A stretch of 64,000 nt of DNA from Hydractinia symbiolongicarpus (Eukaryota; Cnidaria; Hydrozoa; Anthoathecata; Hydractiniidae). The stretch is taken from positions 35,507,828-35,571,827 of the forward strand of contig NC_079876.1 of NCBI RefSeq assembly GCF_029227915.1, read 5' to 3'. The notes beneath the pieces are model-generated. The model was not told where the DNA came from, ran no database searches, and saw only the letters and a program-made list of their open reading frames with translations. A program made the translations under genes and the position numbers. This document shows positions 1-64,000 of this stretch, one piece after another. Numbering within the stretch: the first letter of the stretch is position 1; every line of letters begins with the position of its first letter.

Positions 1-1680
1 AATTGAAAACAAGGTTATTTTTTTGGTAAATTTTACAGTGGGAAAAAAACATAAGCAGCGCATTTAATTTACTTGAACTTTATTTACTTTAATTTTTACC
101 CAATTTTACATTATAGCTTCATTTTACAACTACGAAATTTTTGATTTTATTTTCAAGATTTATCTAATGCTCAAAAACGGATATCAATATTTTGTGTTCT
201 GTTGTGGGTATACTTTTAAAAGTTAACCTTGTTTTCTAACTAGCGTAGGATTATATTTTTTGTTTGGTCTTTGTCGTAAAAACTGGTAGGTGATAACAAA
301 AAAAATCGTGTCTGTATGTTTTTTTGATCAGAGTGACAAATTTTTTAGAAAAAAAACATTTTAAATTTCCAAACAAGTATAGCCTTATCAGTGAAAGGTA
401 TTTTTTCACTAAAGACAGAAACGGTAAAGTTTTTCATGTTTAAAATGTTTACACTACGCTAATTCTCCTTCCTGTTCTGATCCGGGGAAAGTAGAATCGA
501 GATCAATTAAATTAGTAAACCAATCAGATCGTTCTATTTCGTGAAAATTTTATTTCCGCCAGGATTACAATTCCCAAACTTTCTGCATGGAAATCTAAAT
601 TATATTTGAAGATGTCATTAAAAAATAATACGCCACCTCTTCTTAAAACAGATTGCGACTAACTCATTTTTTTAATTATTGTTTTCATCAGTAAGATTTC
701 ACACTTCTAAACGTTAAAAACATCATTTTGATATGAGAAAGAGCAAAAGCTTCTGGCAATTTATATACTATGAAAATCCTACACCGACATGCGAAATTAG
801 AATTCCTGAAGTATCGGTAAATAGTTCTTTTTTCATTCTAAACGCAACAATAACTTTTTATGATTTTCTCTAAGAATTAAAAACAAAAATTATTAAAAAG
901 AAAAAAAAAAGAGAAAAAGGATAATAAACTTCAAAAGGACAACGTAATTCAAAAACAAGAAGTCCTGGAAATAAAATGATCAGGCAGGAAAAGTTTTACC
1001 TTATGTGTAGAAAAGTAAAAACACCAAAGGCAAATATACACTAATGAGGACTTTGTAAAATAACTATTTCACAATTAAACATTTGCCAGACTGAATTGAT
1101 GAAACATTAATCATTATTACTTTCAAAGCAGAATCTTGCACAGGCAGAAAATTGAGGATAGGGTGTTTTCAGATAACAATAGAAGTATAAAGAAATAAAC
1201 CAAAGTTAAGTAATTTGCGTTAAGTAGAGTTAAGTAATGTAGTTTTTGAACAAATTGATCACGACGCCAATTACAATCTCTGTTTTCTTTCTCTTGAATG
1301 GATCTAAAACCTGTTAAATTTTTGGTTTTCTTTCTTACGATGCATATGAATATGCTAACACATTTCCAGCGAAATTGGTACCGTTTGAATAATTTTCACA
1401 ACATAAAATCTTGCTAATACAAAGAGAATAGAATAGAATTAAGTAGAAGTAATTAGTCTGCAGTACAAAGTTATAAAAGAAAGTCCTAATCCTGAAGAAT
1501 GGTAGTCGAGTACATAAACTATTTTTTCCGAGCAGTAACAAAATCTGACCAACATGACAGAAAAAGATCAAAAGGAACAATAACAGATCGTAGGCAGATA
1601 AAAGAATGTATAATTGATATAAAAAATACACTGATGAAACGCGCTCACTGAAAAAAATTGTTTTAAATTTACATGGACAA
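1..1680. other. gene-less AT-rich stretch
   Basis: I see no exon-like open stretch with good splice sites, no RNA gene and no element ends here. The sequence is AT-rich with many homopolymer A/T runs. The open frames at 1335-1780 on the minus strand are Phe/Tyr/Leu-rich translations of AT-rich DNA and partly overlap the tandem repeat that follows. Confidence 0.5.
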
Positions 1681-1689
1681 TAATGTTGC

Positions 1690-2110
1690 ATGTCGGTTTC
1701 ACTCCTTGATTCCAAGTGTCACAAAATAAAGACTTAAGACAATAACGGCACACATTGGTTTCATTCCGTGGTTCCAGCATGTAATAAAATAAAGACTTGT
1801 ATGAAAAAGAATTAGATTGTATTATAAGTGGTCAAACGTTTATTGAGTTTAAACAATGTAAATCTAAACACAAAAAAGACACGCATATGTTTCATTCCGT
1901 GGTTCCAGCATGTCAAAATAAAGGCTAGTAAGAAAAAAGATTAGATTGTATTTTCAATGGTCAAACGCTTAATGAGTTTGAACAATGTAAATCCAAAGAC
2001 AATAACGGCACACATTGGTTTCATTCCGTGGTTCCAGCATGTCAAAATAAAGGCTAGTAAGAAAAAGAATTAGATTGTATTTTCAGTGGTCAAACGTTGA
2101 GTTTGAACAA
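1690..2110. repeat. tandem repeat, ~131-bp period, about 3 copies
   Basis: The core 'ggtttcattccgtggttcca' (first base varies) recurs near 1756, 1888 and 2018, a spacing of about 131 bp. Each copy is followed by 'gcatgt..aaaataaag', 'agattgtatt' and 'ggtcaaacg', with a diverged partial copy at the left near 1690-1735 (ending 'ccttgattccaagtgtc'). Copies 2 and 3 are the most alike. It codes for nothing recognisable and looks like a local minisatellite. Confidence 0.85.
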
Positions 2111-5100
2111 TGAAAAATTTATGAAAAATATTAAAATGTAAAAAAGACATTAATCAAAACAAGGTCTAACTTTGATTTCCCTTTTATTTATAAAAGTAAG
2201 TACTTTAATAGTTCTTCTTCGCCACCTTGTCAGGCAGTGTAAAAAGCTTCTAAAACCACTTGATTTTATAAAAAATTAAGTTTACTGTTAGAAAAGGTCG
2301 AAAAGTCACAAGATTTATGGATATAGCCTGTCCAACATGGTAACCGGGATCACACGTTTAGGGAATGGCAGGCAATACAAAAAGGTTGCAGAATGTCTGA
2401 GTAAAGTAGATAGTTCATCAGAAATATTAAAGATAGTAGATGTAAATGGCGAAGTAGCTAATGCTCTTGTGCATGGCAAATGTTTAAAAATTCGAACAAA
2501 GTTTCAAAAATTTGCATTTCATTATTTGTGTATATTTGCCTTCAAAAGCAATTTGGATAACAAACTATACAAGCAGAAAAATAAAATTAAGGAGTTAAAA
2601 AACATGATCTGCCTTTCTTAAAATAAATCTACATTAGGAAGGACTTTAACAAGTTGAATTAGACGGTCAATTTGCATGCATAATACCGTTTGTTTTAATT
2701 TTGCTTAAAAAATATCGCGTAAATTTAGAAATAGAAAAAAATTATTAGAGCTAAGATTTTGAAAAAGCTGTCTTGTTTTACATGAAAACTCACATAATTA
2801 ACATGTGTGTAACGAGTTGTATTAACAGCCATAATTTTGTAGCGACAAAAATCAAACTTTGAGAACTTTAAAAATGGTGGTTGCTGCTTTGTTATTAAAA
2901 GTGTAGCATTTGGCTTGGTGATGGTCTGTTATATAGAAATTATAATTAAAAGCAAGCATTAATTTTCATATAAAACGTAAACAGAGAAATAAATAAATTA
3001 TTTAAAGAGTATTTTACCATCATGAAGGTTTCCAAATCAGGTGTGAGAATTTAAATTTCATTTTTACCGGCCAACAGAAATATGCAGAAGAAGAAAAAGA
3101 TTTTACTCCTGCTTTTAAAAAATTGCATTATAGTATTTGGCGCGAAAATTGTAACTCGACAGGATAAAAACATCCTTCCGATATACGTGGACATTTTGTT
3201 TTCTTGTGACTAGTCAGGGCCAGGTCATTTGTTAAAGCCATTCGAATTAAAGCCTTACAAGACCTGGAGACAAGGTTGCCATTCAGCATTTTAAATCATT
3301 CACCTTTTGTCGTGAAAAAGCTGTCGTCATGTTGTGAAGGTTTATATGCAAAAGAGAGTTAAACAGCCAAAAAGCAATAAACCATTCTGATTTTTTTCGC
3401 ATTTAGAAACAACAATTCTCTAATAAGGTTTTTTAGGGATGTTCTTGCCTGAAACGAGTTCTACTTTTATTTAGATTAAAAGCCATAGTGGTGAATTTAG
3501 ATATCATGTTCTTGTAGCTCTTGTAGAAGGTATATACATACATGAATCACAATTTTTCCACTAACACAAAAATCTGCATTAAGACGCAACAAATACTGTG
3601 ATTATCTTATTCTCCATCACAGAATTTTGAGAACTCTTCTTAACTTATGCAGCCAATAAATAAGTTTTTTTAAATAAGGTTTTTGAGAGATTTAATTTCA
3701 AAATTCTTATTAAAATGGCGCCTTATCAAACGCGATGTCTATTTTTAGACCTATTTTATCGCATAAATATAATTTTTGTGTTGTCATGTTCAAGACTTTG
3801 TGAGAAGAGAAAAAAATTTTCAGTTATTCAAGATTTCTGCTACTTCCTTTTTTTTCCCAACAATCTAAATTGTATCATAAACACTCTTGGAAAAGAAAAT
3901 CTTACTGATATAGAATAGTTTAGAAAATTGATAAAAATGTGAAATTTAGATGAAAGAACTTCTCAAATGTGTCTTTGTGAGAAAGAAATTTAATTTTGAT
4001 TAAAACGCAGAAATAGCAATGCAAAAAATAAAAAATATTGTAAGGTGGAGATCATGTTTAATAACCCATTTTTCGTCGTTAAAAAAATAATTAAGGCAAC
4101 AACCAGGATGGATACACTCAAATACGCCCCTTTTAAAAAATGAATATTTTATTAATATTTGGAATGCTTTCTGACCTTGTTTTAAGATTCTTAGATGATT
4201 ATTTAGATTTTTGTGATGAGCCAAAATGGTAAACACTAGCTTTGCCTTAATATTTTATTACCTTTAGAAAAAGTATGAATGTTGAGTACTGAGTTTCAAC
4301 GTGTGAAATTATTCTTGCAAAAGTAATTTTCAAAAAGTACTGTAAAGTTGAATTTTAAATCAAAGTTAAAAAAAAGTAAAATCATTTTCTAAATAAAAGC
4401 AAAGAGGAACTTTTCTTTTTTTGCAAAATCTAATTGACTCGTTGAAACTCCTTGGTCACGAGTGGCAAGAAAATTTGATTAGAGTCAATTTGACAAACGG
4501 TTTAAAAAGCATTTTGGCGTGAATTAAATACAACGAATTGTTAAATAATTTAGTTTCAGCATTGTTTTAACACTTTTAGAAATCCACAAGGCTTAAACCT
4601 TTAATTTGACAGAATTCGAGATAAATTTCTCTTCTAAAGGTAATAGCAGCTGATTGTTATGTAATAAAAGCGTGTGAAGGGAAATCTAGAATTATTTAGC
4701 TGAGCTGCGATATTATCAATTTCTACTTGACATCTTATGTCATTCAAGTTGAAACTAGCGAAACATTTTATATCTTTTTTTATTATTGCACAGTGCAATC
4801 ACCGTTATCATAACCGAAAAGAAAACGTAAGCAAGATATGAGAACTGCTGCTAAATAAATGTAGATATCCAACATTTAAATGTTAAATTAATCGTGTTTT
4901 ATCTTTATTGATGATATATGTTAACAAAAATATTACAATTTTAAAAGTCAAAATGATACATATAAACGTTATCAACATTTCTCAATGGATAAAATTTTCC
5001 CCTCATACGTGTAATTATGCATATATTTTTCAATGAAGCTATCTGTTTAACAGACAATCTATGCCCGAATTATCTCTCCATTCTGAAACATTCTCATAGT

Positions 5101-5460
5101 TCTGGATGTTAGCATTTAGCTTAAACAGGAAGACAAAACTGATATGACGAGCAACTCACACTGTTACGTAATGAACACAAGTATGAAATCTATTTGCATA
5201 AACCTCTGAGGGTACTTGCATTTTAGTCTTCCTAAAAAACTGTTGAGAAAAGCAAAACATTTATGCTGCAATACACAGCTGCATGTAACGACGTATACTC
5301 CCTTTTACGAGAAAAAAGATGAAGGCATTAGTAAAACGTTCGGTATCACTAAGGTTAAAACGGAACAAAGTATAAACCACTACGTCTTAGAAATTAAGAA
5401 AGGGTGATTGTCCCTCCACAGCCAATCATTTCACTTACATACCAAACTTACAAGAAACTT
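2111..5460. other. stretch without a supportable gene
   Basis: There are two weakly coding-like open frames on the plus strand. The one at 2337-2621 has a 45-residue non-repetitive start, then drifts into low-complexity sequence. The one at 5216-5407 has an acceptor-like 'cattttag' at its start and a Lys-rich C terminus, and could be a terminal exon of a plus-strand gene converging on the Pro-rich gene. Neither has a partner exon I can find. Nothing else is recognisable. Confidence 0.4.
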
Positions 5461-5473
5461 AAATAGGAGGTGG

Positions 5474-8400
5474 CTATGGAGGGGTGGGACGGCTATAAAG
5501 GGCGGGACGACGATTAACACGGAATGACAATGGGCGGGGGGTAGATGGTGTTGGATTAGACGTTATCGGAGGAAAGAAAGTAGGCAAATGAGGTGGAGTT
5601 GGTGGGCGTGGTGGCGTAGGTGGGCGTGGTGGTGTAGGTGGGCCTGGAGGTGTTGATGGAGTGTGGAATGAGAAGCGGGGATAACGTCGTTTGGAAGAAA
5701 TGGGTGTTGATTGGTTTGTTGGCTGGATTGGTGGTGGAACGGGGGAATATGCTGGAGAGTTAGGGTGTTCACAAGGGAATGGTGGATTCTGCGGGGAGGA
5801 CGAACATGGACATAACGTAGACGAAGACAACGAAACACACGGCACAGACAAACAACGGGGCGCACATACAGTTACAGATGACGATGATAAAGAAAGGGGT
5901 ATTGGTGGAAGTTTTGGAACAGGTAAACAACAATTAGGAATAAGGGAACGGGGTGATGGTGGACGGGAAAGTGGTGGAGACTGATCCCTGGCTGCCCCCC
6001 TCTGTTGTACGTTATTCTCTAGTGCCTAAAACAAAGGTTGGATAAATGTCAAAGTTTTGCCTTACAACATGAGTAAAAACCCTAGCATTAAATGTAAACA
6101 ATGCATGAATATTCTGAATAATGTTCCACATAAAAAGAAAGTCAATTATCTCACTTTTGATTTTTCCTTGTAGAAAGTTTAATGTAAATTTTGCACTACA
6201 GAACAAGAAACGCAAATTACGGAAAACCATACTTAATTATATATTCATTTTCATCATTTTATCCAATGTTATTTTTATCATTTTACCCAAAATCAACGTT
6301 TTTGTATATAGCTAAATTAAAATTTGAACCACTTAAGTCTTACACAAGAAAATCCATAAATTTTAAGCAGAGTAAATTAAGCCGGCATCGATCAGTAAAA
6401 CAAGCCGGCAAGAATTTCAACTTAAATTGTGAACAGAAAATAACCAACCAATCTTATTATTTTGGAACATTTTGAATCTTAGCGTGTTGATAAACTTTGA
6501 GCAATAATCGGTAAAAGATTTACTCCGTCGAAAATATAGTCGGTTAAAATGGTTTGTTGGCAAAAAACATCGGTACAAAGTATTAATCCCGGAGCTAAAA
6601 CTTGGTGACTTTCGCAGATGGTTTAAGACGAACGTCTTTCTTGTTTTTATTTACATTGCTTCGAAATATTAGTTATTTTGTTCTTCTTGATTATAATTCG
6701 TAAGCATAAGAAAAGATTAGATTAATGTTAAAACAGTAGCGCCAAAATGAGTTTCGAAAATGAACCAAATGTAATTGTTATCTTACTGGCTTCTTATTTG
6801 TACGCGTGTTTGCAATTTCAGTGAACTTATAGAATTCTTTTGTACTGGGCACTTATAACGATTAGTGAAGTATATTATGGACGGATGATGAATAAAACAT
6901 TCTACATTATCGCGAACACAAGCAGCAAAACAAGTAAACATGACATTTTAGAAAGGCTATCACACTTATCTTGGTTAGTCATTGAACTTAAAGTTTCTTT
7001 AAGGTATCTCTAAAAGAACTGGTGCAGTTCTGTACAGAGCTTCAAATTATTATTTTATAAAAATTACCTCCACGCGAGCCTCCAATGCAGAAACTCTCTC
7101 CTCTTGTGTGCGCATGTATAATCTCAGCCATTCTGGTGCGTTCTGAAAATAAGATAATTGGTATCAATATTACTAAGAAATACATTTATGACGCAAATGG
7201 TTAATTTATGATTTTTAATTAGTGGTAGCATATAGGGCACAATGTAATTTGGGATTAATTTTTGACGAGTAGCTTACGAAAGGAATTCTGCTAGGTTTAG
7301 GTTGTAAAAACTTTTAAAATGATTAACATTTTTCTCATCTTAGAAGTGAAACTTTTGCTATTTTATTAAGAATATTGGAGTATTTTTAAAGATCACACAC
7401 ACTAAGCAGTACCCAAGTAACAAGACACATATACGTTAAACATAAACTTCGTTAATACACATCGAAAGCATACTTGATTATGTGGCTATCACGATATAGT
7501 TCCGACAAAGTATTTCATTGTAAACAGACAATCTCACGTTCATTTGTTTGATTGGATTCGTTTGATCATAATTGCGTAAAAAATAAATATGGGAAAACAT
7601 TTTCTTCGATATCGTGCTGTTTCTTAAACTCCACTCTTAAGGATTGCAAATAGGTCTTAATTTGACACAAGTGTATCTTTTTAAAACAAACTCGTAATCA
7701 ACGTGTCTGTAGCAAAAGTTAACTGAACATTTTAATGCATCGTACTTTATTTATGTAATTCCAACTAAATGTAAAAATAAATTACTTACTTCAAGCCAAT
7801 TTTGTAAATTTGGAGGAGGATCAAGTCTAAATAAAAAGTATACGGAGTCATTATAAATTACGGACAATGGTGGAACAACGACTTAGGAGATATAGTGAAA
7901 GAATGAAAAGCTTCAGGAATTAGAGCATGCCGATTATAAAAACATAAAAATAATACTGAGAAATCGTTTGCATAGAGCTAGTTACGGATTTCTACTGCAT
8001 TAGAGAAGTTGGTTAAATAATTGAATAGAATAATGCAATATCTTAAAAGAGTCAACATGTTTGAAACAATAGTAATTAGTTCTTTGAGTATTTCATTCTA
8101 CAAGAGACCATGCTTTTTATACGAAAATCAGTTCACTCGCAAAGTTTAATTGGATATCTAACATCACACGACATTACTGTCATCTACTGTTTTTATCTGT
8201 TTTGCGTCGCATAAAAATATTATTATTTTTTGCTAAAAACATTTCAAATAGAACTTACGCGTTACATCAAAATAATAAAAGTCGTGTGCGCTCTAATAAA
8301 AGAAACTTTTCTTCTGAAGTGAAAATTACCATGTTTGTAACTTTAATTTGTAGGATGAACAAAAATTGACGTATTTCTTATTATCTCGCCTATAATAAGG

Positions 8401-10718
8401 CAGCTCTAACGTGTGATTATTTTAAACGAAGTCATCACAGCCTCAAATTTCTTCATCAAAAGTCGTTTAATCGTTCTATGTACAAAAGTAATTCGAATTT
8501 GAATTCATACCATGAAGAAAGTTTTACATGTTTTTACGTGATTTCGTTTGTCCAACGATTTCCATCCTAACTATTACGAAACGTCTTTTTGCTAGCTTTA
8601 TATTTATTCTATGCAGACATTTAGGAAAAAAAGTTTTTTTAGGAAAATGTAACCTTAACTTAAGGTACACACTTGCCTAGGGAATATTTTTTCCTTCACA
8701 AAAGAAAAAATCTCTATAATAATAGCCGTCGTCTGTCTGTCTCTGCGCAAGATGGTAGCTTAGCTGCGCAGTAGCGAGGCGCACACAATGCGGTATAAAA
8801 AAGATGGGTGAGTCCGTGGATTTTTGTACTCGCCACCGACTTACAACAATTCGGTGTGTGTTGTGATGTCTTAACTTTCGGATGATCTGTTTATTGTCAT
8901 AAATATAAAAGAATTGTTTGTTTGTTTATTTAATCCTATTCCCCCCTCCCATGTTTACCTTTTTTTTCTCTGCTGCATAACTATGGTAATAATATTGTCT
9001 ATTTATCGAAACAACAAATTTTATTATAATCATAATAATCGGCAAAATTTAACAACTTTATCTTGATTATTCTTAGTATGAGATAGCTTCATCAAGAGAA
9101 CATCATTCATCCAATTTCACGATTTCTTAAACGTATATATCTTTTTATCCCCATATGGTAGCCAATTTTCTTTCACCTTAGGATTTCAGCAAAGTTTGTT
9201 TTAAATTTTAGTTACAATTTGACAGAATCTTATATCTGCATTGTTTATAAAAAAAAGAAATCAAGAGATCGGACAAAACAAAAAAAAACTGATTAGAAAC
9301 TTCAAATCAACTGTCTTGTATACTCATACTTATGTATATATTATATTATATTATATTATATACATATATTATATATACTATATATTATGTATGTATACTT
9401 ATGTATATCGATCTCGTGGCTAAAAATGGTATTTGGTATCAATATTTCAATCAGAATGTTGAACTTCTCTTTGAACTGAACTTAAACCAAACTCCTTGAG
9501 AAGCAAAATCAGACTTAACACTCGTGTTATATACGAAATTATTATTCATGTTCAATGTGGTCATTGCCAAAATGAGCAAAAGTTAATTTATTGCACACGT
9601 GTACATGTGTGCAATGAGTTCGTTTCGGGTAAATCGTTGTTACATGAACATTATAAGGACGAAATAAAATTGTGAAAAAGGCGCAAAAAAATTTACTTGT
9701 AGAATTGGAGGAAAGCGACGAGTTAATACATATATGTTTTTAGATTTTATAAATATATTATTCCCACAATGAATTACGGAACTGACAATTGATACTGGAC
9801 AACATGCCCAACACACAGAAGTGAGCATCTATTCATAGTAAGTAGGGATCCTAATGCAAACTGAATTTGTGTAAATTATTTTTCATATTGTTTAGTTCGT
9901 GAGTTCTTTTATAGGAATTATAAATGAGGCAGCAGTATGCCTTCTTGAACTAATATTGCTTTTAATCACTTTGATTGTGCAATGCTTAAGTCTTTTAACT
10001 AAATAATGATTTACTTACGGGACTATGTATGGTCGATCTTCCTCCTCCACTGGCATGGGTGCTACTGGTTGAATTGGTGGTGGTTGCTCAAAGGCCCTTA
10101 ATAAAATTATTGCACAATATTACAACTTATACAGTTTTCTGTTATAAAGAACTCAATATAGAAATTGTTTTCTTCGCCATGATTATTCTTTTTATTAAAA
10201 ACATTCAAAATGCACAATAAAATACGAAGATTTTTTTAAATACTCTTACATTGTGAGGTACAAAATTAATACTAAAAACGGGAAAATCATTTCATTGTAG
10301 AAAGGTAAACCTACTCATTATGGATATTTTCATTTTCTTCCTCTTCGCGATTTTCCCCTCGGTTTAACCTCCTCCGCCTAACTCTGACCAACACTGCTGC
10401 ACCATCATTTTCCCTGCAACAGACAACGATTATCTCTATAAGTATATAGCACAGTGTGATAACATATTAACAAGAAAAAGTAGCAAAAACTTACGCCACT
10501 CTCTTCACTGCTCTTCTCGGATTCTAAAGTAATTAAATAAGTAAACCATTAGTATTAAGTGGTCATTAGAACAAAAGAGGGTTTATATCAGGTTTCTTAC
10601 CCTTCGGACAACTGAATGTAGAATAAATTTTTCTCCATTCCTCCACACTTCTCTTGGGGCTTGTTGCTGCTGCCGTTGTTGTTGTTGTTGTTGTTGTTGC
10701 TGCTGCATTTGTTGTTGC

Positions 10719-10749
<31 letters not shown>

Positions 10750-13331
10750 GCTCTTGAATTTCTTGTTGTTGTTGCTGCATTTGATGTTGTTGTTGTTGCT
10801 GAATATGTTGTTGTTGTTGCTGAATATGTTGTTGTTGTTTTTTGGGTTGTTGTTGTTGTTTTTGTTGTTGTTGTTGTTTTTGAGTTTTTTTCTTTTTCTG
10901 ATTTTTTTGAGGGTTTTCTTTTCCATAATTAAATTTTTCTTTTTCTTTTTCTTTGTTTTTCTTGGTAGTGTTCTAAAAAGGCGATAAAACAAAATATAAA
11001 ACAAAAAATAAATAAATAAATAAAAATCGTTTAACAATTATAATTGTTATTTTACTTAGTAATATTGCTGAGATTTTTCAATTATTGATGTTTTCTTTGT
11101 GTGTTGGTTCTTTCAAAAGCAAAAGGTTGTTATTCAATTTAAATCGAAACTAAGTTGGCAGAATTGCTCGATTTAAGATCTTTTACGTTAATAAGAAAAA
11201 TTGGTCCCTGACTGAGAATACAGAACTAAGCTAAAATTCTTGCTTGCAATCAAGATGTTTTTTCCTTATAAAGAATGTTGAGGAGAAAATTTAGGAGAGT
11301 AGATCAACTTGTTCATCGGGTTTTTAACATTAAGTAATTACAAAGATTGACTCCAATGATTTTTTACAGTTGGTGAAGCTTTTGCAGAGTATTTTGCAGT
11401 TTAAGGACAATTAAATTGAAAAAATGTGGAATCTAGTGACGTCATCTGCTGAGTGGGTAACTAGAGGCTACCAGAAACTAAAAAGGACCAATTTCCTAAA
11501 GCTGGGTTAACCAAACTTTTTAAATAAAAGACAAATTGATAACGTTATGAAATTCCATCATCTACAATTGTTTTGAACCCTACACACGGGAGACACTTTC
11601 AAATATTACTTTTGCGAGTTTTTGCTGACTTTTAACAATTTAACCCTTCCTAACTGTTGATCAAAATCATATGAACAAGCGTTTTAAATTATACATGTTA
11701 ACAGACAAGGAAAAACAAAATCTTTATAATGAATGCTTCTTTCTGCACTGGTGGCGTCAATACAACTATCAAAACCTAATGTTTTTCGTTGTCTCCTGCC
11801 TATCGATCAGTTTTAAATCAAACTACCACCAATAGATAATTCTTAACACCTGCCAATTTAAGTTTTCGTCAAAATTAATTCTTTTCTGCTTTTCTCTAAA
11901 TTAAAAGTTACCAAAGAAGTAGCACAATGTTCTTGTTGTTTGGCAATGGTAAAGTTGCAAATATATATTCGTTATGTCTGTTTGCATAAAAATTTGTAGC
12001 TCCCATAAGAAGAAGTAACAGCTTCGTATTATAAATTTAAAAGAATTCAACTTTGTTGAGTTTGCATGTTTGTCACAAATATATTTTTCTATTTTTTCTT
12101 TCAAAAAGCAACAAATGTCTAAAATTTCTCTTTTAATAAAACATCTTTGCATTATGATATCAGTTGTTTTCATGAATAGATTTTAATTATTACTTTTATT
12201 TATGACTCATAAAATTGTAACCTACATACTCATCCAAAATCAATCCCAAATTATTCTGCTCCATACAATTATGACTGCAAGTAAATTTTGTATCATTAAA
12301 CATAGTTGTTTTGTTTACAGCGACATTTCTCTAAGGTAGTAATGTCTTAGATCACAGAGGCAATGTTATCTTTGAATGAAAGTTAATAAATTACACTCGG
12401 TCAGGATTAAGAACTTTTTATTGTCTCTGAAAATTTAATTCACGTAAGAATATATTTCTATGAAAAGTAATACAAACTTTCATTCGCAATAAAATATGAC
12501 GCTTCTAAAGAGCTTGTGTTGATGTTGCTTTTTCGATGTTGGAGAAAAAATAATTTTTTGAGGAGAATATCAGTTAGAATAATTTTTAGCAGAAATGATG
12601 GATTAAAACTTATCTTTATGTACACCAAATATATTTTTTGAGAAAAAAACTAACATAAATTTAACCGTAGGTTTACGCTTATTTGTTGTTTCTTTGTGAT
12701 TTCTTTTAGTTAAACAAAATATAACAATTTTTGGAGGAAAATGATAGGTTCTAAATATTTTAAGTAATTGAATAGTAACAAGGCATTACATTTACAAAAA
12801 AATAGCTCAAACCAAATAAATTCTGCCAATAGAATATGAATCGTTCACTACGTCAAAGGTTAACAAGGTTATTAAAAAGTTCCTTGATACCTTATTTGTG
12901 TGATTTGTTTTGATTGGTGATTTGTTTTAGTGGGACATTATGATACTTCTGTAAAGAAAAACGTTTTTCCAAAAACATGTCTTAGTTGTCAGGTAAACTC
13001 CTATACTTAACGTAAAGTTAAAGAATTTGGATTACCACATAATTCAGAGTTTTTGTGCTCCAGCTTGTTTTACTTTGTTTTAAAAAATATCGAATTAACC
13101 CAAAACAAAATAAATCTTTGGATATTGTACTATGAAAAGGATAGTACCCTGCTATCAAAGCAGTCTTAGTATACAAACAGGAAGTATTTTGTTTATTGTT
13201 GTTTCCTTAAAATCTTTTAAAAACATAACTTTGTAATTTAAAAACGAAGCGACAGGAAACTCAACACGTTCAGAAGTAACTTATTTTTCAAAAAACGTAA
13301 GAAGAGGCTTTTATATAGTAAAACTTACCAT
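5474..13331 (-). CDS. poly-Gln / coiled-coil / Pro-rich protein, 414 aa, eight exons
   Basis: I do not recognise the family. Coding exons on the minus strand: 13331-13329 (ATG only, directly followed by gtaag), 10972-10601, 10523-10495, 10413-10315, 10096-10019, 7826-7790, 7142-7068 and 6025-5474 (TAG). All junctions have AG/GT and phases agree (0,0,2,2,2,0,0), giving 1245 nt. In order: a Lys/Asn/Glu-rich start; about 85 residues dominated by Gln with His and Met interruptions; a basic RR-rich patch and an Arg/Glu-rich segment; a Pro/Glu linker; a short coiled coil spanning exons 7-8 (heptads around EERVSALEARVEALENN); and a Ser/Cys then Pro-rich tail with PPRPPTPP repeats. There is no signal peptide. 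Low-complexity composition suggests a nuclear or scaffold protein, which is inference only. The first exon is the least certain: the upstream frame is closed and ATG sits exactly at the donor. Confidence 0.7.
8711..8835 (+). mobile_element. short non-autonomous Helitron-like element (~125 bp), decayed 3' end
   Basis: It begins A|TCTCTATAATAATAGCC, matching the 5' ends of the other Helitrons here, followed by GTCTGTCTGTCT. Its middle (gatggtagcttagctg, caatgcggtataaaaa) matches the inverted copy at 42024-42163. The 3' hairpin is degenerate (gagtccgtggatttttgtactc) and the final CTAG is not preserved. It lies in the long intron between exons 5 and 6 of the poly-Gln gene. Confidence 0.7.
9335..9405. 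repeat. TA-rich microsatellite, self-complementary
   Basis: A run of tatatta/tatacata units able to fold on itself. It lies in the long intron between exons 5 and 6 of the poly-Gln gene. Confidence 0.7.
10675..10875 (-). repeat. CAA/CAG trinucleotide tract encoding poly-Gln
   Basis: On the minus strand this is an interrupted CAA/CAG tract read in frame as Gln, with ATG, CAT, GAA and CGA interruptions, inside exon 2 of the poly-Gln gene. CAA dominates. The unit is expandable, so length is likely polymorphic. Confidence 0.85.
10990..13320. other. first intron of the poly-Gln gene, no feature seen
   Basis: About 2.3 kb of AT-rich sequence between the ATG exon and the poly-Gln exon on the minus strand. 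I see no element ends or exon-like frames. The minus-strand frame 11901-12173 looks like random AT-rich sequence. Confidence 0.4.
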
Positions 13332-14085
13332 TGTGATAAATTGCGATTAAGCGTATTCCTAGCAAAGTAAATGACGATAATAAGCAGACTGAGGAACAGG
13401 TTTCTTTGCACTCTGATGTTTTTATAGCGTAATACCGCGTCAAGAGAATTGCGTCACTGCGCGCGAAATGATGGACCTGGTTTTTACATGCAGACGCGTA
13501 TAATAAACTTTGTTCAGCGTTAAAGTTTCTCATAAATAACTACCATGTAATGTATCTATTTTGTTCAAGAAAAAAGAACTAGATTACGCAATAAAAAATG
13601 CCAAGATGTAATAAAAGTAATTCCCAATTAGAAGCTCACAAACTATTATTGCGCATAATTTGTGGCTTCTATAGAAAAAAAAATTATCGCAACAAAAAGA
13701 CGGGGTCGCAGTTTGATCCTTTTAAAACTTAACATCGCATTTTTGGTCACAGGTTCATTAATGTTCTTTAAGCTTCTTTTTTACTTCTCTTTGACATTTA
13801 ATAGTATAAGAAGTAAGGCCAACCTGGAGCAAATTCAAACCGAATGGGCGGCGTTTTAACGGTGACGAATTTGGTGTCATATCAGCTGTGATGTCACACC
13901 GTTTTTAATTTTAATAAGAAATAAAAATATGCATATACTTACGGAAGAATATTAGGGCTATGGTAACTTTATTTTGTGCACAAATAAAATTAAGTCGAAA
14001 TTAAATGGGCACATAGCATTAATATGTGCACATGGGTCAGCATGGTTCATCCACATGATCTTGTGTTCTCTCATTCAAACATTCA
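13332..14085. promoter_or_regulatory. likely upstream region of the poly-Gln gene
   Basis: It contains the 5' leader and presumably the promoter of the minus-strand poly-Gln gene, with a GC-richer island near 13430-13500 (gcgtcactgcgcgcg). At its right edge, 14090 on the plus strand reads ATGGCCGATAAAACAGCGA followed by gtaagt, which looks like a first coding exon. I could not connect it in phase to any later exon. A bidirectional promoter is inference. Confidence 0.3.
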
Positions 14086-15498
14086 AGATGGCCGATAAAA
14101 CAGCGAGTAAGTTACTAGATCATTTAATTGTATTGTCGCTTGTGCTGTTATGAGTCTGTCGCACTGATTTTATTACAAATTTAGGATTCATGTACATAAA
14201 AACTTAATTTGAGTTTTAAAACAAGGAAATATCGGCCTGTTTATTTATTCGGCACAATATCAGCCTGAGGTGTGTTGTTTTTATTCCGCATTTGTTAGCA
14301 CTTATCAAAAAAAGGTCAAAACATGTTATCTTACTTTTAGTTTGGGACAACTAAAAAGAATCCTTAGAGCCAATGCCTTAACACAGAAAAATGCAACTCA
14401 TGTGGACGTTAGAGCTGTAATTGACATCATTGGTTCTTGCCTTTGTACTACATGCCCTTTCTGCATAATTTTTATGCATATTCTCTATATTTTGGGTAAT
14501 GGATGTCATCTAGGTTATAGAGCCATGCACCAAAAGTTGTCAGTTGTGTACGGACAAAGGACAAGCACTTACGTCTCCACATGCTGTCTTTGTCTCTTAT
14601 AAGGAATCGTTATTTATATGTCTATATATAATTAAATTGACTGACGCTCTGTTTTAGTGAATCTGTGCGAAAAATTCTAAAAAAGTAGACCCCGTCGGCG
14701 TAGAGAGGAGGAAACCCCTTCGTTTAAAAAGGTGATAGTACATTAGTGAAGTATGTGATTTTTAAACTTACATTTACAGACAAATCTGATGAAAGCACGA
14801 TCATTGTTACCTGTGTCTTTTTCAGGGTCCGAACTATTTATCGCATATCAATGGATACGATAAGCTTAAACCGTACGGCTTTGCTATTCATTCGGTTTTT
14901 TTTTCTGTTTTTGCTAACAAATTTAATTTAATGCGTTCCTAACATTTGTCGTAATATTCACAGCTACTCAAGAAGACTCCTTTGGAAGTAGCTTCATCAA
15001 ATAACAACCTGAAAATAATAGCGCATTATTATTTAACTTGTACCAAGGCTATCAATGGTAAGAGGCTAAAGGAGCTGGAAACGAGATTGAAATAGTCGTT
15101 AATTCCTGGTTCTTCATGTTACGATCTTTTGATTTGATATTAGGTGCTCCAATGAGAATACGAGCAGATTGCAGAAGTAAAAAACGTTAACGTTGAGGCA
15201 ATTCAAAAGTTCTTTCGATACAGTCATTACGATAAATTTGCTGCCGAAAAGAGATATTTGCACGAAAAGTCTACATCTAATCAGGTTGGTAATAATTTTT
15301 GAAACAGCGGACTTAATTCTTACAACTTTTTTAAAGTAATTTGATAATATATTATAGAGAATTGAAGCATAGTGGAGCAAGTTACGACAGCATAATTCTC
15401 AATTTTGGATGAATTTAATAAGGTTAGTTATTGCGATTTATTAAGAAACCATGCGATTTCCCGTACGGAAGCTGATGTTTATTATTTTTTTGGGACAT

Positions 15499-16121
15499 GG
15501 CAGACTCCGGAGAGCTAGATATATCTGACGTTATCGCAAGGTGACAGATTTTTTGTGTACCCGATTATTTTTTGTGTAACCGGTTATTTTTTGTGTACCC
15601 GGTTAGAAAAAACGCAATAGAAAGCAAACACAGTAGCTTTTTATTAATAATTAAATGCTTTATTTTAGCGAATGCATTTGCTTTTGTTTTGTTGATTTGG
15701 CGCAAAAATATTTAGATTAAGTGCAACTTCTACACAATGCCCGTAGAATACGCCCTTACGCCCATCAAGAATGCCCCACTGGAAAACCAGATATAATATA
15801 TCATTAGCCAGACGCGTATAGTGAGCTTTTGATCTACAGTTATTTGCAAATAAAGTTATCAGAACTAATTTACTAACGTGTCTTAAACCTTCTGTTCAGA
15901 AAGTAAAGACTACAAACTGGCAGTGAATGGAAACGACATTAATTGCTAAAAGAGAAGCTTCCAAAGCCGTAACTACAAATTACGTATGCTTTGTAGAGTT
16001 TGTTGAACTCACAAAAGGAATTATGAAAATAAGAAAATTTGCGGAACCGTTGGAACCTGAAGAAGCGCGATACATTTTCAATGAACTTGTGAAAGAAATT
16101 TCTAGCTTGTACCGACAGTAA
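15499..16121 (+). CDS. possible small two-exon gene, about 70 aa, unknown
   Basis: Exon 1 (15499-15538) reads MADSGELDISDVIA and ends AG|gtgaca, phase 2. The frame closing at 16121 is open from 15927 and encodes a Glu/Lys-rich, probably helical segment ending ARYIFNELVKEISSLYRQ. A phase-matching acceptor exists at 15952/15953 (ctaaaag|AG), but its pyrimidine tract is poor. The better-looking acceptor at 15899 does not keep the frame open. AATAAA at 16264-16269 follows at a sensible distance. An alternative is an internal start at 15927. I do not recognise the protein. Confidence 0.35.
15545..15605. repeat. short tandem repeat, ~21-bp unit, three copies
   Basis: Three copies of 'attttttgtgta(c/a)ccsg(a/g)tt' in a row. 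If the 15499 gene model is right, it lies just inside the intron. Confidence 0.8.
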
Positions 16122-16349
16122 AAAGTTTCTTTTAAAAAAGTTGTAAAATATACAAATCTGTCTATTAGCCAATAGTAGAAAATAATACATTAGTGTACTT
16201 TTAATGTTTTGTAACAAGAGTAGCTGTAAATAGGGAAAATCATTGCACACGAAAATTGGTATGAATAAAATGTAAGTTCCGACGAAACAGAAACAAAATA
16301 GAAAATAGTTATAAAAACCTATAACACAACGTCCCAAACAAACAAGAAA

Positions 16350-18050
16350 ACAAAGAAGAAAAAATGTATATACCCCTAACTAAAAAAAATAAAATAAAAA
16401 ACGTTAAATTACAAATAAAACATAGAAATGTTAATCTTGCATTGCCCAAAGGTCTTTGTTATAGAAGTGGTAAGTCATTTTCGTTTCAATTAAATGATAG
16501 GTAGTTATGCTACGGGATATGACCAGCGTTTTTACACATGTCTTAGCCATTGGTCGAGCTTCAACATCATTCATGGTAATAGACGATATAAAAATCTTTA
16601 TACCATGCAAAATAAAATTTGAGCCAGTGACAAAACGAAGCAACGACTGAAGAACAGGGGCAGATTTAGCTATGGTGTGCTGGTTTAAATACACCAGCAA
16701 AAATTCTGCTCAAAATAGTAAGGTGTATCTCTGTGAGCCTTTTGCTCTCTGATTTTTACGCCCATTATTAAACTGAACTAGAATAACGGCCGCCAGCGTA
16801 AGTCGCGTATAAAACTGATATTCGGGGTCCCGCTCCCCGCCGTTTGGGTTTCGTGGTCCTGTTTTTGTGTCAATTTAGCCGAATGCGGCTGTTTCATCCT
16901 GCAAAATTTTTCATATCCTAATCGTTACCAGCATCAGTATTTGCACCAGTTCAACTGGTGTAAGCTGCGCAATCTTCTGGGCAAAAAATATCCTGGTGTA
17001 TTTCTCTGGTGTAGCCAACTAGTGTAAAATGAAAATTATACGGCATGACGACAAACATACAAGATTAAATGTAAGAAAAGTACTTTAATATTCGGAGAGA
17101 GACTTTCGCAAATGTTCAACCAAATCAACATTTATCTCAGTCTTTTATTTTTTTGATGTTACTTCAAGTCTAACAAATGTCTCTTACTTTTTTCGTTTTT
17201 ATATGTTTTCTTATGTATTATTATTTCTATGAAATTTTGTATATTAGTTCTTATTTTGCTTGTGACTAGTGTCAAAACGACGAGATTATCTACGTACAAT
17301 GTTATCTTATATTATCGTGGCTACTATCATATTATCTGAATAATCAAACAGGATTATTTCGTATTATCCACGAGGAAATTCGGATTATGTCATTTTTATT
17401 ATAATCTGCTTTTTCGGATCAGATTATATCATATTCTCTTAAACAAAATTTGTTGAAAATCTAGCATTTCATGCAGTGCCAGGACATATATTCAGGTGAG
17501 TGATCTGCAAACTTTCTCTTTTACGACCGCTGTGAAACAGGTCAGTGTTTTTTTACTTGATTTATGTCTTCGAAGATTTGGAGCGAGATGTAAAGTAAAG
17601 CACCATATTTTGACATGTGTTGGAGAAGTATCATATTTGAATGCAAGAGTTGGGAAGAAAAAGTTGGACTGAATCTCACAGACACAACTGAATGCTCCCT
17701 TGGTAAAATTTCCCACAGGGTCTATTTGTAGATGTTTAAGGTAACAAATTTTAGTTGTTTGCTTGTGTTTTTTTTAATATAAATTTTAAATACAGAAATT
17801 GTAACTAGATACCTAGCTACTCACATGATAAGTTCAAATACCAGTAAGTAAAATTTTCTGCAGATTGTTATAAACAGTGTGTTTTGTTTATATTTGAACA
17901 TTTATATATCTTTTATCTTCGATAAATGAATCTAATCAATAGCTTAGACTTGTTATTATATATAGTTTCTTTGTTTTTTGTATTCTTCATTTTAACATTT
18001 TTTTTGCAGAAAATTTTGTAGCTAACTATATATCGTCTATAAATAATAGA
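16350..18050. other. stretch of mixed, unassigned repeat-like sequence
   Basis: No supportable gene. It holds several 'ctggtgta' motifs (16680-17035) and a GC-rich patch at 16790-16870. A minus-strand frame at 16431-16700 has a non-random look but no splice partners. Probably old transposon debris. Confidence 0.35.
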
Positions 18051-18056
18051 AAAACA

Positions 18057-18590
18057 TTTTTATTTAGATCTACTGGAAATTGTTTATACAATTCTGTTTC
18101 AATATTAATTGTTGGAAATGAGAGCCTTTGCTATGCTTCACATAATGTTGACAAAAAGATTATAGAGAACTTTCCTCGTAATGAAAGAGGACTTTTGCAT
18201 TAATATTTCCCCATGATGTTGTTGATGAATTTACAGGAAAAAAACTTAGATAGGAAGTCATGTGTCATCAAGGAAGCCATTTATAATCGTAAAAATACAA
18301 GATTCTGCTCTTTAATGAATATGCTTGGTCTTGCAATAATTATTGGGAAAAATATTAAAACCGTATAACCTCATAATATAGATAACATCCATGGAAATTT
18401 TGATAATGGGTTGATTACCCCAAGAACAAGTATGGAATATACGAGCGAATGAATAACTATTATGTAGTCAAGAAAAACGCCATTTGGGTTTTTTGAGCCA
18501 AATCACTTTGTATATACCACCATGAAGAAAGACAAAACGTCAGCAACAATGATTTTAAATGGCAAAGGTTTAAGAGGTAAGAAGTAATTT
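18057..18590 (+). pseudogene. decayed OTU-like, transposon-associated protein fragment
   Basis: From 18057 the plus strand reads STGNCLYNSVSILIVGNESL, which fits the (D/T)GNC-[LF]-[FY]-N-[SA]-[IV]-S nucleophile motif of OTU-type cysteine proteases found in invertebrate transposon proteins. The frame stops at about 18204. A second piece from 18225 (YNRKNTRFCSLMNMLGLAII) and a third near 18500 (NHFVYTTMKKDK) continue the same kind of protein in other frames. Stops and frame changes show it is broken. Family assignment rests on the GNC motif and general order. Confidence 0.5.
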
Positions 18591-18638
18591 ATTGCTTGTG
18601 TTTTTAAAAGAGAAAGTTCTATCAGCTTTATTTCTTAG

Positions 18639-19080
18639 AAATAATTACTAATGCATTAGCTGCACATATTTTTATGTTGTACCCAAATATTTTCAAGATT
18701 TTACATATTCTTGCCGTAGTGCCAGTAACGACAAGTTCTTGTGAGAGATCTATATCAATGCTACGACGAGCAAAGACATATTTAAGAAGCTCAATGACCC
18801 AGGTATGTTTCTACAATATAACATTGTGTATTAAAGAGTATGTGACATTTTTACCCTTGTCGTGTATCTTAATTTATTGAGATATCTGTTTTAATTGTGT
18901 AACACCACATTAAGTGCATTTAACTATAATTTTGAAACTCTTGTTCAGGATCGACTTAATGGCTTGGTGTTGCTAAATATCCACAACAAGATGAAAATAA
19001 ATTTAGATGACGTAACCGATATGCTGGCAATAAAATATCCAAAAAGACTTAAAATGTTAGATATTCAGAACGACGTATAA
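18639..19080 (+). pseudogene. hAT-type transposase C-terminal (dimerisation) fragment
   Basis: Two coding blocks, 18639-18802 and 18949-19080 (TAA), are joined in phase 0 by an intron with CAG|gtatgt and ttcag|GAT. The protein includes PVTTSSCERSISMLRRAKTY, then RSSMTQ/DRLNGLVLLNIHN, which is the Ser-Ser-x-x-CER-S-F/I-S...LR..M....L..L.L...H hallmark of the hAT dimerisation domain used by ZMYM1-like transposase-derived proteins. Only the last ~100 residues are present and no catalytic part is found upstream. It may be a transposon relic or the last exons of a host gene; the intact splice sites are notable. Confidence 0.7.
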
Positions 19081-19329
19081 AAGTGTAACAGTCTTGATAG
19101 AAAAAGGAATAAATCTTGTATATTATTATCTGTTGTTTAAATGTCCCCGTATATAAATTCCCTAAAGGTAATAAGGCATGACACCAAATTTTTTTAAAAA
19201 ACATTTAAATTACACAAGTTGTACAAAAAACATTCCAAAATATAATCTTCGTCAGCTAAAAAACTGAAAAAACCATTTACACCTACTTAGCAAAGATGAG
19301 TCTGAGAGATGATTTTAAGCTATTTTAGC

Positions 19330-19480
19330 CGTTTAATGGCGTTAAAAGGCGTTGGCTTCTGGACCCTTTGGGGGGCTCACAACGCCCCCCCCCAAACCCC
19401 CAGTTGCAAAATTACAGCCCTGGCGGACGGTGAAGCTTTTTTACACCAGTCAAAAAAAATCCTAGATCCGGCCCTGAAGA
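19330..19480. repeat. G/C-homopolymer-rich repeat fragment, probable transposon end
   Basis: Contains ggaccctttggggggctcac, cgcccccccccaaaccccc and accctgg-like 'agccctggcgg' in an otherwise AT-rich setting. This looks like the tail of an unassigned mobile element lying between the hAT fragment and the SAM-like gene. Confidence 0.35.
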
Positions 19481-19650
19481 AGTGATGTTGATGCTTCTTC
19501 CACGTATCTACACATGCTCCTGAAGAAAATTTCTTGTTTTTGTTAATAGCGCAATATTTGGTTTTGTCAAACCTGACCCCTATACATAGTCGTTTAGTAC
19601 GAAGGTAGCTGAATCAAACGCATTAAGGCTAAAACCAGCTATGTAGTGTT

Positions 19651-20598
19651 CTAATAAATACTATTTTTTCCCTTGCTACTTTTTCCATTACTGAAAAAGA
19701 AGTTTTTTGCTACATTTAAAGTTTCTTCATAACTTGAGAAAAGTTTCAGTACTTTTGCTCTCCTTCCTCCACCAGATGGCTCTCTGACTTGCTTATATCG
19801 TGCTTCAGTTATCATTTCGGTCTTTGATCTAATCGGCTTTCTGTTTGATGTTTTATTTCGCTTGGAAGGCAACCTGAATGACTTTAAAACAGAAGCTCTT
19901 TGAAGCTTATTTTTTTGGTTAATGGAAAACTTTTCCGGAATAAGGTAATAATTTGCCAAAGCTATACCCATAGACATAAAATCTTCTTTTTGAAATAAAT
20001 GCAGAGATTCACACGAAACCTGTATATAAAAATATACTATTTTTTGATAACAGCTAAAAGCTAGCTAGACATTCAGTAGTATATATTTTACAAACACAAT
20101 GACATTCTAGCTAACAAATTAATGTCAAGTTGATGAAGTGCCATGATTACAAATATGTATGCATGAAAGCCACAGCAAAGTTCTCAGATATGTACTTAGC
20201 TTGCCTTAATCTTGTTTATGATATCAGCACCATACATTTTATCTTGAAAAAATGGAATAATCTAAAAAAATTAAAAATTTGCATCAGTTTTGCATAAGCT
20301 TTTCAGAATTTTACTCATCAATGTGACAATAATTCTATAGAAAACTACCTTATAACAAATATTCCGCAATAGGAAACAACAAGCTTGTTTTGTGTTGTTG
20401 TGAGTTGAGTTTGTGCACTCTTTTTGTACTTATAGCTAGCTATGCAACTTGACACAACTACATTACTCACTTTTACTTGAACAAAACAACCTTGTTGGGT
20501 TTTCAAAATATCGTACACGTTTATCTTGTCAGATGCATTTTTACCTCATTTTTGTTGTCGAGCACTATAGTAGGATCGGACACTCCACCAGCCGCCAT
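19651..20598 (-). CDS. three-exon gene, 159 aa, SAM-like N-terminal half
   Basis: Minus-strand exons 20598-20545, 20261-20205 and 20019-19651 (TAG), all phase 0. Start ATGGCGGCTGGTGGAGTG; donor 1 GAG|gtaaaa; donor 2 is AAG|gcaagc, a GC-AG intron; acceptors tttttttag and atatacag. Residues ~18-55 (IIPFFQDKMYGADIINKIK, then SLHLFQKEDFMSMGI) have the hydrophobic spacing of a SAM-type helical domain. The C-terminal half is basic and includes ARYKQVREPSGGGRRAK and FFFSNGKSS. From memory, a GGG-(T/R)R ... LFFPNGKS arrangement recurs in uncharacterised invertebrate proteins, but I cannot verify this. No transmembrane or signal segment. Function unknown. Confidence 0.65.
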
Positions 20599-20829
20599 CT
20601 TTTAGTTAACAACAGTAGACGACTTGATGACATATGCTACTTCACTGGATTCAATTAGCAATCATATTATGTTGACATAATAACAACAAGTCGATATACC
20701 TATGACAAGTTGACATAATAATAACAAGTCGCCAACATTATGTTAACAATTAATATATTATATAGGTGTTCATCTCATTTAACACCCAATACAGACCATG
20801 TTGGAACTCTTTCAATTTGGAAATCATCC

Positions 20830-21680
20830 AGTTTTATAACTACAATCGAGGTCTTTGAGGTTGTGCCGTTTTGACATTTATGATGTTGAAAACACAATTG
20901 GCTTTGTTCTTTTATGTTCAGAAGAGATTGTTATTTGTAGATCATCTTTGAAATTGACTTATTCTCCGTATATTTGTTCTTTGGCCTTCCCAAGAAAATT
21001 TAATTTTATGCACGTAAATGGTGGTGGTGTCGTCAGCATACTGTAACGTACACAATGTCAAGTTCATTTCCAGGAAAGTGACATAAATTGAAAATAATAG
21101 GGCCTAATATTGACCCTTGCGACACACCAGATGTCACGTTAAAAAATGCAGAGGGCTTATCATTGATTCGCACAATTTGTTTTCTGACACACAAGTAAAT
21201 CAAAATTAAATCTACAAACCTTTTGGAAAAAATGATTTGGTTGAGTTTTCTCATTGTAGTTTCATATTGAAAAGTATCAAAAGCTTTCGAATACTACAAG
21301 ACTGATTTCGTTTTTACTCATTGCTTCTTTTATATGCGTTCTAAGTTTCATCAACCAAGTAGTCGAGTAGTGTCATTTTCACTACCCGGACCTCATTTTT
21401 GAGTATAAAGATTTCTCATCGATAAAGATTATCGTTTTTGCAAGGATAAGACGTTCAAATATCTAGCTAAAAGAAGGATGGAGATTGTTTTTTTATTGAT
21501 GTAGGAACATTCACTTTTGGGATAGGTGCGACTCTTGCCACTTTTTATTATCACGGTAAGCATTTTTTTCTTAAAGCAGATATGTGTTAGAATAAAAGAA
21601 ATTTCATTTGCTAGTAATTTAACAAAATTCACTGGTATATCATCAAACCCAGTTGATATATCGTTGCGTAGTCCTTTAAA
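20830..21680 (-). pseudogene. LINE reverse transcriptase relic
   Basis: On the minus strand the order is right for a non-LTR retrotransposon RT. FDDIPVNFVKLLANEISFIL comes first, then 'KVARV/SRTYPIPK'-like sequence in shifted frames (about 21500-21560). Next is SAFFNVTSGVSQGSILGPII (about 21100-21160), the G-x-x-QG-x-x-LGP core, then YADDT near 21035-21015 in another frame. Several frameshifts and stops show it is dead. It ends just left of the inverted repeat. Confidence 0.75.
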
Positions 21681-21821
21681 TTTCTTAACTCATACTTAAC
21701 ATGTTGAAACATTTTGAAAGTTAATGGTGCTAATGGTACTTCCGTTAAATCAATTTCAGATTTTGGAGTTATCAACTATCAACGTCAAAATGAAGAGGCT
21801 TCGAAGGAAGATGTAAAATTC

Positions 21822-21944
21822 TGTACTAAAGAGCTCCACCGGATTGTTTACGGCTCTTATGAAGCGCTCCACAGAGTGTTTAACGCCTGGTCGCGCCTTG
21901 ACTTGTGGCTTACCCCGTGTATTTTTCCACGCGCTAACGACTAG
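21822..21944 (+). mobile_element. Helitron 3' end, truncated
   Basis: Ends with a degenerate hairpin (ccgtgtatttttccacg), then ctaacga and CTAG followed by T. The sequence before it (cttgacttgtggcttac, ggagcgctt on the other strand) matches the ends of the elements at 34063, 22567 and 49128. Only about 120 bp remains; the rest is cut at the outer edge of the inverted repeat. Confidence 0.8.
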
Positions 21945-22566
21945 TGTATTATAATCTTTTTTTAAATGTAAACGACTGTCTGCTATCAATGTTCTCCTAT
22001 ATAATATACGTCGTTGTTTTCCAATTTAATCTTCTCAGTATTCAGACATAACTTTACTCTCAAATATATTCCGTCCAGCAGTAAATTGCCCATGAATGAA
22101 AGAAACATATATAACGCCCAGGTTGAATATAATCCTAAAACTAAAAGTCGATATTTTCCCTCAAAAGTGTAGGAATGACTCACAAAATTCAGAAAATGTA
22201 TACAAATAAAGCTCAGGTGTTGTTAAGATGTTATTTTAGTAAAATCTGCACATGATATAATATAGTATACTTGTTATTTAAACCCGTGGAATAATCCACT
22301 AATTGTCTTTTTAAAATTTATTATGCTTTTTATCACAAAATTTAGCAACTCCGTTAAGAAGGCTGAAAAAGGTTTAAACGAAAATCCCTTGTGAGAATCC
22401 ACTCAATAACATAATTTATAACATTCTTATAGGAGATATATTATAGACGCTTTCAAAGAAAATTGTAACAAATATAATCCGCTTTGCCTGTTACAGACAC
22501 ACACATCGCATTATTATAGAGAAAAGCCTTTGGGTCGAGGTTCTTCCTAACTAAAATATAAATAAA

Positions 22567-24206
22567 CTAGCCGGCAAACCCGGCGTCGAATCGCTGGGAT
22601 GAGCCACAAGTAACTGTTGTTGAACACCCTAAGGAGCGCTTAGAAAGAACTGCAAACTGTGCGACACAGTCAGGTGGAGCGCTTTAGTACAGGTATGCGG
22701 TATGTCGTAAATCAAGTGAAGCGCGCACACCATTATAGTGTTGCGACTGTAACATATTTTTCAAAAAACAACTTTCCTGCAACAAAGGCTGAATTAAAAA
22801 CACAGTTTACAACCGTTGTGACTCTGTCATAGCAAAAACAATCGGTCAATATTATTTTATTTTGCGGAATAAGTTTTTGTAAAAGTTAAAAAATTAATCA
22901 TGACACCGGACTGAGCGCTTAGTACAGTTAAACGGTGTTACACAGGTGTATAGGGATAACACCCTTTTGAAAAAATTTTCTTGCAGACTCTATTTAAATG
23001 AAAGCACAAGAAACAGTCCTTCGCTTCTTGCTCAGGGCTAAGAGGTTAGTTCAGGTAAACATTGTTGGACATTCGTACAGGCGTGATTCCCAAGAAAGTT
23101 TATAAAATTAATTGTCACAGTGGGCTGACCCGCATAGGCGTAACAGCCTTTTTCCAAAAACAGGCTATTGTTAACACTGAGCTGACAGCTTAGTACGGGA
23201 TGTGAACAGTACCCTTCTCCAAAATAACTTTATCACAACTTCGGTTTGAATGACAACACAGGAAACATTCTGCCGTTACCCCTCCAGCTAAAGCAATTGC
23301 TCAGTCATTTTATTTGCAAAAAATGTTTTAAGGAAAATAATTAAAGATGTAGCTACCTAGCTAAACTGCATTTAGCATAAGATTGATTGCTGAGAATATT
23401 GCGATATTGATAGCTAAACTGAATTTTTATACTCTAACTTTTTAGGTAAATATATGAGATAGCTAAATGGCTATATCCTCGACATAAAAATAAATGTTGG
23501 GTTGGAGAAAAACCTCTTATACCAAACAAAATTAGTAAAAAGTAAGGCTATTAGCTAGCTAGCCTTCAAAATATTCGTTCCTAGCCAAAAATCGTAAAAC
23601 TGGGGCTTTTAAGTTCTGCACGTAGCTAAAAAACGTGGCAATATATTTATCTTCACATTTTAGAACATAAAAAAAACAAATATTACAAATATGAAAAGCT
23701 TATAGAAGGCTTATAGAAGACAAAGACTTAAAAACAACACTGAACACCATTACTTTTTAAAAACTAAAATGGCCATCATGTTTCTTCGTTGGCATGTCTA
23801 CGCCGCGAAAGTCTTGATTGGTTTTTCAAAGAATCAGGCGTTTTGATTGGTATACACGTGCGAGCGGTCAAAACAAAGTCAGTTAAACTGTCAGTAAAAC
23901 CATCCTATTTGTTTTCTGTGGCTCCTGGGCGGAATCGGCGATCAAGGTGACGGGGTAAATTATTATTAAAAATGGCGCATTTAAATAATGAATTCATTTT
24001 AATCACTTAATTTTTTTTTCAAATTAGAGGTTTATCAATTAAATTGATTAAATTATGTAAGGAAATAAATTAATTTTTGTAATTTATTTTGATAAATCAT
24101 AAGATTTCCAATTAAACAATCCCCTGGTTTCTAAAAATTTGCGGTAAGATCAAAGGAATATCGGTAACCCTTTTGAACACACAAAATACTGCTATTATAA
24201 TAGAGA
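22567..24206 (-). mobile_element. non-autonomous Helitron, 1640 bp, with empty site known
   Basis: Minus-strand element beginning TCTCTATTATAATAGCAGTA at 24206 and ending with a hairpin built on cccggcg, then CTAG at 22570-22567. It is flanked by A on the left (22566) and T on the right (24207). The right arm of the inverted repeat holds the uninterrupted sequence (…aaatataaataaataaaaaaa… on the matching strand), so insertion was between A and T with no target duplication, the Helitron signature. The body has diverged repeats around 'gcttagtacag' and 'gtaaac'. No Rep/helicase coding is visible. Confidence 0.9.
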
Positions 24207-24617
24207 TAAAAAAAACCCAACGGTGCAAAAATATGCTATAAGATACGACAGTGAAAAAAAGAGAATTATTGAAGGAATTCAAATAAACATACAGTTGGAG
24301 AAAAGTAGTGTTGTAAGGATTTAATAATATATCAAAATATATAACTTCCGTAAAACGTGTACTTGTATTCTCTGAACAACACTCAATGAAAGATTTTCAT
24401 AATCATTCCTTTGTCGATTCACGGGATTGGATTTTGTGTTTAAATCAACATTTTTTATTTTTGGCGTCAGAATCTACAAAACTATTACAGATCTTAATTT
24501 TATTAGAATTTTAATTTTAACAACAATAGACTGAACCCTATGCAATCTCATATTTAGTATATAAATATAAAAGCAATGGTGACAAGGTTGCTGGAAACAA
24601 TTTGTTTTTTGTCCATT

Positions 24618-25112
24618 TCACTCTCTTATTGAGCTCGAAAACTTTTTCCATTCCTCTTCTGTAAGTGTAACTCCCTTTTTCAATGGAGTTGCTTCTCCGA
24701 TCGGCTTTACATCTTGAGACTTTCCAATACTTACTCCTTTATATGTACCTTTAGTCTTATCGTCGTGTTCAAACTCACCAACACGAAGTAGCACATTATC
24801 AGGAAGAAGATGCTGAAAAACATTTTCGTTACTTACTTTCTTTATTTCATCTGCCACAACATCTAGAAGAGTTTTAACACAATCCAACTGTTTTGAATTA
24901 AGTTCTATTGCTACTTTGTTATTTTCACTCAATTCATTACTTTTATTAAAATGAATTATTTCCACGCGATCTTTTTTTACGATTATTGTGGTAGCTCGGG
25001 ATAGTTTATATGTCTTGTCTGTGTGCTTTTGCGGTGGCCAGAAGTCATCGCCAACTTGCAATCTGCCTTCAACCCAATACACATCGCTTCTTCCACTTGG
25101 ACTTATTGCCAT
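24618..25112 (-). CDS. single-exon 164-aa protein, PC4/p15-like (left copy)
   Basis: Starts at ATG 25112 (MAISPSGRSDVYW). A TATATAAA box lies at 25169-25162, about 50 bp upstream. The first half holds two Lys/Glu-rich strand-like blocks. The C terminus GEATPLKKGVTLTEEEWKKF resembles the PC4 single-stranded-DNA-binding domain end (G-E-x-x-P-x-K-K-G-I/V-S/T-L-x-x-E-x-W). PC4 is a transcription coactivator; the match here is by eye over about 20-40 residues, so the name is tentative. No introns, unlike the other genes in the window. The partner at 27167-27661 is about 93 % identical and transcribed away from it. Confidence 0.65.
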   Translation of the reverse strand: MAISPSGRSDVYWVEGRLQVGDDFWPPQKHTDKTYKLSRATTIIVKKDRVEIIHFNKSNELSENNKVAIELNSKQLDCVKTLLDVVADEIKKVSNENVFQHLLPDNVLLRVGEFEHDDKTKGTYKGVSIGKSQDVKPIGEATPLKKGVTLTEEEWKKFSSSIRE

Positions 25113-25161
25113 TATTTCTTCTTCCAACGACTGTTATGGCTGATCTGATTATAGATATCTT

Positions 25162-25169
25162 TTTATATA
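25162..25169 (-). promoter_or_regulatory. TATA box, left PC4-like gene
   Basis: TATATAAA on the minus strand, about 50 bp before the ATG. The mirror copy in the right arm is intact too. Confidence 0.6.
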
Positions 25170-27109
25170 TAAAAAATCTAACAAACCACACAGTATTGTG
25201 AATACTTTTATTCTGACGCCACTCCGTGTTAATCTAATGGGCACAGTTTGTCTTCATGGCTTTATAATCCTCAATAAATGCTGTGTTTGCATAAGTAATA
25301 AATTCTAACACTCATTAAATGCTGTCGTCAACAAAATTGTAAATCATTTTCCGCTCATAATCACATGTTTTTATAAGCAAATAAACATTCTTAATCAGCT
25401 TATGTAAAAAAAAACACAATCAGGCGGAGAGTATGCTTACGTCATGTTTTTTAAAAAATAATTTTTAAGCTTAAAATATGGCTATTCAGATAAAATAAAA
25501 TGGTCCCATTATACGTTTATAATTAGAAATTAAAAAAAGGTTGAGAAGCATTACGCAAGTTGCAAGCAAAATTGAAACCAGCCAATAGTTGTCCCTTTGA
25601 TATAATACGGCGAGGTGCTAACATCTTCCTTCAGGTGATATATGCAACAAAACTGATATCATAGACGTAGAAACAATTCTGGGGACGAGGTTGTGAATAA
25701 AATCACCGCGGAACAACAACAATTCGTTGCGCTAAAGTAGTGCTTTTTTGGCGATATATTTAATGATATATATTTGCAGTTTAAAAGGTTAGCTCTAAAT
25801 ATTGTACCTCAAAGGCACTGGATTTTAATGTATTTAGAAACTTTACTACAAAACTTTTACTTTTCTTTTTAGATTGCATACAATGCGAGCGAGAGATGTT
25901 ATCTTTCAATATGTGAGATAAAAAGAAGAAAGCGAAACCTCACACCGCGTTGTCATTGTTTTTTTGTCAAAAATGTGAAGCTGTTTTATAAATCTTGATA
26001 AAGTTAATAAATTGTTTTCGTTTGTGTAGATTGTTTGTTTTTATTTATTGTATCCCGTAAGTTTTTGAAATTCATTGTAACAGATTCCGTGGCTTCAAGG
26101 AATTGATTTTCATAACTAGTGACGGTATATTTACATGAAAAGAACACCACAAACTGCTTCGTTCGTCTTCTCATCTCCGAAATCGTTAACTCGAAAGTCT
26201 CTATAACATTATCTTTGACCCGAGTATCAACTTCCGGTTGAAAGGGCGTACCTTACGACGCGCATCCCCTTAATTTGTGGCATTTTCGCACACTACGGGT
26301 TGTACAACTCAATGTATTGCATATCTTTCAGAATAAGGGTTTTAGCGTTATAAAGTATAACTTTGCATGAATTACTGGCGCTAAAAGCTTCATAAATTTT
26401 GAATTTACGTTACCAAGACTGACAATATGGAAATAAATTTCTCAGTAATCGTTTTTGTTTAGTTTCGCGCGATCTAATTTTCTCGCACCTTCTGAAAAGA
26501 AATATTCCGCGCATGTTGAATTTTCGCCAAAAAATCACTACTTTAGCGCAACGAATTGTTGTTGTTCCGCGGTAATTTTATTCACAACCTCGTCCCCAGA
26601 ATTGTTTCTACGTCTGTGATATCAGTTTTGTTGCATATATCACCTGCAGGAAGATGTTAGCACCTCGCCGTATTATATCAAAGGGACAACTATTGGCTGA
26701 TTTCAATTTTGCTTGCAACTTGCGTAATGCTTCTCAACCTTTTTTTAATTTCTAGTTATAAACGTATAATGGGACCATTTTATTTTATCTGAATAGCCAT
26801 ATTATAAGCTTAAAAATTATTTTTTAAAAAAGATGAGGTAAGCATACTCTCCGCCTGATTGTGTTTTTTTTACATAAAGCTGATTAAGAATGTTTATTTG
26901 TTTATAAAAAACATGTGATTATGAGCGGAAAATGATTTACAATTTTGTTGACGACAGCATTTAATGAGTGTTACAATTTATTACTTATGCAAACACAGCA
27001 TTTATTGAGGATTATAAAGCCATGAAGACAAACTGTGCCCATTGTATTAACACGGAGTGACGTCAGAATAAAACTATTTACAATACTGTGTGGTTTGTTA
27101 GATTTTTTA

Positions 27110-27117
27110 TATATAAA
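27110..27117 (+). promoter_or_regulatory. TATA box, right PC4-like gene
   Basis: TATATAAA, 50 bp upstream of the ATG at 27167, conserved with the left arm. Confidence 0.6.
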
Positions 27118-27166
27118 AAGATATCTGTAATCAGATCAGCCATAACAGTCGTTGAAAGAAGAAATA

Positions 27167-27661
27167 ATGGCAATAAGTCCAAGTGGAAGAAGCGATGTGT
27201 ATTGGGTTGATGGCAGATTGCAAGTTGGCGATGACTTCTGGCCACCGCAAAAGCACACAGACAAGACATATAAACTATCCCGAGCTACCACAATAATCGT
27301 AAAAAAAGATCGCGTGGAAATAATTCATTTTAATAAAAGTAATGAATTGAGTGTAAGCAACAAAGTAACAATCGAACTTAATTCAAAACAGTTGGATTGT
27401 GTTAAAACTGTTCTAGATGTTGTGGCAGATGAAATAAAGAAAGTAAGTAACGAAAATGTTTTTCAGCATCTTCTTCCTGATAATGTTCTACTTCGTGTTG
27501 GTGAGTTTGAACACGACGATAAGACTAAAGGTACCTACAAAGGAGTAAGTATTGGAAAGTCTCAAGATGTAAAGCAGAACGGAGAAGCAACTCCATTGAG
27601 AAATGGAGTTACACTTACAGAAGAGGAATGGAAACAGTTTTCGAGCTCAATAAGAGATTGA
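27167..27661 (+). CDS. single-exon 164-aa protein, PC4/p15-like (right copy)
   Basis: Same length and start as the left copy, with 12 residue differences or fewer over the protein (for example PI to QN and KK to RN near the C terminus). The PC4-like end reads GEATPLRNGVTLTEEEWKQF. An AATAAA at 27771-27776 lies about 110 bp past the stop. Comparing the two copies by eye I count about 13 replacement and 4 silent changes, so both frames are open but the divergence gives no sign of purifying selection. Either the copies are young or one or both are relaxed. Confidence 0.65.
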   Translation: MAISPSGRSDVYWVDGRLQVGDDFWPPQKHTDKTYKLSRATTIIVKKDRVEIIHFNKSNELSVSNKVTIELNSKQLDCVKTVLDVVADEIKKVSNENVFQHLLPDNVLLRVGEFEHDDKTKGTYKGVSIGKSQDVKQNGEATPLRNGVTLTEEEWKQFSSSIRD

Positions 27662-28677
27662 AATGGACAAAAAACAAATTGTTTCCAGCAACCTTGTCAC
27701 CATTGCTTTTATACTTATATACTAAATATGCATAGGGTTCAGTCTATTGTTGTTAAAATTAAAATTCTAAAATAAAATTAAGATTTGTAATCGTTTTGTA
27801 GATTGTGACCTCAAAAATGAAAACTGTTGATTTAAACACAAAATCTGATCCTGTGAATCGACCAAGGAATGATTATGAAAATCTTTCATTGAGTGTTGTT
27901 CAGAGAATACAAGTACACGTTTTACGGAAGTTATATATTTTGATATATTATTAAATCCTTACATCACTACTTTTCTCCAACTGTATATTTATTTGAATTC
28001 CTTCAATAATTCTCTTTTTCACTGTCGTATCTTATAGCATATTTTTGCACCGTTGTGTTTTTTTATTTATTTATATTTTATTTAGGGATAACCTCGACCC
28101 CAAGGCTTGTCTCTATAATTATACGAGGAGTGTGTCTGTAACAGGCAAAGTGGATTATATTTGTTACAATCTTCTTTAAAGTCACAGACAATTGTTATTT
28201 TGTTCAAAAGTTTTAATTCATTTTAAATATTAAATTTTAAATGTTATTTAGTGGATTCTCCCAAGGGATTTTCGTTTAAACCTTTTCAGCCTTCTTAACG
28301 GAGTTGCTAACAAACATTTTGCGATAAGAAGCATAATAAATTTTAAAAAGACAATTAGTGGATAATTTCACGGGTTTAAATGATTAAATAACAAAAAATA
28401 ACATCTTAACAACATCTGAGCTTTATTTGTACACATTTTTTGAGTCATTCCTACACTTTTGACGGAAATTATCGACTTTTATTTTTAAGATTATATTCAA
28501 CCTGGGCGTTATATATGTTTTTTTAATTCATGGTCAATTTACTGCTGGACGGAGTATATTTGAGAGTAAAGATATGTCTGAATGCTGAGAAGATTAAATT
28601 GGAAAACAACGACGTATATTATATAGGAGAAAATTGATAGTGGCAGTCGTTTACATTTAAAAAAAGATTTTAATACA

Positions 28678-29650
28678 CTAGTCGTTAGCCCATGGAAAAA
28701 TACACGGGGTAAGCCACAAGTCAAGGCGCGCCCAGGCGTTGAGCACTTTTTGGAGCGCTTCATAAGAGCCGTAAACAATCCGGTGGAGCTCTTTAGTACA
28801 GTTATACAGTATGGTGTAAATCAAACAAAGCGCATATATACACCATTATAATATTGCGGTTGTAACATGTTTTTTCAAATAATATCTTTCCCACTACAAT
28901 AGCTGTAACAAAAACAAAGTTTACAAATCGTTGTTACCCCATTATAGTAAAAACAATCGGTAAATATTATTTTATTTTGCAGAATAAGTTTTTGTGAATG
29001 TCAAAAATTAATCGTGGCACCGGACTGAGCGCTTAGAAATATGGTGTTGCACAAGCGTATAGGGATAATACACTTTTAAGAAAAACCTTCTCACAGACTC
29101 TGTTTAAATAAGTACACAAAAAACAGTTAATTGCTGAAAGATGGCTGAGCTGTTAGTCCAGGTAAACAGTGTTGCAAAAAAGCAGTCTGTTGTTAACACT
29201 GGGCTAACGGCTTAGTACAGTTAAACAGAGTTGAAGATGCGTATAGGCGTAATACCCCTTTTCAGTTTAAATAAATAAAAAGACAGGGACCAGCCTATCG
29301 TTACCCGTCCAGAAAAAACAAACGCCCATGTCGCATTAATAACCTTTTGACATTTGCTAAAGTTTATATTACAGTAAAGTGGTAGCTAGCTAACCACTTA
29401 ATTGCATTTGGTATAAAAAGATTACTTGAAAGCTCTGTTGAAGCCAACTGTGTTTGGGTTCTTATACATGTTAGCTAGAGGTAGCTAACTGCAGTCAAAA
29501 CCCCAGATGAAGGTAAGTGAAGATCAGATCGGCGAAGATAACACGAAAATCAATAATGTTGGCTAACATAAAAATCACATATCTACGTTGGTAGCCAGAA
29601 TCTTAAAATCAGTTAGGGTTAGTCAGATCTGGTTGCCAAATTTCGGACTG
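28678..29650 (-). mobile_element. Helitron of the same family, 5' end not resolved
   Basis: On the minus strand it ends ...ccatgggctaacga-CTAG (28681-28678), preceded on the plus strand by A. The body matches the inverted element at 32561-34063 as far as the blocks near 29460 (gttagctagaggtagcta) and 29585 (ctacgttggtagcc). Beyond 29.65 kb the match fades and I cannot place the TC 5' end. Its first ~120 bp are part of the right arm of the inverted repeat. Confidence 0.75.
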
Positions 29651-30540
29651 ATATTAGGGCAACGAAAAAATATATTTAATCTGGAAGTCATAAGCAGAAC
29701 CGGGCTAAATATCATAAGTAAACAATTGACTAACTTTTAAAAAATGTTCCCTGGAAATAAATATCTACTTAGCTTGCGCTTAGCTCTCTCCACTCGCTGT
29801 CTCAGCTCAGCAATAATTAACCCAATGTTATTTTGACTTTCGATTTTGCTTCAGTAAATCTTGTTGACAAAATAAAAAATAAAAATATGCCAGCCGTTCA
29901 ATTCCACTGATGCTAAATCCCACTCAATCGATCATCTTTGCATCACTTGATAAGCTATATCTCAAATACTCAAGCTGTTTCTTTAACATGTCTTTTTTTG
30001 TTTCTATCTAAATGATGATATGTAGCTAAATTATCTCTTTATCAAAACTGATTTACGTTTAGTTGGTTATATAGTTAGCTAGCTTTGTTTTTAATTACAT
30101 AATTTTAGCAACCGTACAACCGCTTTAATAATATTACGGTGGCCGGGCAGAAGTACTAATTTAAAATTTTAAATAAACTTAAACGATAACCTATTGGTTG
30201 CAAAGCTAAGCAAGAACTGAGATTAATAAAAATTTAGTTGACTTAATATTTGATATCATACCTGTTAGCCCAAAGATGGAACATTGAGAGTTTTTTTTTT
30301 CGTTCCATTATTCATATAATGTTTCTATAATATTCAGCTGCACAAAATAAAAAAAAATAAAAAATTAATTCACTGGTCTGGAAAGGTTATTTACAAAACG
30401 TTGCTAAGTTGGCATTACATGGACTTTTTTAAGGTTTATAGGGAATTAATAGTTAAAGTTCACCAGTAAACCAGTCAATAAACATAAATCTTCTCAAACC
30501 AGAATGTTGCCAAGTAAGACAGTACAACAATATTTTATCT

Positions 30541-31120
30541 GCATTTAACCCTAAACATATGGTATCAAAGCCAACCAAGGCGACTCCTTTAAGCGCGAAA
30601 TCGATCGATCATATGATAATTAACAGAAGTACCAAAATATTACATACTGATGTATTACCATGCGAAACTATTAGTGACAATGATGGACCTTACGCTATCA
30701 TCAACATTAAATACGGTAAGTATTTAAACCTCAATATAGAATGATAAGAGAGGAAAAGCATTTTGATAGGGAATCTTTTTTGTTGGATTTCTCGAACTTA
30801 CCGATATCAGTTATATACGCTATAGATGATGCAGAAGAAAAAGTGGAGATACACAAGTTCATACAAGATTGCATTGAAATACATGCCCGTTAAGAAAAAC
30901 GACCTAAACAAGACCACCATCTCCATAGAAAAGCACTTACTTTTAAAAACTCAAAAGAAGTGTGGAACACTAACAATAGAATTTTACATCTTTTTTACAT
31001 CATCCTGGGACTTAATTTACTTCTTTTGTAAGGCAAACCAGGTCAAGCGTATTTTGCAATCAGACCATTTTGAAAACTACGCCGAAAGACGTCTTTCGTT
31101 ATTGAATACCACGATCAGAT
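30541..31120 (+). pseudogene. LINE endonuclease (EEP) C-terminal relic
   Basis: MVSKPTKATPLSAKSIDHMI followed about 20 residues later by VLPCETISDNDGP. The T-(R/K)-x-T...IDHI....V....ISD(H)xP order is that of the apurinic-type endonuclease of non-LTR retrotransposons; the expected His after ISD is Asn here. After a frame break from 30741, the next frame gives KHFDRESFLLDFSNL and HAPLRKTTLTRPPSP, the usual linker after the endonuclease. Frameshifts mark it as dead. Confidence 0.65.
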
Positions 31121-32560
31121 AGAGGATAAAAGAGGATTCTGTGTTTAGGTGAAGAAATTGATGAAATGACTGTCAAATAGCTTATAGTATATATATATAA
31201 ATAAAATGGAAATTTTTACATATAATTTCGCATAATTTTAAAAATAACAAAATTTTCATATGCCTAAACACGTTGGCAGTGGGCAAGAAACTGTAATTTA
31301 ATTTCCTTGGACTAATATTTCAAGAAAATTCCAAAGTGTCAAACAGTTCTGAAAACGCAGACAAATTTTAAAGGACAGGTGCAGCTTGTTTAAATTACAG
31401 TTTCCCACATCGTTTTAAACATTTTTCTCAGGAGAGCATAAGAACGAATTATTTGTAAAGCGAAATGCAATGATGGCGGTTTAGTAACAAATCTAGATTT
31501 TTTTTAATTACTGTACAGTTTTTTCTCAATAAATAAAAAAATTATTTAGCAAAAGCTTTTGACCGTAACTTCGGCCATCCTTAGTCATAATACAAAGTTG
31601 TTAACTTATAACACGTAATTTATAGAAAATGTAACGTAAAATGACTTTTGTTAATTAAACTTTATTTGTCGACTCGCTTATGTCTTTTTTATATGTCTAT
31701 TTTCTGCACGAGTCATATTTTTCATCAAACAAAAAAATGTTATGAAAAAGGATCAGGCGCCTGACTCTAACAGGGTTGGTCGGCTGAATCCTTAACACCA
31801 GACATTCGGTATGTCTGCCCTACTGAAAACTACACAACTTTCAGCTTACAAAGTATAGCTAGCTAGAGCTACAGGTGTCAACAGGTTTTTCTGCAGTCAG
31901 GAGGTAATAATATATCTACTCCATGTTTACTCCAGAAATTACCTTCAATTCTTTTATACGTTTAGCTGTATATGTAGCTAGCTACAGCAAAATTTGAAAA
32001 CTGCACGAGCTTTTCAAATCCAACTCAAATCTCAAGGAACAAAAAATACTAAAAATACACGAGTGAAGACGATCAGAAACAGGACTAGCATTAGATTATT
32101 TTAAACAACAAAAACAGTTTTAAAACTATTAGCTATTTTTAATTAAAATACATGTGAAATAACATTAAAAACATAATTTCCAATTAAGTGAGAAATTATT
32201 GCATTATAATTAATTTAAATACAAGGAAATAGAGCAAATTTCAAGTCTGTGAAATATACCCCATTTTTTTTTACAGCCACCGTTTTCTTGTGCTCTATCT
32301 TTGATGAATTCTTTTTCTTACTCGGCGTCGGAGGTTTGGTAGGGGGGGGGGGGGGGGTAGTAGAAATTTTTCAGTTCCTTGGTATACTCAACGCATAGCA
32401 AACGTGCTCCGCAATTTCGCTTCATTCACTGCGCTCGCAAAGCTCAATTGCTTCGCAATAAGGTATAACGACAAAATAAAAGATTATTACACGAGGCAAG
32501 TTGAAACAGCATCGAAGTATCGAGTGGTAATGTGTATACAGTACATTAGAACAATCTGTA

Positions 32561-34063
32561 TCTCTATAAAAATACCCGTATTCCGTCTGTCTGTTCGTGC
32601 GTCAAAAGCGACTTGTGTTAACCACGCACGAAATCCAAAAGACGCAGGGACGAGAAACCCCTCGGGCCCCCACCGGCACAGGGACAATTGCCGCTAAAAT
32701 AAAGGTCCAATCAAGAGCGGAGTTTTATATAAATGATCAATCAGAAACTAAAGCTCTTTATATTTCTTAGCAACGATTTTTACGTTATCGGTCCGAAATT
32801 TGGCATGCAGATTGAACCAACTCATTGCTGGAGAAAGAAAAGTTTCTTAACTGTTTGCTTTAATTTTTCTTTCTGATACTTCTATTTGTATTCTAACAAG
32901 ATTGCAGTTTCTTTTATTTTCGCTAGCTAGCTACTAGCTAAGCTACCTATTCAGCCACCTAAAGATTTGTATTAGTCTTATTTGCCTCTTACTGTCACGT
33001 TCTCTAGCCATATATTAATCTTAAACAAAACCAATTTTAAGATTCAGGCTACCAACGTAGATGTTAGCTAACATTTCTGAGTTTTGTGTTAGCTTTGTCA
33101 ATCTGATTTTTACTTGGATGTGAACTGGGGTTAGTTACCTCTAGCTAAAATGTAAAAGTAACCAAATACAGTTGGCTGCAACAGAATTTTTAAGTAATCT
33201 TTTTCATACTAAATGCAATTAAGTAGTTAGCTACCACTTTACTGTAATATAAATTTTAGCAAAAGTCAAAAGTTTATTAATGAGACACAGAGTACCTGTG
33301 CTATGTGCCTATCCCGTGTTGTTAAACGAAGGTCTGTTTCCTGTGTTTTTATTTAAACTGAAGTATTTTGGAACAGGCTATTAAGCTTATAGGCATGTGC
33401 GACACGTTTTCCTGTACTAAGTGTTAACAATGCACTGTTTTTTTGGAAAAGGCTGTTACTAAAGCATGTGCGATGGGGTTTACCTGTACTAAGGGGTCAG
33501 CCCACTATGACAATTACTTTTTAAACTTTCTCGGGAATCACGTCTGTACGGGTGTGCAACACTGGTTACCTGGACTAACCGCTCAACCTCGTGTGGGTAA
33601 TGGACTGTTTCTTGTGTTTTTATTTAAACAGAGTCTGCGGGAAAGTATTTTCAAAAGGGTATTGTCCCTACACGCCTCTTCAACTCTGTTTAACTGTACT
33701 AAACGCTTAGCCCGATGTCACGATTAATTTTTTAACGTTTACTAACACTTATTCCGCAAAATAAATTAATACTGACTAATTGTTTTTGCCATGACGGAGT
33801 AACAACGGTTTGTAAACTCTGTTTTTATTTCAGCTTTTGTTGCGGGAAAGTTACTTTTTGAAAAATATGTAACATTTGCAACACTATAATGGTGTACGTG
33901 CTTTACTTGATTTACGGCATACTGTATACCTGTACTAAAGCACCCACCTGACCGTGTGGCACAGTTTACGGCTCTTATTAAGCACTCCTCAGGGCGTTCA
34001 ACGCATGGTCACACCTTGACTTGTGGCTTAACCCGGCGTTTCGACGCCGGGTCTCCCGGCTAG
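32561..34063 (+). mobile_element. non-autonomous Helitron, ~1.5 kb
   Basis: Begins A|TCTCTATAAAAATACCCGTA and ends with the perfect hairpin cccggcgt-ttcg-acgccggg, eight bases, then CTAG|T at 34060-34063. The body carries diverged repeats around 'actgtttcttgtgtttttatt' and 'ctgtactaa'. A poly-G run lies just outside at 32343. The open frame at 33443-33727 is repeat sequence, not a gene. Confidence 0.85.
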
Positions 34064-34064
34064 T

Positions 34065-36630
34065 CTAATTAGCGAAATGAACCATAAAATTCATTGTTCC
34101 TTTTATCAAAATGTTTTGTTGTTAATTCCATAGCGGGAAAAAATAAAATCAAACGTTTTTCATAAGTAGACAATAGGCATGTGATTAGGGTAATAATAAA
34201 AATCAATCACCCGTGACCTTTGTGTAATAAAGTTTACCTCATTAAACAAAGCTTTTTATGAGAACAATAAAATAAATTAACCGTGACTTTATTAAAACAA
34301 AAATTTTAAATCAATTTGAAAAAGCGCACAAAAGACAGAATAAAAATAAATGTTTAGCAAAAGTGACATGTTACCGCGGCTGTTTCTTTAGAAAAGACAA
34401 CACATCCACTTTTCCACGGAAGAGATATATAGACTAGCAGTTGGTTTGTGGGAAAATGAACGCTGTTTCATGCACTCTAAGAATAAAAAAAGATTTTCAA
34501 TTTAATAGTCGTGTTTTAGTAATTTATTTCATATCTGCAAATTATTGAAGACGTGAAATGCCATTTGCCACCTTTACGTAGGCAAGCTTGTATTTCACAT
34601 TGGGAATTTAAATTTTGTTATGTGACGGCACGCAAATTAAGAGAGTGTAAGTTTGAGTTACATGTAACTTAAAAACCATGTCAGCAAAACATTTCGTGAC
34701 GTGAATCAAGAGTTTTTGTTAACACGTTAGCATTTGTCGCAATGATAAAAAATCGCCGCCATAGTAAATGGACAATTAAAAAAACTACGTTATTTGCGAC
34801 GCTCCATTTTTAAGCAATCAATAACGTAAAATTTTTCATCCTAAATATATCCAAAGTTTAACAGTAACCATAGTTACAGATTAAATACTAATTGTATAAA
34901 TACAATCGAGCAGATCTAATGTTGTCATTCAAATGGGACTATCCCGCACTATGAATAAACTCTTTTTAATCTGTAACACAAAAAGTTGAATACCTCCATT
35001 ATAACATCCATTTAGGGAGAGCCTACCTTTAGCGGAGTATACACGCACCTCGATAGTTTTATTCCCGAAAGGTATAAATTCGGCTTAATTTATACTTTGC
35101 TTCACCGTTGTTTTAAAATTTGTTCAAATTCGTGACTTTTTATCATGAGGTTAATATAATCAAAGATATAATTATATTTATTGACAAGGTTATAAACACG
35201 TTCTTTCTACATCTTCCAAAACCAAAAAAATCACCAACAGGACTAAGAAGAACATTTGATCATATTCCCTTTTTAGGTAAAACATCTTTACAAACGAGAA
35301 CGATGTCAGAAAAACTTAATCTACTCTGCATTGTTGTAAACTTTCTGTTGTTTTTAGAACTCACACTCGCTTATCTAACTTCTCTAGATTTAAAAACCTA
35401 GTGCCTAAAGAATTAAAGTCAGGCGTCATATACTAATATGAGCGCAGTACAACTCCACTTATAGCGAGACGTCTAAAGGTTGAGGCAAGCGAGCACCTCG
35501 GCACCTCGGAGTGTCTGCCTTAACAGGTAAGAAATCAAACTTCTCTAATTGTACGGTTAATAAACATCATCGTGAAGCCTGTCACACCACAATGTGTCTT
35601 GACAATTTCAGTATACTATAGGGGACACAACAATTTGTTATAGTGAGTACTGTGATGAAAAGTTTGCGAAAAAGGAAAAAATATACGTTGTTTATTCCGG
35701 CTGGCAAACTAACCTCTTAGATCAACAAAAAAATATTCATAGACGAGTAAGTTTTTTTACAGTAAAGTATAAGTTCTTTTTTGTTAAAAAGAACGTTTGA
35801 CTCCACAGTTTTTTTTCAGATTTGTTTTTTATATCGTTCTAAATATTCTAGTTTGGTAAAGTGATAAGCTACCTTTGCCTTAAAAATATATGACACGAAT
35901 ACCAAAAACAAATAAAAAAAGAAATACTTGGAACAAAAAGGTAATTTTAAGTTACTTTGAATACGTCAACAACATGGCCATAATGCTTTTGTTTAAAATG
36001 CAAAGCATATGCCAAAAAATGATAGCCTATTCAAACTTTTGCTATAGTCATTTTTTACTTTTGTTTTTCATATTTTATTATTTCCATACTATTGTTGACT
36101 TTTAATAGCAAATATTAGAATATTTCTGTTTGTAAAAGGGTGCCTCTTGTTAAAGGCTTTTACCCATAATTGTGTGAGTTACTTCCCCACGACTCTTGTA
36201 CTAATTAGTAATACTACAGACGTATATATCAGAGAAGTCGACTAAGTATTTATCTTGCCTCTTTCAAAATAATTTAAAAATATTCCGCCTTTTCACTAAT
36301 CCTGAAGGCTGGAAAAACCAGTATTGAACACTTTTTTTTCGTTGATTAAAAAACTAGTCCTGCAGCGGGAAGGTGATGTTTGCGTCAATTTTCGCACATT
36401 GAATGTTTATGCGTGAATGTGTGATAATTTCTCTGTACAAGAAATGTATGGATGACTTTTGATTTAGGTGACCTTAAGTACAGTTGTTTTTTGTATTTTT
36501 ATAAAATCACACGAATATTAACATGAAGCTTTATTAAACTTTCTCCCACACTAGCAACAGCATTTCGAAGTTAACCCTGTCTAGTGGACAGGGGATTCTA
36601 CAGGGTGAAACAATTTCATGAATGTGTTTG
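34065..36630. other. stretch without a supportable gene
   Basis: Two gene-like hints only. At 35303 a plus-strand ATG opens a signal-peptide-like stretch (LNLLCIVVNFLLFLELTLAY) that stops after 32 residues. At 35522 a leader-like sequence ends ttaacag|gtaaga. Neither can be joined to another exon. Confidence 0.4.
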
Positions 36631-36633
36631 TAT

Positions 36634-36757
36634 TCTCTTTAATAATAGCCATATTTTGTCTGTCTGTCCGCGAAAACCACGTCCTGTTACAGAAACACGA
36701 AGTGCGATATATAAAGGACGGGCGACCCCGTGGACTTTTCCACGGGTTAACGGCTAG
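36634..36757 (+). mobile_element. short non-autonomous Helitron, 124 bp
   Basis: TCTCTTTAATAATAGCC at the 5' end, then tgtctgtctgtccg, and a 3' hairpin cccgtgga-ctt-ttccacggg, ttaacgg, CTAG|T. Same short family as 8711 and 42024. Confidence 0.85.
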
Positions 36758-36929
36758 TCTCCTTTTAGTAATAGCGGTATTTTCTTCAACATGGTTGCGC
36801 GCAGCCTTTTTTTAAAAAAATTATCGCACGGCCCAATTTTTGTGGACTTTTCGGTTCGATGCAGCCCAATTTCAGAATAATTTCAGAATCACGTCAGAAC
36901 CCGATAAACAACAGAGACTATTCTAGTTT

Positions 36930-37335
36930 GGAAGTGATGGTGTCAGGTTTCCGTATCTGTTTGACTTTTTTGTTTTCTAAAGGAAACCTTTTGAATTTTG
37001 CAGTATTTGTTTTCCTTCTGTTTCACATGTTGGTGTCTGAGATATGCTTGAATAAAATAAAAATAAAGGTCTTCCTCATTAACTTTTTATTAGAAAAGCA
37101 AAACAATACGAGCTTTCCGTTTACGCGATAAAATAGTAAAGAATTTTTAATCAAGTAAAACGACGAATAACAATGACTCGAATCCAGTCATGCAAAACTT
37201 TCCGATAGACCGCCGTCGCCGCCGCGACAAAAGGTTAAACCAACAAATCGCACTACTCCATACGAATGATTTAACAAAAAATCTACATTTGTTCAAAAAA
37301 GCGCAAGTGATGGTGTCAGGTTTCCATATCTGTTA
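36930..37335. repeat. direct repeat pair, ~26 bp
   Basis: 'agtgatggtgtcaggtttcc' followed by (g/a)tatctgtt occurs at about 36935 and 37308. The rest of 36760-38400 shows no gene. Confidence 0.6.
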
Positions 37336-38400
37336 TAAGGCCGTTTTAAATTTAATGTAGACTAATGCGATCCATAGTTGAGTGTCATCCAAAAAATTTA
37401 ATATATAATTATACTATCAAAATGAAACATCAAAAAAAGGAACGCTGGTATTAAAATAATACTTGAGCCTCATGTATTCTAAAATGTGACATGTTGAATA
37501 ACTAAAAGTAGAGGAGCGATAAAAATGTTGGACATATTCTATGCGAAGCATAAATGAAATTCGAAATTGCCGTTGGAAAATTGAGATTATGGTTTAGAAA
37601 GACAAGTCTCTGTATGTGTTTTTTTTACACTGAAGTTTCGAGAAATTTTTAATAAGAATGTTACCCCTGAAATTATTATTATTATATGCACTCCACTGGA
37701 TCTTTGAAAACAAACAAACAGCTTATGTTTAATTTTGGAATTATTAATTTAATTATAAAAAACGAAACCTCATTCCGGAAATAAAAAATTGTAGGTCATG
37801 TGATGAAGAGTATAGCTGCAGTTATTGTGATCGGCTACATGTAATAAATCAACGACGAATATCTTAAAACTGTACTGCATCCTCAACCTGGTTGTGTATA
37901 ACGATTTACTTGCGCTCATTTATCAAGTCTAGTTTCTTTAATAATAGCTGCAATAATAGCCGTATCCTATGTTTAAAAAAGTTGCGCCCATTTTTATATC
38001 GGAAATTCCCCGCTAAACAAATATATCGTCACATCATTCAGCCGCATCTTAAGGTCTTAAGGTCACCAAATTTAGTATTATAACTACAAACTTCGATTTA
38101 GAGGAAGAGTCCTTAAAAGCCAGCTGACTAGCTAGTCTAATTATTCAGTTAGGTACGGGAGCTTTTTTTAAGCCAGCGTTAATTCTTTTTGTGTTATTTT
38201 TTCTGTCTTATTTTCACTAATGTGATTCTTACTAAGCTGTAAATCTGCCTACCTCTAGTTTAAACGTGAAAGTAGCCAATGTACACTTACCTATAAAAAA
38301 AATTTAGCAGAAGTCTAAAAGAAGAACAGTCTCCATTAATCCGTGATACTTAGCTAGTGTTTTTTCTTAACTGTAATTATTTTTGTTACGATAGTCTGCA

Positions 38401-38508
38401 CACTACTTCACAGTGAACGAGTGAATCGCATGCTGTTTAGATACAAAGTTAAAGATCGATCTCTACATTCCTTTCCGTCCCAGCTAACTTTCCGCCGTCA
38501 TCTTAACA
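38401..38508 (+). promoter_or_regulatory. possible 5' leader exon of the four-TM gene
   Basis: Sequence ending catcttaacag|gttagt has donor form. The first coding exon downstream starts at an acceptor (tttatttag) nine bases before its ATG, so an upstream leader exon must exist. This is the best candidate; unproven. Confidence 0.3.
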
Positions 38509-40007
38509 GGTTAGTAGCATCACTTTAAAGTATTTATCTGGTGTTTTATATTTAATTGATAAATTTCGCATGCAACTTAAGAGAATACATCGTACACCTT
38601 TTTTATTTTCTAATTTTCGTTCTACAATAACATAAAACGAAAATCCTATAAAAGTCTTTACCACTATAATCTGATCCTATGTATTGCCCATTCCTTTTAC
38701 ACGGAAAGTTTTTTTCGAGCAAAGTTTTTTTAATTAGTAAACAGTCTTTTACACAGCACGTTAAATATGATTAATCTCAACTAATTCGATTTATATATTA
38801 ATCACTTTTACGTAGGCTTATAATTAAACCTATAATTACAATACACTTATTAATGCTTGTCTAGATGTCCGAATAAATTCGTACACTTTCCTATTACTTC
38901 ATTAAACATGTTTGATAGTGATTCAATACCTAATTTATGTTATGAGTAACGAGACAATATCGAGAAAAGAACGGTTTCTAACGGTTTGTTTCGTCACTCT
39001 CTGCATGTAGAGAAACGCCATAGCTTGGGATAATCTTGCCTTTATAAGTTTACAAGTTGAGTTATAAAATCTAGCAAAGAATAGGCATCCAAACGGAAGT
39101 ATACTATATTCCTAGCTAATTCAGTCTAAAGCCGAAAGTGATTGGTTGTATGCCGAGATTTTCTGTTCAATGGAATTAATTACTTCCAAAACAATCAGTG
39201 AATCGACAAACCTAACTAAGCGTGTGCGCGATAGATTTATTGCCCGTCTGAGGTGGATGAATTTTAGCTGGATTTTAGGTTATATATTCTATACATGAGC
39301 AGCAAACCCCTGATACCAAATTTGTTTTCCACTTTCAAAAGACTGATAATTATCCTAACAACCTAACTGAAACAATATGTCCTGTGTGTTGCGAACGTAA
39401 CAACAGCATCAGTGGCACATTTCATTTTTGGGATAAAGCTACTGTCACTGCCGATGAAACTGTACTAATTTCATTCAAAAATGCATATAGCTGCAGTAAG
39501 ACAGGAACAGATATTTCGTGATAGCTTGAACGTACCTTTAAAAGTGAGCTACCGTGTTGACATGATTTCATTCTTTTACATGCGACTAAGCATTCCCTTC
39601 TCAATGAAAGTACACACATGGTGAATATAGCTTTATTTAAACTTTTGATAACGTCATCATTTTTGTAATATAAATATCATGAAATACTCCAATAAAAAAT
39701 AGTTAAAACGTAAAAACAAATCAATAGTCGATGTTGTCACACGTTGAAGAAGAATTAAAAAAGTGAAGTCAGTTTCTTAAAACAGGTTTGTAATATATCT
39801 ACCTAACCATTGCACTTTTTGTAAAACCATACCGCACTGATCCGGGCGGCTTTTTATTTGAAATGAAAACGAATTGTAAAATAAATAAGGTTGATTATCA
39901 GTTCCTAAAAGTTTATCTCACGGAAAAAAATTATAATGAAGAACATCTAAGCACGTGTAAGATTTGATTTTATTTCACTCTTTTCTTTTTTTATTTAGTA
40001 AAATAGG

Positions 40008-41740
40008 ATGATAGATCAACAACCCACAGTTAACTCGCCTGTTGCAAAGAAATTTGCACGATTCGCCTCTAGACTTTGTAAGTATCATTCGTGAAATAGG
40101 AAAGTTCTAGATTATCAAGACATTGTGCTAACGTACCTATCCGCTAATTTGAAAATATGTTCAATAAACAAATATTCAAAAATGCAGCAGTAAACAAAGA
40201 GTTTTATCAAGAAAGGAAAGAAGTATTTGAAATAACGATTTTTTGAACACTTTTTCATTCGAACTGGCGGGTGTGAACTAAATTTTATTGTTGCAAATAA
40301 AAGTACATCATCGTGGTTATTACTAAAAAAATTATGATATTGCTCTACTCCTGTTTTGAAATTATCACTGTTCCACTTTTTAACCACAAGGTATTGTTTT
40401 CATTATCACTGGTATCCTAACATTATGTTTTGGTATCAGTGTTTATCTCACACTACGCACATCAAGATTTCCATTCTACATACCAGGCGCATCAATATTC
40501 ATTTCCTTATGGATGATATTTACAGCTAGTTTGGGTATACATGTTTTTTCTGGTACGTCAAGTAACCGACCATTGATTCGACATTTTAACGCTTCTGCAA
40601 TGGCAGCTGACATCCTTGCTTTTGTGGGTGTTGTAGCATCAATAGCTGGATTCATGTAAGTGAACCAAATTCTAGCCAAGATCTACAAAAATAGAATTAT
40701 TAATTCAGTTTGCTTGATCTTTAGAATGTACCTCGATTGTAGACGTGTAACTAGACGTTTTAGTCCTGATAATCATTACACCTACACGTTGTGGTCTGCA
40801 AATTTTTGTACAAAAAGTCGAGATTATGGGGTGGCTGTGTATGCTATGCTTTTCCTGCTCCACTTCTTGCAGTGTATAATCTCAATGGCAACCACAGTAT
40901 ACGGATTCAAAATTTCCAGAATTGAAAATATAGGTTGGTGAAAAGAAAGAAATGTTTTGTTGCTATAAGATACAGGTTGTATTACCGCCAAATAATATTT
41001 CTGTGATTTGCGCCCTTGTAATTACGCCTTAGTATACAACAACATAAGCTACGCGTACAGATATTTTTCATACTCTTTCCTGTCTTCTTTAAAGTGCACA
41101 TTTTAGGTTTTTGCGTGCATTAAGTATTCGAAAAAGTGTGTTAGTTTTGGCGCCCCATATGAATATGTGAGGACGTAACGGGAGCTTTTGAACGTCTTTA
41201 TGTACAAAGTAAATGAAATTTGATAAATCAAAATAAGGAATTTTGGCTGATAGCTTATACCAGGCACTAACCCGAATCTCCGTATCAATAATACCGGTTG
41301 TTTCTTTTCATATCGAACTCTAAAAACTAATTTAATTACTTTTAAACAGGCGTGTAAGGCAGCATAAAAAACGATGGCCAGATTTTATACAACGGGCGGA
41401 AATCTGAGGACCGAAACATATATGACAGGAGATTTCTCGTGAATTTTTTCACAGGATAACAACGACTAGCAGAGTTAAAATATAATACTCATTTCTTAAT
41501 TCAGGTCAACAAAGGAATGGCGAGATTATTCAAGCTAAACCTCATCCAACATTACTACAAACCTACGCGTCGCAAGACCAATTCCAAATACCAAAATTGC
41601 AACAAAATGAAATTCTTGTTACGGCAAACACTGGTCAGCCATTTATACTGATACCTGTGACATCAACTTCTCAGCAGTTGCCAATACATCTGCCAATTGA
41701 TTCACTAGCAGGCTCTCCACCACCGTACTCCGCATATTGA
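40008..41740 (+). CDS. four-transmembrane CD20/MS4A-like membrane protein, 259 aa
   Basis: Exons 40008-40077 (exon begins 39999), 40391-40655, 40725-40933 and 41505-41740 (TGA). Phases 1, 2 and 1 match at every junction and the total is 780 nt. A short polar N terminus (MIDQQPTVNSPVAKKFARFA) is followed by TM1 (IVFIITGILTLCFGISVYL), TM2 (ASIFISLWMIFTASLGIHVF), TM3 (AMAADILAFVGVVASIAGF), a ~45-residue loop with two cysteines, TM4 (GVAVYAMLFLLHFLQCIISM), and an ~85-residue cytoplasmic Gln/Pro-rich tail ending PPPYSAY. Layout and length fit the CD20/MS4A superfamily. Other tetraspan families are possible, since no single diagnostic motif is present. The PPPY motif could recruit WW-domain (Nedd4-type) ligases. 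Confidence 0.75.
41430..41469 (+). mobile_element. degenerate Helitron-like 3' end in intron
   Basis: ttctcgtgaattttttcaca, then ggataacaacga and CTAG, in the last intron of the four-TM gene. The hairpin is weak and the 5' end is not found. Confidence 0.4.
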
Positions 41741-41780
41741 ATCGTTAGCAGGCTTTCCACCACGTACTCCGCAAGTCGAT
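41705..41780 (+). repeat. short tandem duplication over the stop codon
   Basis: CTAGCAGGCTCTCCACCACC with gtactccgca is followed 41 bp on by ttagcaggctttccaccacg with tactccgca, so the last codons of the four-TM gene are repeated, diverged, in the 3' UTR. Confidence 0.75.
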
Positions 41781-42023
41781 TTACAAGCAGGGTGTCGGCC
41801 ACCGGATAAATATCGAAAATAATTAGACCATGTTGATGTCAAGAAAGTCGTTTCTCGTGAAAGTAGTTTCTCTTGCACTTTATCCGTGTTGATTTCAAAG
41901 TTACGTTTTCAACTTCACATGTCTTTATATTAGAGGTCTTACTACGCTTTTACACGCAGCTATATTGACATTGGCCGTATGGTTAATGTCAGTATATGTA
42001 GAAACACGAATATTAGAATCCAA

Positions 42024-42163
42024 CTACTCGTTAGCCCGTGGAAAAATCCACGGGTTTGCCCGTCCTTTTTATACCGCATTGCGTGCATCTCGCTACCTGC
42101 ACAGCTAAGCTACCATTTTGCGTGACAGACAGACGGACGGACGGACAGGTAATACAATGTAGA
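42024..42163 (-). mobile_element. short non-autonomous Helitron, 140 bp
   Basis: On the minus strand it runs from TCTACATTGTATTACC through tgtccgtccgtccgtctgtc and gatgg-type core (atggtagcttagctg) to the hairpin cccgtggatttttccacggg and ctaacga. The terminal CTAG is altered to GTAG. It is the best match to the copy at 8711. Confidence 0.75.
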
Positions 42164-42169
42164 TTACGT

Positions 42170-43500
42170 AGATGAAACTTGCGACTTTTCGTCATTGTTA
42201 AAAATTTTATAAAGCGTTAGAAAATTTTGTATTTGTTAGCGTAAATAAATTATTGTAAATTTGCTACGTCAGCGTACGCAGGTGCTTTGCCCATCTGTTG
42301 GATTATTTATAAATAGGCAAATATAAATACTCGTTAGTTCTTTTTTTATTATTATTATTTCATAAGAATATATGAACCCATTCTGCTACGTTTAACTCTG
42401 TTCCGATTAACGATGACTCGAACTTCGATATTACATTCTCAAATGGAGCAATTAATATACAGACTATCTATAGACACGTGAAAGTATACAATTATCACGC
42501 GTATCATCTAAATGCTAACTTTTGAAAAATCTATTTTAAAAATGAAGATTTCCGAGACTTTCTTCTTCCAACAGTCATACGACGTCTCATTTGACGAGAA
42601 ACATGATGGAAACAAAAGTTTGATTTTGATTGGTGCACTAACATAACTAAATAAACAAACGCATAAATTTAAGATTTCCAAACAAATATTCAATGAGCAA
42701 AAGTTGAGCCACAGCTAAAAGTTTGTGATGGTTATTACGTATTCAGGTTGGGGGAAGGGTGTGTCCTACCCTAACCCACCCTACCCTGTCCTGCCCTACC
42801 CTAGGGCTTCCGTCTGCAACATCTGATTGTGTCTCAAATTTAGAGTGTTAATCTATATGATGTTGACTAATGAAGAAAAAATAAAGAAAAAATAACCTCC
42901 AGCACGTGGTCAATTACGCCATTACGCTAAAATCTTCTTTCTCTTGATTATAATTAAAACAATTCTGGTTATTTTACCACTGTATGATGCTTATACATTA
43001 TTTCTTTCAACTTGCACACAATACAACGTACCGAGGGCTTAAAATGCTCCCTCCGCCCATACTGTTTATTTTAACTCACCATTACAGTTACAAGAAACTT
43101 TGAAACAAGCTAAAATTTTAAAATCTAATTATTCATTAACCAAATAAACTAGTCCGCTAAAAAGAAACAACAATTTCAAATTGTGTAAATCTAATACAGA
43201 AATAACAGAAATTACAACTTGTGACAACGAAACTTACAATTTGCGGTCATCTTTTTTCCCATCAAATACAGATATCTAAAACTTTTAGCTCTTTTAGTTA
43301 CATATTATTAGAAGAATACTTAACTAATACATCTCTTCATTGTGAACAGTATATACATCGTACTACCAACAAATGCTAATCAAATGTAACCTGATTCAGC
43401 AGTTATAACTTTCTGAAGTTTTTATAAACTAATATTGATTTAAGAAAAATTCTTACCAAACATGTTCTCGTCTTTTATGTTGATAAAAAAGTGTTTTAAT
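42170..43500. other. stretch without a gene
   Basis: AT-rich, nothing recognisable. A short CCCTA-rich patch (42765-42805) resembles an interstitial telomere-like repeat but is irregular. Confidence 0.4.
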
Positions 43501-43542
43501 CATCGCTATGCGCACAGTTTATTTTAGTTTCAATTTTTAAAG

Positions 43543-46500
43543 ATGGAACACAAGGTACGTTATAAACATTTATTAAAAAGAGTGTTCAAATTAGGAAATT
43601 GCAACAGTGGCCCTTTTCTTGTTGAGAGCATTTAAGTGAATATTTGATTTTGTGACAAGTAGCACAATATTTGCAAAATAATCTCTCTTTTATTTCCGAG
43701 GTCCGATTTATGGTTTATGTTTGTGCTATCAACAAAAATTTACATTTAACCCTATTCGGTCCGGGGTTTTTCGAACATACTATGACCGGGGGGGCGGATT
43801 CCGCCCCCCCCCCCCCTCAATAACTTTTCATAGGGTTGTTCAAATTGAATCAAACTTGGCACACTTATAGTACGTCATAAAAGGAACAAAATGGCGCCAA
43901 AAAATTTTTGCTTGCGTCAGCACATTTTCTGTGACGTCATCAAAAGCTTGAAAATTGTTAAAAATGCCACTATCTGCTTAAAATATAATTACTTTTGTTC
44001 TAGAGCGAATTTTTACATTCTGTTTTAAGTTTCTGAAAGCTAAATAAAAGTTATTTAACATATCTTCCGGTTTTTACATGGATCGGATGAAAAATTGCCA
44101 AAAATTGCCCGAAAATCCGTTTTTTTCCCGATTTTCGGGTAAAATCCGACAAAATCGGGAAATCGGATTAGTCACGTGTTCAAATTATTCCAAATGATTC
44201 TTCTTGATGAAACAAAGTTGTGTTGCAAGTTTCAAGTTCTAAGGATAATCCTAACAGGAGTTATTATATTTTCCCCATTATAAGGATTTCATAGAGATTT
44301 TTAGGGGTAGTTTCTAGTAATGGCCACTATCAAAGCCTCTGAAAGGTATGAGACCTAAAAAATTAGCATGCAGGTGTCTAATAGATAAATGTTGAAACTC
44401 AGTAAGTATCATAGCCATATAACAAAGCAATCAGGAGTTATTAAAAAAAACCGTCAGGGGGGGGGGGGCGGAATCCGCCCCCTCCCGGACCGAATAGGGT
44501 TAAGGGGAATCAAATGAAAAACATAACTCCGAAATAACATGAAGTTTATTCTCTTTTAATTGTTTTCTTTGCATACTTCGGATTGTTCAACTCTGCCGTT
44601 GTATACTTGTAACGTAGATCGTCTAGTGGTACAGTACCTTTCAAAAAAAAGTTAGTTTAAGACCAGTGTTCGTCACAGGGGTTTGTTCCAAATTGGGTTA
44701 TATTGCTTCAAAACATACTCTGGGTTGCTAGGGTATAGTAAACTCGACGATAAAGTGAGCCAGTAAGCTAATTCTGGAAGAAAAAGCCCAAATATAAAAA
44801 ATAGAACAGACTCAAGACTTTACAGCGAAACATTTTGCTTTGTCTTTAGTGTGTTCTTGCACGTTATGACATTTTCGTGAGAGTCATTACTTTTCTCAAA
44901 TATTTTATACAGTTAATATGAAAAAAAATTTCTACATACCTCTTTTATGCCTTCGTGCCATTTAAAACACAAGAGGCGTGAAAGTTCTTTTTGAATAGTA
45001 GTACACGTTCTAATTATTTGCGGACTTTTTAGTCTTTTTAAAGTTTTGACGTTGTTAGAGCACTCGGTTCTTTTTCCTTTCGTGCTAAATAAAATGGAAT
45101 TTCTCTGCTGTAACTCGAATCAAATGTGGCTCAGGATGAACATGTTTATGAGCAGTTGATTACCTGTCTACTTGTGAGGTACCCTCTTGTTTTACAGTTC
45201 ATGGTGTGCATTTTATCATATTTGTCATCACAAGGACATTATTTCATTAATCATTTAGGTGCTTTGACATATCCTCATACGCGTTAGAGATTTGGTGGAA
45301 CCACGAAAATCTCCCCAAACAGGATCCCCTAGGTTAATTACGGTAGCAAAAATGTCCGCGGTAAATTTAAGGAGTTTGTTTGTTTCCTTTTTAAATGGAA
45401 ATTATTCTGCTTTTGTGGTTCTACAATTTATTCAAACTGACAAGGTGTTGTAAAATCGGTTGCGTTGCTAATTTTATGTTGTATAAGGACCTTACATTTT
45501 GCTTCGGGAATGCTTAGCCTCCTGAGAGTATTGAAATGTCGATTACGACTAACTAAAAGCCACACGATAACAAAACATTAGATGCGGAAAAGTTTCTTGT
45601 GCGTTTGTTTGTACAAGATAGAAACTTTCGTAAAATTTCATTAACTCTTTTATGCCCCCTGTTTTGTTTCATGTTTTGTTTATAGCAAATTTTTCCAATT
45701 CCTCTTCCGCTAGTTCTTGTGAACAGTTACAGTGGGGTTCAACCCTCAATGCATCAGTTAGACCTCAATTGGAATTAACGTATGTTTTCTAATCGTAGCT
45801 TCTAATCAATTTTGTTTTGGCTTGTTTGCTGTTCCATAATGCAGTACAGTCATGTACAGAATTTTTCCGGAAAGCAAAAGATGATAGTGTGGTTGTTGGA
45901 CGTACGATGGAACTTGCGGAAGATTTGAAATCAAAAGTCATATCAAAAGCAGGAGGATCTCCTGAGAAAAGTTTTTTGCCATCCTTTTGCCGTGAATCTT
46001 CTCCCCTGGAATGGATATACAAATATGATGTACTTTGTGTAAATGCCTTCGGGAAGCCTATATGTGTGGATGGTATTAATAGTGAAGGTTGGCATTACTT
46101 TAGTTCCCTCAGACGAAAAAATGCAACTACAACCATAAACATGTACAAACCAAGATTATATTTGTTTTTTTCTATATTACAGTCGCGCATTTTGAACTTG
46201 TTAGTTTTTACTTTACACCGGACTGTTTCGTCAAACTCATACTTTTGAAACGTGTTAATTGTTGCCGCCGTAATCACAAATAATTTTTTCTAAATTTGGC
46301 GACCGTCATCGGACCTTATGTGGATTATTTCGTTGTGCGGTTGCTCCAAATAACTGCACTAGCAAACTTTGCTACCTGGCCTGGGTGAGTGAAAAAGTAG
46401 CTCCTTTGCAGCTTATCGGCTTCAGGGTAGTAACTGTTTCAACTTTTTGTCCGTGTTTGAGAAATGATGAAAGAGAAAACGGTCTGCTTCATTAATTTGG

Positions 46501-47744
46501 CCACGATTGTAGTTGCAAATGTAAAGCCTTTATATTTGCGTAAAAATCGACCAATTAAAACTGTTATCAGAGAAGGGTATAAATAGAATGTGATTTCTTC
46601 ACTAGGTCTATCAGTTGGTGCTTTGTATTTGCCGCAGTACACGGTGTATGACAACACAACTCAACAAGATTGTTCCAACATGGTGTCAAATGTTCAAGTA
46701 CTAAATTTTATACTGGGTAAGAAAGATCAATAAATTCTACACTAATGCAGCAGCATTATGATTAACTTGTACAACCTATTATACCCTGGCTTCACCAGGG
46801 TTAAGCTTTGAAACACAGGGAAAAAATTGTGGCATTAGGACCCGTAAATAATTTAGAAACATTAAAATTTAACATTAATTATGCATTCTGTAAGATAATC
46901 CTTAAGCCTGCATCAGTTATATCGCTTACTTTGCAGCAAATTATAATTCGACAGCGCAACTTCGCCATGCCGTTAATGGAAACAACTTTCCAAAAGTCTT
47001 TGGCATGGCAGTTTTTGGTCAGAATTTTGAGTTCCATTACACCGTAACAGATGCAAGTGGAGATGCGTTAGTGTTGGAATACACTAAAGATGGAAGAGAA
47101 GCTCATGATAATACGATTGGTGTTACAACAAACTCACCTCCGTATGATTTTCATATGATGAACATTAAAAACTACGTTACGTTATCAAAGTTTTCTTCAA
47201 AAGATCTAACATTTAGTGATGTTGTGTTTACTCCAGTGGGTATTGGCAGTGGATTACTTGGTGTACCAGGAGATTTTACACCTCCTTCAAGATTTATTCG
47301 CATGGCTTCTCTCCTGCATTTCTCAAACCAACCAAACACAACAGATGAAGCGCTTAAGCTGACTTATCACTTGTTGAACACTGTTGATATTCCAAAGGGT
47401 AAGAGACTTTGTTATATACATTTCATTTAAGTAAAGCCCTAGCGCTTTACTAATACTTCCTACTTCCAGATAGAATAATGATTCTGTATCCATATAGCCT
47501 GTCTGTAGTCGGATAGGCAATAAAATGAAAAAGATTTTTGACTTTCTTAAAGTTGTTTTCTTTCTTGTTATTAAAAGGTGTAGCACAAGTTGAAGTAGGA
47601 CCGAAAGAAGGTCATTACGATTATACGCAGTGGGTTGTGATGAAAGATTTAAAGAATCGTGTCCTTTACATCCGTTATTACGACGACTTCATGTTTCAAA
47701 AAAATAACATGAAGGAAACGAAGAAAGAAAAAGTCGTGTCTTAG
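43543..47744 (+). CDS. secreted choloylglycine hydrolase / penicillin V acylase family enzyme, copy A (346 aa)
   Basis: Ntn hydrolase cleaving linear amide C-N bonds. Exons 43543-43554 (MEHK), 45799-46087, 46606-46716, 46937-47398 and 47578-47744 (TAG); 1041 nt, phases 0,1,1,1. Residues 5-22 (LLINFVLACLLFHNAVQS) form a signal peptide whose cleavage would free Cys23, the family's N-terminal nucleophile. Also present: GRTME (Arg39, Glu42), LYLPQYT with Tyr108 at the position that is Tyr in penicillin V acylases and Asn in bile salt hydrolases, TTNSPPYDFH (Asn203) and SRFIR (Arg256). Spacing follows the bacterial enzymes. The natural substrate is unknown (bile-salt-like, N-acyl amino acid or N-acyl homoserine lactone are options). 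The C terminus is short and Lys-rich. Exon 1 is inferred from a phase-0 ATG exon; a piggyBac-type MITE lies in intron 1. The tandem partner is at 51951-56684. Confidence 0.85.
43750..44499. mobile_element. piggyBac-type MITE, 750 bp, TTAA target duplication
   Basis: TTAA|CCCTATTCGGTCCGGG at the left and CCGGACCGAATAGGG|TTAA at the right give inverted ends and the TTAA duplication typical of piggyBac. Just inside each end sits a C/G palindrome (gggggcggattccgccccc; ggcggaatccgcccc). No transposase is present. It sits in intron 1 of copy A. Confidence 0.9.
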
Positions 47745-47769
47745 AGATACAACTAACAATTGTACTCTA

Positions 47770-49120
47770 TTGATGTTAAGTCTTGGAGTAAAATATTTTA
47801 TCACTTACACTACATTTGCGGCATATAGTTTTCACGCTAAAAATCTCTTGAAAACCAAGTCTTTTATTCAATCGCCCTTCTTAAAATTGCCTGTGTTCTT
47901 CAATTTAGAAAATGTAGCTAACATAATATTATTTTTCAATTGTACATTTTTTAAAAACCAGTAAAATCCGACATGAGGCTAACTGTTTTTATTTTTTGAT
48001 CCTTTTGCAGTCTGATAAGTTCATACTTTGTTTTAAATAGAAGATTAAAACTTTAAAACATAGCCTCGTTTGGTTCTTACGTTATGTAAGTAAAAAAAAA
48101 TCGTCCACAAGCTAAAAAAAAATTTATATCCTTGACTAAAATTTTTCTTTTTTCTGTAAGAAACCTAAGCTTTTAGCTTTATTATTCAATAGACTTTAAA
48201 AATTTTCTCAAAAAGAAAATATCTAATTTAGAAGAGTTTTTTGGACAGTTTGGGTACAGCTATACGAACGACATTTGCTACCCTTTTCCTACCTTTTCTT
48301 AAGCGTTTCAAATAAAATATGATTTTTTTTAAAAGGTGATTAATAATGTTACCTATTATATTACTTATACATTAAGTTTCTTGTTAAAAATTTTTTTCAC
48401 TTTCCTAAAATTTTTGAACCTTTGGTCTCTTTTGACTGGTTTCTTATAAAAAAAAAGTCTGAAAAACACAGTTTTAACATGACTTTCCTTGTTTAGCAGT
48501 TATTTCACTATTAATCTTCATAAAATAGGCCTAAAAATTGATCGAACCTAATCGATCAACAGAGAACTTTTTTAGACTGTCCGGTTCCAGTTACAAAAAA
48601 TTCGAAACGCATGCTAATTATTACATATCTTGCACGTATAAGTGGCACTAAAACTGTATGTTGAGATTATCCATATAAAATTATAGCTAAATCGCTAAAA
48701 TTACAATGCACATTGGACGTATTAAGCACCATAAACAGCTAGCTATCTACCTCGACGGATGCATTAGTTAGATCACTTTTTTTCAGGGAAAAAATTTTCA
48801 CGCTGTGATGCAATACTGAAGAGGGCCCAGATTAGTTTATCTGTAGTACTAATCTGCTGTGCTGTGCTGAGTTTCCTGATTAAAACAAAATGCTTCACTA
48901 TATTAAATCTCACTGTTAAAAACACAGAAACTTCGTCCAATTTCACTATATTTATTCTTCTTCTATTTTACTAAAATTTAAAAGTAAAAATAATATCCAT
49001 TTTAAGTGCTAAAACCAGTCATTTACATCAGGTATATCTATTTATACAATAGAAACTAAAATTTTGAATATATTTTTCTCGACAACACGAAAATTCACCG
49101 CTTGTCGCGCTACATTAATA
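47770..49120. other. intergenic stretch, nothing seen
   Basis: AT-rich spacer between copy A and the next Helitron. No exon, element end or RNA gene recognised. Confidence 0.4.
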
Positions 49121-49127
49121 AGGCTAA

Positions 49128-50886
49128 CTAGCCGGGAGACCCGGCGTCGAAACGCCGGGTTAAGCCACAAGTCAAGGTATGACTCAGCGTTGAACACTCT
49201 TTGAAGCGCTTAATAAGTACCGTAAACTGTGCCACACGATCAAGTTGAGCGCTTTAGTACAGTATTTCGTAAATCAAGTGAGACACATGCACCATTATAG
49301 TGTTGCGACTGTAACATGTTTTTCCAAAAATAACCTTTCTGCAACGATAGCTGAAATAAAAAGTTTACAAGCCGTTGTTACTCCATTATAGCAAAAACAA
49401 TCGGTCAATATTATTTTATTTTGCGGAATAAGTTTTTGTGAAAGAAATTAATCGTGACACCGGGCTGAGTGTTTAGTACAGTGAAACGGTGTTGTACAGC
49501 CGTATAGCGATAATACCCTATTGAAAAAAACTGTATTACAGCTTTGGTTTGCAAAACACAGGATACACTCTGTTAAAACACCAGGTTAAGCCACAAGTAA
49601 CTGTGTTACCCGGCGTTAAATGCCCGAGGAGTGATTAATAAGAACCGTCAACTGTGCCACACATTCAGGCAAAGCGCTTTAGTACAGCTATATAGTATTG
49701 TAGAAAGTCAAGGAAGTGCACACAACTTTATGTTGTTTCCGGCGTAACATATTGAAAAATAACTTTCGACAACTTAAGCTAAAATAAAAACACAGATTAC
49801 AATTCATTGTAATCCCGTCATAGCAAAAGCAGCTGGCCAACCTTCTTTATTTATCAGAGAATATTCCTGGCGAAAGTTTAAAAAAAAGTTAAGCTGAGCA
49901 CTTAGTATAGGTAAACAATGTGAAACATCCATTCAGGTGTAGTACTCTTTTCTGTAAAAAGCGTTATCGCAACTTCAGTTAAACAGAACCACAGGAAACA
50001 GCCCAGTCGTTAACACTGGACTATTCGCTTAGTACAGGTAAACCATGTGGCGCATTAGTAAAGGCGTAACACCATTTTTCAAAAACCTTTATTGCAACTT
50101 TGGTTAAAAAAAATCAGGAAACCGCCTGTCGTTATCATGTTCAGTTAATAAAATACTCAGCAATTTTGTTTAGGAGCATGAGTTTTTAAAACAGTAATAT
50201 AATTAGACGCTGCCAACTGCATTTAGCATGAAAATTGTTAAGAATTGTGTTGCAGCCTAACTGCATTTGGCTACTTTCACTTTTTAGCCAGAGGTAGCTA
50301 AAAAAGGAGCTAGCTAGACACAACTTCAACATAAAAATAAATTATATTGGCTGGGATAAATAGCTGTTGTACCAAACTGAATAGTCAAGACTAAGGCTCT
50401 AGCTAGCTAGCCTTTAAAATCTTCGTTTCTATCCAAAAGTCCTAAAACTGGTGCGTTTAAGATCTGTACGTGACTAAAAAACGTGACAATATATATATCT
50501 TAACATCTAAAAACATACATAAAGCAAATATTAAAAAAATATGAAACTTTTAAAAGATAAAAAAGTCAAATAGGCCTACAAACTTTCTACACACTGACCA
50601 CACATTGCACATGACCAATTTCAAACTCATAATGGCCTTTGTTCATTCAGCCGCGAAAATCTTGGATTGTTTTTCTAAGAATCAAAATGGCCTTCGTTCA
50701 TTCAGCCGCGAAAATATATTGAATTGTTTTTTTAAGCGAAAATCTTGGATTCTTCCTGGTTGCGAAAATCGTAGATTGTTTTTTTAAAAAATCAGGCGTC
50801 GTGATTAGTATAGTGAAAACAAAGTCGGCAAAAATGTATCGCATTTGGTATTGGTGCGTATTTTAAAAATTTCGTTTTATTATAGA
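49128..50886 (-). mobile_element. non-autonomous Helitron, ~1.76 kb
   Basis: On the minus strand it starts TCTATAATAAAACG (50886, flanked by T on the plus strand) and ends in the perfect hairpin cccggcgt-ttcg-acgccggg, tctcccgg, CTAG (49131-49128, preceded by A). The body aligns with 22567-24206, including the gctagctagc patch, the 'ccgcgaaa(a/g)tcttg' block and repeated 'tacagtaaac' units. It separates the two CBAH genes. Confidence 0.85.
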
Positions 50887-50889
50887 TGT

Positions 50890-51940
50890 TTTCATGTAAT
50901 CATTTTGTTCAGTATATGCAGCAGTTCTAACTAACTGTCATCAAAAATACACACAACAACTACAAAGAAGAAAAACTAAACCGAAGCAGTCTCCAAATGG
51001 TTTTTTTAGAAAGTCTATGTTGATTTACTGAAAATAATATAGTAAACTAATTTGATACAACCAGCTACAATTCGAGTATATATTAGTTTTCCCCCGTCTC
51101 TGCGTAATTCCATATCGTGTGAGCAAAGGGGAGTGATACACATACAATTTTGCAAGCGCATTCGGTGCCAAAAAGTTAAATCGGCCAGAAATTCAAAAAA
51201 AGAAGAAAAACCCTAAGAAAAATGAAAAAAGACATGGTTAAAACGAAAACGAAAGTAAAATAGAATTATGCAGTAGTTCTGAAAACTTCACAGTATCTCA
51301 AGGAAGTGAAAACTACTTAAAAACTTCTTTTCACTGACTTTCTAGCGGTACCACAACAGTTTAGAAATAATCTTCCGATATTACTACCACGCTTTAAATG
51401 GTGAAACGATTGACCGTGGGACGCGAGCGAAACGATTGTAAACTTTGACGTAGTAAATGTAATAAAAGAGAGCTTTATACTGCGTGAACATTTACATTTG
51501 TTTTCATTCAATGATACTTGTAAACTTGTGAACATTATACATATCAAATTTAAATATTTCATATACATAATCAGTTTTAAGATATTGTGTAAAGTTTCCT
51601 TGTTTTATTAGGACAAGTTTTGCCATAAATGTGGGTCATGGAGACCTTGGAGTATGTGCTTATAAAGTCATTAAAAATTACATTCAATTTAGAAAAAACT
51701 TTGCTTGTCAGTTGTCATCCATGTTTGTCTACACATAGAGAAATTAATGGAAAGGCTTAGGTTTAATCTAAAAGTAACATGAAGCGGCCCGACTGTGGTG
51801 AAAAAGCCATTATAAAGTAAATATAGTTGCTAAGGTTTTCTAAAGTGTTTGTTGATTGTAATAAGCATTCTTTTTTTCACGTGAATAAATATTGATTGCT
51901 TTAGCTCAGTCTGTACAGTTTATTGACGAGTCACATACTT
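50890..51940. other. upstream region of copy B
   Basis: No gene seen. The leader just before the ATG at 51951 shares 'acagtttatt' with the leader of copy A (43515-43525), which may be a conserved promoter or leader element. Confidence 0.35.
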
Positions 51941-51950
51941 TTAAGTAAAA

Positions 51951-54900
51951 ATGGTAAGTTCTAAAATTAATTCGTTAAACTACTTAAATTATATACGTGT
52001 TTTTTGACACTTTATACTTTGTTGATGTTTTGTCGCCAACGCCATTTTAGTAAATCGTAAAAATATCTGTTACGTGATCGCAAACAAATATGAGTACGTT
52101 TAACTCCTCATATTAAAAAACCCGAAAACTTAATATTTTGATTATTGTGTTTTAAAAGATCCGGCAACTCCACTATAAAAAACCCAAAACTTAGAAACAA
52201 ACTCTTCCTGTGTCTACTTGTGGTAGTTTTGGCAAGAATTTGGATATTTAATAAAAAAGTCCAAGTGTTTTCACTATTCTTATGCGTCGTTTTGTAACAC
52301 ATACCTCAGCGACAAATCCAACCTATAACTTTTTTAAGTTTAAGGAGTACCATATTCCTTCCGAAAAACAAACTCGTTCATTGTACCCACGGCAACCGTC
52401 AATAGTTTTGAAATATGTCCATATAAGTTTAGAGAAACTCTCTTGTATGGAACGCTTTACCAGCTCCCTTAAAATACAAGGAGTCGTTTAAAGATTTTAA
52501 ACTTTCTCCTCGCATAATACGTATATCAAATGTGCAAAAGACATTGTTTTGATTATCATCTCTATTGACAACTAAGAATGTAACTGTTGTTGCAAAAAGC
52601 TTCTTTGGTAAAAACATGTTGGCAAAAAGCTTCGTAAAACTTTCTAATAAATAAATACGTTATCAAAATAATAATAAAGAAATAAAGAAACATAAAGAAA
52701 TCTTAATAAAAAATTATTGGAATAACAGTACGTCCTTGTCTTAATAGATACATGCATTTTTAATTGGTCAAATTTCACCTATCAATGTTCACAAACGGGC
52801 TTAGGATCTAAGAATCTGAGGTTATTTGGTTAGATTCGAAACTTTAACCTGTACTATAACTTGCTAACGTTAGCATAGCCTATTTTTTATTTACTGAACG
52901 TGGAGGTAGGGTTAATTTCTTTAAAATGCCGACGTCGCAGAAACTGCAACTTGTTCTTTTTTAACGTTCCTCACTCCGCCTACAGATTTGTCTTAGTGGA
53001 ACCTTCGCAGCCTACCAGCTACGAAGCACTTGTCAGCTGATGTATTTATCTTTTTCGAGGTTTGTCAAAAAACTGTCATTAAGCAAACACTATGAACAGA
53101 ATTATGCTGATTATAGTGTCACAAATAACTAGTTCAAACCTAAAATAAAAATATCAAGTTTACTTTATTATAACTCAAAGACATGATAAGATGTTGCTTT
53201 TACTAAGAAAGTGTTGTAATGCAGAAATACGAGATAAATATAATCAATTTGTTTCTCTCGAACCGTTTTGTAATTCTTTTTTTAATATTAGAGATCCCTC
53301 TAGAGAGTTAGCGTTTCCAAACAATTTTTCATACGTCAGAATTTGTCTATACAGCATGGTAAACTGGGAAACAATTCCGCAGCAAAAATTTCAGAGTTGA
53401 GCTGCCTAAAAGTTTTATGTTTTTATGTGCAACAAATTTTTATTGACTAATTTATTTTTGTAACATACAAACAGTTTTAGTTCAGAATAATTCACGATAA
53501 TCGCATATGCTAACAAAGGCCTTTTGCACTTTTGTAAAATTATATGAACATTGATCTCAAGAACAAGCAGTTGATTTCACAATTTATACATTCTCCTGCT
53601 TTTTATTCGTTGTAGGTTTTCTCCATAAACAATAAACCATTAGTGAACATTTTTTTATTGAATTTAATTTATTTTCTTAAATTTTGTCGATTTCGTTCTG
53701 AATGAAATTACCCTACCAGCTTGACGTTGATGTCATTACATCTGAGGTATACATATCTTGATTTGTGACAGTCCTATAATAATTTTACAGGAGCGCCGTC
53801 ATTAAATGTATGTAATATATAGTAGCTAAATGCCCATTACTACAAAAAGAGAATCGGATGTATTAGATCAAGTTGGTATTCTTTTTCTTATAGCTTGCAC
53901 TAAAGTCACTTTGGACCGCTTTATCGCTGTTTTATGTAGTTGAATCATGTACAGAATTTTTTATAAAAACCAAAGATAACAACGTGCTTGTCGGACGTAC
54001 TATGGAATTCGCGACCGATTTAAAATCTGAAGTTGTACTTAAGGCAATAGGCACACAAGAGAAAAGTTCTTTGCCTCCTTCCTGTGGTCAAGCCTCTCCT
54101 TTGAAATGGAGTTACAAATATAATGTACTTTGCCTGAATGCACTAAAGCAACCTGTATGCACAGATGGTGTTAACAGTGCAGGTAAATGAATTTATTTTT
54201 GTTTCTTTGGCGCGCCTTTATCATGTGTCCTACTCTTTTTAAGGTGTATCGTCTTAAGAATCATCGCAAATCGATAGAATTTACCCTCCCACCCACCCTT
54301 AGATTAGAATGATATATGTAGGACATATATTGAGGAAAGAAATATATACGGTATATTTTGTGTTAGATATTGTATAACACTTGCTGTACCTTTCTAGACT
54401 GACTCTACTATAAGTGATAAAGAAATAAAGATAATAATAAATAAAGTTATTTTTGTTTGAGGTACGAATTAAAAAATAAGTTTTAATAAACCTATCTATG
54501 TTCTGGTGTAGAAGTTATAAAAGATTTGCACCTTTTCACAGTTTTGCGGAAGTACAATGAGATAGTTTTGTACGAATAATGATTATTATTATATACCCGT
54601 AAGCAAAAACAGCCATTGAATAAATAATCGTATTCCACCCGTATTATTCAATGCTTGTGACGTAACAATAGTTTTGACAAAACATTCGTAAACGCATGTT
54701 TTGATTTTATCCTTTCCGCCTCATTAATTTTTATCGTAATTAACTGTGATTGGTTGTTTCTTAGTGGTCCGTTTTCTGATTAACAAAATAAGTAATATTA
54801 ATTATAACAATCTCTTTTGGGTATATAATAAAACATATATACAATAGGTAAACATAGGTTATTGGATTTATTAACCCTCGGTGATATTATATTCAACTCC

Positions 54901-56684
54901 GCTGCGCGTCGTTGAATATAAATCACCTACGGTTAATAAATCTCAATAACCTATGTTTAACTATTGTATATCTACTTAGTATCCATGTAATATATAGGAT
55001 ACCATATGAAATCTTCTTTCCAATAGGTTTATCAGTTGGTGTACTGTATCTGCCACAATACACAGTGTATGATAATGTTACACAACACGCTTGCTCTGAC
55101 ATCTTGTCTAATATTCAAACTGCGAATTTTATCTTGGGTAAGTCCATTATCAATAGTACTTTACCAACATTATCGTATTTTTTTGGCTAAAAGCCGCTCT
55201 TGAATAGAAACCACATGAAGACATGGAAAAATACAGAATGTTTATTTGTAAAGCTCTATTTTTTATTCTTTTAAAAAATATTCTGTTGAACTTCTTTTTT
55301 CTCCTTTTCGGAAATTGTAATGTTTGTCTCATTGTTTAATGCCGACCTTTATCTTGTTAATAAAGCCACACTCGGTTGCTTCGGCTATTCCGTAAATACG
55401 AATGTTGACAACGTCGCATGACGTATTCACGTATTATAAATTTTTTTATCAATTTGATATCAATTTTCTTTCAAGGATAGCAATATTGGCTTTGTCGCAT
55501 ATTTACTCGCGGTTTCAATTTAAGAAAACAAGTTATGGCATCATTTTTTATTAATTAATCTTTTTCAAATTTGCAGCAACATACAATTCCACCCAACAGC
55601 TTCGAAATGACATCAATGGTAACATTTTTCCAAAGGTCTTTGATATGGAGTTTCTTGGTGCGTATTATCCACTTCACTACACTGTAACAGATTCTAGTGG
55701 AGATGCGTTAGTGTTGGAATACACTAAGGATGGAAGAAAAGCTCATGATAATACGATTGGCGTTACAACAAACTCACCTCCGTATGATTTTCACATAATG
55801 AATATCAAAAACTACGTAACGTTATCGAAGTTTTCTTCAAAGAATCTAAGATTTGGTGATGTTGTGTTTACTCCAGCGGGTATTGGCAGTGGATTACTTG
55901 GTGTACCAGGAGATTTTACACCTCCTTCAAGATTTATTCGCATGGCTTCTCTCCTGCATTTCTCAAACCAACCAAACACAACAGATGAAGCGCTTAAGCT
56001 GACTTATCACTTGTTGAACACTGTTGATATTCCAAAGGGTAAGAGTATTTGTTTTATGTACATTTAAGATTAGTTTTAGTAACCATAAAAAAGTTGAGCA
56101 AGAGTTTGTCAAAGAATTTTTTACACACACAGAAAAAAATAAACTTCCGATTTATTCCGTGAAAATGAAAAATTCCCAACGTTCCCGCGGTAAATTTAAA
56201 ACTGCTCATGCTCGTGGTGGAAGTCGGAGTGGAATTTCACCTTTATTGACATTAATGGAAACCCACCTTTAAGACTCTCCTTTATCTTCTCCTTTTCATA
56301 ACAATACTGTTTGTACTTCGGAGAAATAATGTCTTCGTTAATAGGTTAAAATACACAGATATTAGATCGACCGCACTGATGAAATTTTACAAAATTAGAC
56401 TAACCCTCCGTCTTCATTGGCGTAGTCTATTTCTCTTAATGTTACTTACAGGTGCTGCGCAGGTTGAAGTAGAACCGGAAGAAGGTCATTATGATTACAC
56501 ACAGTGGGTTGTGATGAAAGATTTAAAGAACCAAGTTATTTACCTCCGTTTTTATGACGACTTTACGTTTAAAACATTTGATTTAAAAACAATGAAGCCA
56601 TTGACATCTGGGGTTGTTTCGTGCTTCCAATCTTCGTTAACTCGGCTTTTTATCGTTTTTTTTCTTGTGATTGCTTTGTTCTGA
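51951..56684 (+). CDS. choloylglycine hydrolase / penicillin V acylase family enzyme, copy B (365 aa), hydrophobic C-terminal tail
   Basis: Exons 51951-51953 (ATG then gtaagt), 53894-54182, 55027-55137, 55577-56038 and 56452-56684 (TGA); 1098 nt. Exons 2-4 have exactly the lengths (289, 111, 462) and phases of copy A. The signal peptide LALKSLWTALSLFYVVES precedes Cys20. Arg36 and Glu39 (GRTME), Tyr105 (LYLPQYT), Asn200 (TNSPPYDFH) and Arg253 (SRFIR) match copy A. Unlike A, the protein continues past the DLKTMKPLTSG region into SSLTRLFIVFFLVIALF, a hydrophobic end that fits a GPI-anchor signal or a membrane anchor. The single-codon first exon is inferred. Secretory location and amide hydrolase activity follow from the motifs; the substrate is not known. 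Confidence 0.85.
52000..53880. other. intron 1 of copy B
   Basis: 1.9 kb between the ATG exon and the signal-peptide exon. No element ends or exons recognised; open frames at 52108-52617 and 53191-53400 lack splice partners. Confidence 0.35.
54838..54970. repeat. hairpin-forming inverted repeat, ~58-bp arms (MITE-like)
   Basis: tatacaatag(g)taaacatagg through ggtgat(at)tatattcaac is mirrored by gttgaatataaatcacc through cctatgtttaactattgtata around a GC-rich centre, tccgctgcgcgtc. Arms are near-perfect. It lies in intron 2 of copy B. Confidence 0.85.
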
Positions 56685-57028
56685 AATTTCAGTAAATATG
56701 ATTGTGATACGTTGTTTCTGCTCGTGTGTTAAACTTTTGGTTGTTGTTAGTCTTATTATTGCATTTGCTGTGATTGTTGTAGTGTGCAAACATTTATTGT
56801 AGAACTGTTTTTTTTCAGTTTAGCTTGCACTTTTTTTAAATTTTAAAAAAAAATTTTTTACCAATAGATAAAGTACTAAAATACAGACTTTCCATGCTTG
56901 TATGTTTACGCGCACGGCGCTTTTCATGCACGAAACAGAATTTACGTTTTTTACGTACTTACGTCCCTACCTTTACAGTTACAGCTTTCAACAAATAAAC
57001 AAATGAAAAAGGAACTAGTTATTACTTG

Positions 57029-57167
57029 CCCAACTGGTAATTTGTCCAACTGGAAACTTGTCCAATTGGTAACTTATCCAACTGGTGATTTGTCCAACTG
57101 GAAACTTGTCCAACTGGAAACTTGTCCAACTGTTAACTTGTCCAACTGGTAACCTATCCAACTGGTA
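57029..57167. repeat. minisatellite, 16-bp unit, about 9 copies
   Basis: Repeated (a/g)a(c/t)tt(g/a)tccaactgg(t/a) units with a few substitutions. A frame through it gives repeating NLSNWKLVQL-type peptides, which reflect the repeat and not a gene. Confidence 0.9.
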
Positions 57168-57382
57168 GTCTCAATCAAACAAGCAGACAAACAACTGTTG
57201 TTATGGGTAAACAAGTACAAAGAAAAAAATAGTTCAGCAAAATAAATATCAATGTCACATTCATCTTCATCCTAAGGTATGGTCGGTTCAATGTTTGTCA
57301 AGCTACGTCTTAATTCATTGGGGAATTTAAAAACACAAGGACTTGTAAAATATTGTACTAATACAATAATAACCGATTACCC

Positions 57383-57408
57383 CGGGCTGTACCGCAAAAT
57401 GTCGCCCG
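57383..57408. repeat. small palindrome with conserved loop
   Basis: cgggc-tgtaccgcaaaatgtc-gcccg; the loop core taccgcaaaatrt recurs inside the palindrome at 62945-62987. Confidence 0.6.
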
Positions 57409-57461
57409 AGGTCTACGACTGAGGACAATATTTGTATAAGAATTTCAGTTTACTGTTCTTA

Positions 57462-60400
57462 TCTATATAATAATACGCTTGCGTGAGTAACCATGTGAGT
57501 CCACGACACGCAAAGTACAGGTCACTTTCTTACGAGGTGGCGTTACGCTAAAATTTACCAACTTAAAAAAAACGCGAATCAGGGAGTTACTATTTAAATA
57601 TTTAATTCTCTTTTCTTATTACTTTAAAAAAGAAAACTTTTTTTCTTTATTTTATTAAAACTAATTTTTATTTTATTTTTAAATGTTTCTATTTGTTTTT
57701 TTTTTGTTTAAAAAGCCCCGTTGGTCGGCATAGATAGAAAAATTTATTTTACCCCGGTTTACCATATGCACCGTATCTCCCTGAATACAAGTTGTTTATC
57801 AACTGAAGAAAAGAAAATCGAAGCGAAGAAAATTGTCTCTTTTTCAAAGTATCCTAAAAACTCATCATAAGGTTAGCTTAAAGCTTTACTTATCTTCTAT
57901 ATTTTTCATTTTTGTGCTCTGGGACCGAGGTTGCTTCCTTTTATAGAAAATCTATGGAATTCGGAATGTAATTCGAATTTAAACTGTAAAAAACAAACTG
58001 ATGTTGTCGAACGAAGTTGGTATTTTTAGTTAAAAATATTTGTTTTAAAATAAAATGTACAATGATATGACATTACAAGGAGAAATGATTGAAAATGTAT
58101 GAAATAATTGTATACGCTTCCAATTTATGAAGCGAAGTTTAGTATTCGAAGTAAAAAACTGATTGAACTTTCATCCAGAGAACGCTAGCATGCTCTTACT
58201 ACTGAGAAAGCGAAAGAAAGCAGGTGTGTTGTTCAGATTTTTTAGTACAGAAATGAATTTGGGTGCATAACGATTTTTTAGCCGCTTCTCTCGGAGCTAC
58301 ATTTTCTTTAAATACTAAGTTTGTTGTTGTGTCTTGAAGCGAAATATATTTTCTTTAAGAAACACTTTTGTTGCAAGAATATACTCTGAAAAATGGGTTA
58401 AAAATTAAAAATATTCTAAGAATATGTCTAAGCTTGATTGTTTATTCTAAATATGAATATTTGTATGACGCACAAAATTAACTTGAAGTTTACTTTTTTA
58501 TTGTATATCAAACAAACTGATCTTTTTTCTGTCCAAGCAATGGGCCGTTACATGTAGTAGAAAATGCCATTAGCTAGTTATAGTAACTTATAACAGACTT
58601 TATTTTTTTTAGAGGCATTATGTATTTTGTGGCCATAGTCATGCTAAGAAAATATTAAGAACTAGCTGTTTCCCGTGGAAGAATCCACTGTATTCCATTT
58701 AATTTATGTAGCAGATATATGTCCATCAAAAAACAAACAATACAGCAGTGCGCATCTTACATCTGCATTTTCAACAACTGCAGTATTTATGTGACATTTA
58801 AAATCTAAATCTACTAAAATTACTTGCTCTGACCATCTGACAAATGCGAAAATTATTCGGAAAGAAGTTTCCAAAAGCATTTCAACATACATCTCACCCA
58901 TAAAATTTAAATCACTCAAAACGCCACATATATACAAAAAAGCTGATCAATGTCAAACACAAATCTCTCTCATTGTATATGTTAAAATCAGTTAGTTTAT
59001 TGCAAACCCTGCCAAAGGTTGACCCACAATGTGAAAAATAAACAATAAATTGTGCCTCTGACAGAATTTTTTATCTAAGGTGTAAAAAAAGGGATTTGCA
59101 AGGACAAATTATAATGCAATAAAACATTATTTGATATATTGCATACAGTCCTTCCTCACCAAACTTTAGACAAAATGTCAACTAAATAACGGTGTTTAAA
59201 TTTAAAATTAATAAAGTCCTTTTAGCAATTTGCATGCTGTTTTACCATCAATAAAGTAAACAAAATTTCAAATCTCACATAGTATTCTGTCACAAATTTT
59301 CATAAAATATATATATAAGTCATAATGAGTCATGTTAAACAACAGCAATCAATCTGTATATAAGTTCATTTTATGTCAATTTTTGCACCAATTTTGCAAC
59401 ACAAAATACAAATTCTAAATAATACTAAAATCTCTTATTTTGGTCCTTCGCATACCGACGGTCTCCCACAAAAGTTTAATCAAAATGTAAAAAATGAGAG
59501 GTAACGACAAAATCAAAGTTTGCAAAATTTAACTATTTCAGTACATATATCTACTGCATATGCCCTCTAAAACAATATTTTAATCCAAAATGCCAAAGAG
59601 AAACAGTTTGCAACAAAAATCAGTTATTTCGATAATATTGCATACACTCTTTCCTCACAAAAGCTTCACAAACTGTAAAAAAAAGAATGGTTGTAGGGAG
59701 TGCTTCTGATTCAACAAAAAAAGTTTTTTGACATATTGCATCTAGCCCTTACCCATTAAATCTTACACAAAATTTCCAAAACTATATACGATTTAGAACA
59801 CATAAAATTTAAATCGAGAAGGATCAGTCATTTCGATATATTGCACGGAGTCCTCCCCAGTAAGAATTTATACAAAATATAGAAAAACAAAGCTTGCAAG
59901 GTGTAAAATTGAATTCTTCTTCTGTGTATATATATATGGTCCTTCCTCGCAAAATTAACATAAAATGTCAAGAAGATTCAGATATAACATCTAACACAAC
60001 AAAAATCAGTTCTATCAGTATATGTCATGCCATTGTCTTCCACCAAATGTTCCCCTTAAAGTTTCACAGACACAGCCTGCAAATTAAAAACAACTAAGAT
60101 CAGGTATTTCGGTCTATTTCATACCATTCTGTTCCAAATAACTTATAAAATGTAAAAATTGAGTGGTAAAACAGAAATTTGCAAAATTCCATTTTTTTAT
60201 ATGCATGTATATTATATGCCTTCTACAACAATAAGTTAATTCAAAATGTCAAAAAGAAGAAAAAAATAGCTTACCAAGGGTATAAAATTGAAATCAACAA
60301 AGTAGCTCTTTTGGTGTATTAAATATAAGCCATACGCACAAAAGTTTACACTAAATGTAAGAAAATGGTTGTGTTTAGTAATTCTAAATTAAGAAAAGTC

Positions 60401-62090
60401 AGTTCTTTTAGCATGCTGATTAAGGTTTTTGCCCACAAATTCTTACATGAAAATGTCAAAACCACAATTTGAAGCAAATTAAATTTACATTTTAAAAATA
60501 AGTAATTTCTGAACTTTATTTTCAGAATATTTGGAGGAAAAGAACTTCGCAAACCAAAAAAAACCAGGAAAATGTTTAAAATTTTCAGGGTTAATAACAT
60601 TTGATGGGTTTTGTGGGAATATATATACTGGGAATCTTTAGTTTAAAGCTAGCATTAGCTAGCTACAGCAGCTAATAGCTAGTCACTTAAATATAAACTG
60701 GAGACTTAGCTAGGTATAAAGAACATGGCTACATATATATATATATTCCTAGCTAGCTAGCTAGTTGTTGGTGGTGGTTGGCTTTTTATGATGCTAGCTA
60801 TAAAACATGTCTGGCAACAATAATATAATCAAAACTGAAATTAAAACATGAAAAAACCTTACAGAACCTTGCTATGATTAATTTATAAAACCATGCTCTT
60901 CTTCAAATGTTTTTTTAAAGATTTATTTTGAATGAAAGAGTAGAGATTACTCAAAAAGAACAGCCATCTTTTTCGTAAACACAATTTCCGTTTTATGCTA
61001 GGAACTTCATTTAACAGTCCGCATGCTTTGTGAATATCTAATACCGTTTCATATGTAGCGATACCTATATATATATGCTAACATAGAGCTTTTTGGCATA
61101 AGGGTATATATATTTATATCGTTATTAGCAGCGGGTTATATATTTACACCTTATGTGCGGTTTCTATGAAGTACATCCCTAATCTTTTTAGTTAAATTTA
61201 AGCGTACAGCCACGTCAAAAGAAAGTGACCCGTGATTTCCGTGTCGTGGACTCACAGTTTTACTCACGCAAGGGAATTAATATATAAGATAATGAGGATA
61301 GGATTTGTCAAGAAAGTTAAGAACATGAAGCCTGAACGAAATGAACGAAAAAAACAAGTCTTATAAAATGCAGTGTGTATATCCTGGAGAATAATTTATA
61401 TAAAATGTTTTTCCATTGTTACTTTTTTCAACGCTACGAAGTGGTTGATGTCGTTATAATAAACCTTAATGTAAACAAAGTTAAATCAATGTTTACATCT
61501 GTTACGTTACCGTTTAAAATATTATTCGATTCCTAAATTTGAAAACGCTGCATTGTTATCATACATAACACGTTTGCGCATTAGGAGGGTTGCTGTATGC
61601 AATAGACTAAATAGCTAATTTGGTATGATGCATTACAAACTATACATTGTGAAAATTTTGCAATAACCTTTTATGTGTGACTTAACGATTTTTCCTAATG
61701 TCTGGTATACTTTTTTCCCTGGTGTACTTCTGACGGCAAGGCAAGTATATAGTTTAAACAGATTTTTGAATTTTTATTTCATTTTATTTTTATTTTGTTG
61801 CATGACCTGCTTATATTTAAACGTTTTGTTTCAGCGTGTATGAATATAATGCAGACTGTGAGCAACCTCAATCCCAAAATCCCAAAATCCCAAAATCCAA
61901 ATCCCTCAAGCCGAAAAATATAAGCACATGCTTATATTTTTGGGCGTTTTGTTTCAACAGTTATAGATATAGAATAATGCAAATTGTGACTTTTAAATAT
62001 TCAAATTACTGTGTTCAATGTTTTTATTTGGCACCTCTCATGTGGACTCAAAGAGAGATTCAGTGGATTCTTCCACGGGAATTCGGCTAG
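57462..62090 (+). mobile_element. Helitron (outer), ~2.0 kb, split by a nested copy
   Basis: Starts A|TCTATATAATAATACGCTTG (then cgtgagt and tgagtccacgacacg) and ends cagtggattcttccacggga, attcgg, CTAG|T at 62087-62090. Without the nested element at 58662-61289 it is about 2001 bp. The left part (57550-58660) is AT-rich with no coding. Confidence 0.75.
58662..61289 (-). mobile_element. Helitron (nested, inverted), 2628 bp
   Basis: On the minus strand it starts TCTTATATATTAATTCCCTT-gcgtgagt (61289) with the same cgtgtcgtggactcac block as the outer element reversed in context, and ends agtggattcttccacgggaa, acag, CTAG (58665-58662). Flanks are A and T. The interior (58950-60500) is a diverged array of ~100-130-bp units with 'atattgcatacagtccttcc' followed by 'cacaaa..tta.acaaaatgt'. 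No Rep/helicase is seen. Confidence 0.75.
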
Positions 62091-62099
62091 TAATAATAT

Positions 62100-64000
62100 A
62101 ATGCACTAGCACTACTTTCGTTAACACGTAAGGTCAAAATTTAAAACAGTCCTTTTTTTCCCGCTTTTATTTATACCCTTATCCCCTAACTACATAAATG
62201 CGCTATTTGATTCGTTAAAAAAAACAATGAAATATAATTATGTGTGACGTTTTCGTTATGAAATAATTAAGCCCACATGGTCGCTGATAAAGTTTAGCGA
62301 TTTCTCTATGTCTGTGGCGGAAACCATTACTTCTTTGAACCCGGGCCTTGAAAGCTCACGCCGTAGAAAAAAAATTCATTATATCTTGGAAATTCTCCAT
62401 TTACGTTGATTATTTGAAAAATTTGCGAACAGTATCAACTTGGAAGTGCCTTTGCCAGGGTAAAGGTTTTCCTATTGTTTCTAATTGTTTGTGATTTTTG
62501 GTCGTTAAATATTTTTTTGGGAGATCAATTTGTCAAAAATGGGTATTTTAGCCTGTTTTAACCATGTTTTGATAGCGCATTTGCCAGTATGTTTAGGTTT
62601 TCTACAGAGCTTTCGTGCTATATTTATGGAACCATTGAATGTCAGTGAAAGAATGTGAAGTAGATTAAAGAAAATGTACTTCAAAAAAATAAAAATCAGT
62701 TTTTTTGTGTCGTGCACCATATATTTTCACATGCGAAGTCATTCTTCTGTAAGAAAACCCCCTGCTTTTCAATTTTTGTCTAAAATGGTAGCAAAACATG
62801 TTAATTTTACGCGACGTGTTGTTTCTGTTCTATGAAAATGTTTTTATTGATGTAAATGTATTGTAGGAGTTAGATATATAATCATTTCCAATGCTTCTTA
62901 AAACTTGTTTCTCGTGCTTGTTTACATTTTAAGCTACCATTTTTCTTGACGACGGGCAATACCGCAAAATATAGGCCCGTCGTCAAGAGCGCTAAGCCAA
63001 TCAGAATGCCTAAAAACTCGTATTGCCTGCTTAAAAAACAAACAAAAGTAATTATCACATATACCAATGTGTTGCTAGAGATGCAAGTATCAGGACACGG
63101 ATACGGAATAAATATAGAATAAAATATAGTTTTCGTGCCACACCAATTTTTGTATTCAGTCCACTAGTCACCAAGAATCTTAGCTCAATAACACATCAAA
63201 AACTAAAATGCATGTTAAAATGATTAAGATAATCTTTTTGGTATGTGTGACGTCATTCTTGTCCCTATCATGTCATTAATTTGATTTATTTTTGTGTAAT
63301 GAGTTTATAGCAAGGTCAACTGTGCAAACTCTGTATCACTCATGCTTATTTAAGCATGAGTAGATTAGAATAAATTCCCCACAAGTGTTTGCACTGCTTG
63401 ATGGCAGCAAGAAAGGCGCGAAATTGGTCTAAAAAACTACATATCAGTTTTTAAACAAACATCTTTTTATAAATACAACATAAAAACACCAAACAAAACA
63501 CATAAATACAACCAGAAGTATTTTTTTTTTACATTTAAATATAATTCGAGATGAATCGATTAAAATCCTTGTTTTCTACGAAACAAAAACAGGCTTTTAA
63601 TTCTACGTTTTACATTTTAAGAACACTTTACATCTTTTAGATAATACAAAAATCTAAAATAACTATTTAACAAGGACGATTTTTAGTCTACTTTCTACGG
63701 GAAATTCTTATTATTTTGTTAAAAATGTAAATAAATCTAACGGCTTGGACAATAAAATCTGATATTACAGAAATATAACGTTACTTCTGTTTTAAGGCAA
63801 AAGACCAATCATAGAATAGTGAAATCGACATTCATGAAGAAGAAAAGCATGCATGAGACTTTTTTACAGACTTTACGTAGCAGCCGTAAAAGATTTAAAC
63901 AGTCCATGGAATTTCGTGGAAAAATTACACTGAAGAAAGTATTTATATGTGTTTCCCGGTATCCAGAAAATTTGTGTGTTTATTCAAACACAAAGATGTG
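62100..64000. other. terminal stretch without a gene
   Basis: AT-rich, no exon pair recognised. The only structure is the 13-bp perfect palindrome at 62945-62987. Confidence 0.4.
62945..62987. repeat. perfect 13-bp inverted repeat
   Basis: cttgacgacgggc, 17-base loop with taccgcaaaatat, gcccgtcgtcaag. It is followed by 'gctaagccaatcagaatgcc', the kind of end seen on short MITEs. Confidence 0.8.

Follow-up and report, generated by a model that had tools for sequence, protein, structure and literature searches.

The genome of Hydractinia symbiolongicarpus holds two neighboring, intron-split genes for enzymes of a bacterial protein family, the choloylglycine hydrolases (CBAH), raising the question of where these genes came from and what their products do. 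We addressed this question from a window of 64,000 nucleotides, meaning the whole stretch of DNA analyzed here. Coral relatives are said to have been described by Mason et al. in 2024 as laterally acquired, quorum-quenching N-terminal-nucleophile enzymes; one of them, AmNtNH1 of Acropora millepora, reportedly inactivates acyl-homoserine lactones (AHLs), is induced by immune challenge, and is most closely related to bacterial proteins, with one or more transfers proposed. With modest confidence, we favor the reading that the Hydractinia pair belongs to a cnidarian CBAH-family clade that likely goes back to one ancient bacterial gene and whose members are probably N-terminal-Cys amidases cutting bacterial N-acyl signals. 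The exons of the two genes are as follows.

43543-43554, plus strand: gene 1 coding exon 1, Met-Glu-His-Lys (ATG GAA CAC AAG) with donor gtacgt, equal to the N terminus of the database protein P0001
45799-46087, plus strand: gene 1 exon 2, with the leader core, catalytic Cys (residue 23), Arg39, Glu42, and Cys68
46606-46716, plus strand: gene 1 exon 3, with Tyr108 (the position-82 site) and Cys123
46937-47398, plus strand: gene 1 exon 4, with His171, Asn203 (TNSPPYDFH), and Arg256 (PSRFIR)
47578-47744, plus strand: gene 1 exon 5 and stop, a short C terminus with neither ER motif nor hydrophobic tail
51951-51953, plus strand: tentative candidate end of the first exon of gene 2, ATG followed by gtaag, the only ATGGTAAG within 47745-53890
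53894-54182, plus strand: gene 2 second exon, with leader, catalytic Cys, Arg, and Glu
55027-55137, plus strand: gene 2 third exon, with Tyr at the 82 site and the second Cys of a clade-specific pair
55577-56038, plus strand: gene 2 homolog of gene 1 exon 4; the final 126 bases of the compared windows are identical to gene 1
56452-56684, plus strand: gene 2 last exon, ending in a hydrophobic tail that, to the eye and in its hydropathy, resembles a GPI-anchor signal

The 12-base first exon of gene 1 is in phase with the four downstream exons, and all internal joins have the form AG-exon-GT. The predicted product of 346 residues was 100% identical in a protein search to P0001, “penicillin acylase-like [Hydractinia symbiolongicarpus].” Three exons of gene 2 (53894-54182, 55027-55137, and 55577-56038) equal their gene 1 counterparts in length, and the splice phases of the shared exons are the same in both genes. 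The gene 2 product differs from the same-species protein P0002 at 4 of 364 positions, so the window and the database record may come from different haplotypes or assemblies. Since the Met of P0002 immediately precedes the residues encoded from 53894, the upstream exon must end in ATG. Scanning 47745-53890 yielded one ATG directly followed by GTAAG (51951) and two weaker ATG-GT[AG] sites (51398 and 53356), and a blastn search with the 5′ region of gene 1 listed matches of at most 24.7 bits, none of which was identified as the first exon of gene 2. A sequence-only reading of this locus had proposed a tandem pair of spliced CBAH-type genes, which the exon joins, the splice sites, the identity to P0001, and the Pfam match given below confirm.

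Ungapped exon identities between the two genes are 67.5% (289 bases), 72.1% (111), 89.0% (462), and 72.5% (167). With dN at 0.133 and dS at 0.598 (NG86, 807 bases), the pair looks selected rather than decayed. The last three 42-base windows (126 bases) of the 462-base exon (46937-47398 and 55577-56038) are the same in both genes; the other exons are ∼67 to 73% alike, and those 5′ of the 462-base exon have a dS of ∼1.44. The pair is likely an old duplication that later acquired a gene-conversion tract in this exon.

Several further features lie in the window. Downstream of gene 2, positions 57024-57167 hold nine 16-base tandem units (ACTTGTCCAACTGGTA), and a GTT-type trinucleotide repeat of ∼208 bases lies at 10675-10882. 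A long inverted repeat (24209-25754 and 26524-28064) consists of five arm pairs that are 95 to 97% complementary, the inner arms lying 769 bases apart. An open frame of 171 codons is present in each arm (24621-25133, minus strand, and 27146-27658, plus strand) and bears a weak resemblance to the PC4 coactivator domain, below the Pfam cut-off. An open frame at 40384-40656 gave a weak CD20-like match, likewise below the cut-off.

Both products of the gene pair match Pfam CBAH (E values of 4.7e-52 and 8.5e-54; 178 and 183.8 bits against a gathering threshold of 20.4), and neither matched any other Pfam family. The catalytic list for characterized bile salt hydrolases (BSHs) comprises Cys2, Arg18, Asp21, the Asn81/82 site, Asn175, and Arg228 (PMC8066178). 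The P0001 equivalents of Cys2, Arg18, Asn175, and Arg228 are Cys23, Arg39, Asn203, and Arg256, and both products carry the Cys, the Arg, a Glu for Asp21, a Tyr at the 82 site, the Asn, and the final Arg. They also have the Ntn-hydrolase fold of the choloylglycine hydrolase family, and the original assignment to this penicillin V acylase (PVA)/BSH family is borne out by the Pfam match together with the catalytic residues.

The animal enzymes NAAA and acid ceramidase are built differently, as had been supposed. Only 22 leader-like residues precede Cys23 in gene 1, which lacks the internal, autocleaved Cys of the NAAA type, whereas the NAAA precursor (6dxy) aligns from about residue 131. None of the NAAA or acid ceramidase chains matched a 101-row profile at E values up to 10. 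Acid ceramidase is also not among the 50 VIA entries listed, an absence that says nothing by itself. We set aside membership in this group on the basis of the build and the profile search, the trees having been made from other rows.

To place the pair among its relatives, we drew on three protein searches, which gave 651, 1579, and 1347 hits; the 120 highest-ranking hits of each were considered, and other eukaryotes may occur at lower ranks. The Hydractinia, Clytia, and stony-coral proteins form one clade, with support of 100/99 in an 81-row tree and 100/100 in a 76-row tree, and Acropora millepora P0033 falls within it. This grouping with coral sequences, separate from the bacterial ones, is the placement expected of a cnidarian quorum-quenching Ntn hydrolase. 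The nearest bacterial rows in the 81-row tree are a deltaproteobacterial metagenome-assembled genome (L002) and P0111, at a weakly fixed joint (88/49). Clade counts were taken from a FastTree clade of 87 rows, later 93, of which 75 carry no species name; the 18 species-named rows are all cnidarian, and rows outside the clade that are named, by species or lineage, are bacterial. P0084, at first placed with the cnidarian candidates, grouped with bacteria in the tree and was left out of these counts. P0108 was assigned to Clytia on account of its transcript-style name and its proximity to P0122, the Clytia row that carries a species name (78% over 216 columns).

The catalytic residues are conserved inside and outside this clade: the Cys in 84 of 87 clade rows and 210 of 216 others, the Arg18-site Arg in 84 of 87 and 211 of 216 (the remainder being gaps at both sites), the Asn175-site Asn in 86 of 87 (one gap) and 216 of 216, and the Arg228-site Arg in all 87 and all 216. 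At the Asp21 site (Glu42 in P0001), Glu occupies 80 of 87 clade rows and 214 of 216 nonclade relatives. The acidic residue is kept here as Glu, and a strict Asp21 marks another branch; the Glu of the “GR-x-M-E” motif in the sequence-only reading is therefore present and the rule in this branch, although it differs from the Asp21 of characterized BSHs. The 82 site is Tyr108 in P0001 and likewise Tyr in P0002, the aromatic-for-Asn81/82 exchange that marks PVAs. This had been taken to point to the PVA-like side, and it amounts to a residue-level hint, because an aromatic residue is usual among the nonclade rows (206 of 216), the 87 clade rows mostly have Leu (Leu 68, Tyr 9, Met 8, Lys 1, gap 1), and both equivalog models scored below cut-off: 147.1 and 169.3 bits against 600 for the PVA model NF058572 and 158.4 and 157.4 bits against 350 for the BSH model NF038245 of NCBIfam. 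Among the 18 species-named clade rows, both Hydractinia rows have Tyr, Clytia P0122 has Lys, 2 rows have Met, and 13 coral rows have Leu. Bacterial PVAs of the Bacillus/Lysinibacillus type (PDB 2oqc and 3pva) are 26 to 28% identical to the Hydractinia proteins, which differ from them in the Glu for Asp21, the leader peptide, the clade-specific Cys pair, and the score below the PVA cut-off; BSHs have Asn where the pair has Tyr at site 82, and the pair falls below the BSH cut-off as well.

In both Hydractinia products a hydrophobic leader runs up to the catalytic Cys, its last residue (position −1) being Ser. This placement, correctly recognized beforehand, is not special to them: 242 of 260 nonclade rows have at least 10 residues before the Cys, with Ala at −1 in 225 of these 242. 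Since such a leader is common to the bacterial relatives, the activation route looks inherited. The leaders of two bacterial relatives, P0095 and P0117, end in the lipobox-like L-S-A-C and L-F-A-C before the catalytic Cys; lipidation there would block the nucleophile. A pair of Cys residues (68 and 123 in gene 1) occupied its sites, give or take 8 alignment columns, in 89 of the 93 clade rows and in none of 260 others. The four clade rows missing it are P0091 and P0122, fragments that begin after the N-terminal part, and P0066 and P0082, which are not fragments. Judging from their co-occurrence, the two residues may form a disulfide in the secretory pathway.

One ancient bacterial gene is the likely source of the clade, and the horizontal origin proposed earlier can be rated likely from the support for the clade and the bacterial identity of the named rows outside it. 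Bacterial contamination or an assembly artifact, which a bacterial protein family might bring to mind, has practically no chance of explaining the pair: introns with GT-AG sites exclude contamination in practice, the same-species database proteins sit on a 39.96-Mb contig, and the GC contents of the gene regions (36.1% and 33.6%) are inside the window range of 29 to 37%. We consider it very unlikely that the gene is an old eukaryotic one, never laterally transferred, which cnidarians retained and other lineages lost; given vertical descent inside cnidarians, the clade would indeed be older than the split between Hydrozoa and stony corals, but among the matches listed (best 120 per search) the named rows are only cnidarian or bacterial. 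Separate transfers to hydrozoans and corals are extremely unlikely in our view, even though the stem of the Hydractinia trio is long (0.70 and 0.76 changes per column in the two trees) and the 2024 abstract reportedly allowed for one or more events. The clade support of 100/99 and 100/100 speaks against them, as does the common Cys pair, and two constrained trees that broke the cnidarian clade were rejected (AU P values of 0.00404 and 0.00221, for groups chosen post hoc from the tree).

The C termini of the clade set it apart further. Among its 93 rows, 14 end in a PROSITE-like KDEL motif, 39 in a further [KRH]xEL, 15 in [KRH]xEF, and 25 otherwise, so that 68 of 93 carry a KDEL-type tail; [KRH]xE[LF] occurs in 0 of 260 nonclade rows. 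PROSITE lists the KDEL motif as an ER-retrieval pattern, and HDEF is a retrieval variant. At 80% identity, 25 of 42 clade clusters include a member with a KDEL-type tail; after shuffling of the tails, the mean was 0.1 of 93 rows. These counts score four rows ending in TELR or DELR (an ER-type end plus one residue) as lacking the motif and retain tailless rows that resemble cut or odd gene models (e.g., P0017, P0053, P0058, P0026, and P0104). Thirteen of the 18 named rows have an ER-type tail (RDEL in Clytia; RDEL, RDEF, HDEF, KDEL, and KEEL in Acropora; RDEL in Stylophora; HTEL in Pocillopora; RTEL in Oculina); the others are both Hydractinia rows, both Desmophyllum rows (P0026 and P0104), and Acropora digitifera P0058. 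HTEL is named as the ER-retrieval sequence of human CES2 in PMC11845761.

Gene 1 ends in KEKVVS, with no ER motif. The tail of gene 2 has the highest hydropathy of 353 rows (3.59, the next being 2.01) and looks like a GPI signal, as judged solely by eye and hydropathy. P0003, the nearest relative of the pair, has neither an ER motif nor a GPI-like tail, so the Hydractinia lineage, provided that the ER tag is ancestral, seems to have shed it. The description of these enzymes as secreted hence suits the Hydractinia pair and may not hold for the majority of the clade. Together, the tags and the paired Cys residues hint at the way in which an enzyme of bacterial origin was adapted to the secretory pathway of an animal.

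The Hydractinia pair is like the AmNtNH1 group in being the same kind of enzyme in cnidarians, with bacteria as closest nonanimal relatives and a likely lateral origin, and unlike it in lacking a KDEL-type tail, in carrying Tyr at site 82, where that group has Leu or Met, and in the hydrophobic GPI-like tail of gene 2. A 2026 larval proteome of Pocillopora acuta names a penicillin acylase as one of the proteins enriched in planulae and proposes a quorum-related role for it (PMC12960093). Two other leads were rejected: for the Mnemiopsis “penicillin acylase,” PMC6005172 gives the Pfam name Penicillin amidase, which is another family, and a term search of the main text of PMC12225738, considered for a taurine/settlement link, returned no “acylase,” “choloylglycine,” “bile,” “hydrolase,” or “N-acyl.” A term search of the main text of the Hydractinia genome paper (PMC11067881) returned no “horizontal,” “bacterial,” or “acylase.” The family and origin given in the sequence-only reading were largely right, but the idea is not new: coral relatives as laterally acquired quorum quenchers are already in print, and it is the location signals and the Cys pair that deserve a second look.

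Mechanistically, signal peptidase would cut off the leader and expose the catalytic Cys, which would attack the amide carbonyl of an N-acyl substrate to give an acyl-thioester, from which water would release the acid. AHLs may be the substrate, by analogy with what is reported for the coral enzyme. The gene 1 product would be secreted and that of gene 2 held at the cell surface by a GPI anchor, and the coral and Clytia enzymes would remain in the ER. In view of their descent, the two Hydractinia proteins are best interpreted as putative secreted and surface versions of a quorum-quenching coral-type enzyme; the Tyr at the 82 site, which belongs to the substrate pocket and is Leu or Met in the named corals, means that the coral substrate may not carry over. 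The ER-type tails of corals and Clytia are hard to square with a purely external role and leave room for an intracellular one, on in-diffusing signals or on the animal's own N-acyl lipids. As a tentative history, to which we give somewhat less than even credence, the amidase may have been captured once by an early cnidarian, become ER resident in corals and Clytia by means of a disulfide and a KDEL-type tag, and been re-exported in Hydractinia as a secreted and GPI-anchored pair.

The same family and bacterial origin would also suit enzymes whose substrates are the animal's own N-acyl amides in the secretory pathway (N-acyl amino acids, N-acyl taurines, or similar lipids), with quorum quenching as a side activity. 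We regard this as unlikely, if well short of negligible. In its favor, KDEL-type tails would confine the majority of relatives to the ER lumen, out of reach of external bacteria, the 82 site is Leu in most of the clade, and substrates vary among family members (PMC8066178). The absence of an ER motif from the Hydractinia proteins weighs on the other side. So does the AHL activity reported for a coral relative, and we know of no endogenous substrate. We retain bacterial N-acyl signals as the probable substrates.

If most of these cnidarian enzymes are tagged for ER retrieval, their location would have to be tested before they are credited with an external, microbiome-facing role. Hydractinia offers a natural variant that lacks the tag, and CRISPR knock-in exists for this animal (PMC6122657). 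Should the reading of a captured, ER-resident amidase be true, quorum quenching or lipid-amide turnover would happen intracellularly in corals and Clytia.
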